Both the position numbers and the translations under genes were made by a program. Below the pieces are notes generated by a model. The model saw only the letters and a program-made list of their open reading frames with translations, was not told the origin of the DNA and ran no database searches. DNA of 64,000 nucleotides from the NCBI RefSeq assembly GCF_010183535.1, contig NC_071332.1:15996001-16060000 (forward strand), written 5' to 3'. Within the stretch, counting starts at the first letter, position 1, and every line of letters starts with the position of its first letter. Source of the stretch: Caenorhabditis remanei. Taxonomy: Eukaryota; Nematoda; Chromadorea; Rhabditida; Rhabditidae. This document shows, piece by piece, positions 1 through 64,000 of the stretch.

Positions 1-541
1 CGATGTCTTCATTATGTCAACTGATCAGAATCTTATCGGCTTCTATGTTTGGTTTCTCGGACCTTTTATCTTATTAAATGCAACTGGTCATGTTTTATTT
101 CATGCTGCCTGTACTATATACTATCTATTCATTGCCCCTTCGAAACTTGTTTCTACACAAACTCAACGTCTACAGCGACTGTTTTTTATTGGAGCAGTTT
201 TTCAGACTGGAATTCCATTGATTTTTGTTGCGATGCCAGCTCTCATAGTAGCTGTGATATATTCAATTAATTGTGCGTGTCAGGATATTATGAATTTGGC
301 TGTATTAATTGTAGAGCTTCACTGCATTGCTGTCAGTTTAACTAGTTTAACTACAGTTTACGATTCTTATCGGAAAGCAATGGTGCAGATGTTTTTTGGA
401 TGTTATTCGAAAAGTGAGAAAGAGTTGAGTAGCTCTAAAATATACATGCAATTCTCAGATTTGAACACTTCTGTCCAAGTGCTCCCGAATTTTCGAGCGA
501 ATCGAAACAACTCAAGGCCGTTTGTCAACTTGAGTCATTAA
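1..541 (+). CDS. Srh-family 7TM chemoreceptor, 3' part (5' end off window)
   Basis: The reading frame is open from the left edge to a stop at 541, so the true start lies outside the window; the ATG at 14 is internal. The protein has at least three hydrophobic segments. The pattern of a TQRLQR stretch followed by a transmembrane helix, then a NLAVLIVELH...DSYRKA block, is typical of nematode Srh chemoreceptors, which sense chemicals in sensory neurons. The tail is Ser/Asn-rich and hydrophilic, as expected for the cytoplasmic C-terminus. Near-identical DNA occurs at 15570-15693 and, inverted, at 17163-17645, so this is a recent multi-copy gene. Whether the whole gene is intact cannot be judged from this fragment. 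Confidence 0.72.
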   Translation, partial: DVFIMSTDQNLIGFYVWFLGPFILLNATGHVLFHAACTIYYLFIAPSKLVSTQTQRLQRLFFIGAVFQTGIPLIFVAMPALIVAVIYSINCACQDIMNLAVLIVELHCIAVSLTSLTTVYDSYRKAMVQMFFGCYSKSEKELSSSKIYMQFSDLNTSVQVLPNFRANRNNSRPFVNLSH

Positions 542-822
542 AAATATTAACTATTTTGGCTAAGAATTTAATTGGAACTTTTTTTTGATAAATTAATTCA
601 AATAATGATAAAGGTGTTTCTTGAATCTTGATACAGTTAAACGTGTCATTGCGCTTTTGTTAGCTAACTTCCCCGTTTTTTTTTTCTGACAAAAAATTAT
701 CTCGCTGGAAAAGCCTAATTAATTTTTGGCTTTACAATTAGAGGAGTTCGGACTATAAGCGATCAAAATACTGTCCAAGAAAAACTATTTCAAAAATTCG
801 GCAATGCCGAAAAAGCCACCCT
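542..822. repeat. srh downstream segment, present inverted at 16885-17163
   Basis: The stretch after the srh stop, including the block TATCTCGCTGGAAAAGCCTA and the short palindrome TTCGGCAATGCCGAA, recurs in reverse orientation at 16885-17163 and, diverged, at 14400-14570. It belongs to the same duplicated unit as the srh gene end. No coding sense is seen. Confidence 0.6.
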
Positions 823-991
823 GCCCCACAAAACTGAAAATATGAACAAGTGTTGGGACGTTTTGAAACCGGTCATTTGGAAATTAAAACAGTTTTTCGG
901 TTTCCCTTCCCTTTGTTCTGATCTGACGGGTCACGGTTTTTAAGTGAAAAAAATATAGGAAAAAAAAAATAATTTCTTGATGATGGCTTGC

Positions 992-1425
992 AGAAGAACT
1001 CAAAACACTTTTTTTGGTACATGTTTCGGCAGATTTAAATGATTTTTTGATGAGTTATGCAGGTTTTTCCGAGGGCGCCACTTTTGACTTCTGGAGCTCT
1101 AGCATGATGCTTAGGGTTTCAGAAACCGATTCAACATACTTTGTTGTTTATCTGAGTAATTTCCATCATTTTGACATCAAAAACTCAAAAACTCTAAGAG
1201 AAAAATATAACGTTTTTTTTTTCGAATTTTTAAATCAAGTCACGGTCAGGAAAAATCGATTATCGATAAAATTTAATGTGTTTATTTTTTCAAAAAAACT
1301 TATTTTCTCATTGCTGAATGTTTCAGCTATCTGCCAAAAAAAGTTTATGCAAAACGGGCTCGTTTCAGCAGAGTTACACATGAAAGTTTGAATCTGCCCT
1401 CACTTGTGCTCGCTACTATATGCGT
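992..1425. repeat. Single arm of the palindromic MITE family seen at 23493-24640
   Basis: The sequence matches one arm of the large palindrome at 23493-24640, including TTTTGACTTCTGGAGCTCTAGCA and a terminal GCTCGCTACT block. The opposite arm is missing, so this is a degraded or half copy. A reading frame across it (1014-1391) is not considered a gene. From 1426 to 1725 I see only AT-rich DNA that probably holds the promoter of the receptor gene starting at 1726. Confidence 0.55.
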
Positions 1426-2013
1426 TTTTCGTATTGAACATTGAAAAGTGTTGCTGGAAAAATAATTCATCATCCCAAAAATAAGTTTTTAAGATATGCA
1501 TTACACAGATTACTCATCGAAATCTGACGCTTGTTTTCATTCTTCCCTCGTGTTCTTCAAAATGTTATCAACACTACATTCTCTTCACAAGATTACTAAA
1601 TTTTTCACTTTCTCTGTTATAGCAGCAGATACAAAAACAGAAAATTGAGAAAAACAAGAAATATTTTTTCTTGGTAGAGTAGTAGTGCTTCTTTCCTTTA
1701 GTATTCATTTCAAAAACCCACAGAAATGATGGTTGTCCAGCAAGCACTTGCTATTATATCCTTTTTAACGAACTGTTTACTGATTGCTTTGATTCTTACA
1801 AAGTCGCCAAAGACCATGGGATCATACAAGTATCTTATGATTTTCATGTCAGGCTTCGAGATTTTTTACGCATTTATCGATTTACTTATACAACCGGTAG
1901 GTGAAAAAATAAGTTTATTTAAAAAAAAGAGATTTATTGTTTAGGAAGTTGTAACAATGGATTCATTCTGGTTATCTATGACAAGTGCCAAAAGATCTGT
2001 ATTACCATTAGAA

Positions 2014-2019
2014 ATTGCT
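2014..2019 (+). repeat. Left 6-bp target-site duplication (ATTGCT)
   Basis: ATTGCT stands directly before the AG-starting element end and is repeated directly after its CT end at 12895-12900. Six base pairs is the known target duplication length of Polinton/Maverick integrases. Confidence 0.9.
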
Positions 2020-2144
2020 AGTAGTATGTAGTGTGAGAGGACCCCCCCGTAATCGCGCCCCCCGGCCTATTACACTATAACACCAGAGAACCCCCAGGGC
2101 GGAAAAGAGATAGATGGGGGGGGGGGCTCCCTCGATTTCAAAAC

Positions 2145-2301
2145 TTCGCGCCAATTTCAAAATTCAAAATTCGCGCCAATTTCAAAATTCAAACTTCGCG
2201 CCAATTTCAAAATTGAAACTTCGCGCCAATTTCAAATTTCAAAACTTCGCGCCAAATTTCAAAAGTTCGCGCCAATTTTCAAATTTCAAAATATCGTGGC
2301 A
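2145..2301 (-). promoter_or_regulatory. Array of E2F-like sites in the left TIR
   Basis: Six exact copies of TTCGCGCCAA (reverse TTGGCGCGAA) start at 2145, 2170, 2195, 2220, 2246 and 2266, and a degenerate seventh lies at 2292. Most are spaced 25-26 bp apart and separated by AT-rich TTTCAAAATTC spacers. The core resembles the E2F/DP consensus TTTSSCGC. Whether it binds E2F or the element's own proteins is inferred, not shown. Confidence 0.5.
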
Positions 2302-2473
2302 ATTTCAAAAGCTACACACCAAAGAACAAACAACAAGGAAAAAGGCCCAAATTTCGCAATCATTTCAAAATTAAAGGACCCACCAGAAAACCACCACCGC
2401 GGCCTATTACACTAAGGTGAGGAAAAAACACAACGGCCTATTACACTAGGGCGGCAAAAAACAAGGGAAGCGG

Positions 2474-2484
2474 GGAATCGAACC
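2474..2484 (-). promoter_or_regulatory. tRNA-like Pol III B box in the left TIR
   Basis: On the minus strand this reads GGTTCGATTCC, a match to the tRNA T-loop/B-box consensus GGTTCGANTCC, and it is followed by a T-run. The flanks do not fold into a full tRNA: only three of five T-stem pairs form and no matching acceptor strand is found. The mirror copy is in the right TIR. Confidence 0.4.
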
Positions 2485-2793
2485 CTCGATGTATTGCGCG
2501 AAAACTCAAAACGCAATAAATAAACTATTCGGTTTACAAAAAACTAGTGATCGGTATCGGTATTCGTTGCAAAATTTTTTCAAGTTTTGATATATTTCAA
2601 GCGGAAATTTCCAAAAAATTTCGCCACACTTTGAGAAGGGAGAAAGAGAGAGGGAGAGGGGGAGAAAGAGAGAGAGAGAGAAAGAGAGCCCGGCGCGAGT
2701 CGGAAAATTTCAAAAAAACCGAGAGAGCGGGCGCCACCACCGATCGCCATGAACAAATGCAAAGCAAATGAAAAAAAGCGGCGGCCCAAAAAA

Positions 2794-2927
2794 CGCGCCT
2801 GGACCTCCGCGCCTGGATCTCCGCGCCTGGACCTCCGCGCCTGACCTCCGCGCCTGGATCTCCGCGCCTGGATCTCCGCGCCTGGACCTCCGCGCCTGGA
2901 TCTCCGCGCCTGGATCTCCGCGCCTGG
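2794..2927. repeat. 14-bp minisatellite at the inner end of the left TIR
   Basis: About nine tandem units of CGCGCCTGGATCTC, alternating with an ACCTC variant and one 13-bp unit. The right TIR carries the same unit in about twelve copies. The repeat frames encode Arg/Gly-rich peptides on both strands, which I regard as non-coding shadows. Confidence 0.85.
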
Positions 2928-2971
2928 TGTCCAAAAACAAAACAAGTGGTTATTAATAATTTATTAGAAAT

Positions 2972-4069
2972 TTAAAGCTGTAGCACTGAGGATTCTGGTA
3001 TCCAACTGTCAAACTCTGGGCCATATCCCTCCCACCGCACCAAACACTCTTTTCGGCGCCCACGTGTGCGATGTGCCAACACTTGTTCGATTCGATACGT
3101 TCCTGTCGCGTTGTACGTGCATTTCGTTAGCTCTTGAGAGTAGAAGATTCCCTGTACCGGCTCACCGTTTGTATCCACCACATTGTAGGTGACCGGGCGC
3201 CCTGGCGACACCTCACTAATCACAAACACCTCGGTGGTCCAGCCCTGTTCGTAGCCCTTGTCGAAGAATCCTCGTTTCGAAGCGAGCCGCACGTGGTCAC
3301 CCACCGCAAACTTGATCTTGAACGAGGGTCGTCGAGCGTTCTCGGGAAGCGGAATCGGAAAATCACCGAGGCGCACGTCGACAGGGCGCTTTCCGATACC
3401 GCGATTCACGCTATGGTTGATTGCGTGAACCACGTGCGGCAGCTCATCAATGTATCGATGCCCGTACGCGTGGGTCATGTATTTTGCAAGACGTGTTTTT
3501 AGTGTGCGATTCGCGCGCTCCACCATCCCACACTTTACGTCATTTTTTGGCGAGACGTGTTTAATGTGGTGCTCGTCGAACAGTTTTCGGCACACACTAT
3601 TGTAAAACTCTTTTCCGTCGTCGGTGAAGAGGATCGTGGGGGAGGTGCCCATCTCGGTGAAAATTTGCTCAAAAGCAGCGGCCACCGCGGCGCCACTTTT
3701 CGACGTTAGCGGTTTCACGAACAAAACACGCGTGTAACAGTCGATGACGGTGAGCAGGAAAGTGATCTCGTCGTTTTTCTGCCGATACTTTGCCATGTCA
3801 ACGAGATCGGCTTGCAAGTCAGTGTAGACGCCGGCCGCCTGGGTTCGCGCGCGCGGGAACCGTTTACGATTCGGCCGATGAAGGGTGAAACTTTCGAGAT
3901 CCTCGAGCGCCGACTCGACCTGCTCATAACGGAGGGAGGGGTGCGTCTGGCGCACATGCCGATGAACATTTGCGACAGAGGTGAACGCGCACGGAAGCGC
4001 CGTGTCGGTCCACGCGCGATGAATCTCCTTTTTAATCGAGGACGAGCAGGAGGAGGTTGACGTTGACAT
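2972..4069 (-). CDS. Polinton integrase (retroviral-like rve core plus chromodomain)
   Basis: This 365-aa protein would cut and join the element's ends into target DNA in the host nucleus. The DDE core shows Asp88 (LQADLVDM), Asp150 (FTDDGKEF) and Glu184 (GMVERANRTLK). A C-terminal chromodomain runs from about residue 324 to the end (YRIEQVLAHR...CLVRWEGYG...SWIPESS) and probably directs the enzyme to histone marks. It resembles the family I recall as C. elegans 'transposon-derived protein F54H12.3'. I see no clear N-terminal zinc-binding HHCC domain. The frame is intact, starts ~35 nt after a TATA box (4101-4109) and ends just inside the left TIR near a minus-strand AATAAA at 2960-2965. It is the outermost leftward gene. 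Confidence 0.93.
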   Translation of the reverse strand: MSTSTSSCSSSIKKEIHRAWTDTALPCAFTSVANVHRHVRQTHPSLRYEQVESALEDLESFTLHRPNRKRFPRARTQAAGVYTDLQADLVDMAKYRQKNDEITFLLTVIDCYTRVLFVKPLTSKSGAAVAAAFEQIFTEMGTSPTILFTDDGKEFYNSVCRKLFDEHHIKHVSPKNDVKCGMVERANRTLKTRLAKYMTHAYGHRYIDELPHVVHAINHSVNRGIGKRPVDVRLGDFPIPLPENARRPSFKIKFAVGDHVRLASKRGFFDKGYEQGWTTEVFVISEVSPGRPVTYNVVDTNGEPVQGIFYSQELTKCTYNATGTYRIEQVLAHRTRGRRKECLVRWEGYGPEFDSWIPESSVLQL

Positions 4070-4100
4070 TTTAAAAACAGTTGAGTATTATCACTTGTTT

Positions 4101-4109
4101 ATTTATATA
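4101..4109 (-). promoter_or_regulatory. TATA box for the integrase
   Basis: TATATAAAT reads on the minus strand about 32 nt before the integrase ATG at 4069, giving a very short leader. The same layout recurs before other genes of this element. Confidence 0.55.
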
Positions 4110-4131
4110 CAAAAAACGGAGGACGCGTAAA

Positions 4132-5364
4132 TTAAAACTTCCACAAACGACAATATATTCGGCCGCCGGCTGGTGCTGCGGGGCCCGCGCCTCGAATTGT
4201 TCGTCTCTTTTTTCGTTCCGGCCAAAACTCGTCATCATCGCCCACGTGTGGACGTTTAGTGCCTCGTCTCCAAGACGCGTCTGGTTTGACATCATCTTCA
4301 CTGTCGCTCTCTTCTCTCTTTTCTTTCTTCAAAACCGGATCAATCATTTTATCGTCGTCGTCATCGTCGTCGTCGTCGCTGCCGGGCCACATTTCTTGCA
4401 CGAGTTCAACCTTTGGCTTTACCAGTTTCTCCTCCTCCTCGTCCTCGCGCTTTTTGATTTTCTCTCGTTTCACGGCAGCTGCGAGTTTTCCATTTTTCAA
4501 TTTCGCAACATGCCTCCTACCAGTCCATTCTTTTTTGGGTCTCTCGGTTTGGTAGGGCGCAAAACGGTAGTCTTTCCGGACTCTCCACACGGGCAACTTA
4601 CCGCCGGTTGGGTCGAACAGCTCCACAAACTTTCTTCGCTTTTCAGGAATTTTAGAGTGCAAGATTGGGTGCCGGCGCTTGGGTGGCCTCCTCTGATTTG
4701 TCGGCGGTGGCGGCGGCAGCAACGGCGGTGGTGAGGGTCTCGTCGGCTGAACGATATTCAGTTTTTGCTTCTTCACATTATCCAAAATTTTGCGTTTTCT
4801 CGACGTTCGCACTGGGGGTGATGGCAGTTCAAGAGTCGCGGCTGCAACGCGTCTTTGTTTCATCGTAGTCTCAAAACGGTCGTTATCCTCTACATCATCC
4901 ACATCCACATGTAGACGTTTTCTTGAGAGTCTTCTCGCCGTCGGTTGTTGTTGTTGGTAGGCATTGTCGGCAGACTCTGTTTTTACCCTCTTGAAGACTG
5001 CAGGCAGCTCTTTTAGGTCGTCGTCGTCTTCATCCATCGGCTCTTCCGGCTCCTGCTTTTCAATTTTCGGAACGACGACGGCGAGTTCTCGTTTCAGCGT
5101 AGGCACTGCAACCGCGCCCGCCGACGCCTCATTGTTTGAATTTTGTTGAGAATACGTGTCACGAAGATCGTCAAACACTTCATCAGTCATAATTGGCAGC
5201 TCTCGGTGTTGTCGGATGCGATAGAGCAAATCCTGATAGAAACGACACTTTTCACTGGTTTCAAGAGTGGGATCGTTCAAAATCGTCTCGAGAAAGCGCT
5301 TAGCCGACTCAACAGCCGAACCATCTTCGTAGGGAACAATGTGATACTTTCGGATCAACTTCAT
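4132..5364 (-). CDS. 410-aa charged Polinton protein, function unknown
   Basis: The N-terminal ~70 residues look like a folded helical segment (ILNDPTLETSEKCRFYQDLL). The rest is disordered and strongly charged: Lys/Arg clusters (SRKRKIL, KKRRTIRG) alternate with acidic runs, including nine Asp in a row, and there is a Pro-rich stretch. It has several nuclear-localisation-like clusters. From memory, other animal Polintons have a protein with a similar short N-terminal block at this place, so the N-terminus may be the conserved functional part. A DNA-binding core protein or scaffold is possible but not shown. Its ATG overlaps the stop codon of the upstream 105-aa gene by four nucleotides (ATGA), so both are probably read from one mRNA. 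Confidence 0.75.
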   Translation of the reverse strand: MKLIRKYHIVPYEDGSAVESAKRFLETILNDPTLETSEKCRFYQDLLYRIRQHRELPIMTDEVFDDLRDTYSQQNSNNEASAGAVAVPTLKRELAVVVPKIEKQEPEEPMDEDDDDLKELPAVFKRVKTESADNAYQQQQPTARRLSRKRLHVDVDDVEDNDRFETTMKQRRVAAATLELPSPPVRTSRKRKILDNVKKQKLNIVQPTRPSPPPLLPPPPPTNQRRPPKRRHPILHSKIPEKRRKFVELFDPTGGKLPVWRVRKDYRFAPYQTERPKKEWTGRRHVAKLKNGKLAAAVKREKIKKREDEEEEKLVKPKVELVQEMWPGSDDDDDDDDDKMIDPVLKKEKREESDSEDDVKPDASWRRGTKRPHVGDDDEFWPERKKRRTIRGAGPAAPAGGRIYCRLWKF

Positions 5365-5678
5365 GGCAGGAGCCGAGTCGCGGCAAGAGCTGGGATAATG
5401 AAGGCTGCCAACTGCCGCTTGCTCAGTTTATATAGAATTTTTCGGGCCTTGTCCACGCTGCCGGTTCGAGACAGCGTCTCGAGTTGAGGGTGAATTGGCT
5501 TCAAAAGTTCGAGTTCTGACGCGCTCAGGGGAATATTTTTGGTGTTTAGCAAATTGTACACAATTTCAACCAAAATGTTAATCTGCCGGGCGCTTGCGTG
5601 ACCTATCGCGTTACGATTGTGACGCAAAACCTTGTGGAGAAAATCGCTGTGGATAATGAGACGGGCTGCCATTGCCAT
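5361..5678 (-). CDS. 105-aa conserved Polinton small protein
   Basis: The start at 5678 is chosen because it is the first ATG after a TATA box at 5711-5721; the open frame upstream has no promoter-compatible context. The protein is helical: a segment around residues 20-50 (INILVEIVYNLLNTKNIPLS), a basic middle (KARKILYKLSKR) and a hydrophobic tail (AAFIIPALAATRLLP). I recall similar small proteins beside capsid genes in other animal Polintons, usually with basic residues followed by a hydrophobic end, so a structural or membrane-active virion role is plausible but unproven. The stop codon overlaps the start of the 410-aa gene. Confidence 0.72.
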   Translation of the reverse strand: MAMAARLIIHSDFLHKVLRHNRNAIGHASARQINILVEIVYNLLNTKNIPLSASELELLKPIHPQLETLSRTGSVDKARKILYKLSKRQLAAFIIPALAATRLLP

Positions 5679-5710
5679 GAAAAAATGGCGTGCATACGCA
5701 CTTGCACACC

Positions 5711-5721
5711 TCTTTATATAC
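5711..5721 (-). promoter_or_regulatory. TATA box for the 105-aa/410-aa pair
   Basis: GTATATAAAGA on the minus strand lies 33-43 nt upstream of the ATG at 5678, in the short gap between the ATPase stop (5743) and this gene. Confidence 0.55.
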
Positions 5722-5742
5722 GTTTCTTCGCCGCCGCCGCCG

Positions 5743-6420
5743 CTAGACTGGCACGTATGCGATCGGGTAGGGAGACAAAAAGTTGGAGAGGATCCGCATA
5801 CGCGGCTCACTCAGCGGATCGTTGTTGATTAGTAGGGCTTGATACGGGGCGCTTGCCATGACTTGTTGATAGGCGGCGTACGCGCCGCGCCACTTTTCTC
5901 CAAACTGTTGAACGAGTAGGTTTCGGACTTGCGCGGCGTCGGAGAGATTACGCATAAGTATAATGTATGTGCTGTTGTTTCGGGTGAGTGGTGGGAGCGC
6001 GAACGCCGACTGGACCAAGTTGAATATCGCGCAATTGAGGTGATGGGCGTACACACAAAAGAGGTCGTTGAGCAGGTTCAGCGCTTTTTTGTCACGCGCG
6101 AAAAAGTTCATCAGGTCATCGCACACGACCACGTTGTTCTGATCCTTGTGTTGTTTGAGAAGCTCAACGTCTGGAAGCCCCTCAATGGCGCGCAGTTTAC
6201 TCAAGTGTCTCGGTATGCTCGGTGTGTCACACCCGTAAAACCAGAAAATGTTGTCGATGGGCACGTCGAAGCACGTGTCCAGCGCGCCCAACACGCCCCG
6301 CAGCAGCGTTGTTTTACCAGACTGAGTTGCGCCAATTATGGTTGTCTGTGAGGGGAACCGGAATCGGAAGCCTGCCGGTTTTGTCGCCACATTTGGTTGA
6401 GACGAAACAGACACGGACAT
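5743..6420 (-). CDS. FtsK/HerA-type genome-packaging ATPase
   Basis: This 225-aa P-loop ATPase is expected to pump element DNA into capsids. The Walker A motif is GATQSGKTT (residues 30-38), Walker B is VVVCDD (97-102) with two Asp, and a polar LVQSAF motif follows near residue 137, as in the HerA/FtsK packaging clade. The N-terminal ~28 residues are short and lack extra domains, and length is normal for Polinton ATPases. The start ATG lies inside the end of an overlapping 92-aa frame (6336-6614), so initiation probably depends on the same divergent promoter. Together with the capsid genes it argues that the element can form virions. Confidence 0.9.
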   Translation of the reverse strand: MSVSVSSQPNVATKPAGFRFRFPSQTTIIGATQSGKTTLLRGVLGALDTCFDVPIDNIFWFYGCDTPSIPRHLSKLRAIEGLPDVELLKQHKDQNNVVVCDDLMNFFARDKKALNLLNDLFCVYAHHLNCAIFNLVQSAFALPPLTRNNSTYIILMRNLSDAAQVRNLLVQQFGEKWRGAYAAYQQVMASAPYQALLINNDPLSEPRMRILSNFLSPYPIAYVPV

Positions 6421-6614
6421 AGCGCCAGCACGATCGAGACTGTGAGAAAGAAGTTGAAAGTGATTGGTAGAGCCGCCGATGTGTTGTCGTCGCCGGCTGC
6501 AGATCCTCCTCTATCGAAATGACAAAGCAAGGCGCTAGCGTTATCAAAGACGACGGCGGCGGCGGTGTTGTTGTTGTAGAACGACGACGAACCGTTTAGA
6601 AGCAGCCGGCTCAT
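6336..6614 (-). CDS. Putative 92-aa single-TM protein overlapping the ATPase start
   Basis: The frame starts with the first ATG after a minus-strand TATA box (about 6659-6667) and contains one strong hydrophobic segment (ALPITFNFFLTVSIVLALCPCLF, residues ~47-69) flanked by Ser/Asn-rich and Arg/Gln-rich ends. It overlaps the ATPase by 85 nt in another frame. The promoter position and the hydrophobic segment support it; compositional bias in GC-rich DNA could also produce it. If real it would be a small membrane protein of the element. I do not recognise the family. Confidence 0.4.
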   Translation of the reverse strand: MSRLLLNGSSSFYNNNTAAAVVFDNASALLCHFDRGGSAAGDDNTSAALPITFNFFLTVSIVLALCPCLFRLNQMWRQNRQASDSGSPHRQP

Positions 6615-6725
6615 GCTCTCACCGCCGAATGAGTTCCGGCCGTGCCCGCTAGCGCTCCTTTTATACCCGTTTCTGAGCAGCTAAAGTGTATAAAAGGCGT
6701 GTGCGCGCCTCCCATTGACATCATC
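6615..6725. promoter_or_regulatory. Divergent promoter with two TATA boxes
   Basis: The 111-bp gap between the leftward block and the rightward minor-capsid gene has TATAAAA on the plus strand (6689-6695, ~30 nt before the ATG at 6726) and TATAAAAGG on the minus strand near 6659-6667. It appears to drive both blocks. Confidence 0.6.
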
Positions 6726-9050
6726 ATGTCTGACTTTTATATCACCCTTCCCTCGTCGGTTCCGAATTCACAGTTCCCAAACACATCATCGCGATACGTG
6801 ACCCGACTGCCCGACGTTCTAACACTTGAGCGCGACAAGTACCGCGTCGCCGCCACCGACATTATCTATCCGTACTCGTTTGTGAACGTTGGAAAAGCGC
6901 TAGACTTTTGGATACACTTTCGGCCAGCGGCGTCGTCATCACCACCGCGAATCCCGGTTCACGTTTCGTTTCCGCCGGCGCAATACTCGACTGCCGATCA
7001 AATTGTGAGAACGCTGAACAACGACAACAACGTCGTCGTCGAGGGCACCACGTCGCGTATGAAACGTGCCGCCGTCGATTTTGAAATTTCGAGAGCGAAA
7101 CGCGCAAAGCCAGAAGGAGCGGCGGCGGCGGCGGGCGGCGGCGGTGAGAGCATCGCCGCGCTGAACCGCCAGTTTGAGAGTCTTGGCGGTGGCGGTGGCG
7201 CATCGAGCAAACCCAAACAGAGCGTCAACACGCTGAATCAACAGTTTAATAGTCTTGGAGGCGGTGGCGGTGGCGCATCGAGCAAACCCAAAGAGAGCGT
7301 CAACACGCTGAATCAGCAGTTTAATAGTCTTGGAGGCGGAGGCGGTGGTGGTGGCGGTGGCGGCGCTACCAGCAAACCCAAAGAGGGTGTGGCCGAGTTG
7401 AACGCCCAATTCCAGAGTCTAAGCGGCGGCGGTCCAATACCTCCCGGACAAGGAACGCCAACAGAGACTAAAGATCCACAGAAACCGGCGCCAGAGCAGA
7501 AAGATCAGCAGAAACCTGCGCCACCACCACCACCACCACCGCCAGAGAAGAAGGATCAGAAGAAACCCGCGCCAACAGAGAAGAAGGATCAGAAGAAACC
7601 CGCAGCAGAGAAGAAGGATCAACAGAAACCTGCGCCACCACCAGAGCAGAAGGATCCACAGAAACCTGCGCCAACAGAGAAGAAGGATCAGAAGAAACCT
7701 GCGGCAGAGCAGAAGGATCAAAAGAAACCTACAGAGAAGAAGGATCAGAAGAAACCTGCAGAGAAGGAGGATCAACAGAAACCTGCGCCACCACCAGAGC
7801 AGAAGGATACACAGAAACCTGCGCCAACAGAGAAGAAGGATCAGAAGAAACCTGCGGCAGAGCAGAAGGATCAAAAGAAACCTACAGAGAAGAAGGATCA
7901 GAAGAAACCTGCAGAGAAGGAGGATCAACAGAAACCTGTTGCGGCACCACCACCAGAGCAGAAGGATCCACAGAAACCCGCGCCGCCGCCATCATCAGAG
8001 AAGAAGGATCAGAAGAAACCTGCAGAGAAGAAGGATCAACAGAAACCTGCTGCGGCACCACCGCCAGAGCAGAAGGATCCACAGAAACCTGCGCCAACAG
8101 AGAAGAAGGATCAGAAAACACCGGCGCCGGCGGCGGAAACTAAGAAGGAGGAGACAATCGCCGACTGGAATAGACAGTTTGAAAGTTTAAGCGGCGGCAC
8201 GCCTGCTGGCGGAGAGACGACGCCACCGCCAGAGAGTGTCGCAGACTTGAATCGTCAGTTTACGAGCCTCTCTGGTAAGCCTAAACCAGCACCGCCAGAA
8301 AATCAACCGACACAGCAGCCGGCGCCGCCAATTGTTCAGAAAAAGGGCGACGACGACGACGACGACGACAGTGTGGCGTCGTGGAATCGACAATTCGAGA
8401 GCCTGGGCCCGCGTGGGGAATCGATCGGCGCATGGAACCAACAATTTTTATCGTTGGAGAAGCAGCGCGCCGAGCACGACGAGGCTTGGCCGCTCTACAC
8501 CGCCTCCAGCATGGGTCTTTTGCACAACAAGTCCGCCGACGCGACAACCTATCAACAACAGGTCGAAGAGTTTCGAAAGCTTCGGGCGAAAATTTCGACG
8601 AGCCACACCTCCACTTCTCGCGGGCTTTTACACTTTTCCAACGTTGGAGACCAAATCAAGATCGAGTTCCTCGATGGCGACATTTCGTTTGTTGAATTCG
8701 ATGAGACGTGCGCCTACTTCCTCGGTTTCACGGATCCAATCGTGACAAAGAGCCAGCCGGCACACAAGAAAGTTGACTATTTCGGCAACGTTAGCACACT
8801 CTATCTCTATTGCGATGTGGTGGACCCGATCATTGTGGGAAACACAAAAAGCTCACTTTTATCAGTAATTCCATGCAGAGGCGCGTACGGAGAGATGATA
8901 CATCACACGGTCACACACCCGCGCTATCTACCCCTCATGAACTCTACAATCGATAGTATTCGTGTCGAACTACTAACAGAGTTTGGCGAACCAATCGACT
9001 TCAACTGGGGCAGTACAATTATAGTGTTACATTTTAAGAGAATCGAATGA
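6726..9050 (+). CDS. Minor-capsid-like Polinton protein with a large repeat insertion
   Basis: The ATG at 6726 is preferred over 6642 because it follows the TATA box. Residues ~1-95 (SDFYITLPSSV, YVTRLPDVLTL, IYPYSF) and ~629-774 (LYLYCDVVDPIIVG, LLSVIPCRG, IIVLHFKR) look like the two halves of the minor capsid/penton-like protein found with Polinton capsid genes. They are separated by ~500 residues of low complexity. Residues 141-245 and 470-580 hold eight copies of a S(V/I)xxxNxQFxSL peptide. Between them is a Lys/Gln/Asp/Pro spacer (KKDQKKPA-type) and poly-Gly and poly-Pro tracts. The family's capsid role is known only by association, and the repeats are an unusual addition. The gene ends 11 nt before the convergent protease stop. 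Confidence 0.82.
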   Translation: MSDFYITLPSSVPNSQFPNTSSRYVTRLPDVLTLERDKYRVAATDIIYPYSFVNVGKALDFWIHFRPAASSSPPRIPVHVSFPPAQYSTADQIVRTLNNDNNVVVEGTTSRMKRAAVDFEISRAKRAKPEGAAAAAGGGGESIAALNRQFESLGGGGGASSKPKQSVNTLNQQFNSLGGGGGGASSKPKESVNTLNQQFNSLGGGGGGGGGGGATSKPKEGVAELNAQFQSLSGGGPIPPGQGTPTETKDPQKPAPEQKDQQKPAPPPPPPPPEKKDQKKPAPTEKKDQKKPAAEKKDQQKPAPPPEQKDPQKPAPTEKKDQKKPAAEQKDQKKPTEKKDQKKPAEKEDQQKPAPPPEQKDTQKPAPTEKKDQKKPAAEQKDQKKPTEKKDQKKPAEKEDQQKPVAAPPPEQKDPQKPAPPPSSEKKDQKKPAEKKDQQKPAAAPPPEQKDPQKPAPTEKKDQKTPAPAAETKKEETIADWNRQFESLSGGTPAGGETTPPPESVADLNRQFTSLSGKPKPAPPENQPTQQPAPPIVQKKGDDDDDDDSVASWNRQFESLGPRGESIGAWNQQFLSLEKQRAEHDEAWPLYTASSMGLLHNKSADATTYQQQVEEFRKLRAKISTSHTSTSRGLLHFSNVGDQIKIEFLDGDISFVEFDETCAYFLGFTDPIVTKSQPAHKKVDYFGNVSTLYLYCDVVDPIIVGNTKSSLLSVIPCRGAYGEMIHHTVTHPRYLPLMNSTIDSIRVELLTEFGEPIDFNWGSTIIVLHFKRIE
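7447..8140 (+). repeat. Pro/Lys/Gln coding minisatellite inside the minor-capsid gene
   Basis: Tandem imperfect copies of an AGAAGGATCAGAAGAAACCT-type unit encode KKDQKKPA/EQKDPQKPA repeats. A longer duplicated block of about 150 bp is visible when 7655-7775 is compared with 7800-7925. Copy number is expected to vary between element copies. Confidence 0.85.
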
Positions 9051-9051
9051 T

Positions 9052-9118
9052 TTATTGCTGTCTAAGGGGGCGGCGAAGAGACGTATCCATGATTTTGTTT
9101 CAAGTAGTTTGCAATAAA
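9052..9118. terminator. Interlocked poly(A) signals of convergent genes
   Basis: The plus-strand AATAAA at 9113-9118 (for the minor-capsid gene) lies inside the protease coding region. The minus-strand AATAAA at 9057-9052 (for the protease) lies just past the minor-capsid stop, so the two transcripts should overlap at their 3' ends. Confidence 0.5.
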
Positions 9119-9535
9119 AACATCGTCATTTGTAATGCTGTCAAAAACCGTGCAGATTGTTTCAAACGGGATTCCGCGTGCTTGCATCGATTGAACAAAA
9201 ACACAATATCCACCACACGTCAGCGCGCTGTTTTTTTGTTGCTTGCTCTTGTTGATTTTCACAACGGGAAACTTTGACAAGTACCTCTCAATGTGGGCGT
9301 TTGGTTTCTCGGCCAACGAACAAAAATAGTGACAAGTTTGGCGATCGTTGTCGACAAAAATGCTCTGCCAGTGCCTGCCTGGTTGGTCTCGTCGATCCGT
9401 GTTGACAACAAGACCAAATCTCCTTTTCCGGATTCGTCCCAATCTCTCGAGTTCGTCAGCGCCGAATACCCCAATGAAGGTTCGTTTGGCTTGGCTGTCT
9501 GCCAAAAGGAGTCGATCAATCTCGTCGGAAAACAT
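9062..9535 (-). CDS. Adenain-like cysteine protease (virion maturation)
   Basis: This 157-aa protein matches the adenovirus-type C5 cysteine protease carried by Polintons, which cleaves capsid precursors during maturation. His55 lies in PGRHWQSIFVD and the nucleophile candidate is Cys107 in SALTCGGYCVFVQ. The His-to-Cys order and spacing fit the family. The position where homologues usually carry the acidic catalytic residue is a Cys here (Cys72 in HYFCSL), so the triad may be non-standard or use another residue such as Asp62 or Asp64. A minus-strand TATAAAAGAG (9607-9598) lies ~63 nt upstream. It is the only leftward gene among the rightward structural genes. Confidence 0.85.
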   Translation of the reverse strand: MFSDEIDRLLLADSQAKRTFIGVFGADELERLGRIRKRRFGLVVNTDRRDQPGRHWQSIFVDNDRQTCHYFCSLAEKPNAHIERYLSKFPVVKINKSKQQKNSALTCGGYCVFVQSMQARGIPFETICTVFDSITNDDVFIANYLKQNHGYVSSPPP

Positions 9536-9609
9536 GTATAAATAGGCCGACGCGCATCAACCGGGTCTCTCACTTACACACGCGCGCGCACACTCGTCTC
9601 TCTTTTATA
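9536..9609. promoter_or_regulatory. Overlapping divergent promoter between protease and pVI-like gene
   Basis: The plus TATA (TATAAATAGG, 9537-9546) abuts the protease start codon, and the minus TATA (TATAAAAGAG, 9607-9598) abuts the rightward ATG at 9610. Each promoter therefore starts inside the other's leader, which would favour competition or switching between protease and structural expression. A CACACGCGCGCGCACAC tract lies between. Confidence 0.5.
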
Positions 9610-10014
9610 ATGGTGCCGACCCCTGTGGACTTGTCAAAGATTGACTACAAAAAGTTGCTGCGACGGAGCGTTCCTGGTAATGGCCCCTTCATGGGAATGC
9701 GCTATCAGCGTGGCGGAAACCAGCGTGGTGGAGGGCTGGGTGGAATAATCGGCGCGGTTGCCGGTCTACTTCCAAAGTTGCTGAGTTCGGTTGCCGGCCA
9801 ACAACTGGTGAGCGCAGGCAAAGAGTTGGCGTCGGAACTGGCTCAAGGTCAGAGCCTGAAAGCCAGTCTCAAGGGTGTGGCCCAGAAGAAGATGCGTGAG
9901 TTTGCCGGAAACGGACGCCGCCGTGGAGCGCTTCAAAAAAGGATAAAAGGAGGAGTGGTGACCGTTCTGAAGCCTCACTTGGTCTCAAAAACACGCCGAG
10001 ACAACTTTCTCTAA
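9610..10014 (+). CDS. Glycine-rich pVI/pX-like minor virion protein
   Basis: This 134-aa basic protein has a Gly-rich, hydrophobic and probably amphipathic segment at residues ~36-66 (RGGGLGGIIGAVAGLLPKLL) followed by an Ala/Ser/Lys helix and a basic C-terminus. Small proteins of this build sit directly upstream of the major capsid gene in adenoviruses and Polintons and act as membrane-lytic or core cement proteins after cleavage. The repeated RGG/GG steps around residues 35-43 could be protease sites, which is inference. It starts after a TATA box at 9537 and lies only 6 nt upstream of the capsid gene's first ATG, so both may share an mRNA. Confidence 0.7.
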   Translation: MVPTPVDLSKIDYKKLLRRSVPGNGPFMGMRYQRGGNQRGGGLGGIIGAVAGLLPKLLSSVAGQQLVSAGKELASELAQGQSLKASLKGVAQKKMREFAGNGRRRGALQKRIKGGVVTVLKPHLVSKTRRDNFL

Positions 10015-10020
10015 CGCGCC

Positions 10021-11355
10021 ATGCTTTGCCGTATGGACCCAAAATCCCATGACGTCATCGTCGACGAATTAGATTTTTCAACCATGCCCGGGACGCAGTC
10101 GGGCGTCCTCAATTCTCGCTGGACACCAATCGGTCTCAAAAACAACTTTCAAGAGGCCGGCCCGTTCGAGTTCATCCTCACAAACAACTCGCGCTCGTAT
10201 CTGAATCTGAAACGCACCTACCTCGTGTTCACTTTTGGGATTACCGACGCCGCCGGAAACTATGTGACAATGACCCCCGAGGTGGCGAACTCGCAGGTAT
10301 ACGCGCCAATCAACAATATTGCCCATTCGATTGTGAGAAATTTCTCGCTTCACATCAACTCACAGCTCGCCTTTCACAACTCTTCAAACTACGCCTACAA
10401 GAGCTACTTTGAACACGTCCTAATGTACGGCCAAGAGATTAAAGACTCCACACTCACGGCCGCCGGCTTCTATCACGACACCGCAATTGGGGACGTGTCG
10501 AGTCTGGGATTTCAGAAGCGATGTCTGTCGGTACATGGTCAGGGCGATGTTCAAGTAGCAGCCAACATTTCAATCGATTTGATGAATCAGCCACGCGTTT
10601 TGTTAAACTCTTGCAATGTGAAGCTGACTGTCTATCCGAACAATAGCAAGTTCCTCATTGAGGCTTTCAATCGCGACCCGGACACTGAGTTTCGCTTCAA
10701 AATCAAAGACGTCTATGCGCTCGTCAACGAATTCGACCTGGCCGACGGACTATCAAATGCTCTCGAGGCCGCGGTCATTGAGCACAAGCTGATTCAGTAT
10801 CCAATGATTTCGTCACAGGTGCGTAGTTTCTACATTGAGCCAAACCGCCTGGACGCGCCCGCAAACACGCTGTTCACGAGTAAAATGCCTCGTCGAATTT
10901 TCTTGGGCCTCGTTGACGCAGAAGCGTATAACGGGTCGTACGAGAAGTCACCGTTCAACTTTCAACCTCATGGAATAACCGACATTCACATTGATTATTG
11001 TGGAATGTCGGTTCCGGGACGCCCCTTCTCGCTAGATTTTAAGAAAAACAAGTTTATCGAGGCCTACATTCAGCTGCAAGAGACTCTGGGACACACGAGA
11101 AACAACTTTAGCTGCAACTCTATTAGCACAAAAATGTTCAAAGAAGACGGCTACACCATATTCGGTTTCGAGCTGAGCCCCGTCGCACAGGACAACTCGC
11201 TTTTTGAGCTGGTGCGCCAGACCAATATCAGCGTTCGTCTCAACTTTCGCGATAAAACTCCAGAAGGCGGCCTCTACTGTGTAGTCTACGCGGAGTTTGA
11301 TCAGATTTTTTCTCTGGACGCTCTTCGTAATCCTATTATCGATAGTATTGTCTGA
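10021..11355 (+). CDS. Major capsid protein candidate (F54H12.2-like)
   Basis: The product is 444 aa from the first ATG; a second in-frame ATG at 10033 is equally possible. The N-terminal block (ELDFSTMPGTQSGVL...WTPIGL) and the region around residues 100-160 (INNIAHSIVRNFSLHIN, YAYKSYFEHVLMYG, GFYHDT) fit a family I know from the C. elegans protein F54H12.2 and from Polinton/adintovirus-like elements of many animals. It is rich in beta-strand-like segments with no transmembrane helix or signal peptide. Its place after the pVI-like gene and beside protease and ATPase genes supports a double jelly-roll capsid subunit; the fold itself is inferred. The frame is intact and long for DNA in a nematode intron-rich setting. 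Confidence 0.8.
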   Translation: MLCRMDPKSHDVIVDELDFSTMPGTQSGVLNSRWTPIGLKNNFQEAGPFEFILTNNSRSYLNLKRTYLVFTFGITDAAGNYVTMTPEVANSQVYAPINNIAHSIVRNFSLHINSQLAFHNSSNYAYKSYFEHVLMYGQEIKDSTLTAAGFYHDTAIGDVSSLGFQKRCLSVHGQGDVQVAANISIDLMNQPRVLLNSCNVKLTVYPNNSKFLIEAFNRDPDTEFRFKIKDVYALVNEFDLADGLSNALEAAVIEHKLIQYPMISSQVRSFYIEPNRLDAPANTLFTSKMPRRIFLGLVDAEAYNGSYEKSPFNFQPHGITDIHIDYCGMSVPGRPFSLDFKKNKFIEAYIQLQETLGHTRNNFSCNSISTKMFKEDGYTIFGFELSPVAQDNSLFELVRQTNISVRLNFRDKTPEGGLYCVVYAEFDQIFSLDALRNPIIDSIV

Positions 11356-11440
11356 TTTCCGGGCGTGTGGTCGTGAGAATTTTGTCGAACGCGGTCATTT
11401 GTTGTTGTTGCACCAGAGCGAGTTGGTGAGCTCTCACGCG

Positions 11441-11842
11441 ATGGACCCTCCATCCTCCTCTTCCCTCTCCTATTACCCGTCCAATTTTCAAGAAGATGGT
11501 ACATTTGAAGGAAATTTGGAATTTGCTGATCGATATCTCATACCACAAGGTAAGTTTCGTAATAATATCCAATTTGTAGTTGTTTTTGATGATTCAGAAC
11601 CCGTTAAACCCACCAAGCCAAAAACTGGGAAACAACCGTCTTTGCTCGTTGCAAAACACAAGGCAAAGCAGGACAGACCTTCAAGTGCGGCAGACAAGGC
11701 TCGTTTTCGAGAGTCACGGACATTTGTTCACGTACCAATTTGTGAATCTTGTCGTGATGCATCTACACTGGAAAAGTCAGTGCTGAGGATTCCGTTGTGT
11801 GATTCGTGTCGGCTGAGGTTGTTATCAAAATGTTCCAAATGA
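11441..11842 (+). CDS. Paired-CxxC (zinc-ribbon-like) Polinton protein
   Basis: The product is 133 aa if started at ATG 11441; the open frame also extends upstream over the capsid gene end without a better start. The C-terminus has two CxxC pairs (CESC and CDSC, 19 residues apart), the layout of a zinc ribbon or treble-clef-like fold, with basic residues around them. A 48-nt stretch (11550-11597) has perfect worm splice signals (GTAAGT...TTCAG) and is a multiple of three, so two proteins with or without 16 residues could be made. A poly(A) signal lies at 11874-11879. I do not recognise the family; a DNA- or RNA-binding regulator is a guess. Confidence 0.6.
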   Translation: MDPPSSSSLSYYPSNFQEDGTFEGNLEFADRYLIPQGKFRNNIQFVVVFDDSEPVKPTKPKTGKQPSLLVAKHKAKQDRPSSAADKARFRESRTFVHVPICESCRDASTLEKSVLRIPLCDSCRLRLLSKCSK

Positions 11843-11950
11843 GGTTGTTTTTGAATGTATTTCTTTCTTTCTTCAATAAAATTTTTATAATGAAAAGCGT
11901 GTGTGTGTGTGTACAATACGCTTTTTTCCAAAACTAAATCCGCAGAGCTC

Positions 11951-12122
11951 AGGCGCGGAGATCCAGGCGCGGAGGTCCAGGCGCGGAGATCCAGGCGCGG
12001 AGATCCAGGCGCGGAGGTCAGGCGCGGAGGTCCAGGCGCGGAGATCCAGGCGCGGAGATCCAGGCGCGGAGGTCAGGCGCGGAGGTCCAGGCGCGGAGGT
12101 CCAGGCGCGGAGGCCAGGCGCG
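11951..12122. repeat. 14-bp minisatellite at the inner end of the right TIR
   Basis: About twelve units of GAGATCCAGGCGCG and its GGTC variants, inverted relative to the left TIR. Copy number differs from the left arm, so the two TIRs are not fully homogenised here. Confidence 0.85.
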
Positions 12123-12431
12123 TTTTTTGGGCCGCCGCTTTTTTTCATTTGCTTTGCATTTGTTCATGGCGATCGGTGGTGGCGCCCGCTCTCTCGGTTT
12201 TTTTGAAATTTTCCGACTCGCGCCGGGCTCTCTTTCTCTCTCTCTCTCTTTCTCCCCCTCTCCCTCTCTCTTTCTCCCTTCTCAAAGTGTGGCGAAATTT
12301 TTTGGAAATTTCCGCTTGAAATATATCAAAACTTGAAAAAATTTTGCAACGAATACCGATACCGATCACTAGTTTTTTGTAAACCGAATAGTTTATTTAT
12401 TGCGTTTTGAGTTTTCGCGCAATACATCGAG

Positions 12432-12442
12432 GGTTCGATTCC
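12432..12442 (+). promoter_or_regulatory. tRNA-like Pol III B box in the right TIR
   Basis: GGTTCGATTCC within GGGTTCGATTCCCCGC, followed by a T6 run at 12455-12460 that could end Pol III transcription. There is no recognisable A box or complete tRNA fold upstream. Confidence 0.4.
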
Positions 12443-12613
12443 CCGCTTCCCTTGTTTTTTGCCGCCCTAGTGTAATAGGCCGTTGTGTTTTTTCCTCACC
12501 TTAGTGTAATAGGCCGCGGTGGTGGTTTTCTGGTGGGTCCTTTAATTTTGAAATGATTGCGAAATTTGGGCCTTTTTCCTTGTTGTTTGTTCTTTGGTGT
12601 GTAGCTTTTGAAA

Positions 12614-12771
12614 TTGGCACGATATTTTGAAATTTGAAAATTGGCGCGAACTTTTGAAATTTGGCGCGAAGTTTTGAAATTTGAAATTGGCGCGAAGTTT
12701 CAATTTTGAAATTGGCGCGAAGTTTGAATTTTGAAATTGGCGCGAATTTTGAATTTTGAAATTGGCGCGAA
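12614..12771 (+). promoter_or_regulatory. Array of E2F-like sites in the right TIR
   Basis: TTGGCGCGAA occurs at 12641, 12661, 12687, 12712, 12737 and 12762, with a degenerate copy at 12614, mirroring the left array in number and spacing. Confidence 0.5.
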
Positions 12772-12894
12772 GTTTTGAAATCGAGGGAGCCCCCCCCCAT
12801 CTATCTCTTTTCCGCCCTGGGGGTTCTCTGGTGTTATAGTGTAATAGGCCGGGGGGCGCGATTACGGGGGGGTCCTCTCACACTACATACTACT

Positions 12895-12900
12895 ATTGCT
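12895..12900 (+). repeat. Right 6-bp target-site duplication (ATTGCT)
   Basis: It is identical to 2014-2019 and followed directly by the continuation of the receptor exon (TATCCTTTG...). Confidence 0.9.
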
Positions 12901-13938
12901 TATCCTTTGTTACGTGAGTGTGTTTTAAAAACGGTTTCAAAACGTCCCAACACTTGTTCAAACTTTCAGTTGTGTGGGGCGGCTCTTTCGGTATTGCCCT
13001 GGCCTGTTTCGGCATTCATTTCGTCTACCGCTACCTGGTTATTACTGGGTACCCATTAACAACATTTATTTCCAAAATTTTGTTTAGAAATTCCAGAAAC
13101 AAAAAGTGGACAACCGGCACCTCTTCAATATTCCTATGGATCAGCGTCCCGATTCTTTCTGGTTTCGTTTATGTGTTCGCAATCCATTATTTTTGGCAGC
13201 TCAGTGAAGTTATGGATGCTTTCGTGAGGTATAATATTTGAAAGCGATGACTATTCGTGTCATATAAAAATGATTGATTTCAGAGCTGCATTAGAAAAAT
13301 TGGAAGAAGTTTCAAAGAGTCAACTTATCTATTTTTCATCTTATGCATTCAAAACTATACCAAAGTCAGAAGTGATTGAATTGGATTGGTTACAAATTTA
13401 TGGAGTCATTTTTCTATGCTCCTCTGTGGTGAGTAACTGGCTACCCTGAAAGTTCATAAAATCAGTTTTCAGAGTCTCTCATTCTTCACTATGATATACT
13501 TTGGCTTGAAGACTTACTCCGCGATGAGAAAGTTCCGAGAAGCGACGAGTACAGATTCCGCGTCCTCCAAAAACTTACAGACTCAGCTGTTCTACTCTCT
13601 GGTCATTCAAACTATTATCCCTGTTATTCTCATTCATTTTCCTACTACATTAATTTATATCAGCACCTTTTTCGACGCTGCTTATCCAGTTTATGGAAAA
13701 ATAGTGACTGTCACAATATCACTTTTCCCTGCAATCGATCCGTTACCAAGTTTGTTGATTATTGGACCATATAGGCGAGCTATACGAGGTGAGGGGCGTT
13801 ATATAGGTTTAGAATGAAATGAACTTTGGAGTTTCAGGTTGCTTTATGAAAAACTTTGGTTTGAAAAGAGGAATTTCTGTAGAACCTTCGAATCGAGGCA
13901 CTTCTACAATATATAGCAGTAGAACTGCACAATTTTGA

Positions 13939-14866
13939 AGTCTAAAATAGTCAATAAAAATGTTATTTATTGCAATTGTTTTTTTTACAATTTGGTCGAC
14001 TCTGCAAATATAAGCGTTTTCAAAAACCAAAACAAGGAGTGTTCTATACTTGCTGCTTGAAATTTCAAGTAGGAGTCTACTTTGCTTGATGAGAATGGAG
14101 AGTCGAGCTTTCTTGCAAAAATATCATACGCATAGGGATACGGTGACTTTTGGGGTGTCAAATGCAGAAATCGTCTTAAAAGTGATTTGAGACACCGGGT
14201 ACTAGGAAAGGTAAATGGTTCTAATGAGAAACCAAAGTCTGAGGTTTCGAACTATAATTTAACCTGGTTTGACCCAGTAGAAAACAATTTTAGCGTAATC
14301 TTCTGAAGTTGAAAACATGAAAATTACGGAAAGTCACCAGAAATGCTGATTTTTCTCATAGAAGGTGATGAGGTCTCAATACAAAAAACTTCAAATAATG
14401 TTAGCTAACTTCCTGTTAAGAACTTGTCCTTTTATTTTTTAGGAGAATAGTTCATTTTCAGATTGAAAATCCTATTATCTCGCTGGAAAAGCCTATTTTT
14501 TTTTTGGTTTCTCAATTAGAAGAGTTGGGACTATAAGTTATCAAAATAGGATTCCAAAAAAAGCTCGGTTTTTAAATGCAAAAAATATATTTTAATGGTC
14601 GTCACAATAAAACAATCATTTAAGAATGCAACCTGACGCAATTCATACGACATTTCACTCATTGATATAAATAAAATTCTAACGGAAACAGCTGAATTTT
14701 GTTTGATTTTTATGCACATCTCTCATTTCATTTCCTTCTATTTTAAGTGTACTACATCAATCGCATCGCAAGTCTAAAATTTGATCAGAGACAGGTGATT
14801 TGGCATATTCCTTACTACACAACTTAGATTTCCATCCCTCGGCAAACTTCCTCTATAATTTTTGTC
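13939..14866. other. Intergenic, with a repeat at 14400-14570
   Basis: Most of this stretch shows no gene. The part from 14400 to about 14570 is a diverged copy of the TTAGCTAACTTCC...GGACTATAA segment also found at 660-790 and 16930-17050. 14620-14866 is homologous to 17810-18054 and forms the upstream region of the srh copies. Confidence 0.5.
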
Positions 14867-15693
14867 ATGGTTCAAACTCTAGAAGAATATCATCTCAAGA
14901 ACTATTCGCAGTGTAATGTATCATACAGTTTTCTAGCTTCCTGGCAAGGATTGGCATATCCAAGTCATGTTATTCAGTCGGTCTCGTTTGCCCTTGAAGT
15001 TCTAACGTTTTTTCTGATTATTAGAAAAACTCCAGGTCATATGAAGACCTTCAGGTACCAATTGTTGTTTAGCTACTTTTGGTAAGTAGTTGTTGTTTAC
15101 ATGTTTCAGTAAAACAGAATAAATCGTCTCTTCTATAAATGATATTTTTCCAGGTGCACATTGGTCAACTTACTTTCTTGTTCTCTTGCAACGCCCTATG
15201 TTTATCTCAAGTTTGCTGGCGGTTTTGGAGTTGGACTGCTCAGCTGGTTAGGTTTACCTGCTATGTATCAAGCTGTCACTGGCTTATTTGTCTTATCATG
15301 TCAGACAACATATATAAAAAAAGACCGTATAAAAATGTTCAGGTGCTACTAGTTCATATATATTTTTATTCGAAAGTCGTAGCAGTTCTCTCCAAGAAAA
15401 CAAGTTTAGAATCACTCGGAAGTGTTTTCGAGTGGTCTATCATTCTTCGATTTTCTTCATCAATAGTTCTATATTTCTCGTATTTTTCAAATTGCCAGCA
15501 GATCAAGAAACTGTTAAACTTAACGTGTTAGAGCTGGACCCCTGCCCAACATCAGAATTTTTTCAGTCCGATGTCTTCATAGTGTATACGGATCAGAATC
15601 TTATCAGCTTCTATGTTTGGTTTCTCGGACCTTTTATCTTATTAAATGCAACTGGTCATGTTATATTTCATGCTGCCTGTACTATATACTATC
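14867..15693 (+). pseudogene. Srh chemoreceptor gene broken by an LTR retroelement fragment
   Basis: Exon 1 (14867-15081) starts with an Srh-type N-terminus (SFLASWQGL, IIRKTPGHM) and splices at 15154 to CTLVNLLSCSLATPY. Downstream, in changing frames, come further Srh blocks, the last (DQNLISFYVWFLGPFILLN) nearly identical to the gene at the left edge. The homology stops at 15693, where an LTR begins. The frame change between ~15350 and 15432 suggests additional damage or a missed intron. It is a paralogue of 1-541 and 18053-18260. Confidence 0.68.
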
Positions 15694-15955
15694 TGTTGTA
15701 TCTCGTGCTGATAGAGAACAATGTATATTAATCACTCGTTTATTAGTGATTCAAAATAATAGAATGAGGGGGCAAAGGGTAACAATCTATCCGTAACGGT
15801 CACGTTCCGGAAGCAGGTATATAACTACAACTAAATCAAGAACGAGAGGAAAAGGATGACATTTCCTCTTCGCGGGCAACCGGGGGAGTACGAGGGAAAG
15901 CGGGTAGATCAAAAATAATATAAATCTTTGTGACTAAATAAACAACGTCACAACA
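15694..15955 (-). mobile_element. LTR of a gypsy-like retrotransposon
   Basis: On the minus strand the 262-bp block starts TGTTGTGACG and ends ATACAACA, the TG...CA termini of an LTR. It is preceded by a purine tract (TAGGGAGG, 15963-15956) that fits a polypurine primer site, so it is a 3' LTR. No partner LTR is found in the window. Confidence 0.6.
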
Positions 15956-15984
15956 CCTCCCTACGTAAAGATAAAACATACTGG

Positions 15985-16188
15985 TTAATCAGGTAACAAC
16001 AATGATGGTATCAGGATAAGTAGAACAATAGGAATAATCACAAATGAGAATTTAGATGTGAGATGATGGATCGTACTTGACGACGTTCTTCCTGACACGG
16101 GTTGTCCTTCTTGGTTGAACTGGAGACGGAGCAAGTCGTTGTCCTTGAACTGCTGTAGTTGTTGACTGACTTGACGACGGTAAGACAT
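15985..16188 (-). pseudogene. 3' ORF tail of the LTR element, one TM segment
   Basis: A 67-residue open stretch directly upstream of the polypurine tract and LTR ends with a hydrophobic anchor (FVIIPIVLLILIPSLLL) and a two-residue tail. The place and the anchor fit the end of the last gene (env-like or other 3' ORF) of the retroelement. Its 5' part is lost where integrase sequence in the opposite direction begins at about 16187. Confidence 0.45.
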
Positions 16189-16885
16189 GTTCAGTCAACG
16201 CGGTTACCCTGAAACTCTGGTTTCTGATAATGGTACACAGTTCGTGTCAAAGGAATTTGCTACGATGTGCCAGGATGCAGGAATTGAGCATGTTCGCTCA
16301 CCAGCGGTTCATCCTCAATCGAACGGTCAAGCAGAAAGATTTGTTGACACATTGAAGAGAGGATTGGAAAAGTTAAAAGGGGAGGGAAGTGTGAACACTG
16401 AGATCTTATCTCAATTTCTGTTACACTATCGCTCAACACCGTCAAATGCTCTTGGAGGTTTGACACCAGCGGAGGTTCATCTCGGAAGGCGTCTGAGAAC
16501 AAGGTTATCGTTGATGATGCCGCAGTTGAACAAAACTGTAGATTCAGAGCAAGTGGCTATGAAAGAACAGTTTGATAAGCATCACGGAGTGAAAGCCAGA
16601 AGTTACCGTAAAGGTGATTCTGTATTTGTGAAGGTATTCGAGAAGAATACATGGTCGTGGAAACCTGGAAAGGTTAACCAGCGACAAGGTCGAGTCGTCT
16701 ACGTCATCGGTCTGAATGACGGACGAGAGCGTGTTGTACATGCCAATCAAATGAAGATGCGATTGGAGGAGTCAACACAGGAGCAAAGCAAGGAGCATGA
16801 GTGGGCTACCACTATGTTCGATGTGTTCGAGTTGCCAACAGTTTGGTCGACAAGGAAGTCTACCGATGAAGCGAAGAGGGATATG
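16187..16885 (+). pseudogene. Gypsy-type retrotransposon integrase, C-terminal fragment
   Basis: The frame holds the second and third catalytic residues of the integrase core (Asp in LVSDNGTQF, Glu in QSNGQAERF) and a C-terminal DNA-binding region (YRKGDSVFVKV...WKPGKV). The first catalytic Asp and all upstream pol domains are absent. It runs opposite to the adjoining 3' ORF tail and LTR (15694-16188), so the element has been rearranged as well as truncated. The true end of homology is uncertain; duplicated srh-flank DNA takes over near 16885. Confidence 0.75.
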
Positions 16886-17690
16886 GCGGCTTTTTCGGCA
16901 TTGCCGAACTTTCGAAATAGTTTTTCTTGAACAGTATTTTGATCGGTTATAGTCCCAACTCCTCTAATTGTAAAGCCAAAAATTAATTAGGCTTTTCCAG
17001 CGAGATAATAGGATTTTAGTCAGAAAAAACTGGAAGTTAGATAACAAAAACGCAGTTACATGTTTAACAGTATCAAGATTCAAGAAACACCTTTAGCATT
17101 ATTTGAATTAATTTATCAAAAAAAAGTTCCAATTAAATTCTTAGCCAAAATAGTTAATATTTTTAATGACTCAAATTGACAAACGGCCGTGAGTTGTTTC
17201 GATTCGCTCGAAAATTTGGGAGCACTTGGACAGAAGTGTTCAAATCTGAGAAATGCATGTATATTTTAGAGCTACTCAACTCTTTCTCACTTTTCGAATA
17301 ACATCCAAAAAACATCTGCACCATTGCTTTCCGATAAGAATCGTAAACTGTTAGAATAGTTAAACTGACAGCAATGCAGTGAAGCTCTACAATTAATACA
17401 GCCAAATTCATAAAATCCTGACACGCACAATTAATTGAATATATCACAGCTACTATGACAGCTGGCATCGCAACAAAAATCAATGGAATTCCAGTCTGAA
17501 AAACTGCTCCAATAAAAAACAGTCGCTGTAGACGTTGAGTTTGTGCAGAAACAAGATTAGAAGGGACAATGAATAGATAGTATATAGTACAGGCAGCATG
17601 AAATAAAACATGACCAGTAGCATTTAATAAAATGAATAAAAATGATAAAATACTGTTCAAGAAAAACTATTTCGAAAATTCATGTGCCGT
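16886..17690. repeat. Inverted copy of the srh 3' end, bounded by inverted repeats
   Basis: The segment is the reverse complement of 1-820 (srh 3' end plus downstream flank). It is bounded by inverted copies of a ~35-bp sequence containing CAAGAAAAACTATTTCGAAA (16908-16945 and 17645-17680). The breakpoint within the srh part is at about 17645. Confidence 0.6.
17163..17645 (-). pseudogene. Srh chemoreceptor 3' fragment, inverted
   Basis: It encodes the last two or three helices and the tail of an Srh receptor, nearly identical to 14-541, including the ...RNNSRPFVNLSH end. The first helices are missing because homology begins abruptly at ILLNATGHV. It lies tail-to-tail with the retroelement fragment and cannot make a receptor by itself. 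Confidence 0.7.
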
Positions 17691-18054
17691 CTCATGCTCG
17701 GTTTTATATGGATTGTCCCTTGAAAGTTACATCTCTCTTCGTTTCATAAATTTAGGAGTCTGTAATCAAAAAAAAAAATTTTAAGGTCACAATAGCAAAA
17801 TCATTGAGAATGCAACCTGACGCAATTCATACGACATTTCACTTTTAGATAAAAATAACACGGAAGCAGCTGAATTTTTTAGATTTTTATGCACAGGTCT
17901 CATTTCATTTCCTTCTATTTTTTTTTCTTATCTTTCAAGTGTACCAATCGCATTGCAAGTCTAGAATTTGATCAGAGACAGGTGATTTGGCATATTGCAT
18001 ACGACACAACTTACACTTCCATCCCTCGGACAACTTCCTCTGCAATTTTTGTCA

Positions 18055-18262
18055 TGGTTATAACTCTAGATGAATATTATATCAAGAACTATTCGCAGTG
18101 TAATGTATCATATAGTTTTCTAGCTTTCTGGCAAGGATTAAATCCAAGCCGTGTTATTCAGTCGGTCTCGTTTGCACTTGAAGTTTTTTATGATAATAAG
18201 AAAACTAACGTTTTTTTATGATAATAAGAAAAACTCCAGTTCAGATGAAAACTTTCAGTTTC
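18055..18262 (+). pseudogene. Srh chemoreceptor 5' fragment
   Basis: It starts like the copy at 14867 (EEY/DEYY...KNYSQCNVSYSFLA) and reads through the first helix, then has a local ~30-bp duplication (ATGATAATAAGAAAA twice) that breaks the frame. At about 18262 it joins an F-box/FTH pseudogene in opposite orientation. No later exons follow. Confidence 0.65.
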
Positions 18263-18857
18263 CAATTGTTGGGATCGATAAATTGGAGAATAGATATCAC
18301 ATCTTTTTGATCTACCACCGCCATTCTGATAATTTTCGTGCGAATCGGGTGATCCAAACTCTCAAAAGCTTTCAGCACCACACTGTACAAAATATTGTTA
18401 TGGCTTGAGATGTTGGTATTAGAATCATGGTAATACGTGTCTATATAGATTTCCTCCAAAACTGACTTTCGGTTCTTCAGAATATTTGCCAAATCTTGTG
18501 AGTAAGCATTCGAGACTGCCTCTTCTTCAATCAACTTTTCGCGAGGTCTAACACCATTCTCAAAATTTTCAAGTGTCCGGAGCAATCCTCTTTCCTGAAC
18601 TTCATACTTGATGTCGATGAAATTTGCTGAAAAAATTATAGTTAAACTCATACTTGTAGGCTCGGTCTTCATTAAAAAGAACCAATTTTTATTTTAAAAA
18701 ATGAATATTTTTGCTGAGTTTTCGGACATTTTTCTAGTTTTGAATCATAGTCAAAAATCGAAAAAAATTGAAAAAACTCACATTGAACGAAAATCTAGAT
18801 TCTCCATAATTGCGGATAAAGCAAAATCAGGAAGCTGTGCAGAATCTCAGTTGTCAT
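18262..18857 (-). pseudogene. F-box/FTH (fbxa-type) pseudogene A
   Basis: Exon 1 (18857-18782) aligns with the F-box exon of gene E but has lost four nucleotides after ATGACAACTGA, which puts a stop into the frame. The body (about 18630-18262) keeps an FTH-type core (VVDQKDVISILQFID) but lacks the start of the domain and everything after SILQFID. It ends at the junction with the srh fragment. Intact relatives would pair an F-box (SCF ubiquitin-ligase adaptor) with an FTH/DUF38 substrate-binding domain. Confidence 0.65.
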
Positions 18858-18914
18858 CTTGGAAGTATAAAAAATAGAAATCTATAGAATGACTTTGAGA
18901 AAATTCTGACGGAG

Positions 18915-19115
18915 AGATAGAGATACACAGAAAATACAATATTTGTTTGCGTGTGAAGAAAAGGGTCAGGCCCTGGGCAAAAAAATGTTGTGGGGGATTT
19001 CGCAATAGTTATTATTACTGAAGTTTTTGATGAAAACTTTATAATTTTTACAAATAAAACAAGAGTTATTTAACAAAAGTTCTGGAAAACTACATCAAAT
19101 GTCATTTCAATCACC
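18915..19115 (-). repeat. Duplicate of the gene E promoter / gene F 3' end region
   Basis: The sequence from GACGGAGAGATAGAGA to TTCAATCACCGAC matches 26940-27150, which spans the E upstream region and the last codons of gene F. It shows that locus A arose by duplication of the E-F neighbourhood. Confidence 0.55.
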
Positions 19116-19290
19116 GACAAAAAATATATTCATAATGATCTTGGACTATCAGTATGTGAAGTTACCACTCAACCAATTGAATGATAAAATTGTCATACTT
19201 TTCTTTAAGGCAAGAATAAAATAATAATTATTTTATTTTTCTCCAATGACACAAATTAAAACGATAATACAATATATAAATGATGAGTAA

Positions 19291-20430
19291 TCAAAATCGC
19301 AATTCATTTTGCATCAAATAACTCTCTGGTATCGAAGAAAACGGAATTCTTGCAAAAGCAATTTTTGTGCTGAATCCCCTTGATGGAGTCATCGACAACG
19401 CAGAATTCGCATTGCGATTCCAAAAATACCATTCTTTTTGATTTTTTCCCCAAAGTCCAGTTTCAATATACGGCTCTCCAAATTGTTCGAACATTTCATC
19501 ATCATCACCCTCCTCATAGTAAAGTGTGAATCTCTTGAAATGTGGGGAATTCAACAATGCCTGAAAATGTTTCAAATGAAAATTAGGTCCTTAGGAAAAC
19601 ACTTACCACTTTCAACATCTCTAAATCTTCTGGTCTTAACGTCTTCACTGTGGTTTCAGCTCTAGAAAAATGTGTGAATTTCTTAAGCGTTTCAGCAGGA
19701 ATATAGAAATTACTGATCTCAATCTCCTCTAAGTTCCACCAGAATCCCATATCTGTCAGATCGTCAATGTCCAATTCTTTTTTCACACCATAATGGTAGA
19801 TCAACAAACTCTTTATAGCCTTTTGATCAATGTACGGTAGAATTGACATCAATTCTTTTCCTCATAAATTGTCTGAGAGAATTTGACGACTTGAAGTGGA
19901 TGGTCTCGCCGAATCAACATATTTTTTAAGTTCTCCAGAAATTGATTGAGAATTTCTTCTTGATTTTCTAATGAAACCTTCCCAATGAAAAACTTGGCTT
20001 CCAACTTCAAATCACTCAAAGGTGATTTTTGAAAGCTCAACAATATTGACAAATCCCCGCAGGCGGCATCCAGGAAGTTGCCATTTTTCAAAGTTTTTGA
20101 AAGCAAATCAATTTTTCCTCCTTTTCGATATACAAGCTTGCATTCACCATTTTCAGAAAAGTATCGATAGTTGAGTATTTTGGTCCATACTGATATACTA
20201 TTAGTTTGAAAATCTATACAAATTTCAGGAATCGCAAAATCTGGTTTACTGGAGTCGATGAAGTCACGGAGACTGCGAGCCACTTTTCGGAGGGATAGAC
20301 TGAAATAAATATTAAGAAAATTATTCTATCAAAAATCTCACATAGAAATGAAATCCAATTTGCTCAGGATCTCCTTCATAGCAATATCAGGCATATCTGT
20401 TAGTTTAATTTCCGATTCCGAGGACGACAT
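19291..20430 (-). pseudogene. F-box/FTH gene B with a frameshift
   Basis: Exon 1 (20430-20342) encodes a short F-box (LTDMPDIAMKEILSKLDFIS). Exon 2 (20299-19607) begins LSLRKVARSLRDFID and continues as FTH domain. Exon 3 (19560-19291) gives the C-terminal part. All splice sites are canonical. In exon 2 the frame ends at 19849 (IYEEKN, stop) while the conserved continuation MSILPYID lies one frame over, so one nucleotide is missing relative to its paralogues. This makes it a recent pseudogene unless the base is a sequence error. Domain function by family: substrate adaptor of an SCF ubiquitin ligase. Confidence 0.7.
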
Positions 20431-20599
20431 TTTGGAAGCAAAATAATTGTAGAAATGTGGAGAATTCGATTGAATGTACATAGAGTGAAAAGTTGACAAA
20501 CTGATAAGAATTTGAGTCACATGTGACAGAAAACTATATTTATTCAAAGATTAAAACATATTAGAGGATACAGCGTCGCCTTTGGTTCCTTATCAACAG

Positions 20600-20880
20600 C
20601 ATTAGTTAAAAAAAACCAGACTTCGCCAAGGTCCGAAAAAGTTACGGCCCGGATTTGAACTTTTGAAATTTTTTCACTACAATTTTTTTTGCAAAAATTT
20701 TCCATGTTTATTCTGAATTATTATTCTCAAAAACCTCTGAAACATATAAAATATCAGCCTTGAGAAGTTTTTTTTCCAAAAAATAGTTTGAATTTTTTCA
20801 TTACTGAACTTCCAGGCCGGGAGAACTTTTTTTCGGGCCCGGCGCCGCCGGTTGCAAGGCTGAAAAAAAAACACTCTGAT
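20600..20880. repeat. Dispersed repeat, copy 1
   Basis: CCCGGATTTGAA...TTTTTTCACTAC... through GGTTGCAAGGCTG is shared in the same orientation with 21975-22170. It contains GGCCGGGAGAAC and CGGGCCCGGCGCCGCCGG, a GC-rich core in AT-rich flanks. It lies between genes B and C. Confidence 0.5.
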
Positions 20881-20922
20881 CTGCAATAATTTATTTATTC
20901 ATTAACACAAAATGAAGATTTC

Positions 20923-21934
20923 TCAATCTCGCTTCTCCGGAAGATCCGAATACTTCACCCGAGTAAGCCTCAACCATGAAAACAAGTTGCTCTGCACTGA
21001 AATCACATCTTCCTCATTATCCGGAATTCTGAAGAACCATCTGGCTCCTCTGTCCTCATCATCATAACTTCCATCGAATCGGTGTCCGAAAAGTGTTCTC
21101 AGATCTTGGTCCTGTGGTTCATAGTAGATTTCGAACTGATTCATAGTTGGGCAGGTTTTGAATATCTGAAAAGAAATTCTAGATAATAAAAACTTTGAAA
21201 ATCAACATACCTCTCTTAAAACACTTATCGTCGCTGTATTGATTGTTTTTATTGAAATTTCTACTTTCGAAAATTTAGCAAAACTCTTAATTGGCTCGGA
21301 TACCCAAAAGTCGTTGTTGATTTCCACCTTTTTTGCCAGTTTCCACTGCTCCAGTCTCACAATTTGATCTATTTTCAAGTTTTGTGAACCTAATCCTTTG
21401 GAATTTCCAATTGATATTCTTTCAAGTGTACTTGAATCAATGAACGGTAGCACTGGCATCATCTCATTTTGATCTACTATTCCAAAATCGATATCGTTGA
21501 CTTTCAGCGGGATAGCTCTAGATTCCAATAACGTTTTGAGCTTTTCCAGTATCCCAGATGAAACTTCTCCCAGAGTCTGCATTTTTTCGAATTTATATTC
21601 ATAATGTTCCAGTACCAAACTAAATTTCTGCAATATTCGCTTCTGATGTCTCATAATAGTTTCAAAATCAATCCAGAAGAAATCCACAAAATCCTCGTTT
21701 CCTCTTAATTGTTTCTTCTTCTTCAACCCGCTATTTTTGACAGTGGAACATCCTTTTTTGTGATTTCGATATTTGATTTCAGTAGACCTGTCATAAGATA
21801 GAGATTTCGGATCCACAATTCTCAACGAGATTCGTTTCGTGTTGATTCGAAGATAAATTTCAGAAATGGAAGATGGAGGGATGACGTCATCAATGAAGTG
21901 TCGGAGATCTCGGCACACTTTTTGGAGTGTTAGT
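20923..21934 (-). CDS. F-box/FTH (fbxa-type) gene C, F-box exon not found
   Basis: Exon 2 (21934-21211) starts LTLQKVCRDLRHFIDD and carries the FTH domain (PVLPFIDSSTLERI, LEQWKLAKKV). Exon 3 (21165-20923) is the C-terminal part ending ...SDLPEKRD. Both exons are open and canonically spliced. The usual ~80-nt first exon with the F-box should lie upstream on the minus strand, but between 21935 and gene D at 22355 I find only a dispersed repeat (21975-22170). The gene may have lost its F-box exon through this insertion, or use a distant one. It is divergent from gene D. Confidence 0.65.
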
Positions 21935-21974
21935 CTGAAATTAAGATCTTATTTGCAGACTAGCAAAATTCGGA

Positions 21975-22170
21975 GTCGGTCCGGATTTGAATTTTTGAAC
22001 TTTTTTCACTACGATTTGTATTACTTAATTTCCTGAATTTTTTCAATGTTTCTGAAAAATTGTATTCATCAAAAACCTTTGGAACCTGCAAAAAATCACT
22101 CTTAAGAAGCTATTCCAAAAATTTGACAAGTGTTTTTTTTGGCCTGATCCGGCTCCTTGCAAGGCTGATT
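21975..22170. repeat. Dispersed repeat, copy 2
   Basis: Homologous to 20641-20860. It sits where the first exon of gene C would be expected. Confidence 0.5.
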
Positions 22171-22354
22171 AATTGTGATCATAATTACCTCAGAGCAAAA
22201 AGTCAAAGAATAAAAGACCATTCAGAAATGAGTAGTATGGCAAATGTCAACATATCGACCTTCAAAATGTTTGTCTTCTTTCTTATCATTTTCCCCCAAG
22301 ATAGACCGTATTTAGTACTTTACAATCACTTTTTCTCTTTATGCCTACTGAAAA

Positions 22355-23568
22355 ATGTCCTCCAATTTGTCTCTAATTACCCTACCGGATACAAGTTTAA
22401 ATAATGTTTTATCATACTTGGATTACAAGTCAACGTAAGTTACTCTTAAGTGGATTCAATAATTCATTTTTTCCTTATAGACAATCCCTGCGAAAAGTTT
22501 GTCGGGATTTACGATACTTCATTGATGACGTCGTTCCATGCTCATCAGTCATGAAAATCTCTCTTCGTATAAACTCGAAATTTATTGTTTTGAAATTTAT
22601 CGAGTGTGGAGTTCTGATGGAAATCGAATATCGTTATCATGAAAAAGGATGTGTTGTGGTTGGCGGAGGAAAGAACGAAAAACTGATGGAAGGGCAAGAA
22701 TTTGCTAGAATATTTTGGAATGATTTTGAGGAAATGTTGAAGCATCAGAAGTCAGCCTTGGAGGAGTTCACTATCGTTTTTATGCATTTCGACGCTGAAA
22801 ATAATCTTCAAAAAGACGAAGAAATCTACCAAGTTTCAACTGGATTCCTGGAACTCCTCAAGACAAATCTATCAGCCAGAATTCACCCTTTACAAACAAA
22901 ATTCATTCAAATAAACGCGCTCCATCAGAATGAAGTGATGTCGATTCTTCCATTTATTGACACCCAGAGAGTTGAAAGAGTGACAATTATGAGTGCAAAA
23001 GGATCGACTGAAATCGAATTTGATTTTCCGGAAATTTTGAATTTAGAGCAATGGAAAAACTCAACGCGCTCCGGAATTTTTAAGAGCGTTGATTTGTCTT
23101 CACCAAGTGAAAGTGTAGATCAAACTATTGCTGGAAAGTTGCACTTGGTTGCACTCGATGGAGGATCAGCAGTGTCTATGGGATCGGTAAGTTTCGCGAA
23201 GTGAAAGATATATGTTTAGAATATAAACTTAATTCCAGAAGTTCCTCAATTCATCTGTCTTCCAATTCTTCGAAATTTACTACAATGAGAGCATGGGAGG
23301 TGGTTCGTTGACTGGACAGTTGAAGGAGAAGCTTGGCGAACCGTATAAAGATGGAATACATCATTCAAAGAGGACATGGTTTTTTCAATATGATGGAGTA
23401 GACAATGTTTTCCAATTGTGCAATGATTCAAGCGGTGAAAAAGTGGTTTCGTATAAACGGATCAGGCCAGAGGAGGTTCCAGATGATGCAGATACAGTAG
23501 CGAGCATAAGTGAGCACCCCTTCATATTTTTATGTGTAACTCTGTTGAATCGTGTCCGTTTTTTATAA
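22355..23568 (+). CDS. F-box/FTH (fbxa-type) gene D with MITE-derived C-terminus
   Basis: Exon 1 (22355-22434) encodes an F-box (LITLPDTSLNNVLSYLDYKS). Exon 2 (22481-23186) encodes SLRKVCRDLRYFIDD and the FTH domain (HQNEVMSILPFIDTQ, LEQWKN). Exon 3 (23239-23568) begins KFLNSSVFQFFEIYYNE. The coding frame runs into the palindromic MITE at 23493, so about the last 25 residues are transposon-encoded. The original C-terminus may survive as the relic at 25000-25120 beyond it. Total 371 aa. After LEQWKN the sequence departs from paralogues, so a local frame problem near 23055 is possible. Expected role: SCF substrate adaptor. Confidence 0.7.
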
Positions 23569-24640
23569 ACTTTTTTTTGAAAGAAAGCCAAAGAATTCAG
23601 CAATAAGAAAATATGTTTTTTGAAAAATTTCCATCACTGATTTTTTTGATAATCGATTTTTCCTGATCTTAATTTAAAAATCCGAAAAAAAACTTTTTAT
23701 TTTTCTCTTGGAGTTATTGAGTTTTTGATGTCAAAATGTTGGAAAATGATCAGATAAACAAAAAATTATGTTGAATTGGCTTCTCAACTCCTGAGTATCG
23801 TGCTAGAGCTCCAGAAGTCAAAAGTAGTGCCCTCGGGGAAATAATCATAACTCATCCAAAAATGCTTCAAATTTTTTGAAATATGTACCAAAACACGTGT
23901 CTTGAGTTTTTCTACAAACTAACATTAAAAAGTTACAATTTTAGAAAAAATAATTTTTCAAATTTTTTTCACTCAAAAATTATTTTATTCTCATTTTTTC
24001 TCAATTTCCGTTATTTTCTGGCTATAACACGAACAAGGAATACATACATGTGCTTTTTATTTGTGACAAAGCACTTTGCATACAGTTTTTGAAAGGTATG
24101 TACGTTTTATAGCCAAAAAATAACGGAAATTGGGAAAAATGGGAATAAAATAATTTTTGAGTGAAAAAAATTTGAAAAATTATTTTTTCTAAAATTGTAA
24201 CTTTTTAATGTTAGTTTGTAGAAAAACTCAAGACACGTGTTTTAGTACATATTTCAAAAAATTTGAAGCATTTTTTGATGAGTTATGATTATTTCCCCGA
24301 GAGCAGTACTTTTGACTTCTGGAGCTCTAGCACGATACTCAGGAGTTGAGAAGCCAATTCAACATAATTTTTTGTTCATCTGATCATTTTCCAACATTTT
24401 GACATCAAAAACTCAATAACTCCAAGAGAAAAATAAAAAGTTTTTTTTCGGATTTTTAAATCAAGATCAGGAAAAATCGATTATCAAAAAAATCAGTGAT
24501 GGAAATTTTTCAAAAAACATATTTTCTTATTGCTGAATACTTTGGCGTTCTTTCAAAAAAAGGTTTGTGCAAAATGGACACGATTCATCAGAGTTACACA
24601 TAAAAGTATGAAGGGGTGCTCACTTATGCTCGCTACTGTA
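23493..24640. mobile_element. Tc1/mariner-type palindromic MITE, 1.15 kb
   Basis: Almost the whole element is an inverted repeat centred near 24067. It starts TACAGTAGCGAGCATAAG and ends with the exact reverse complement. The TA-CAGT...ACTG-TA ends fit insertion at a TA dinucleotide, as in Tc1/mariner elements. It has no transposase gene. Partial copies are at 992-1425 and 34236-34455. Confidence 0.8.
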
Positions 24641-24759
24641 TACTAGGTTGATTAAGGCTTTGTTGTGAAATAAAGGTTTGAATAAAAGTTGTTAATTTTG
24701 ATAAGGAAGACTATTTTGATTTCCTGGAAAAACTCAAATTGTATAACTTTTAAAAAAAT

Positions 24760-25120
24760 TTCGATAATGAAAACCTTAATGAAAGTCAAGTATTGACACC
24801 ATGTGAAGGAATATGTTATGGTATTACACAAAGGCGTAGATAATAAGAAAGAACGAATAAGGGGTCGCAATTTTGCTTCAATTTTTTGGAATGATTTTAA
24901 AAAAGTAAAAAAAAAAGGTTGAGCGGACCAAGACATTATCAGAACAGCTGATCGAGCAGATTGGTTAGCCGTATGAAGATTCAAAGTACAAAAAATGGTT
25001 GGGTTGTCCGAATTCCGTGGGTTCAACGAGAATCTCGAGCTGTGCGATTATTTGAATCCAACAAAAATGGTTTCATTAAATCGAATGAAGACGGAAACTG
25101 TTCCAAAGAACGTAAGAGTT
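24760..25120 (+). pseudogene. F-box/FTH relic downstream of the MITE
   Basis: Short FTH-like pieces occur in different frames: an IRGRNFASIFWNDFKK stretch near 24850-24905 and an ELCDYLNPTKMVSLNR stretch near 25035-25090. The latter resembles what gene D lacks. It is decayed by frameshifts and stops. It is either a separate gene copy or includes the displaced 3' end of D. Confidence 0.5.
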
Positions 25121-25432
25121 GAATACGTGTTTCATAGTCTTTGTTGTAATTAGAACATCATGATTTTATGTCAATTTTGGTGTGAAGAGTTAAAAAAAAA
25201 TTAACTCACATTGATCTAAAGTCCAAATTTTCCAGAATTGTGTTTAGGACATTATCCGGCATTTTGACGAGAGAGGCGTCCATTCTTGAATAAATGAAGT
25301 TTAATAAGTTTTGAAAAAATCAAATAATTTAGGTATTTACAGATGAAAATGAACACATGATTCAAATAACGAAAAATCTAAATTGGGAAAGGGAAAACAT
25401 TTATTAAAATTCAACGATTCTCAAAAAAAGAA

Positions 25433-26888
25433 TCAATCTTGGTTAGTTTCATAAATCTTTGACAACTTGATACGAGTGAAAATGATCCATGAAAAATAAG
25501 TGGTTCGAATCGAAATCACGTCTTCATTATTCCCAGGTATCCGACAAAACCAGCGATGCTCATAAGTCTGATCGTCATACTCTCCATCAAAAATTTTCTC
25601 AAAAATTTCTTTGAACTCTCGATTTTTGTAACATGGTTCGTGGTGGAGTTCGAAGTTTTGCATGGCAGGGTTTTCGAGGAACTTCTAAAAAAAAATTAAA
25701 ATAAAAAATACAGTTCTCCGTTTGTCATGAGTCAAACTGACCTCTTTCACTTGCTGTATGATTTCCGGTGTGAGATTTTCAATATGGATTTTTGCACTCG
25801 AAAAATGAAGATAGTTTTCTAAGGGTTCCATCATAAAGAAACTGATAGTGTCCAGCTCTTTTGCTGCCTTCCACTGCTCCAACTTGACCACTTCACGCAA
25901 TACCAACTCTCTCGTAGACTCTCCTCGCTTCGGATAAATTGTGATTTTCTCCAAAAATTTTGAGTGAATGTACGGCAGGACGGACATAATTTCTTCCTGA
26001 TATCTGACGAGAAAATGTATGTGCTTGACTCTGAGAAGTTGGTGCTGAGACTTCAGAAGGTTTTGGAATTTGGCTAGAAATGAGGAGTGGTTTTTTTCAA
26101 GAATGGTACGTTCCAATTTTGAGATCGAAGTTTCTGGCAGCTCCAAAAATATAACAAGCGAGGTTAGCACAACCTTTGTCTGATGCCTCAGAATAATCTC
26201 GATGTCGTTCCAGAAATTTTCAGCTGAATTTTGATTCATCTTCTCCGTCGACTCAGCGGATAGTGGATTCACAGTATACTCTGTTTTTATATATTTGGAA
26301 TCCGAGTCCGTCATTTCCAGAACCAGTTTTTCTGAGTTTACAGTAATGCAATAATCTTCTAATGATGTTGCTGGAACAGTGTCATCGATGAAGTTGCGAA
26401 GGTCTCGACACACTTTTCGGAGAGACATTCTGAAATTTTAACTTGTTTTTAAATGCAATTGCGCTTTGTTGACAAGCAAGCTACCACAGGGTCATGGAAA
26501 TTCCAAATGAAGCATCTACGCTCTAAAAAAATAAGCGTAAAATTAGCACGAAATTCAAAAAATGTATTCAAAGTTTTTTGATGCGTTAAATATATTTTGT
26601 CCGAGGTTTAACCGAAAAAAGGAAGAAAAATGAAAGAAAATGCGAAAAATTTAACTCCCTATTGTTCGTTCACGTTTTAAGCACGCGATTTGGCTGAGCG
26701 GCGACTCAATTGGCAACCTGTCACGTAGTGTGCAAACGCGCTTCACTAGATTTCCGGTTTCGTACAAAAAATGATCCTGTGAGTCGCAATCTTTCAAAAA
26801 AAACTCACAAAGAACGAAAATTCAACTTCTCCATAATTGCGGATAAGGCAATATCAGGAAGCTGTGGTAGCGAAACTTCAGTTGTCAT
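25433..26888 (-). CDS. F-box/FTH (fbxa-type) protein E
   Basis: Three exons give an uninterrupted 339-aa protein: 26888-26809 (F-box, LPQLPDIALSAIMEKLNFRS), 26429-25742 (SLRKVCRDLRNFIDD then the FTH domain with YQEEIMSVLPYIHSK and LEQWKAAKE) and 25684-25433 (MQNFELHHEP...WFCRIPGNNED). Splice phases match. Nematode F-box/FTH proteins are thought to be SCF adaptors that recognise foreign or variable substrates; the role of this one is unknown. The first intron is unusually long (379 nt). It is transcribed leftward and lies tail-to-head with gene F. Exon 1 and its promoter are the source of pseudogene A. Confidence 0.82.
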
Positions 26889-27100
26889 GTTGGAAATATG
26901 AAGAATAGAAATCAATAGAATAAATGTGATAAAATTGACAAGACGGAGAGATAGAGAGACAAAGGAAATGCAATATTTGTTTACGTGTGAAGGGAAGGGC
27001 AAACTACACATGTTGTGGGCGATTTCGCAATAGTTATTATTACAGAAAAAAACTTTATTGTATTTACAAGCATAGAAATAAAACAAGAGAAACGTTATTT

Positions 27101-28263
27101 TTACACATAAAAATTCTGGAAAACAACATCAAAAGGCACTTCAATCACCGACACTCTCTTGAACGAAACTCTTGAAAAAATAGTGGAATAAACGAACAAG
27201 ACTTCATCATTATTTCGAGGGATTCCGAAAAACCAGCATTTATCGTTCTCATGATCTTCTATATTTCCTGCATATGGGTTGCCAAATACTTCTTTAATTT
27301 TATCGACATCATTTATCTTGTGATTTAACAGAAAACGCTCTGGAGCTCTTGTGCCAAGGAGAATCTGAAATTGTCAAACTAGAAAAGAAAAACAAAATTT
27401 CTATGAAAATCACCCACCTTCATAACAGATCGTAAGTTTTTCTGTGAAACTGTTTCGAGGGAAATCTCTACTTTTGAGAAATGAGCAAAATGTTTCATGG
27501 GTAATGTCACATGGTGACTTATCTCGATACCAGTTGCAACTTTCCATTGTTGTAGTTCGGCCACTTCATCCAATTCCAAAACTTTATTGGTTTCTCCTTT
27601 TCCTTTAGTTATTGTAATTATTTCCAAGAAATTAGGAGAGATCAGAGGTAAGATCGATTGTATTTCAGATGCCTCGCTGACTTTCAACTCGAGATACCTT
27701 ACTGGAAACAATTTACTCCTTGAATTGAAACATTCTTCGAGATTTTGAATAAATTTCAAAGAAATTTCTGCCAAATTATTCTCCTCCAAGGTTCCCAATT
27801 CATATTGTAAATGTTCGAATGAAATAGAAAAATGTCTCAACGCGGACTTCTGGTGCTTCAGAATAAACTGGAAGTCTTTCCAGAAGCAATCAAAGAAATT
27901 CTGGTTCTGTAGAAGCCTCTCTTTGGTCTTGTTGCCTACTTTTTTTGCTATCAAGCAACCTTTCTTCGAATGCTTGTACTTGATTTTAATCATATTCTGT
28001 TCTGCAATTGCGCAGGGATCGTAGAATTCTATTCGAAATCTTCTAGAATTCATAGCTAGTGTCATCTCTGAAATAGAGGACGGTGGAGCAGTTTCATCAA
28101 TGAAACATTGAAATCGTCGACACACTTTTCGTAGAATCATTCTGAAGATATTTGAGTTAGGGATTTTTTAAAGAACTACTCACATAGACCGGAAATCCAG
28201 ATTATTCATTACAGTTTGTAGAACAATATCAGGCATTTCAGATAACACAATTCCATGGTTCAT
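27101..28263 (-). CDS. F-box/FTH (fbxa-type) protein F
   Basis: Exons 28263-28184 (F-box, LSEMPDIVLQTVMNNLDFRS), 28141-27418 (ILRKVCRRFQCFIDE, FTH domain with SILPLISPNFLE and LQQWKVATG) and 27364-27101 (C-terminal part with CWFFGIPRNNDE) splice in phase to a 355-aa protein. All frames are open, so it looks functional. Family role: SCF ubiquitin-ligase adaptor with a variable FTH/DUF38 binding domain. It ends ~210 nt upstream of the gene E start and shares orientation with E. Confidence 0.82.
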
Positions 28264-28552
28264 GTTTGTTCTGAAACGGAGTGTTTGTGAATCGAAACAG
28301 GCGTATAGAGTGTAGGAAATAAGAAAAGACCTACTGATAAGGAAAAGGCGTCATTTTGGAAAAAAGTTACAGTTTTATCACTATCCTCATAGGTGAGTCA
28401 CAACGGAACCTAACTTATTATGCAATCCGAAAGTCGCGATTACTGTTTTATCTTTCCAAGAGGATCCTAAGTTCGTGTAGACACAAGTTTTTATGGGATG
28501 CAAACAGTGTAGGTACTTTTTATGCGAAACCAATCACAATGTTCTCTTTGAA

Positions 28553-28893
28553 TTTTTCAGTTGAAAATAATCAACTTTGAGAGGGTGTTACGGTATCGCT
28601 GATTGTGCCACAAAGTAAATTATGTATACACCATACAGAACAAAGGTAGAGCTTCATTTTTGTAGTTGACAATTTTTTTGTACGGGCTCTCCCTGGTAAG
28701 TTACATATCGACAAAGTAATTTCTCCCTCAAATCGCCACCTTTCAGTACAAGGTCGAGTCTGTCCCCTTAAAATGATCATAACTCTCAAGGGAGTGTCCG
28801 TACAAAAAAGTTGTCAACTACAAAAATGAAGCCATACCTTTGTTCTATATGGTTTATACATAATTTACCTTGTGGGACAATTCGGAATAATGT
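28553..28893. mobile_element. Truncated copy of the palindromic MITE seen at 52291-52746
   Basis: The inverted arms share the block TGTAGTTGACAA...TTTTTTGTACGG and inner CAAAGTAATTTCTCCCTCAAATCG. The terminal TACAGTACCGG ends are missing. The right arm joins the truncated 5' side of gene G, so the insertion or a rearrangement around it removed that gene's start. Confidence 0.65.
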
Positions 28894-29592
28894 TGAACGA
28901 GATGTGAAGCTGAAACCAGTCGCTTCTCGATTTTTCACCAGTTTCAAGGAAATTCTGGGGTCTAGAAGCCATCCACTTCCAGTCGAAAAGATATTTATGA
29001 ACATTGTGTATCAGAAAGAAGTAATGCCAGTACTACGATTTCTTGATTCAACTTTATTGAAACACATCATATTTTTGAATGCGAGGAATAAAGATCGCTT
29101 TTTCAAAACCAATAAGATCATTCATTTGGAGCAGTGGAAGAAGGCAAAGGAGTTGGTATTGAGCAAGTTTGCAGTTGAGATCCCGCTCAAAAGCGTTTTT
29201 CACGCAGCGATAGTTCATATCGAACTGAAAAAACTCACAGCGAAGGATCTATACCGGTTAAAGAAGGTAATTGAATTTGCTGAAAGATGTTAACCTTACT
29301 CTGAATATTTCAGGCATTCCTAAAATCTCGGCGTGCTCGATCATTTTATATTGGTTACCAACACAAGGAGGACGATGCCAAATTAGTGGAACTTCTGGGT
29401 ACTCCGTATGATGATTTCGAAAATATTATGAATGATTTATATAGACGGAGACGGTGGTTTTTCAGAATTCCTAACAATGATCGACAAGAGTTATGTATTC
29501 ATTTTGAACATTTTTCTAATTTCCTGTTTGATCGTATCAAAATTTCTAAAGTGTCTTTGAATCGTTTTGAGGAGGTGTTGATTCATCAATAA
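28886..29592 (+). pseudogene. F-box/FTH gene G, 5'-truncated
   Basis: The FTH half is intact: exon 28886-29266 (YQKEVMPVLRFLDST, LEQWKKAKEL) splices to 29314-29592 (GTPYDDFENIM...WFFRIPNND). The F-box exon and the first ~100 residues are absent; the open frame instead begins inside a MITE (28811). Without the F-box it could not join an SCF complex, so it is treated as a pseudogene, though a truncated protein could be made. Confidence 0.65.
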
Positions 29593-29854
29593 AAAATGTA
29601 TTGTTGTAAATAAAGATTCCATTTTGATATCCCACTACAATTGGTTATAAAAACAATTAAAAGAGGAGCACATGAACAACATTGTCGAGTAACGCCGATG
29701 TTGTTGCGTGATTCTTCGTTGAAATTTTGTGGTTTCATTGGTTTTGAGCAAAACTAAATTAAACTAAATTTTGAGGTTATAGTATGTATGACACTTTTAG
29801 CAGACCACAAAAAAGAGCACGAATCAATCTTGTATATAAAACGCGTGTGGGCTC

Positions 29855-30320
29855 TATTTGTGGCTCGCGACATTTTTCAACTGCGACATTCCGCAACCGC
29901 GACATTTCGCAACTCACGTATGTTTCGCAACTACGACACTTCGCAACTGCGACATTTCGCCGCTAGTCATTTTGCAACTGCGACGTTTCACAACTACGAC
30001 ATTTCGCAACTACGACATTTCGCAACTACGACATTTCGCAACCGCGACGTTTCGCAACTACACCGCATTTGCATATTTGGGTCAGTTGAAAGTGTTGAGT
30101 GTACCGAAAGGTCTGCCCAGATCTGTGAACATATTTGAAAACAATTAAATAGAAGAAAAAGTTGTCTGAATCGTTTTCTGACAAAACTAGGTTAAACTAT
30201 TGCTAGTTCAATGATTGCGAAATGTTGTAGTTGCGAAATGTCGCAGTTGCGAAATGAACAGTTGCGAAGTGTCGTAGTTGCGGAATGTCGCAGTTGCGAA
30301 TTGTCGCGGAGCTCTATTTG
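29855..30320. repeat. Palindromic GCGACATTTCGCAACT repeat
   Basis: The left half has about nine imperfect 15-16-bp units of (T)GCGACATTTCGCAAC/TACGACATTTCGCAAC. The right half (30215-30310) has the reverse complement units. A short loop (30070-30200) contains GTGTTGAGTGTACCGAAAGG. A smaller relative lies at 50668-50860. Small reading frames across it are artefacts of the repeat. Confidence 0.7.
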
Positions 30321-30630
30321 TGGATTAGTCGTTTTTCAGGATGTCCTCATTTTATTTTCATTTCCAAACTTTCAAATTATCAAAATGTTTTCACGTGAAC
30401 TCGAGTGGTGAAGCCGCGAGAAAACGCGCCGACGGCGCGAAAGCCTAATTTGGTTATCAAAATAAAACCATCCGTGTATGATTGACAAAAAGAATTTCGT
30501 AACATCGTGTTGCGAAACCAAGATGAACATTTCTTATCAATCTTTTTTCTTGTTTATCAGTCGACCGGCTCATTACTTGTATAAAAAGACCACAGTGCTC
30601 CTACTCAGTTCAGAAACATTTTTGATTGCT

Positions 30631-31740
30631 ATGGACCAATTGCACACTGTTCCCATGAATGAAATTTTGGACCTCGTAGGATTCCCTGCAATGTGAGTTT
30701 TAAAAAACTTTCAAAACCAATTTAGTTATCAATAAAAAATTCCAGCCTAACCCTCCGCAAAGTTAGTTCAAATCTCCGTGATTTTATTGATGATACCTGC
30801 CCCGACTTTAACTTGAAATCCGTGGATGTCACTTTAGAATCCAAAAAGATCAGTGTCAACTGGATTCTCGCATCTGGAAATTTTCTTGTTTGCTACTCCC
30901 CACATGAGAATGGTTTCATGGTTAGCTGCGAGAATAAAGAGAAAATTGTGGAGAACTCACACTATATTGATGCGTTTTATAACGACTTCTCTATAGTATT
31001 GAAGAATCAGAAGACACCTTTGGAGAGATTTCATCTTTGTCTAAGCAGATTTACTGAGCAACTGAATTTTCTGGAATTTTTCAAGAAGAAAAGTTGGAAA
31101 ATTAAAACCAAATACTTTGATATGGGATTTCACAACAGCGAGGCAATAAACCACGTTCTCCCTTGTCTTGATTCCGAGGTTCTGAAAGAGATTCGATTTT
31201 TCAACACAACTTATAAAAATCAAGAATTGAATCTAGACCAAGTAGTTAATCTGGAACAATTTAATGATGCCAAGAGGTTCAGCGTTCGAAACTTTTCAAT
31301 TTCCACCGCTATGCTTCATTTTTGTCATTTCACAACAGTTAATGCCATGTTTTCGGAGATCACAGCAGAAGATATGGATCTCTTGAAATTTGTGAGTTTT
31401 TGTGAGCAGTTTGAGCCAGTCCATTATAATTAAAACGACATTTCAGTCCGCAATCACTTCACCAAAATTCGAAAAGTTTAATATCGAATACGAGATGTTT
31501 AAGGAAGATGATAAACTGGTAGAACTTCTTGGCAGCCCATATTACCCACCTAATTCTACAGGACGGAACAAGAAACAATGGTTTTTCAAGACTACACATC
31601 AAACAGATAAAGTTTTACAAATAGTACATCACATTTGTTTTAACCGGTTCGATTTTTTATTGATGGATAAGTCATCTGTACCAAGTAGAGCTTCAGTGAG
31701 GAAATTGTCACGTTATGATGTTATTTGTACTTTGCTATGA
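30631..31740 (+). CDS. F-box/FTH (fbxa-type) protein H
   Basis: Exons 30631-30692 (short F-box start, VPMNEILDLVGFPA), 30746-31391 (LTLRKVSSNLRDFIDD, FTH core with INHVLPCLDSEVLKEI and LEQFNDAKR) and 31447-31740 (KFEKFNIEYE...KKQWFFKTT) splice in phase to 333 aa with no disruptions. It is the rightmost member of the cluster and the only intact one on the plus strand. The F-box exon is shorter (21 codons) than in E and F, so F-box strength is uncertain. Expected role: SCF substrate adaptor. Confidence 0.8.
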
Positions 31741-32059
31741 ACCAATAATTTATAAAAAATATTTAACCGTCTCAACTTTGTACGAGGCAATACTATTTAG
31801 AAGTACTCTGAATATAATAAACATAGATTCATTGGGTTTTCAATGAATATTTAAACTTTCGAACTTATTTCGATATGATTTTTTTGCAAAAATCACAAGC
31901 GGGCGTAATGTCCGTAACGAAAAGATTTGAATTTTTCTTATATTGAAAGATACGAAAAATAAACGTGTAATTCGAATTTGGCACTCGGTCAAGTCTTTTT
32001 TTGGCACCGTGCCAAAAAATCAGAAAATTTTCTTTCACTACTCAACTTCCGGACTACCG
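31741..32059. other. Intergenic, nothing recognised
   Basis: AT-rich DNA with no ORF, repeat or RNA gene that I can support. Confidence 0.4.
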
Positions 32060-32445
32060 GGATATAATAGATATTATCTATCTAGTTTGGAAAACTCTCC
32101 TTGTTTTCTCCCACGTACATAGTTCTCACACCCACTTTGTCGCAGCTGTTAAAACAAAAAATATGATCTGTAAACATAAAATATCAAATATAATGTTGAA
32201 ACTTTTAGAGTTCAAAAACTGTCCAAATATCCGGAAAACTCATAGAGATCGAATAGAGGCTTGGTATAAAAGGCGGCTAAGGTTTTGGAATAATCACTTC
32301 ATCCTCTCATCATGAATTTCTTCTTGGCATCTTTATCTATCTTCATGGAAATAGCTTTGGCTGCTATTGTTGATGATTTCTCCTGTACCGTTAATGTAAG
32401 TTTTCATGCAACGAGTTTTTATGAAATTAATAAATTGATTTCAGG
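32060..32445 (+). pseudogene. Duplicated promoter and first exon of the ShKT gene
   Basis: From TCTAGTTTGGAAAACTCTCC to GGTGTCTACACCTCCTCCGC this matches 34455-34845: promoter with TATAAAAG, start codon (32312), signal-peptide exon (32312-32395), intron and the first codons of exon 2. Homology stops at about 32444 and no ShKT domain follows. Exon 1 and the intron are identical to the downstream gene, so the duplication or conversion is recent. Confidence 0.75.
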
Positions 32446-32765
32446 GTGTCTACACCTCCTCCGCATCACTGGAGGGCTCATCATGCTCGACTATATCGTA
32501 AGTTTTGTTACAGAACAAGGCTCCCTCTTATGATACGGTGAGACAGTGTTGGTGACGAAGTTGGGCACGCATCGACTGTTCTACAGCATTCAAGTCATAA
32601 CAGGAAATACTATACATTTCCGTTTCTGTATACAATGTCTAGACCAAGTCATCATTTTCGCTCTCACGAATATTGTTTTCCCTTATTTTTTCTTTCTCTG
32701 AAAAGTGAAAAACCGGTGTTGAATATACAGACAATAATATAAATCAACATTGTTCAGTCTTCAAA

Positions 32766-33999
32766 ATGCCCACAAGCTTTCTTCACTTCAATTCTATAGC
32801 TCAAACAGTTGGAACGTTTGCCTTCTTAATCAGCTCATTTCTCGGAATTATTGTGGTATTTTTGACGCTTTTTGGTATTCGAAAAATATTCGGAACGTAC
32901 AAATATCTAATAGTGACTTTTACTACTGTCGGTATTGGTTTCACATGCTTGGAAGCAGTTTTCCATCCGAATCTTCATTTTTATAATAATGGATTTGTTT
33001 TGTTCTCTTTATGTTCTCCATTCGGTCTAAGCAAAGAGACTTTGAATGTTATTATATGTGAGTTACCAATTAAAAAAACCATTTTACAATAATTCTAGCA
33101 ATGTATGCTGGAGTCTACTCTGTGACTATATCTCTATTAGCTGTACAGTTTATTTATCGGTATTGGGCGTTGTTTAGGTATCTATTAAATTTAAACTTAC
33201 CTTAAAAATATATTACAGTCTTAATCACCTGACATACTTCCGTGGCTGCAAATCTCTTATTTGGGCTGCTTATTGCATATTCTTCGGAGGGATTTGGTGG
33301 ATTGGAGCATATAGTCTAATGGAAATGGATGACGTTGCAGAAAAATATTTTGAAGAAGAAATGTTCATTCGATATAGTGTTTCAGTCAAAGAAATTCCAG
33401 TGAAAGCCTTTTTAGCTTACGACCCAGAAGATGGTTCGATTAGGTGGAAGAATGTTTCGTATTCAATTTTGATGAACTCAATATTGACCTTTCAATACGG
33501 AGTAATGATTTATTGTGGATGGAATATGCACTCAAAAATGGAAGAGAAAATTGCTAACTTTTCTGTTGCACTGAAGCATCATAACAGACAACTATTCAAA
33601 ACTTTAGTGTTCCAGGTATAAAAATGTTAACATCTAGAATACTTTTCCAATCATTTTTCCAGATCAGCACTCCCACAATCTTCTTATTTTCTCCTTTGAT
33701 TCTCATTATCTATCTCCCATTTTTTCAAATCGAATTTAGTCTTCCTGCCGGCGCGATAATGAGTTTATTCAATATATATCCAGCAATGGACTCAATTATT
33801 ATATTAATTATTGTTAGAGAGTATAGAATTGCTGCGAGAAGTAGGATAGATAGTAGTTTATAATAATTTACACAAAACATTTGTTTCAGAAATGTTGAAC
33901 ATTGTGATAAAAAAATCAGCAGGGTTATGCGCAAAGACTAGCAGCACCTCTCAAACTACAGGACAAATTGAGTTGCCCACGATCAGGACTATTTTGTGA
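32766..33999 (+). CDS. Str-family 7TM chemoreceptor, complete
   Basis: Five exons (32766-33057, 33099-33177, 33219-33615, 33663-33840, 33890-33999) splice in phase to 351 aa with about seven hydrophobic segments. Family marks are IFGTYKYLIV after helix 1, QFIYRYWALF at the end of helix 3, YFRGCKSLIW, and KTLVFQISTPTIFLF before helix 6. Such receptors work in chemosensory neurons; the ligand is unknown. It lies between the two copies of the ShKT promoter/first exon and shares exon structure with the receptor at 58974, differing by absence of the intron after HPN. Confidence 0.85.
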
Positions 34000-34235
34000 T
34001 TTTAACGTTTTTTATTCGCTTTGCTGGCTTTTCTGGACATTAAATTCACAAATAAAATTATTTTCTCATGAATTGTTTCAATCTTCATTTATGAAAACTC
34101 ATTAAAAAAAAAGTTTACACTTCTTCATTGGATTTATATGTGATCGAACCGGACAATTGAATGCATCAGAAAACTTTTTCATATTCGCAAGCACTCTTTC
34201 AATATTATATTTTTTTTTATGAAGCTTCAACATTT

Positions 34236-34455
34236 TCCAGTTCAAAAATAGAAGTTTTTTTTCGGATTTTGAAATCAAGATCAGGAAAAATTGATAATCA
34301 AAAAAATCGGCATATCACTTCAAACAAAAAACTTATGTCAGTTTTACTGAATATTTCAGCTATCGTTAAAAAAAAAGTTTATTCAAAAGGGACACGTTTC
34401 AGCTGAGATAAACATGAAAGTGTAGAGGTATACTCGCTCATGACCGCTACTGTAT
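34236..34455. repeat. Terminal part of a Tc1-type palindromic MITE
   Basis: Shares GATCAGGAAAAATTGATAATC and the terminal CTACTGTATAC with 24460-24640; only one arm is present. It lies between the str gene and the ShKT promoter. Confidence 0.5.
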
Positions 34456-34645
34456 ACAGTATCTAGTTTGGTAAACTCTCCTTGTTTCTCCCACGTATAA
34501 TAGTTCTCACACCCACATCGTAACAGCTGTCAAAACAAGAAATATGATTTTTAAACATAAAATATCAAATATAATGTTGAAACTTTCAGAGTTCAAAAGC
34601 TGTCCAAATATCCGTAAAACTCATAGAGATCGAATATCGACTTGG

Positions 34646-34653
34646 TATAAAAG
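34646..34653 (+). promoter_or_regulatory. TATA box of the ShKT gene
   Basis: TATAAAAG lies 47 nt before the ATG at 34693. It is conserved in the upstream duplicate, where TATAAAAGG precedes the ATG at 32312. Confidence 0.5.
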
Positions 34654-34692
34654 ATGCCTAAGGTGTTAGGATAATCACTTCATCCTCTCATC

Positions 34693-35510
34693 ATGAATTT
34701 CTTCTTGGCATCTTTATCTATCTTCATGGAAATAGCTTTGGCTGCTATTGTTGATGATTTCTCCTGTACCGTTAATGTAAGTTTTCATGCAACGAGTTTT
34801 TATGAAATTAATAAATTGATTTCAGGGTGTCTACACCTCCTCCGCTACCGCTTGCGCCAACACCATCTCCGATCAAGCCTGCGCAGTGTTCTACCCAGAA
34901 TCGTCTCCAAACGCTGGCTTCCCTCTACCCGGAAATAGTGTTCAAAGACCTTACAAATGCTATAGTGTGAATGCAAATGGAGGAGCTGTTAGTGCAGATA
35001 TGAAGAAGGCCGCAATCTCAAATTGTGCTAAAACTTGTGGAATGTGCTGCTTGACTCCAGCCTACAACTGTCCAAATGCTCCTTGTGAGTTTTCAATTTT
35101 TCCGGGTTAATCAAAATATAATGTTTAACTTTATAGTCCCAAGTATGGATTGCAACTCGATCACCGCTTCCCAATGCTCGTCACCAATCTGGCGTGAGCT
35201 GATCGCTAAGAATTGCCCAGCCGCCTGTGGATTCTGTAACGATGGAGGATGCGTTGATGGAGTAACCGACTGTGCAAACGATATCACTATCTGTACCAAT
35301 GTTGTCATGCAAGACTTTGTGAATCAATACTGTAAGAAGACATGTGGCAGATGCAATGGAAGTAACCCATCTAAACCAACTTGCACCAAGTATCCGGGAG
35401 ATTCTGCCTCTGCTTGTGCTGCGTGGGCTGCCAATGGTTATTGTACCAATAGTTTTTATACCGATGAAACGAGAAGAAGGTATTGTGCAACCACTTGCAA
35501 GATTTGTTGA
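34693..35510 (+). CDS. Secreted multi-ShKT-domain protein
   Basis: Three exons (34693-34776, 34826-35084, 35137-35510) encode 238 aa. A signal peptide (MNFFLASLSIFMEIALAA) is followed by four Cys-rich modules that each end in a C-x2/3-C pattern such as CAKTCGMC, CPAACGFC, CKKTCGRC and CATTCKIC. These are ShKT domains, which occur in nematode secreted and surface proteins; most are not toxins. The first module has a longer insert. There is no transmembrane anchor, so it is likely secreted. Poly(A) signals AATAAA follow near 35590. Confidence 0.85.
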
Positions 35511-35865
35511 TTGGGACTTGAGTAGAAATCGATGACAACTTATTATTAGAATTTGTGAAAAATTGTTTTATTTGTTATTGACCACTAATAAATAAACAAT
35601 TTCAATTAAGAAAACATGTGGAACGTCTGAAAATGAATCCAGACTTTGATAGGACTTGCGCATAATTCAACTACCATCGGAACCAAAAAATTGTAGTTAC
35701 AACCGATAAAATTGACATTTGAAGACACATTATTTTTTAAAAGTACCACTAGTCGAGAATTCTGTCGAAACTAGAGCTCTACGAGCAAATGAAGGGTGTT
35801 CCAATGCCATCAGTGATTGAGAAGATAATTTATAGAAAAAAAGAAAAAATATTTTTCATTCAGTT

Positions 35866-36437
35866 ATAATTATGAACACGTGAATTGTGGGAAGGTTTTG
35901 CAAATGTGAATTTTTTACAAGTCAGAATTTTCATAGTTTCATCACGGTATGGCTTATGTATCCCCAACATGATAAGAGTTGAGCACAATCCATGAGTTGT
36001 AGTAACTATGACTGAAAGTTGTGAATATACAAGATCTAAGTTTCCAGTAAACATTGTTGACACCACGTGAACTGCTGCAATTGTAATTCAGAAATAAGAA
36101 TGGAACAGACATGGTAAATGCCAGGAAGTAGTTGATAAGATAATGGAATGCTCTTTTAATTTTACGGCTCTGCGTTTCCGAGTCAAAACGAACCAGATGG
36201 TTGTATTGATTTTCGAAAAACATGACTATTGCGGGACCCAGTGCTGAAATCATATGGCTTTTTCCTTGAAAACACCTGCTAGAACATACAAATAAGAGTA
36301 GTTAAGACAGTATACGTCATTAACCAAAATGGCACACCCATGTATTACCAAACGCCTAAAGGATAGCCAGATGTGATAGGGAATATGATAATTGGAATAG
36401 CAAAAATTGACATTTCAATGTCGAATAACACTGATCT
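35866..36437 (-). pseudogene. Srh chemoreceptor pseudogene
   Basis: Reading leftward, recognisable Srh blocks appear in order: a SIFAIPIIIFPITSGYPLG stretch, GVPFWLMTYTVLTTL, FFENQYNHLVRF, RAFHYLINYFLAFTMSVPF, and finally THGLCSTLIMLGIHKPYRD. They are split by in-frame stops (after PLGVW and after ICMF) and a frame change near 36060. The first helix is absent. It is dead as a receptor gene. Confidence 0.7.
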
Positions 36438-37500
36438 GAAATAAAAACCTTTTATAACTATCATGTTGTGAAAAAAATGTTTGATCAAGAATTAAAAAAA
36501 ATATTTTTGCGGGCTGAAACTCACATGCGGCAGGGAGCTACGCAGCAGATTTTTTAACAAGCAACATTGAGTTTGATTAAATGAAAGAGAAATATGCAAA
36601 AATACACGAAAAACGTTGAAAACTTTTATCAAAACATGAGTTTATCTCAATGCTGCTCCTTAAAAAATCAGCTGGAATTTCAACCGCGCCGCTTGCAGTT
36701 GAAGCTCCGCCCACAACTCCCTGTCACACTTGCGTTTCAGCCCGCGAATTTTTTTTTTGAAAATCCACGGCCAAACTTTATTTTTTCACAGTAATTACGA
36801 AACGTCTCACTTACGTAAAGTGTACCAAGAGCATTGATCACTTAACCTTTTCCATTGACTTCGGCGTTTTCGCAATAACAATATAAGTTCCAAAAATAGG
36901 AATCGGAATTTAAATAACTGACATAAAATGAAAAGTCATTTCGAAAAATAAATCGGATTCCAGAAAACTTCCACGGTAACCACATACCGTGACGGTATGT
37001 GCAACTCATTGGAGAAGCGATGAATTTATATTTTTAGTTTTAAGGCTTAGTAGCAGAAATATTTCACCTGCATGACATTGATTAAAATTTTTTTTACCAA
37101 GAATTCACATGTTCTATGCACACGCAGCTGCGTTCAATTTTCGAGCACTGCCGCAAGAAATGGACGTGGCCACCGAAAATGTTAAATTTATAATAAATCA
37201 AACAGGAAAGATGTTGAGGACAATGCTTGATTAATTAATATGCGTGTAAGTTAAAGTTTTATAATAATTCATATTAAAAGTTTATTTTAAAAAATATTTG
37301 AGTGGGAAGATAGGAAACTAAGCTTTGGATTTTCGAGGCTTATTTTGAAGAGATCGGAATAAATATCCGCTACAGTATGCTTTTATAGAATGATGCTTAG
37401 ATGGTGCTTAACATCGTTTTTAAAAGAGATTAGAGCAGCGATTTTTGATTTTTTTGAGTAATTTATTTAGCAAAATAATTTTGCTTTTTGAGATCTTACT
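36438..37500. other. Intergenic, nothing recognised
   Basis: AT-rich sequence with only short open frames of no visible similarity. No RNA gene or clear repeat structure was found by eye. Confidence 0.4.
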
Positions 37501-40109
37501 CTATGTCAGAAAACAGTTCCTGACGAATATATCAAATTGAGAAACATCCAAAATGTCTAACACTTTGGTATAATTATAGAATACTTTGACTGCAGATCGA
37601 ATCGAACCAAGCAGTAAAATAATTTCTCCATATCGGACGTGACCGTCCTCTAGAGACTTATCGATTGAGTATTTCATCAGATTTAACATACATCTTTGAA
37701 CCATTTCATCTTTATCTTCAACAGTCACTCTTCTTGGGTAAGATGCTGAAATTTCAGCGGTATTGGTTACAGTATTATTTGTGTTTCTAGTCTTTTAGTG
37801 GTTGACTCGATCCTGAGAATCCACATCGGAATTCTTATAAGGTGTTGAAGAACCTGTATATTGTAAGAATATCCGACTCTGCACAAAGATCTTTAATTTT
37901 GTCATTTTTGCTCACTTTTGTTGTTTTCTTTTGTTGTATTTGACAGTAAACGACAAAACTTGATAGGAACACCACAAAAATGATAGAAAAAACGAAGAAA
38001 ACCTGAAAAACCAATATGTTCGAAGTGAAATTTCAAGAATGTTCTGCTGGCACAAAAATGCTTTTGATATTAAAAAAACAATTTGCAGTTCTACTTTTCA
38101 TTTGCATGCTTCACGAAAATTGAAATTATGGGTCAATGAATGGTACCATGAGAAACAAGCTAATGAACGGGGGTATTTGAGTTTAGAACTCGGAAGAATA
38201 GTACTGCGACAAAATAAAACTGTGAAAATATAGAACAGGAAAAAATAGAACTGAACAAAGTGGAACTACGAAAAAATGGAACTGCTACAAAACAGAACTT
38301 GACAAAATAGAACTGAACACAATGGAACTGCTACAAAATAGAACTGTTACAAAATAGAACTCTAGTTCGAATGGAGCGCGTTTGCATTCGTGACTTTTAA
38401 GACGAATTATAACCAATTTTCGAGGAGAAAAGTCGACTAAAAACACTTATTTTATGGAGATAAAGTCTTTGTCTATTTAATAGTCAACAAAAAACTGTAT
38501 AAAATTATATTAGATAAGCTCGAAAAGCATTTTCAAAACCAGTGGTAGAGTTCTATTTTATAGCAGTTCTATTTTGTAGCAGTTCCATTGCGTTCAGTTC
38601 TATTTTGTTGAGTTCTATTTTGTAGCAGTTCTAACTTTCACTGTTCCACTTTGTAACAGTTCTATTTTTTCCTGTTCTATATTTTCACAGTTTTATTTTG
38701 TCACAGTTCTATTCTTCCGAGTTCTAAACTCAAATACCCCCTAATGAACATGTAGTAATTTTAAAGGGTACTGTAGTTTTGAGAAAATTTCATTCCGTCA
38801 CTTAATTAATAGTTTCTGCGACATTTCTTACCATCCGTCAAACTTCTGTGTTCATGACAGAATCTAGATAGAGAAATTTGCCGGCCCGGCCCGGTCGGTC
38901 CGTCGGTGGAGCCGGTCAAATTTTCATCAAAAACCGGGCCGAGCCGGTGAAAATTCTCAAATCGGCCCGGTCCGGCCCTTTGCAAATCTGAAAAACACTC
39001 TTTCCCAACGCCTCGAAACAGTCTTATCGTACTGTTGTTGTCATTCCTTTTTATAAACCCGGAGAACTAGCTCGTCGGTGTCTTGGAAAACAAACCGTAA
39101 TAAGAAACGTGCTAGTTAAAGAATATTGAAAAGTTGAAGAAGACACACTTACGAGTCAACAGAAGGAGAATTTTCAGAAGCACACATTCGATTGCGTCGA
39201 TTTTCAGATCTTGGAATGGTTTCTTGAGCATGAGTAGTAACTCCTGAATGAACTCATAACGATTTCTGAAAATGAAAACAGTGGTAAAGTAATTTATATT
39301 GTGAGTACCTTGATTCTTCCTGTGAAGTGATGTCCATCAACTTTGAGTTGTCAGAAATATACGTGTCATTTTGCAGGAACCACGTATCCTCAGCGAAGGG
39401 TTTTTGAGCATTTTTAAAAGCCTGATCAATCAATATGAAACCGACTCCGAATTCTCCGGTCACACACTTCTTCTCTCTTGAGTTTAACCCACGGAATGTA
39501 TCGATCCGGTTAGCCCAGTCGATTGCATTACGGAACCCGATATGGAGAGATAAATTTATATCAAAAGGAGTTGCAGGCCTATACAGTTTTTGGCTGATCT
39601 GGAAGCTCTACTGTAGATTAGTAAAAAGAAGAGGTTAATTTACCTTTGCTGCACCAACATCACTACTGCAAACAGTATATTTCTGATTTGTGTCCCATTG
39701 AGAAGTTTGAAGTTGCACGAAACAATTGAACTGGGAATCCACCTCAATGATTTTTGGTAGTTTTTTGGTTGGTTTCCGTGGTTTTAGAGAGCATCCAAAC
39801 TCTGAAGAAGATTTTAATTAATGTACGTAAGGGCTGACACTAAAAACCTTCAAAAACCATTCCAGCATTGATGCATTTCTGGAGTCGGCAACTGCGACAA
39901 AACCTGATTGGATCTGCAATTAACTATTAGAAACTGTAATTCGACACGAAAGTATAACCTGCGTCTTCTTTGCATTGTTTCTTGCACTTTTTCATTTTTC
40001 TTGCGTGACCACTTCGCAAGAAAAACATTTTACACTTATAACAGACACCGGGTCGGACCAATTTATCACTTGATTCATTTTCACAAATAACGCAGTGGCC
40101 AAATGACAT
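37501..40109 (-). CDS. Nuclear hormone receptor (nhr family)
   Basis: Six exons: 40109-39959, 39913-39848, 39801-39644, 39607-39309, 39265-39153 and 37745-37501, giving 343 aa. The DNA-binding domain has the C4 zinc fingers (C6, C9, C23, C26 and C42, C46, C57, C60) with P-box region CYKCKMFFLR and end FCRSCRLQKCINAGM. The ligand-binding domain contains IDWANRIDTFRGL and a final helical region ending VRNCFLT. No typical AF-2 helix is obvious. It is a DNA-binding transcription factor of the expanded nematode class. Exon 4 uses an unusual CAG-TAG tandem acceptor: only the second AG keeps the frame open. The last intron (1.4 kb) holds a hAT-like MITE. Confidence 0.8.
38169..38741. mobile_element. 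hAT-like MITE with 8-bp target duplication
   Basis: The 573-bp foldback begins GGGGGTATTTGAG and ends CTCAAATACCCCC. It is flanked by TAATGAAC on both sides (38161-38168 and 38742-38749). An 8-bp duplication fits hAT transposases. The arms are built from short AAAATAGAACTG-type units. It is inserted in the last intron of the nuclear receptor gene. Confidence 0.82.
38875..38990. repeat. GC-rich GGCCCGGTC repeat
   Basis: A short palindromic stretch of GCCGGCCCGGCCCGG and its complements stands out in AT-rich intron DNA. Similar GGCCGGC-rich pieces occur at 41530-41680 and 20810-20860, so it is probably a dispersed repeat. Confidence 0.45.
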
Positions 40110-40917
40110 GGCAACTCAGGTCCTGGTAAATCAAAATGCTTTTGAAAAAGTGAAAGATTTTCAAAATCCGCCTGTTTTCATACTTTAACTACAATACTTT
40201 AGGATTAACATGCAGGTATAAAAAAATAAGATTTGTAGAAGTCCCTCCCTCGCAAATACTATGTATGATTCTAGAATGTGGTATTAGCGGATAAAAAATC
40301 TGTGGTCATAAAAATAAATATTTGTGTACCAGAGCTGTGCGGAAGTTAATTAGCTGTATTGAATCTATAACTACTCAACGAGCATAAAAATCCCAACATT
40401 TTACTTATGGTAACAGTGGATTTGGAAAAGTCTCCACTTCCGACTTCCGCGTGTCAAATTCTGTGATGCAAAATTCAGTGATGGAAAATTTCTACATTCC
40501 CAAAGAATTTATGACAAGAAATCTTGGGGAGATTAATTGATTGTTTAAGTTCAACATGCATTCGAAGATTTCCTTTTTTTCACGATTGTCGCCTATGTTC
40601 TGCCAAATAAAAACAAAACTCACGAGCAGATCAGATAAGAAAGTGGATAAAACAGATACCAAGCTTACGATAAACCGGATTTTGAGACCATTACATAAAT
40701 AGAAATACAAACTAAAGCTTGACGAAAGCAGTGACGCTTGAAGTTGATTTAGTCCGGATCACTAGATTAAGATTACTATGTCACTGGAGTTTTACGATTT
40801 ATTGCTGATATTTTTTTGATTTTCGGAATATTTCGGGATGTAGGAGTAGTTGGAAATGTAGCTCTGCAAAAACAGAAAAAATTGAACCAATCAGTAAATT
40901 TTTTATTGAAAATACGT
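40110..40917. other. Intergenic, nothing recognised
   Basis: Contains the presumed nuclear receptor promoter. No supported gene. Confidence 0.4.
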
Positions 40918-41372
40918 TTAAGTTTTACTAGAAATAATACTAGTGGTCTGAACTACTGTAACTTTGATTTGATCGCTTCTCCAAATGAAAGACACCAAAA
41001 ACTTTCTGTATGCATGATGTACGAGCAGGATGCACAAACTGGTTGCTCCATTGTGTATAACAACTGACAGGGACATCAAGTTATTGTTATACTGATCGTA
41101 TTGATCAGGATTCTGACGGTTCAAGAAAAAAGTCATTGGTAGTGCGTCGAACAGTATTGGAATGAAAGTTTGGCCAAGTAGCCCGAAGAATGCCCGGATT
41201 TGTAGACGACGAGTTTGACTTGATATTTGGGAGTTTTTGAATATAAGAAGGTAATAAATACAACAGATGGAGAAAAATAGTATTTGGAATAACATACTCA
41301 AATAGACAGTCATCAATGAATAAGTAAAGTAGGAAACCCAAGATGTGTCTGAAGCAATGATGAGAAATGGTT
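40918..41372 (-). pseudogene. Srh chemoreceptor 3' exon, isolated
   Basis: A 151-codon exon begins after a good acceptor (TTTTTCACAG) and encodes three helices with the Srh pattern QTRRLQIRAFFGLLGQTFIP and LVHHAYRKFLVSF, then a hydrophilic tail and stop. No earlier Srh exons are visible up to the lectin gene at 41937; a GC-rich repeat (41470-41690) lies there instead. It is either a relic or the end of a gene whose 5' part was removed. Confidence 0.6.
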
Positions 41373-41469
41373 CTGTGAAAAACATAAAAATATTATTTTT
41401 ATTTGGCTAAATTTTTTTTTTGAATATCTCGCAAATTTCACCGATTTTCTTTGATATAGACTTTAGCTA

Positions 41470-41690
41470 GTTGATAGTGTACAGCGGGACGAGCTAAAAT
41501 GGATTTTTGGGCTTTTTGCGTTTTTCGGCAGTTTATCCCGGCCCGCGGTACATTAACGATCTCCCATCCGGCCCGTAATAGGTCACAGACATTGAGCTTG
41601 TTCAGATCTACATTTTGGTATACTTTTCAGCTCATAATAATAATAAGTTTAAAGCGAGTTAAGGGCCGGCCCGGTAGACACGTATGAATT
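41470..41690. repeat. GC-rich dispersed repeat upstream of the lectin gene
   Basis: Starts GTACAGCGGGACGAGCTAAA and contains CCCGGCCCGCGG and GGCCGGCCCGG stretches that differ sharply from the AT-rich surroundings. It looks like the same repeat class as 38875-38990. Confidence 0.4.
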
Positions 41691-41936
41691 AGAATCATAA
41701 TTTAAAACTTATTGAAGATAAATAAAATGAACTTTCTCTCCGGAACTTTACAACCAACCCATTCGTCATCTCCGGTATATGATACTTTTGATTTTTCGAT
41801 TTCCGCTTCTCGAATCACAGAAAAGATCACAAAGTCAATTTAAAAAGGCGTTAACCGATAAGAGAGCATCGTACATTTCCGCATTCGTTTTCATAAATAA
41901 TCGTTATTGTTTGAGGATTCAGACAAATTCTGAAAA

Positions 41937-43701
41937 ATGTTCCTCCTCGGACTTCTTCTACTAAATCTTTTTGGAAATCTATCTGCAGCAGGTACCGGAC
42001 CTACTTGTCCAGATGGTTTCACATTGCTGAATGATTCGAAATGTGTTAAGGTATATAGATTATAAAAATATTTTATTGAATTCTACAAATATTTTCAGCT
42101 CTATGAGACTGCGATGACTTATGTCAAGGCGGTGAAGACATGTAGAAGTATTATCAAAGGAGATATAGTATCAGTGCACAAAAATACGGACAATCAAGCA
42201 CTTCTTAACCTAATTAACTCCCATCACTCTGTCCGTCCAATCTGGTTAGGACTCACTTGTGTAACATCAAATCCAAATTCATGTTCATGGGACGATAACA
42301 GTGGTGCAGCAAGTTATTATAACAATTTTGCAAAATGTAAACCTATTTTTTATAAATCAAACCCCAGAATCCCTAGATTTCCAGCCAATCCAAATCTCTC
42401 TGCTGGCAAAAACGTGTACATGTTGGTGAGCGGAAGTTCTACTGGTAAATGGATATCCGCCGATGGTAATCTTGTCTCATTGAGTTTTGTGTGTGAAACT
42501 CCGTCTAGTTTGGTACCAGATGACGAATCATGCAGCCCGGCGTCACCAACGACGTTCTTATTTGCATATTCCAATGACTTGAATCCGACTGACGTGCTGG
42601 AAGTGTGGAGTCATTTTGATCAACATCGAGAGGAAATTTCAAACAAGTCGGTGGTATTTGCTAATGTTAGATTTGATTTGCGTAAGGCGGAGGATATTTT
42701 CTATCATACAAACTTCAGGTACCCCTTTCTCCTAGTGCTAATATTTTCTAAATTGTTTCAGTGACGTCATGGATTCAGTCGAAGCTCACCTCCCGGATTC
42801 TGACCTCGGATTCACTGATGTTGGCACTGGAAGTGATATTCTCAGTATTATTCAAAAATTTATAAATGACGGCCAAAAAGCTCCAATCTGCGGATCTGCT
42901 ATGTTAATCCTATTGAAACGATATCCGAACGAGCAGAATATCGACGATATAGTAGCAAAACTTCGAAAACATCACATTTATATTTATGTGGTCACTCATG
43001 AAGTCCCGTCAGGGGGATTATATTCGCAAACTATGTATGATATTGCAACGAGGACAAATGGATATTGCTCTTTCGGTATTGATCAAAACTTTTTATATGT
43101 GAGAATGAAAACTTTGTTGAAAAAAAATCAACATTTCTCTTTTCAGGCTGCCACCAACGGAGGAGCGTATTATAGTCACTACCTTTTCTACTCCACTAAT
43201 ATTCCAGTGTCTGGAAAAAATGGGACTGTTGCGCTACCACTTATGACAGTACCTGATTTGGAAACTGATTATTTAATTATGACGATTCAAGATCATGGTT
43301 GGTTTCCAAGAAAATGAAGTTTTGAAGAAAAAAAGTTTCAGGACCACTCACCTCGTTTATAAGGCAGGAGATTGATTGGAATGCTGTAGGCACAGATTTG
43401 TCTGGCGGCGAAGCAGAAAACATTTGGGACTTTGGATGGGTTAAGGTAAGGAATACAAACAAATGTAATGAGTCCAAAATATATTTTCAGGGAAACGGAA
43501 CATTTTATGAACTCAGTTGGCAGCCCAGCCCGAATTATGTATATAATATGACTTTCAGCTATGCGTTTACTGATCGAAGCAGCCAGGTGCTCCAGTTCAG
43601 AGCGTTTACAGAGGAGTGAGTTATACCGAAGAATAATGATAAATCTGAAAAAACATTTCAGCGAGAATGTGATCAACACATGGATTCCTTATGACAACTG
43701 A
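41937..43701 (+). CDS. Secreted C-type lectin (clec-type) with C-terminal VWA-like region
   Basis: Seven exons: 41937-42050, 42099-42718, 42762-43098, 43147-43297, 43342-43445, 43491-43615, 43662-43701. A signal peptide (MFLLGLLLLNLFGNLSA) precedes a C-type lectin-like domain (CPDGFTLLNDSKCVK ... IWLGLTC ... SFVCETP). Then comes a VWA-like region (TFLFAYSNDLNPTD...VVFANVRFD...IYIYVVTHEV) and a beta-rich end as in other nematode clec proteins. Several of these are induced by infection; regulation here is unknown. The protein lacks a transmembrane anchor and is probably secreted. Splice phases are consistent and the frame is intact. Confidence 0.82.
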
Positions 43702-44970
43702 GACTAATGTGTGATAAATAATTGTGAATAAATTTGAGCATCCAAATAAACTTCAGTTATTTTACACATTCAAGCTCAAATACCGAGAGCTACACGTTTG
43801 TTAATAGCCTCTCCCAGCGCTACATTTGTCCATTGCCTCAAATTTCACAAGACAATATTCTAAGGATATCAATTTTTTGCGCAAACTCTACACTATTCTA
43901 GCTATAAGACTTAATGGATTATGTTCAATATGATATTTCAATGCGTGTTTCTTCCTAGGTACCAGCAGTTATTTGTGAGAAATATTGGAAGTATGGTTTC
44001 TTGATAAATAACATTCAGATTTCTTTTTTCGGACGTCCGAAACAAATTTTAACGACTGCATCTTCTGTATTATTTCAATAGTATATTCAACACAAAAATC
44101 AATTTAATATTTACTATTTTTGAATTCTTGTCGCTTATAAAAATAACAATACCAGTCAATCCGAAGCGTGTATAGCCAAAGAAGTTGAAAAGAATACTAT
44201 CAAGTTGTTATCGGTTATTTTGGGAACAAAACAATATGCCAATAGTTCTAAAATTAAAAAGACATTATGTTAATTGCTACCTGAATTTGAATAATTTGAA
44301 TATTAACAAACTATCACATAATTTATTTTTTAGCCAGTTTTATAACTTTAAAAATTAGTCAAATCTTCTATAACAGCAACCAGGGCAACAATCGACGCAT
44401 TCTTCAAAAAACCACCATACCAATCAATTTTTCCATTTCCACAGAGCTCGGTTTTTGTGAATGTTAAAAAATGAATTCGCTCATCGTAATATGGATGACA
44501 AAACGCTGAATTTCGCGGAAAGCTCAGTGCGCTGCCCATTTTAAAATAGTAACAGAAAACCACTTTCATAAAACAATACTGCAATGAATCCTGTGAATAA
44601 CGAGATTGCATCAAAAAAATATTTTTGTATTTTGTTCACTAAAAACTTTCTACTGAACCTAGTTGGACATTGGAATAACGCCATGGAAAAAAAAAATTTT
44701 CTCTTGACCCCCTCTATTGTAAAACTATACCTCGCCTGATTACGTTTTGACTTAATTTAACTTTGCTATCAAGAATTGTTATACGTAACTGTTGCCATTG
44801 TACCGTCTCAATTCACATGTAAACACGAAACTATAATTTAGTTCTTCTCTGACATGCATGTTATGCATACTTTTATCAGACCCCCTCGTCTGATGTAAAA
44901 TAAAATATTACGAATCGCAATATTATTATGAACTTTTCATTGAGTTTCGCAAAAATGTTAAGTAAAAAGT
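43702..44970. other. Intergenic; one unexplained minus-strand frame at 44348-44614
   Basis: Mostly AT-rich. An 88-codon minus-strand frame (44614-44348) has a protein-like composition (FPRNSAFCHPYYDERIHFLT, CGNGKIDWYGGFLKNAS) with Cys, Trp and Gly that are unusual in random AT-rich DNA. It could be the last exon of a decayed gene; I find no other exons. Confidence 0.3.
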
Positions 44971-47900
44971 TTAAAGTAAAAACAATAAAAGTGATGCAAA
45001 GATAAATGAAGGGATAAAGAAACTGGTTGCTGAAACTTTTGTTGTCGTTTGAATTGTTGTGGTAGATGGATTGGAAGTAGGTAAAGCAGGTAGTTGTTGC
45101 TGGGTACTGTTATCTGCCTGGAACCAAATCACAACTTCACAAAAGTCGCCATGCACACCAGAAGTGCAGCAACAGATTCCAGTCGACAAAGTGGCAGGTG
45201 GCACACATAACCTATCCCAACAGTACTCTCCAGTGTACATATACGGGCAAATGCATCTTCCGAACTTATCAGTTTCCCCACCGTGGCATACCGACGCGTC
45301 TGTAAGAATTGTGTTTAGTTAGGTGTCTCACATAGATAAAAAACCTGAAGGAAGGTGTTGATAATAATAGAATATTCTGTGAAGCACCAGTTTTCCAGCA
45401 TTGTTGTATGCAGTGACTGTCCACGTTGTCAGCTCATTCTTCGGGACCACAATGCTTTCTGATAACAAGTTGTAGGTACAAGAATTGGAATCTCTTTGGA
45501 TGACAGTTGAGTTTGTATAGCTTTGTGGTTGATCGTATCGCTTTCTGTTAACGATTTCTGAAACCATGAAAAATGAAAAAAAAATTTTGACAGTCTGTTG
45601 GAAGCTAACTCACGTATCTCTAGATTTGTTGGAATAATTCCGTCGGTGACTTTCATTGCAGCATAAAGTGGGAGACTATCCAGTTTACCTGAAATAAAAA
45701 AATTTTTTTGATTAAAAAAATTGATCTCAAAAAATGAATCCTACTTCTCTGAGTGATAATCTGTGAAGTCACTGTGGCGTCATCGGTATTAGAAGAAGTG
45801 AATCCGAGAATCATTCCTACTGTAGTCTTGTGTCTTACTGTAATCTGGCAACCACCGGTGGCAGTCAACGCAGAAATTTTCCAGACCCCACTAGCGAATT
45901 TCGACTTATCAACTCTCATGGAAACAAAGTTGGGATTTTGATAAGTGATGTAGTCGGTGACACCAACAATTGCTCCGTTTGAGTCTTGCATCTGAACAGT
46001 TTTCAGCCCTGTTCCAACCACTTGTACCACCGAGTAATCCGCGCCGTCTTCAAAGAAACCATCGATGACGAGAGGGGTGTCGTGGCAGTTCTGAATCACG
46101 ATTTGTTGGAAAATTTTTGATGTCGGAAATTAACTTACATATTGCTCATTATCTGTTGTCAATGCTGTCACACCAATCATATCTTTGAACAATGGAAGCA
46201 ACGTTGTCTCAGTTTTTGTGATTGGAATAATCCGTCCATTTGTCATTTTCTGGATTAGCTCTAATTCCTTTGGCAGAGCGAAAATTTCAGTGGTGACTCC
46301 ATCAGCAATAGTGATGAAGTTAACCTCCATATTTCTGCTCACAATATCCCATGTTCTCGCAACATTCTGCACACTCTTCACAGCTTGATTAGTGAAATAA
46401 TACACTTGAGCTGTAGGCCTCAATGTGATCTTTTGGGCTTGAACGATAGATAACAGGCCCATAGTGTTCTGCAGGTTATTCAATAGTTGAAGGTTATTCA
46501 CAAATTTCTGGAATTTCTCCCCAAAGTCTATTGGGTTATAGGCACTCAAGATAACATGAGACTCTGCTGAATCATGAGAAATCAATGTGAATTCCCAGTC
46601 GTAGGTGTCAGCGTTGGTGGCGTTTGTCAAGTAGATTATTTGATTGATCTCTTTCGCCAGTGTTTTATAGATCTGAGCGTTGTCCATGTGTTGCTCCAGA
46701 ATGAATATGAGTTGCTTTGCTTCTTTCAGTCTTGGGTCATTGATAGCATCAATACTTCTCTCTTTGCACTGGAGAACATCAGCTTGTGAAATTTCATTCA
46801 CCATTTGAAGTTCATGTTTCTCTCTGGCCATTGAGTAAATATCTTGAGGAGACTTCAAAATGTTGTGGAAGTAAGTGTCCTGGGGATTGTGGTTACTAGT
46901 GATACAGTATGCCGTCGACACTCTTTGTTGTTTGTATCCATTGTAATAGAACACGTGGACGGAGCTGAAATTTTTGATTTGTGTTATATTATCAGTATTG
47001 CATAACCATACGTCGCTGGACCTGGTGGACAATTTCCAGAGTCCCAAGATGGGAATCCGTAGAGGAATGTGCAATCCAGTTGGGGTCTCACGTAGGAGTA
47101 AATTTTCTCTCGGAGGAACCGCCCATCAAAAGTTCTCAATTCATATGAGCTACTTTCAAAATCAGGGAAATTGTATGTTTGCATGGTAGCAGACATGCCG
47201 ACACCGATAACCGGCATACCATTCCCAACATCAATGTACATGTCATCGTTGTAGAAAATCATAAGAGTCCGCTTAGATTGCAAGAACATTCTATAGTTGT
47301 ACTTGGAGCCAGGGGTATTGGAGATGGTTACGGTATCGCCGATTCTACTGGATCTGGTGTAGAGCTGAAACTTAGCACTTAGTATATACACGACACTTTT
47401 AAGATACTTACTCTATAAGATGGTCCCTCTGCGTAAAGGTTCACACCAGCCATAGTGGGTAAAGTGGATTCTGAAAGAATAACATCAAAAATGTTACTCG
47501 CATCAATAAAACTTACTAGTTGACGGGTCGATTGTGATTAAAAAGTAAACAGTATCCCCCGCGTTATCCACATAAGTTGTCAATGTCTCGTCATCAGTTT
47601 TTCCATAAGCAACTGCCACATTTTCAGAGTAATATTGGGATCCAATCACTGATAGAAGTGCTTTGGTGAAATCATTGATGTCTTGAATGAAGAATGTGTC
47701 TCCATGATTTGTGAGAGCAAGACGGCGATAGACATCGACACCATTTGATGTGTAGTCAGTTCCAGCTGGTAAGGAAAGGAAGAATGTGTACTGAAAACTT
47801 CGCCTAAATAAATGTACCTAAACAATTCTAAGACTTACTCTTGATTTCCAAAGAAGTGAGATCTGAAGGACGAGCTGCTCGGGATTCTGGTCAGTGAATC

Positions 47901-48937
47901 TGTGGGACCATGGTGTTGCGTCAGAAGACGGAGAGTCAGTGAAGACAAGTACTGTAGCATGGGATCTCTGTTTAGGGAATGTTTGTTGAGCAGCCTGGAC
48001 TGCTGTGATCACAGGTTGGGAGTCGTCTCCATCATAAAGTGTGAAGCTGTTCAAAAATTTGACCACGTCGTCAACAGAGTACATGAATTTGCTTTGGACT
48101 TTAAGTTGGGACTGGACATTGACGAAACCATAGACAATGAAACTTTCAATCCAGTTATCATAAACACCATTTGCATCTTTTGTCATTCTTGAGATCATTT
48201 CTTTGAAATTTGTCTTCAAGGCATCCAGCTGGCTCTTCATTGAAGTCTTCGTATTAAACACTATGATGAGGGATCGAAGGTCAATGTTCACATGATCCTC
48301 ATTCGGTGGCATACATCCACGTAATCCACAGTACTTGTCGTACCATCCGGGTGCGCAGGCACATCGATTCTTGTCAGGAACCGAGAAGCGCATACATCTA
48401 AAAAACCGGATGATCAATAGTTTAACATTGGAAACCTTCCCGTGCCAATCAAATTTTATCATCATCTCATTCTATGACACTTATGCACTATTAGAATGAC
48501 AAGAGGTTTTGACTTTTCGAACTCTACAGTAACCCAAAAACTTTCAGAAGGCTGTTAAAACCGCATCTAATTTTTTGGAATTTCGCGCGGAAGTCGTTGA
48601 AAAAGATCAAGTTTTTAGCTTTGCAGGTCTGAAAAGAACTGCAAATCATGTTTTCCGCTTCGAGACCGTTTCGAACTAATTAGATACTTCTTCAACACCC
48701 CCGGCAAGTGTTCGTGAACCAATAATAAGAACTTACTTTACAGTTTCACACAGATCTCCACCAACATAACCTGGGCATTTACAAAGAGTCGAATTGATTG
48801 GGGTGCCTCCATTTTGGCATTGCTGGCCTGAAGTTAAGCACCGCCCATTTTTGAATTACGTAAATTATCACAATTTTCCTACCGTTTACGGTCGTAGCAA
48901 AACAGATAGCAAGAAACAGTACCGCTGAAAATATCAT
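44971..48937 (-). CDS. Large secreted EGF/VWA protein with GPI-type tail (irg-7-like)
   Basis: Eleven exons, with starts at 48937, 48827, 48397, 47790, 47470, 47364, 46964, 46090, 45688, 45557 and 45299; the stop is at 44971. The N-terminus is a signal peptide (MIFSAVLFLAICFATTVNG). Then come two EGF-like units (CQNGGTPIN...CKCPGYVGGDLC; CACAPGWYDKYC), a VWA-like domain (LIIVFNTKTSM ... ATVLVFTDSPSSD), further large extracellular modules, a third EGF-like unit (CICPYMYTGEYC) and a Thr-rich stalk ending in a hydrophobic tail (FIPSFIFASLLLFLL) that fits a GPI anchor. The architecture recalls C. elegans irg-7 (F40F4.6) and relatives, some with roles in pathogen response. The exon 6 donor is placed at 47012 to keep phase. 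Confidence 0.75.
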
Positions 48938-51076
48938 GACGAGTTGTGCCACGAGAAATCAAACCACTCGGAAAACTGTTGGCCTATTCTCGGAGAGAAG
49001 TGGGTGGAGCCTTTCTTACTGGACAAATTACTGGAGACACCTCTTTCCTAATGACAGTTTATGTACTGTCTCACTTCCCGGAATTCAGGAGATTGGCGGT
49101 AATCCGCTTTTTGAATCGATCTTAGGAAATCTATTTTTGTGTCATTAAAATTACAGTATTCTCCGACAGCTGTCATTTGTATATGTACCATAAATAAATT
49201 ATGTGCAAAATTTTCTGAAAATTTAAGTTTCGTCAAGCTACATGAACATTTTCAAAAGACGATTTTTTTTAAATATCGTAATTTTTCAACTTTTGAAGAC
49301 ATGAAGTGATGCGGTTGTGATCTGATAAAAACGTTACTTTGTAGATCCTTGTTATTTCATCAATTAAAAAAAACCTAAGAATTATGAATGACATTCAAGG
49401 TATGCAAATAGAAAAACTGAAACAGAAAGACTCAAGTATAAATATACACTCGGACTTGTTTTACATGTAACATGTATGATTTCCGAAGCTTGTCAAAGTG
49501 TGGGCAGAGAAATAAGAATTAGAAGTTCAAAAAATGTTTATAAAGACATAATCCTATAAGGGAAAATAAATTCTCCTGGGTGTAGGTCTGAAAGTTTGCC
49601 ACGAAGAACCCAAAAAACTCAAATTCTTCAGTAAGGAATACTTTTTTAAACTTTTCTGAAAGCATAAAAACAACCACCATTTTCATAGCCACAATTCTCC
49701 GCCCACAAAGACATTGGGCATTTTTCAAACAAACTTTTTACCAATAACTTTTGCGACAGCGTTCAAAAGGGACTATATTAACACACTCAAGACTATCTTT
49801 TATTTAAAAATTAATTCTCGAGTGGATAACTACTTAATTTTGGGGGTGTTCTATCTTTATGACGCAGCCTCCATAGAGACTTTGCACAGAGCTGCTCAAA
49901 GCTGCTCAATCCAAAGGGCAGCTGATTCGAATTGCACTCATCTATTTTAATAAATTTTCAGGATTTTTCAGAACGTCAAATTTTAGAGGTCTTTTTGACG
50001 CGCACTGTACCGTACCCCTCGCTAACTTCAAAAACGCTTCGACAACGTCACCCACTGATAATGTTTATACAACTTGGAATTAAACGACTAGGAGAGTGTA
50101 AAACGCATGTAGAATAAACAATTGGCAACATTTTCAGACATACCCCGTGCCTTAGATCACACATTTTTATCAGCGTCGTCTCGTTTAAACTACGTAAATT
50201 TTGGGGAAATGTGGGTATTTGAAATTATGGGGAGCTTTTGACAAAGCTTTGAAATGGCGATCTCGAGAAAATAAATTCTCTATACTTGTCGATATCCGAA
50301 CATCTTTTTACCAATATTTTCCAGAACCTGAAACACACCGTAACCCTATACATCCCTCCTATACAAAGATCGTGTATATGATTCTCTGGACGAGTCAGCC
50401 TCTCTTATCAGTATTGAAAATCGCAACATTTCCCGTTATCAGTTGGCTTTTTTGTTTACCCTGGGCACAGCTACACCTAATTTCCATAAATAAGTTTCAA
50501 GTCATGTTGGTCTTATCAATGGTCATTTCATCAGGAATAAAATTGTGTTGAGTCTTTAGACGATGAAGAAACACGTGTGGAAATTTTCAAGGGGAATGCG
50601 GTAGACAGGAATTGAAATTTTGAAAAGTGGAATTACGGATTTAACAACATTGATAACAAGGCTCCGGGACGTTTAAGAACTGCGACATTTCGCAACCACG
50701 ACGCTTTGCAACCGCACCGCATTGGCATATTAGGGCCAATTGAAAATGATGAGTGTGCATTAGCCATTTATCTGACCCGTTTTTTGAGAAAAACTAGGTT
50801 AAACTATGGCTAGTTGAAAACGTTGTAGTTTCGAAATGTCGTGGTTGCAAAACCTACGTTAATTGCAAAATTTTCATAATAAGACTTCTAAATCTTAATC
50901 TGAGATTTTTTTTATTTTGCAATTTTTTCATTTTCGCAAAAAATTCTGAAGAACAATCAGTTTCATTCATTCTGGCTCTCAAAATTTTCCTGTTTTTGTT
51001 GTGGCGACCACGCCTTAATTAATTGTCTGTGGGAACACTTCGGAGACAAAAAAAGGAGAAAAACATTCACTCATAC
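48938..51076. other. Intergenic, with a small palindromic repeat at 50668-50860
   Basis: No supported gene. The start holds the likely promoter of the EGF/VWA gene. 50668-50860 is a short relative of the GCGACATTTCGCAAC palindrome at 29855-30320: arms AACTGCGACATTTCGCAACC and GTAGTTTCGAAATGTCGTGG, with the same loop words GAGTGTGC and AAACTAGGTTAAACTA. Confidence 0.5.
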
Positions 51077-52276
51077 ATGAACGCTTTTTCTCTCAATGTG
51101 TATCTTGGCTCATATATTTTTGCATTTATTTTACAACTTGTTTGTACAATTGTCAACGGAACTATTATAACACTATTTTTGAAGTGAGCATTTGAAAAAA
51201 TGGAAATTTTTTATTTATCATAAATTGAGACTTTCAGACTACAAGCACTCCGAAAAAACAAAAATTTGCGACTAGTTTGGTATCTATCAATCGGTCATTT
51301 CTTCGCTGCTATATTCGGTCTCCCGTATTTTGTGTATATGATTTTGAATTGGAATCCAACACAATTGAATTTCGACCCATTATTCATTATCATTTCTGCG
51401 GCTCCTCTGCCAATGAATCTAAAATTCTCGGCTACTATCACTATTGGGATCGCGTTGAGTAGAAACACGGTATGGGAGAGGAATTTCAAAGAATTTTAGA
51501 GAATTTTAGAGAATCTGACATTTTCAATTTTCAGGCTGTCTGTTTTCCCGGGCTGTTTCGAAGAATGGAGCAGCGGTATTATTCAGAAATCGTGGGACTA
51601 ATTGCGGGTGTCTTGGGACTAGTCGATGCAGTTCTATCCATAACCTTGTCCCCAGTGGTCCAGATAGCAAATTGTGGAACTACCGGATGTTTTGTAGGAA
51701 GCAGTTTTTTGTTTTATTGGGGAATTTCTAATATGGTACATATTTTTGAAATTCCAGTTTAGCCTACGCATATTGTTTTAACTTTTAGTTCCTTGGATTG
51801 GTAGTAATAGCACTATCAGCCAGCCTCCTACTCAAAATGAAAGATATCGATGGGAAATCTTCGACTGCTTCTGTTACAGGATCTCAGAAGAGCAAATTTC
51901 AGCAGGTGCATGCATATATATCTTGCGTGCTAATTATTTATTATTTTCGATTTCAGGCCAATAAAACAGCTACAGGAGTTCTTATATCATCTTTAATATT
52001 TTTTACAATTCCTAGTCTTTTTGTGGGTATAGTTCAGCTGATTGGGATTTCATTCTTCAAACTGATTGGACCGTTTTACTACACCAGTCTTCTTCTCAGT
52101 GGTATGATATTAATTTTCATAATTTTGCTATATATTCAATATAATTTGCAGGAATATTCAGCGGTATTGTTTTCCTGATATCCAATAATGATGCTCGACG
52201 GGTTATAGCCGGACAACCAACAAATCATTCAACGCAAGTGACGTCGATTTTTGTGAAACGTGTGGCTGGAACGTAG
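51077..52276 (+). CDS. Srbc-family 7TM chemoreceptor
   Basis: Six exons (51077-51183, 51238-51469, 51535-51735, 51789-51905, 51957-52101, 52152-52276) splice in phase to 308 aa with about seven helices. The motifs NCGTTGCFVGSS...YWGISNM, KANK-like loop before SLIFFTIPSLFVG, and IGPFYYTSLLLSGIFSG fit the Srbc class. Expected to act in sensory cilia; the ligand is unknown. A Tc1-type MITE sits 15 nt after the stop, so the 3' UTR is probably transposon-derived. Confidence 0.75.
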
Positions 52277-52290
52277 CTCGAGAGAAGATG

Positions 52291-52746
52291 TACAGTACCG
52301 GACAAAAAGGTATGAACTTTGGCTGTTTTCAGTGGAAAATGACCAACTTTGAGAGTGTGCCGTAGTAATTCTGATTGTCACACCATAAAAATTTTTAATG
52401 AATCATATAGATTGAACGTAGAACTTTATTTTTGTAGATGATAACTTTTCTGTACGAGCATTCCCTAGAGAGTTACATATTGACAAAGTAATTTCTCCCT
52501 CAAATCGACCAATTTCAGTACAAATTAGTGCGATTTTTGAGCTGTCGTCTTAAAATGACCATAACTCTCTAGGGAGTGACCGTACAAAAAAGTTGTTAAC
52601 TACAAAAATGGAGCTCTACGTTCAATCTATATGATCCATTAAAAATGTTCATGGTGTGACATTCAGAATGACTACGGCACACTCTCAAAGTTGGTCATTT
52701 TCCACTGAAAACAGCCAAAGTTCATACCTTTTTGTCCGGTACTGTA
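52291..52746. mobile_element. Tc1/mariner-type palindromic MITE (456 bp)
   Basis: Begins TACAGTACCGGACAAAAAGG and ends with its exact reverse complement; the arms cover nearly the whole element around a centre near 52520. The TA-CAGT ends fit insertion at TA. No coding capacity. Confidence 0.85.
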
Positions 52747-53674
52747 TATATAACATTTTAGTTTCATTATGTTTATGATAGTTTTTGTTTCTTGCAAAAT
52801 TTACTGAACGTATACAAAAGCATTGAGCGGAAGACGGAAAGCGAAATGAAAAACGTTTTGGTTTAAGGCGGACTTTGGCGGAAAGCGGAAAGCGGAAGGC
52901 GAAAACCAAGAACTGTTTCGCTTTTTCATTTGAATAAGTTGACATTCGCATTCTGCATAAAACTTTTTTATTTCTAAGTTAGTGCAACCGTTTTACAATC
53001 AATACGAATTGGTTTGTATAGTGTCTCTTTCAAGAATAGCCGAACCCATTCTCGGCGACATTTTGCAACGGTCAACGCCGTACCTTTCACGTTCCGCAAC
53101 AAAATTGAGCGGAAAGTGGTTTTTGAAATGGCGGAAAGCAGAATAAAAAAAGTTTCGCCAGAAGGCGGAATTAGAAAAAAAAACTTCGACAGAAAGCTGA
53201 ATTCCAAAGAAAAGAGAACAAATGACTTTAGAGCAGGTAACAGGCACTCTAATTCCAGGCGACCAGAAATAGTCACTGATGGTTCAAAGTCTCAATGAAC
53301 TTAAAAACGCCTGAATTTACATATGAAATCATTCGTGATTTGTTTTTTTCAAATAGTCGCAATTTTTTCAAACCACTTAACCACGTAGGACGTTAGTAGG
53401 CATCCAAAATAATTCCCCACGCTTGGATGATCTTTAGATAAGATTTAGGCAGGAAGATTATAAATAGTGTCATATACATTATTGGTTTGGAAGTGTAATA
53501 ATGTACTTGATCGGTATGAAATATATTAAATTAATTACCAAGAGTTGAAGAAGCTAAACCTTACAGTAGATCTACTATTTTTTTTTCTAAGTTAACACTG
53601 CTACTTGAGGAGATTCTCAGAATAAACATTTATGAGGCACTATCTGTAAGAGTGAGAATGTTTGTGTTGGGCCA
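52747..53674. other. Intergenic with GCGGAAAG-rich stretch
   Basis: 52820-52900 and 53110-53180 contain repeated GGCGGAAAGCGGAA words in opposite settings, probably an old repeat. No gene is supported; small frames here are repeat-driven. Confidence 0.4.
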
Positions 53675-55335
53675 TGGCACAGTTGCAAAAAGTTGTTTCA
53701 ATCCGAACTCTTTTTACAGCATATATACCCATATGGTAGTGATTTACAAAAAATATGTCACCAGTCCCCTATGACGTCATCATAGGAAAATATGCCCAAT
53801 AATCGACTTTTCTCCCGAAAATTCATAAAAATTTCAATTTTTTAGATAACATCGGGAAACTTTCGCAACATGTCAGAATTGTTTTTGGCTACCTCCACAC
53901 AAATTTCCGGCACCCCAGACTTTTTCAACTTTTCTCAAAAAATCCCTCTAGAAATCCTCAAATTTCAATTCGTATTCGAATTCCCCGCAAAAAGTTCTAC
54001 TAGGCCCAATAAAAATCATTAAAAAACAGGAGAACCTTTTTGAGATATTTCGATTTTTTCAAAAATCACATAAGGGTCCCCCTTACGAAAATTTTTTTTT
54101 GCAAAAAAATCTCAAAAAAGCTCCAAAAATAATTGGAATATTGATAAAACTCTTGGAATAAGTCACTCACAAAATATTAGATCTCAGAAATGTGTTTGAG
54201 CGGATTTCATTTTTTTTGCTCATCCAATTTTTTCCAGTCTTTTCCCGTTTTCATCAAAAATTTGTACAGAAGTCCTTAAATGTCAATAGATATCCTGATT
54301 ACTCGCACAATTTAACAGATGATTCAATTAAAATCATTAAAAAACAGGAGAACCTTTTTGAGATATTTCCATTTATTTCGAAAATCACATAAGGGTCCCC
54401 CCTTATGAAAGAAAGTTTTTATCGAAAAAATATTTAAACTCTTTTTTGATGCAAAAACGTTGAAAACATTGACTAAAAACCAAAAACTCTTTTTTAAATA
54501 TTTTGAACGTTTTTGCATCAAAAAAGAGTTTAAATATTTTTTCGATAAAAACTTTCTTTCATAAGGGGGGACCCTTATGTGATTTTCGAAATAAATGGAA
54601 ATATCTCAAAAAGGTTCTCCTGTTTTTTAATGATTTTAATTGAATCATCTGTTAAATTGTGCGAGTAATCAGGATATCTATTGACATTTAAGGACTTCTG
54701 TACAAATTTTTGATGAAAACGGGAAAAGACTGGAAAAAATTGGATGAGCAAAAAAAATGAAATCCGCTCAAACACATTTCTGAGATCTAATATTTTGTGA
54801 GTAACTTATTCCAAGAGTTTTATCAATATTCCAATTATTTTTGGAGCTAAATTTTTTTGAGATTTTTTTGCCAAAAAAAAATTTCGTAAGGGGGGACCCT
54901 TATGTGATTTTTGAAAAAATCGAAATATCTCAAAAAGGTTCTCCTGTTTTTTAATGATTTTTATTGGGCCTAGTAGAACTTTTTGCGGGGAATCCGAATA
55001 CGAATTGAAATTTGAGGATTTCTAGAGGGATTTTTTGAGATAAGTTGAAAAAACATGGAAATGAAATTTATATGAACGGTTTCTGGGCTGTCTGGGGTGC
55101 CGGAAATTTGTGTGGAGGTAGCCAAAAACAATTCTGACATGTTGCGAAAGTTTCCCGATGTTATCTAAAAAATTGAAATTTTTATGAATTTTCGGGTGAA
55201 AAGTCGATTATTGGGCATATTTTCCTATGATGACGTCATAGGGGACTGGTGACATATTTTTTGTAAATCACTACCATATGGGTATATATGATGTAAAAAG
55301 AGTTCGGATTGAAACAACTTTTTGCAACTGTGCCA
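53675..55335. mobile_element. 1.66-kb foldback palindrome
   Basis: Starts TGGCACAGTTGCAAAAAG and ends with its reverse complement. The two ~815-bp arms run to a centre near 54505 and are nearly identical, including both copies of TGACGTCATAGG and CCTTATGTGATTTTCGAAAT. An open frame of 66 codons appears identically in each arm (54192-54392 and 54575-54775), a consequence of symmetry. No transposase and no clear target duplication are visible. Confidence 0.75.
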
Positions 55336-55454
55336 AGAGGAATCCTCATCTTACAGACAACGCCTCTTATTCAAACTGATCATGATGAATTCAAACTTAA
55401 ACTCCGCCCCTTTTCATTCACGTATAAAAACATCCCATCCATTCAATCAGTGAC

Positions 55455-55640
55455 ATGTCATCTACCCAGGATACAGACTTGTCACTATTCGACGAGACTC
55501 CAATTGACTTTGATGATCCGATGACGTGGCTGGCTATTTCCATCTTTGCATCAATGTCTCTTTTTGTATCTTTTGTTTTTCTGTACATCTGCAAGTTTTA
55601 TTACGACACACGATATATTCACAATCTTCAGGATTCTTAA
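55455..55640 (+). CDS. Small single-TM protein (61 aa), candidate
   Basis: An acidic N-terminus (DETPIDFDDPMTW) is followed by one transmembrane segment (LAISIFASMSLFVSFVFLYI) and a short basic/Tyr tail before the stop. The layout (short head, one TM, ~17-residue tail) resembles the three small proteins that follow, but I see no second exon with their conserved NIPQIVIS block; a possible acceptor at 55690 leads into unrelated sequence. It may be a diverged or truncated family member. Confidence 0.4.
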   Translation: MSSTQDTDLSLFDETPIDFDDPMTWLAISIFASMSLFVSFVFLYICKFYYDTRYIHNLQDS

Positions 55641-55799
55641 AAGTAAGATGAAGAGTTGTAAGGACACTTGTGAATTACATGTTGTTTCAGGTTTCAACGG
55701 CGGTTCTATCAATTTTGGAAATATTAATTGGAAGTCGACGCCAGAAAACCATTTTCAACGTTTGAAACATAGTAGTGAAACTAGAAGTTTTTTATAATT

Positions 55800-56451
55800 G
55801 AACTCTCTGAAATGAATTCAAGTGAATATAATAAATCCCGCAATTTGTTATGAATGTGATTTTTATTAGTTCGCTATGAAACAATTATGTAAAAAACTTA
55901 ACTTTATGGCATTCAAAATAATATCATTAAAAAGATTATTAAGGTGCAAATTGATTGGTGAAAACCTTTAACTGAAAATGTTTGATTTTGGTCGATACTG
56001 AAAACTGAATTTTATATAATGTTAATGTTCTCATGAAAGATACATCAGAATCCGAGGTTAACGACGTTCAAGAATTACACGAGATTCCATCCGACTTACA
56101 TAGAAGTCAACAACTGATTATCATCGTCAATGCCAAATCTATTTTAGATAAGGAATGTGATCAAAAACTAAAGAACAATTTTCGATAAGAACAATTATGG
56201 AAACACCTAATTTACCAATTAACGAGCAACGCACTTGAATGGAGTTTGTAAACCCGATAAACTTTTATTACATGTTAGAAAAAATATCAGTACATCAGCA
56301 ATTCCATGATAACCTTCTTCTCATCTGCCGAATGTTTGGATATCCCCGCAATCCTCCGTCTTATCCGACTTCTTAAAGTTATAAATATGACATGAAAAGC
56401 AGCATTCCCTCTCACCCGACCTTGTGCAATAAGATTTCATTTCCATCTGTG
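55800..56451. other. Intergenic, nothing recognised
   Basis: AT-rich spacer with poly(A)-like AATAAA near 55830 and no supported gene. Confidence 0.35.
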
Positions 56452-56817
56452 ATGATGATCAACTCATCGTTCCCATATTCAATGCTATCATTCATTTTGG
56501 TATTGGCTTTTATTTTTTTATTTTATTTGCTAAAATTCATTCAAGATTTTGAATTGGTCAGAAAATTTTCATTTAAATTTTATTGCTCAAAGAAGAAGTT
56601 TAAAGGTAATTTTTTTAAATTCTCTCTCTCACTAAAACTGAAAACTCTTCCAGATTGTTCAAACTTCAACATTCCCCAAATCGTAATATCTTCTGGACAC
56701 ATGCCACCGTCTGTTTATCATGAGATTGAATTCAGAAAAGCTGCGCCCAAGTTGTTGAAACAAAGCGTGAATCTGGAGAAGAGCAACAATTTCCTGTCAC
56801 CCCCTAAATTTTTTTGA
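56452..56817 (+). CDS. Small single-TM protein of the PPKFF family, member 1
   Basis: Two exons (56452-56605, 56654-56817) join in phase to 105 aa. A TM segment (MLSFILVLAFIFLFYLLKFI) is followed by a basic stretch and, in exon 2, the conserved block SNFNIPQIVISSG, then PP..Y.EIEFRKAAP and the end FLSPPKFF. The 48-nt intron is a multiple of three, so retention would add 16 residues. The same exon boundary, block and end occur in member 3. I know no function; type and cell location (membrane) follow from the TM only. Confidence 0.6.
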   Translation: MMINSSFPYSMLSFILVLAFIFLFYLLKFIQDFELVRKFSFKFYCSKKKFKGNFFKFSLSLKLKTLPDCSNFNIPQIVISSGHMPPSVYHEIEFRKAAPKLLKQSVNLEKSNNFLSPPKFF

Positions 56818-57312
56818 GTTTTATTTAACAAATTTTTATTTAACAATTTAAATAATTTGCTTGTTTATTGTCATCAATCAATCTGTAAAGTTTCGAATGA
56901 ACTGAAAGTGACAACCTAAGAGAAAATGTCCATTGGAAACATAACAAGAATTGTTTTTTTCCCGAATCACTACTCTGAATTATTGACTAAATCTTAAGAA
57001 GTCATCTTATGAAGTCATCCGGTTCGTATCTCTGTCAGCGAGAGCTTTACGGATAACCGGCTCAGGACAACTGATCTCACAATCTTTCACTCTGATTTTC
57101 TCTTTTACAATTCCTAGTTCTTCATTTTTCCCATAGTTACCAAGGCCCGAACCGGGTTTAAAAATTCTGAATTTTAAAAATTTAAAAATGTTTGAACTTT
57201 TTACTCAAAATAAAAATATTTACATTTTGGTTAACAAATTGAAAGAAAAATGTCCAGACATAACTTTTTTTTAAGCCGTTCCCGGGCTTGACAACATTGA
57301 TTTTTCCAGGCC
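56818..57312. other. Spacer between family members, nothing recognised
   Basis: AT-rich, about 500 bp, no supported feature. Confidence 0.35.
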
Positions 57313-57573
57313 ATGTCCTCGCTGTTGGTGAACTATCTTGCGTTTTGCACTCTAATCATATTCGTGATCATGTCAGTTTTAGTTTTCGTCTCTGGTTTTT
57401 ATATTCTAAAATACCATTGCGAATTGGATCGATTGGAACATCGCACGAATTTTGGTATGATTGGTGGTAACAGAAAAAATAGAATCGGTGACTGTAAGTA
57501 ATTTTTATTGGGTAGCTAGATGAAATTTAAATTTTCAGATCGTGACATTACACAAATAATTATAACTTCTTGA
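57313..57573 (+). CDS. Small single-TM protein of the PPKFF family, member 2 (short)
   Basis: Exons 57313-57493 and 57539-57573 give 71 aa: a TM segment (YLAFCTLIIFVIMSVLVFVSGFYILKY shortened here), a polar middle, then exon 2 with DITQIIITS and a stop. Exon 2 aligns with the NIPQIVIS start of members 1 and 3 but ends at once, lacking the PPKFF part. It is either a shortened functional form or a decaying copy. Confidence 0.45.
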
Positions 57574-57932
57574 AGAATTCAGTTTCACAGCGGTTGTAAG
57601 TAAAAAGGTTTCTCATTTGGAACAATTTCTTCAAACATTTTCACTAATTTCTGCCATATACTTGACATAAATATTGAGCCAATAATTTATTCAATCACTT
57701 AATTGCTTGACCGCAAATGTTCATAACACAGTACCGTAATCTTAAACGGTCATGACATCAGTAATCTTCCGTGAACCTTTAGCTTAGCCGTCGGGTGTTT
57801 GGCGGCCTTACTGGAACATGTATCCTCCACACAATCCTCGCATTTTATCTATCCCTCAGGAAACTTCTAATACGACGAGAAAACAACTTTTTATATTTTT
57901 ATATCTCAGAAGTTTGATCTCACTCTTCTACC

Positions 57933-58288
57933 ATGGCAGGCTCACCATCTCCTATGCTAGTCATTTTGATATTGGTTTTTGTTATACTCTTTTATATTCT
58001 GAAGTTTGTTCAAGAATCAAAATATTTTCGTAAACTTCTCAACAAAACTTCGAATGAAAACAGTGTGCTTAAAGGTGAAACAAAAATTCAAGGCTCTTCT
58101 TGTAACGGAATTTTTCAGATCGATCTAACTTCAACATTCCCCAAATAGTGATATCCTGTGGAAATCTGCCTCCATTGAAGTATTATGAGGTGGAATTTCA
58201 AAAAGCTGCACCGCCCGTTGGACTACTGAATAACGTGGGCTGTTGTGAGAAATCAAGTCAGTTTTTGGCGCCTCCTAAGTTTTTTTGA
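57933..58288 (+). CDS. Small single-TM protein of the PPKFF family, member 3
   Basis: Exons 57933-58074 and 58119-58288 give 103 aa. TM segment MLVILILVFVILFYILKFV, a basic linker, then SNFNIPQIVISCG, PP..YYEVEFQKAAPP and the end FLAPPKFF. It shares intron position and phase with member 1, which strongly supports both as real genes from tandem duplication. The C-terminal domain is likely cytoplasmic or lumenal depending on topology; the basic residues after the TM favour a cytoplasmic C-terminus. Function unknown. Confidence 0.62.
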
Positions 58289-58973
58289 AATATGTTTTGT
58301 TTCTATCAATAAATGGGTTTCTTTTTATCAGCGTGGTGCGTGAAAGCATAATACTGAAATAAAATTTCTTCATGTCATCATTCAAAAATGTTGACGATAC
58401 CTTCTGAAAATCATCAGATAAGATGTAATACCTTCGTCAATAGGAGCTTTTAGGATAACAGAAAGTTCTACACACTTCATTTTCCAATCTTCTCACTCTA
58501 CATTTTCCCAGAAAATTCATTCCAGAAAATTGATATTGTTCTTATGGGATTTGTCATTCATATCAACTAATACAATCAACAAAATTCAGTCTATGAAGCT
58601 ACAAAACCAAACGTGATCTGTTGGTTCTATGTCTCCTCACTCTCTTTTGTTGTTCCTTCGAAAAACAACCGATCCCAGATTCACGAGTGGTTTTCGGTTT
58701 TCAGGCTGTATTCAAAACATTAGTTAGGTATTTAAGTTTTAGGATTCCAAATGAGCAACATGAAGTTGAAAACACTGTGTAACACCTCCGCTTGAAATCT
58801 GATTGTCAATTGAGAAAAAAGTGAATCATAAATACAAATATCCGGGAAATATTTTTCAAACCAAAACCACTGAACAAAAAACACGTATATTACGGATACA
58901 AACCAATTTCTCAAAGTCTACCACGACTTGCCTATAAAAGAAAAAACCGGAGGACATCATTGAAAATTTTGAA
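58289..58973. other. Intergenic, nothing recognised
   Basis: AT-rich spacer that probably includes the promoter of the str gene at 58974. Confidence 0.35.
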
Positions 58974-60243
58974 ATGTCGGAAAAAAGCTATCTACCATAT
59001 GTGTCCCTGGCTCAAAAAGTGGGAAGACTTGCATTCATCACAACATTTATTTCTGGTTTTATTCTTATACTATTCAATTTATTTGCTGTTAAAAAGATAT
59101 TCGGAACTTATAAATATATTATGATAATATTCACCGCATTAGGAATGTTTTTAGCCACTTTAGAAGTGATTTTTCACCCGGTAGGCGTTAATACTGAAAA
59201 CAGGAACTAACAAAAGGTAATTCAGAGTCTCCACTTTTATAATATGGGTTATATATTTTTCTCGCTTGCCAAACCATTTGATATGGATCCGGAAACATTG
59301 ATGTATTTTGTTTGTAAGTTTTTTTTCGTCGATTTTTTAATAAGTCATTAAAAATTTCAGCATTTTACACTGGCGTCTATTGCGTGAATATTTCTTTACT
59401 TGCAGTTCAGTTTATATACCGTTACTGTGCTATTTTTAGGTAAACTTGTTTTCTCCCGATACACTTTTTTCAATTTTTCAAGTTTTTCAGTGTCGACTAC
59501 CTAAAATACTTCCGGGGCTGGAAATCGTTCATTTGGGTGTTTTACTGTCTCTTTTTTGCTGTTCAATGGCTCTATGGTGTTCATTATATGTTGATCCCAG
59601 ATGAAACGACCAAAAGTTATTTCAAACAAGAAATATTAGATCGATACAGTATCCAAGACAACCAGGTTCCTCTCCGAGCTTTTATGGCTTATGACCCAGC
59701 AACTGGAGCCATTCGTCTTCGGAATACAATGTTCACACTGAATATAACCATAATTATGGGAGTACAATATGGCGTTATGATATTTTGTGGGGTGACAATG
59801 AATCTGAAAATGGAGGCAAGGATTCGAAATCTTTCATCTGCACTGAAAAAACATCACAAGCAACTGTTCAGGGCATTGGTTTTCCAGGTAAGGGATTTTT
59901 TCTTATCAAAGCTTCACACACTTTTTTAAAGATAACTTCCCCCACAATATTCCTTTTCTCCCCACTTATCATGGTCATTTATCTTCCATTCTTCAACATT
60001 CAATTGAGTTTTCCCGCTGGAGCAACAGTTTGTGCATTTAATTTCTATCCGGCTATGGATGTGATCATAGTCATGTGTGTAGTGACTGAATACCGAGTTG
60101 CTGCTAAAAGTGAGTCATTAGAATTGGCCATGTGTGATGTGAAATATCTTATTACAGAAATCTGGATTTCGTGTTGGAAGCGAAGTGGAAGATCTGAAGC
60201 GAGCTCTAGAGTAACTCATCCGATGACACAAGAAGCCTATTAA
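58974..60243 (+). CDS. Str-family 7TM chemoreceptor, complete
   Basis: Six exons (58974-59180, 59226-59313, 59361-59439, 59491-59887, 59932-60109, 60158-60243) join in phase to 344 aa. Motifs IFGTYKYIMI, QFIYRYCAIF, YFRGWKSFIW, RALVFQITSPTIFLFSP and FYPAMDVIIVMCVVTEYR mark it as a Str receptor and a close paralogue of 32766-33999, with equal lengths of three exons (79, 397 and 178 nt). It has one extra intron after HP in exon 1/2. The acceptor of exon 5 (TTTTTTAAAG) is not the usual TTTCAG but is in phase. Confidence 0.85.
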
Positions 60244-60326
60244 GTATCTGTTTGAAATGTGGAATTAAGCCCTAATTTATGACCATTTGAATAAAAGACA
60301 AAAGTGAGGAAAGGCACGTATCGAAT

Positions 60327-60593
60327 ATGTCTGCTAAATATATCAATTCTACTACTACTACTACCAATCTCAAAGATTATTTGAATATGCAAAGACAAAA
60401 CTCAACTATCATCAAACAAAACGAGGAACTTTTAATGAAAAACGGCGCATTTTCCTCAAAAATGAATTCTCTCAAAGAGCTAATGACAAACTTTCAAGCC
60501 AAATTTATTTCTAATTCGGTCCCTGAATCCTATGCGAATGCTCTCTTTAAATCTTTACAACATCTCTCTACCTCATGTATCTCTGATCAGTGA
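60327..60593 (+). CDS. 88-aa hypothetical protein, weak
   Basis: An open frame with Thr-rich start and a predicted helical, possibly coiled-coil middle (IIKQNEELLMKNG...KMNSLKELM). It lacks a signal peptide or TM. No similarity is recognised. It could be a fragment of a retroelement gag-like ORF or chance; an AATAAA lies just upstream (60290) for the str gene. The stretch 60594-60960 shows nothing further. Confidence 0.3.
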   Translation: MSAKYINSTTTTTNLKDYLNMQRQNSTIIKQNEELLMKNGAFSSKMNSLKELMTNFQAKFISNSVPESYANALFKSLQHLSTSCISDQ

Positions 60594-60976
60594 GCAGCGA
60601 TGGAGGAATAGAGAACATTTCATAAAATTCTTGCGAACCCGGCTTTCTTCAGCACTTTGTCAGGTACCCTCAACTGTCTGCAGCATCTCTACCGACTTTT
60701 TGTGGAAGTTTTAGAAACTTTCTGAAGATGCTTTGCCTACTGTCTACAGAGATTCTCCAGAAAATTTCCGTCATTTGCCGAGCTATTCCTCAGATCACGT
60801 TTAATAGTGGAATTGTGTTTTTGTAACACAGAGTCATTGGAACAAGCCACATTTTTCTCCTTTCAAAATGAAGATGTTCTCTTTCAAAGACTTTGCAATA
60901 AAAAATTATGTATGCTATCTCTAAAAATTGTTTATTCAAATTCAAGTTCAAATAAACTGAAGTAATTTACAATAAG

Positions 60977-63598
60977 TTATTCATCAAACAAAGCGACTAA
61001 ACTATGGAAAGCTTCTTTCATGTGCTGAGCCATTCGATCGGAATCCGTCATTTCCGATGAGTGATATGAAGTGATGGCCATTAAAATAGCTTGGTTTCCT
61101 CCAAATCTGTAACAAATTCCATATCCATCTTGAGCAACTGCTCCAAATGATCCACCGAGAACAATATTGTTCACCGAGCAGTCTTCATCAATTGAATTTG
61201 TCATGTTGGGAGCCTGAAAGAACTAATCGTGTACTGTCAACTGATACTCGAAGTGGGAACTCACATTACTCGTGCTCAAAAGCCATTTTTGACTGGAATA
61301 ATAATCAAGGAATGGGCTTGAATATCCAAGACCTTTTGCCAAAACACACAGTACGAAGAGATGACGATCAACTCCGTTTCCCATCATTATTTGCTTGCAG
61401 TTATTAACATGAGCTTCACATGCTTCCTTCAGAAGTTTTCGCTTGATTTTTTTCTGAATTCAAAAAAAAACTTTGATTGAGAATCTGAAGATCTAGAAAA
61501 TAATAAGTTCACTCACCTCGGATTTCTCGTCGAGCATAGCTTCTACGAATTCGCAAGAAGCATCAGTTACTGGTCTCAATGTTTCCGTCCTGGAATTGGC
61601 AAAGGATCGAACTGATCCAGACTCATAAGTCTGAGTGAACTTTCCTTGGTCCTGAATTGGATTGAAATTTATTATTTACATATCCGAATACTATGTATGT
61701 TTCTCACCTTGTAATAAGCCAACTGAATTGCCATTTGCACAAATCCATCTGGTGAAATTCCGCAAGTTTTCAGTTTTCCTTTTCCAAAATCCAAAAATAT
61801 TATTGAATGCATATGAATGTCATTAGTTGCTTTCAAGTGGGACTCAAAGCATCTTTCAACTTCCGATTCCATTCCATCCACAATTTCGAAATTCAACTTT
61901 TCTGCTAATTTCAAAGTCTTTCTGTCCTCATCCAATACTTTTTCGTTCTCTAACTGTTCCTCCCGACTCGGCGACACCAGAATCTGTTTGTCAATGTTCA
62001 AAAAATTCTCACATAAATGGCCAAGTTCTGCTCCATCACATGGAGAATGCTCCCCAGTAGCTCCGCCTCTTCCATTGGCACAAACGGCGAAATTCATTGT
62101 TTTATCGAACCATCGATTTGAGCCATCTCCTGTTAGCGTATCTTTCATGTATCGAGATGCTTTCTCCACGGTTTCCACACCCCAGGCATCCGTCTCATCT
62201 ACTGAAACAACGAATTGAGCAGTTTCTATGACTTTCAATAGTTTCTTGTTGTTTCTGTTCTCCAGGAAGAATTTCTGTCGGTTGATGCTCCATTCCGTAC
62301 GCCGATCCGTAGTTAGACTGGCTATTTTTGACATGAATCCAGTTGATTTATCGTTTCGATTCATCATTTCAGAGACAATTCTGGAATCAATTAATACTTT
62401 TGAAACATTCACACCATTTTCATCATGATCATTTAGACTGAGAACAGAAACTTGATTGCGCTTTTTTCTATCCAAATTTTCAGAGACAAATAAGAAGTGT
62501 ACGGTTTTGTCGGCCCCGCTACTAAACCCTTTTATCTAAGAATCATCGCTTAGTTCTCCCCTTTTCCAAGATTTCAAACAACTATTGTATGACCAGAACC
62601 CAATAAACAAACTCACTTCACCAATTCGTCGACACTGTAAAGCTTCCCATTTTCATCACAAGTATCCACTTTGTACCATGTTCCTTTATGAACGACCAGT
62701 GCGTGCCTACTTGGCGGATTCCGTTGAAAATGATCACATTCTTTACCTGGAATTCTGCATCCATTATAGATATTTCTGTAGTGTCTTGTTGATAATAATC
62801 CTTCTCCAACCTGGATATTCAAATAAGGTATCAAATTTTATTACAGTAACTCACTGCCAAATATTTCTGTCTGTCCAACGATAAATTTGCTAGTGTCTCA
62901 ATGTACAGTATTCGTGCCACTTGATAAATCTGTGTCAGATCATTGTCTCCATACATAACAATATGGGCAATGCTACTATTTATAGCCAAAGAATATCTTC
63001 CTGCAAGGTAAATATACTTTTCCCAGAATGGAGTCACATAATTCTCGCTGAATTTATGCAAAAGCCAAGCGAATCGTTGTAGCGTTCGTCCTTCGGATGA
63101 TAAGAACTTATTTGATATTTTGATCAGTTGAATGTAGTCTTCCTGATAAGAATACAGGTTAGGCATGATTTGAAACTACAAAGAACGAACCTCAGGGGTG
63201 ACATGTCTCATCGTACACAAGTATCTTTCGACTGTATCATCTAGACTTGGGAGTGGAAGATTCGGAAGTAGACGATCACATGAAGATAATTGAGGCGGTG
63301 CTATTTTGAGAAGAACCCTCCGGAGGGCACCCCAAATAATTGTCCAGTATGATGGCTTCTTCGGGTTCTCTTTCAGGTATCCTTTGTAAGAAAAGAAGAA
63401 ATATTTGAGAAAATGACGCAGAAGGAATACACAAGCATAGACCGAACCGATAGAAATAGCCAATGGTTTTAGAACAACGTGAAGACTGGTTTGAAGGTCT
63501 TGAACATCGAAGTTTTTGAGTTGATAACCAGTGGCAGTAGTGATCAGAGCCAGGAATGGAACCGGCCGAACTGGCCAAAGACGATTTTCAAACCAATT
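60977..63598 (-). CDS. Carnitine O-acyltransferase, CPT1-like (5' end off window)
   Basis: Exons seen: 63598-63191, 63175-62855, 62810-62617, 62521-61708, 61651-61517, 61453-61265, 61213-60977. The enzyme moves acyl groups between CoA and carnitine for fatty-acid transport. The first visible exon has a hydrophobic segment (VYACVFLLRHFLKYFFF) as in outer-membrane CPT1. Catalytic His is in GEHSPCDG; further marks are CRIPGKECDHF, SLTTDRRTEW, TQTYESGSVRSF and GVDRHLFVL. The 62521 acceptor is chosen to keep frame and is less certain. Around HFLFVSENLD the sequence departs from the usual family pattern. N-terminal exon(s) should lie beyond 64000, behind a foldback repeat in the intron. Confidence 0.82.
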
Positions 63599-63639
63599 CT
63601 GAAAGTAAACATGAGTAAGAAGTAGAGAGTCGTCTCGCG

Positions 63640-64000
63640 AGAATCAGTTTCAGCACTTTACGAGAATCCAGCGGAATACAGAATATTCTCGTTTATTCTT
63701 GTCTCGTTTTGTCCAGCATAAAGTTCAGCGTATTCTCGTTCAGCATAGTTCAGTTACAGCATATTCCAGCACGTTTCCCGCATAATTTCTTGCTGGACTC
63801 GCGAGACAAACGTGAATTCTTTTTCTGTGAGAAAAATATAAAAATGTATTATTTCCGTGATATTTAATTGTGAAGAAAGTACATTTTCGTGATTCTCGCA
63901 ATTTCCAGAGAGAAATTATGCGGGAATGAGAAAGAAATTAAGTGTGCTGGAATATGATGTAACTGAACTATGATGAAGTTTTGCTGAAGTATGCTGAACT
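63640..64000. repeat. Foldback repeat at the right window edge
   Basis: CAGCATAGTTCAGTTACAGC and CATATTCCAGCACG (63735-63775) reappear inverted at 63945-64000 (GTGCTGGAATATGATGTAACTGA). The element continues past the window. It lies in the presumed first intron of the carnitine acyltransferase gene. Confidence 0.55.

What the first reader, a model, noticed from the sequence alone, without database searches (positions are those of the whole stretch)
2020..12894. Compact Polinton with a full virion module but no DNA polymerase B
The element has exact ends, a target duplication, integrase, packaging ATPase, protease, two capsid-type genes and several small proteins, all with open frames, yet no frame long enough for the ~1000-residue protein-primed polymerase that defines classical Polintons. 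It may borrow replication from the host or from full-length relatives, or replicate by a different route. This would be an 'integrase plus capsid' lineage of virus-like transposons in nematodes.
Basis: partly seen in the sequence, partly recalled or inferred. Interest (0 to 1): 0.9.

Follow-up and report, generated by a model that had tools for sequence, protein, structure and literature searches.

The report
Polinton lineage without its own polymerase
A nematode chromosome carries a recently inserted virus-like transposon that keeps capsid, packaging and integration genes but has lost its own DNA polymerase, while relatives in the same genome keep theirs, so it probably copies itself with a borrowed enzyme.

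Summary
Window 2020-12894 is a 10,875-bp element with ~0.9-kb terminal inverted repeats (TIRs), AG...CT ends and a 6-bp target duplication. It encodes integrase, packaging ATPase, protease, double-jelly-roll capsid and penton proteins. No PolB, primase or helicase was found. The host is Caenorhabditis remanei.

Relatives in the same genome carry PolB: 17 of 23 related integrase loci have a PolB exon 0.6-1.1 kb beyond the integrase 3' end. It is a multi-exon gene, so "no long frame" alone was no test. The 410-aa product is no polymerase; its conserved part also occurs at the PolB+ loci.

The loss is not private to this copy. An independent insertion on another chromosome, with its own target duplication, shares the TIR-integrase junction and lacks PolB. 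Between the two, nine genes show 134 synonymous against 47 nonsynonymous changes (pN/pS 0.105), so the genes have been under selection.

Both elements keep terminal AGTAGT, as in one PolB+ subfamily. Best reading: a helper-dependent satellite Polinton, replicated in trans by a relative's PolB; that step is inferred.

Side finding: 19 inverted PolB pairs without these virion genes; the one read inside is a near-perfect palindrome.

The parts
2014..2019 (.). target-site duplication, left copy (ATTGCT)
   Evidence: read directly
2020..2927 (+). left terminal inverted repeat with inner tandem repeats; outermost bases AGTAGTATGT
2972..4069 (-). DDE integrase (rve core plus C-terminal chromodomain); candidate catalytic D88/D91, D150/D151, E184
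   Evidence: Pfam rve 2e-9 and Chromo 5e-7; PDB retroviral integrases and chromodomains; residue positions (triad assignment by motif, recalled)
4132..5364 (-). 410-aa charged protein with conserved N-terminus, no known domain; not a polymerase
   Evidence: no Pfam hit passing cut-off; N-terminus found at 26 places, 17 of them at the PolB+ loci
5361..5678 (-). 105-aa conserved protein
   Evidence: 60-72% identity in nine relatives
5743..6420 (-). genome-packaging ATPase, A32-like; Walker A GATQSGKT, Walker B VVVCDD
   Evidence: Pfam Pox_A32 5.5e-5, 23.2 bits against a cut-off of 22.8
6336..6614 (-). 92-aa frame overlapping the ATPase start, with a hydrophobic stretch; possibly the stub of a 250-267-aa frame that some relatives carry here
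   Evidence: position only; start not conserved in the sibling
6726..9050 (+). penton (minor capsid) protein, 774 aa, with a long repeat-rich insertion between conserved N- and C-terminal parts
9062..9535 (-). adenovirus-type cysteine protease; candidate H55 and C107/C111
   Evidence: Pfam Peptidase_C5 0.005, below cut-off; viral S273R protease 1.3e-4
9610..10014 (+). 134-aa basic protein, conserved in relatives
   Evidence: 55-72% identity in nine relatives
10021..11355 (+). major capsid protein, double jelly roll
   Evidence: model pLDDT 83; Foldseek to PBCV-1, SGIV, Sputnik, mavirus capsids, E 5e-15 to 3e-13
11441..11842 (+). 133-aa protein, partly conserved in three relatives (39-48%)
11950..12894 (-). 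right terminal inverted repeat
12895..12900 (.). target-site duplication, right copy (ATTGCT)

Best explanation
It is a derived, helper-dependent (satellite) Polinton. A Polinton ancestor of this Caenorhabditis family lost the whole PolB gene that lay between its left TIR and the integrase 3' end, but kept its ends, integrase, packaging ATPase, protease, capsid and penton. The PolB-less form then went on moving as its own lineage. Its DNA is copied when a protein-primed PolB made by a relative acts in trans on its ends; the copy is packaged or reintegrated with its own proteins. Shown here: anatomy, absence of PolB, two independent insertions with the same junction, purifying selection on the genes, PolB+ relatives in the same genome, and a terminal AGTAGT also found in one PolB+ subfamily. 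Inferred: trans-replication, virion formation, and loss before the two copies split.
For: PolB absent from window and sibling by direct search with ten PolB pieces (three of them also). PolB present next to 17 of 23 related integrase loci, and Pfam DNA_pol_B_2 confirms the exon at 3 of 3 loci tested. Sibling at C2:17820870-17834195 has its own duplication TGCATT and the same TIR-integrase junction. Window against sibling: 134 synonymous and 47 nonsynonymous differences over nine genes, pN/pS 0.105, binomial p 9e-48; capsid omega 0.026, 46 of 53 differences in third positions. Window insertion recent: TIR arms differ at 3 of 904 bases. Of seven PolB+ right ends looked at, five show AGTAGT at or within 3 bases of the boundary, as both PolB-less elements do; four of the five are near copies of one another.
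Against: The nearest PolB+ capsid in this assembly is 85% identical, so the helper is unidentified and may not recognise these ends; whether any PolB copy here is intact was not tested. A 481-base TIR query found none of the PolB+ copies, so beyond about 10 bases the TIRs do not match. The AGTAGT evidence is thin: four ends are one subfamily, C43's end was located with the motif itself, and C4:19.3M and C1:13.16M show GTAGTGTT with the outer base unsettled. Differences between the two PolB-less copies are patchy, so recombination could have spread the loss and imported constraint from PolB+ ancestors. The sibling's two TIR arms differ by 29 of 610 and 25 of 341 bases, not explained. No transcripts, particles or extrachromosomal DNA were seen.
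Confidence: 0.57

Rival explanations
1. Dead-end deletion derivatives: PolB was lost recently, the two copies are the last products of a PolB+ source not in this assembly, and the constraint seen was accumulated in PolB+ ancestors and spread by recombination.
For: Divergence between the copies is a mosaic of near-identical and diverged tracts, and four other integrase loci without PolB look degraded, interrupted or rearranged. No close PolB+ sister is available to time the loss.
Against: Shared junction in two insertions with different target duplications; no stop inside any of the ten genes of the sibling, although its integrase lacks the window's start codon and opens further upstream.
Confidence: 0.22
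2. Replication by host enzymes only: the element moves as a simple integrase-driven transposon and needs no PolB at all.
For: The integrase frame is open and keeps candidate catalytic residues, and both copies have target duplications.
Against: A retroviral-type integrase needs a linear extrachromosomal donor and no excision activity is known for it (recalled). The doubled trinucleotide at the ends is as at protein-primed origins (recalled).
Confidence: 0.13
3. Host co-option: the virion genes are kept by the nematode for its own use.
For: Strong constraint on capsid and integrase.
Against: Recent insertion, full TIRs and duplication, and constraint over virion genes and the integrase together fit a mobile element better.
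Confidence: 0.05

Closest known systems
Polintons/Mavericks of Caenorhabditis (for example Polinton-1_CB)
   Same: 6-bp duplication, AG...CT TIRs, retroviral-type integrase, A32-type ATPase, adenovirus-type protease, double-jelly-roll capsid, penton; direct relatives with PolB in the same genome
   Different: no PolB; 10.9 kb instead of the 15-25 kb given as typical in PMC6431247 (passages read). Polinton-1_CB itself was not compared
Tlr1 element and polinton-like viruses without pPolB
   Same: virion module without classical pPolB; Tlr1 also has the integrase (PMC11071308, passages)
   Different: those encode other replication proteins (helicases, PolA- or primase-helicase fusions); none was detected here
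Virophages (Sputnik, mavirus)
   Same: capsid and penton folds; dependence on another agent
   Different: virophages depend on giant viruses and carry their own replication gene (PMC11071308, passages); here the proposed helper is a sister Polinton

Membership tests
Polinton/Maverick (autonomous) | 6-bp target-site duplication and AG...CT terminal inverted repeats | tested here: met
Polinton/Maverick (autonomous) | retroviral-type integrase | tested here: met
Polinton/Maverick (autonomous) | protein-primed DNA polymerase B | tested here: not met
   the element is therefore filed as a PolB-less derivative, not as an autonomous Polinton
Polinton/Maverick (autonomous) | packaging ATPase | tested here: met
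   Pox_A32 just above cut-off, Walker motifs; no useful PDB match
Polinton/Maverick (autonomous) | adenovirus-type maturation protease | tested here: met
   S273R match 1.3e-4; the Pfam C5 match is below cut-off
Polinton/Maverick (autonomous) | double-jelly-roll capsid and jelly-roll penton | tested here: met
   capsid; penton on a homologue with a low-confidence model, pLDDT 60
Polinton/Maverick (autonomous) | production of virions | not testable with these tools
   sequence only
Tlr1-like element | superfamily 1 helicase protein in place of pPolB | tested here: not met
   no helicase domain in the products scanned
Polinton-like virus (PLV) | minimal module lacking the maturation protease, usually no retroviral-type integrase (PMC4642659, passages) | tested here: not met
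   protease and integrase are present
Polinton-like virus (PLV) | PLV-type major capsid protein | not tested
   capsid type was not compared with PLV capsids

The most novel reading that the evidence does not exclude
In this species the Polinton genome has split into two complementary mobile parts: PolB-less elements that carry virion and integrase genes (window and sibling), and PolB-only palindromic elements built from two mirrored left ends (19 inverted PolB pairs, without the capsid, ATPase or integrase of this family in the listed matches; one read inside). They would complement each other, as in a multipartite or helper-satellite virus.
Probability: 0.15. Interest if true: 0.85.

Novelty: new variant of a known kind. 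Interest (0 to 1): 0.62.

Why it matters
Polintons are defined as self-synthesizing elements. A lineage that discarded the polymerase, kept the virion and integration genes under selection and inserted at two sites would be a satellite at the level of an animal endogenous virus. It makes a question testable: whether Polinton PolB works in trans and on which ends. The PolB palindromes suggest that Polinton genomes yield defective-type derivatives as linear protein-primed viruses do.

Tried and rejected
Rejected: (1) A diverged polymerase in the 410-aa product. No domain passed cut-off, and its conserved N-terminus is found at 26 places of the genome (window and sibling counted), 17 of them at the 17 PolB+ loci. 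(2) Another replicase: no primase or helicase in Pfam or NCBIfam scans; PHROGs gave transposase, terminase-like and unknown-function hits only. (3) An assembly gap or collapse: two complete insertions with different duplications lack PolB. (4) C43's right end shared widely: a 525-base query from it found nine other places, all with its innermost 89 bases or fewer and none with the end.

Led nowhere: phage records, no match to the capsid. PDB sequence searches with capsid and ATPase gave nothing useful. Terminal pattern: 8 matches against 3 for the backward control (four at the ends of the two PolB-less elements, one solo end, two at a ~300-bp mini palindrome, one chance-like site); a stricter form gave 5 against 0. 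Genomes of other nematodes could not be searched. The other-assembly copies (CRE_ proteins) could not be tested for PolB. The two papers on nematode Polintons that I recall (Jeong et al. 2023, Widen et al. 2023) were not read; a look-up by DOI for the first failed. Hence no claim that PolB-less Polintons are absent from print: searches showed none in titles and abstract starts, in a library in which those papers did not turn up.

Limits of the counts: the integrase table holds 23 loci of 45% identity or more; a 24th, a 169-residue fragment at C6:10050988 with no PolB near it, was left out, so the strict count is 17 of 24. Three of the 17 have one stop inside the integrase. The PolB table used 65 of the 147 rows, typed by hand from the upper part of the list; the lower rows and at least one upper row (C6:3612083) were left out as fragments or second exons. 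The script looked only for pairs in the order plus then minus; the nine matches left over are single. One search scored 116 of 354 candidates and the list is cut, so absence of PolB at the four other loci (C2:0.83M, C4:9.10M, C3:16.05M, C1:12.72M) is soft; 2.5 kb beside the C3 one was read and holds no PolB. The 92-aa frame was left out of the selection count; it gave omega 0.37.
Full report
What is there. The window lies at C5:15996001-16060000 of a 130.47-Mb genome. The contig lengths of GCK72 proteins of Caenorhabditis remanei equal those of C1, C4, C5 and C6, so the host is C. remanei (strain PX506, recalled). The element spans 2020-12894, 10,875 bp, with ATTGCT on both sides. Its TIRs differ at 3 of 904 aligned bases, so the insertion is young. 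GC content per kb is 0.46-0.56 inside; in the flanks up to 20 kb it is 0.32-0.37, apart from 0.44 at 16-17 kb.

No replicase. None of the ten genes, nor eight further ATG frames of 80 aa or more, shows a polymerase, primase or helicase. PolB pieces from three relatives, ten queries in all, find nothing in the first 14 kb of the window (best E 0.20). The space between genes and TIRs is 44 and 107 bp.

Relatives. Capsid search in the same genome gives 91 matches: 20 loci, the window included, that cover 379 or more of the 444 residues at 62-100% identity, further fragments of that kind, and about 50 rows of a second clade at 24-39%. Ten copies of the first kind, the window's own not counted, were read on both sides. 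The genes detected lie in the same order. Five of the ten show PolB exons in the stretch read; in four the stretch stops before or inside the integrase, and there the genome search places PolB beyond it; one, the sibling, has none. The exons carry Pfam DNA_pol_B_2, E 1.4e-23 to 3.2e-21, at 3 of 3 loci tested. Upstream exons with exonuclease-like and further N-terminal parts were read in two copies (motif names recalled). Genome-wide, 17 of 23 integrase loci have the PolB exon 585-1113 bp away (one more fragment was not entered). The six without are the window, its sibling and four loci that look rearranged, interrupted or fragmentary.

The sibling. At C2:17820870-17834195 an element with ends AGTAGTATGTATG and duplication TGCATT lacks PolB too. 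Its integrase-TIR junction aligns with the window's, apart from a few changes and one 1-base gap. Its left TIR holds an insert of about 2.4 kb bounded by a 46-bp inverted repeat. Nine genes compared with the window: 134 synonymous and 47 nonsynonymous differences on 1856 and 6226 sites, pN/pS 0.105. The capsid has omega 0.026 at dS 0.18 and the integrase 0.08 at dS 0.16, whereas the 410-aa, 105-aa, ATPase and 133-aa genes are almost identical. Differences are clustered; in the capsid the longest clean gap was reached in 17 of 20,000 random placings. Recombination or gene conversion among copies is therefore likely, and it blurs the timing of the loss. In the capsid the differing sites match three PolB+ relatives about equally from either side (20/21, 20/18, 17/24), so neither copy is the odd one out.

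Ends. Right ends of PolB+ copies were placed where near-identical copies stop matching, to within a few bases. Four related copies begin AGTAGTGTT or AGTAGTATT. A further pair shows GTAGTGTT with the outer base unsettled. C43 begins AGTAGTATGTG, but that end was found with the motif itself. Both PolB-less elements begin AGTAGTATGTA. A doubled trinucleotide at the end is typical of protein-primed origins (recalled, adenovirus and phi29 work). Taken strictly, the shared hexamer rests on one PolB+ subfamily.

Other assembly. Proteins with CRE_ names match at 100% (capsid), 98% (penton, on two contigs) and 100% and 89% (410-aa protein), so the family is also in another C. remanei assembly. Whether PolB is near them was not testable.

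PolB-only palindromes. Of the 47 entered PolB matches not near an integrase, 38 form 19 inverted pairs 0.7-10.4 kb apart, PolB pointing inward as the script required. By eye, no capsid, integrase or ATPase match lies inside them; those lists are lower bounds. For one (C2:1.27M), 2801 bp of one arm recur at 100% in the other and the arms come within 624 bp; its first 0.9 kb matches the PolB-integrase border of relatives and includes the last part of the integrase. This looks like two mirrored left ends, a kind of rearrangement known for defective linear virus genomes (recalled). Whether they make active PolB is open.

Mechanism. The most likely account is a satellite Polinton: own integrase and virion proteins, replication by a relative's PolB in trans. 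Rivals are dead deletion products, host-only replication and host use. Literature seen: passages of PMC11071308, PMC6431247, PMC8097293, PMC3671162 and PMC4642659. PMC4642659 suggests that some integrated PLVs without an integrase could use one from resident Polintons in trans, the mirror image of the case here. None of the passages shown describes an integrase-plus-virion Polinton without PolB.

Noticed in passing
genome G000, 19 places, e.g. C2:1269925-1278299, C4:5192344-5202540, C5:16140829-16153215: PolB exons in inverted pairs without listed matches to the capsid, ATPase or integrase of this family; the one read inside (L045) is a near-perfect palindrome of mirrored Polinton left ends.
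   Followed up: partly
G000, about 50 rows, e.g. C4:24596293-24597492: A second, distant Polinton clade (capsid 24-39% identical) in many copies, one of them (C159:9722-10897) next to a first-clade copy; its PolB content was not examined.
   Followed up: no
C5:21297299-21297598 and C4:22281799-22281991: A ~300-bp palindromic mini element and a solo end that match the TIR of the PolB-less elements.
   Followed up: no
L037 and L039 (C159 and C5:18.9M copies), between the 105-aa gene and the ATPase: An extra ~280-aa frame in two PolB+ copies that looks like a 3'-5' exonuclease domain by eye (recalled motif).
   Followed up: no
relatives C4:19.3M, C1:13.16M, C6:21.2M, C6:16.5M, C159, C5:18.9M, upstream of the ATPase: A 250-267-aa frame with N-terminal and C-terminal hydrophobic stretches (possible envelope protein) where the window has only a 92-aa frame.
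   Followed up: no
C2:4.84M copy, L024: Inverted PolB remnants on the right side of the element, beyond the capsid gene, as if the TIR once included PolB.
   Followed up: no
window 16184-16930 +: Open frame resembling a retroelement integrase, between 7TM-receptor-like frames at 15333-15731 and 17163-17666 that repeat part of the frame at 14-541 (names by eye).
   Followed up: no
window 19849-31433: A cluster of related frames, several sharing LRKVCRDLRxFIDD-type stretches, probably an F-box-type nematode gene family (name recalled).
   Followed up: no
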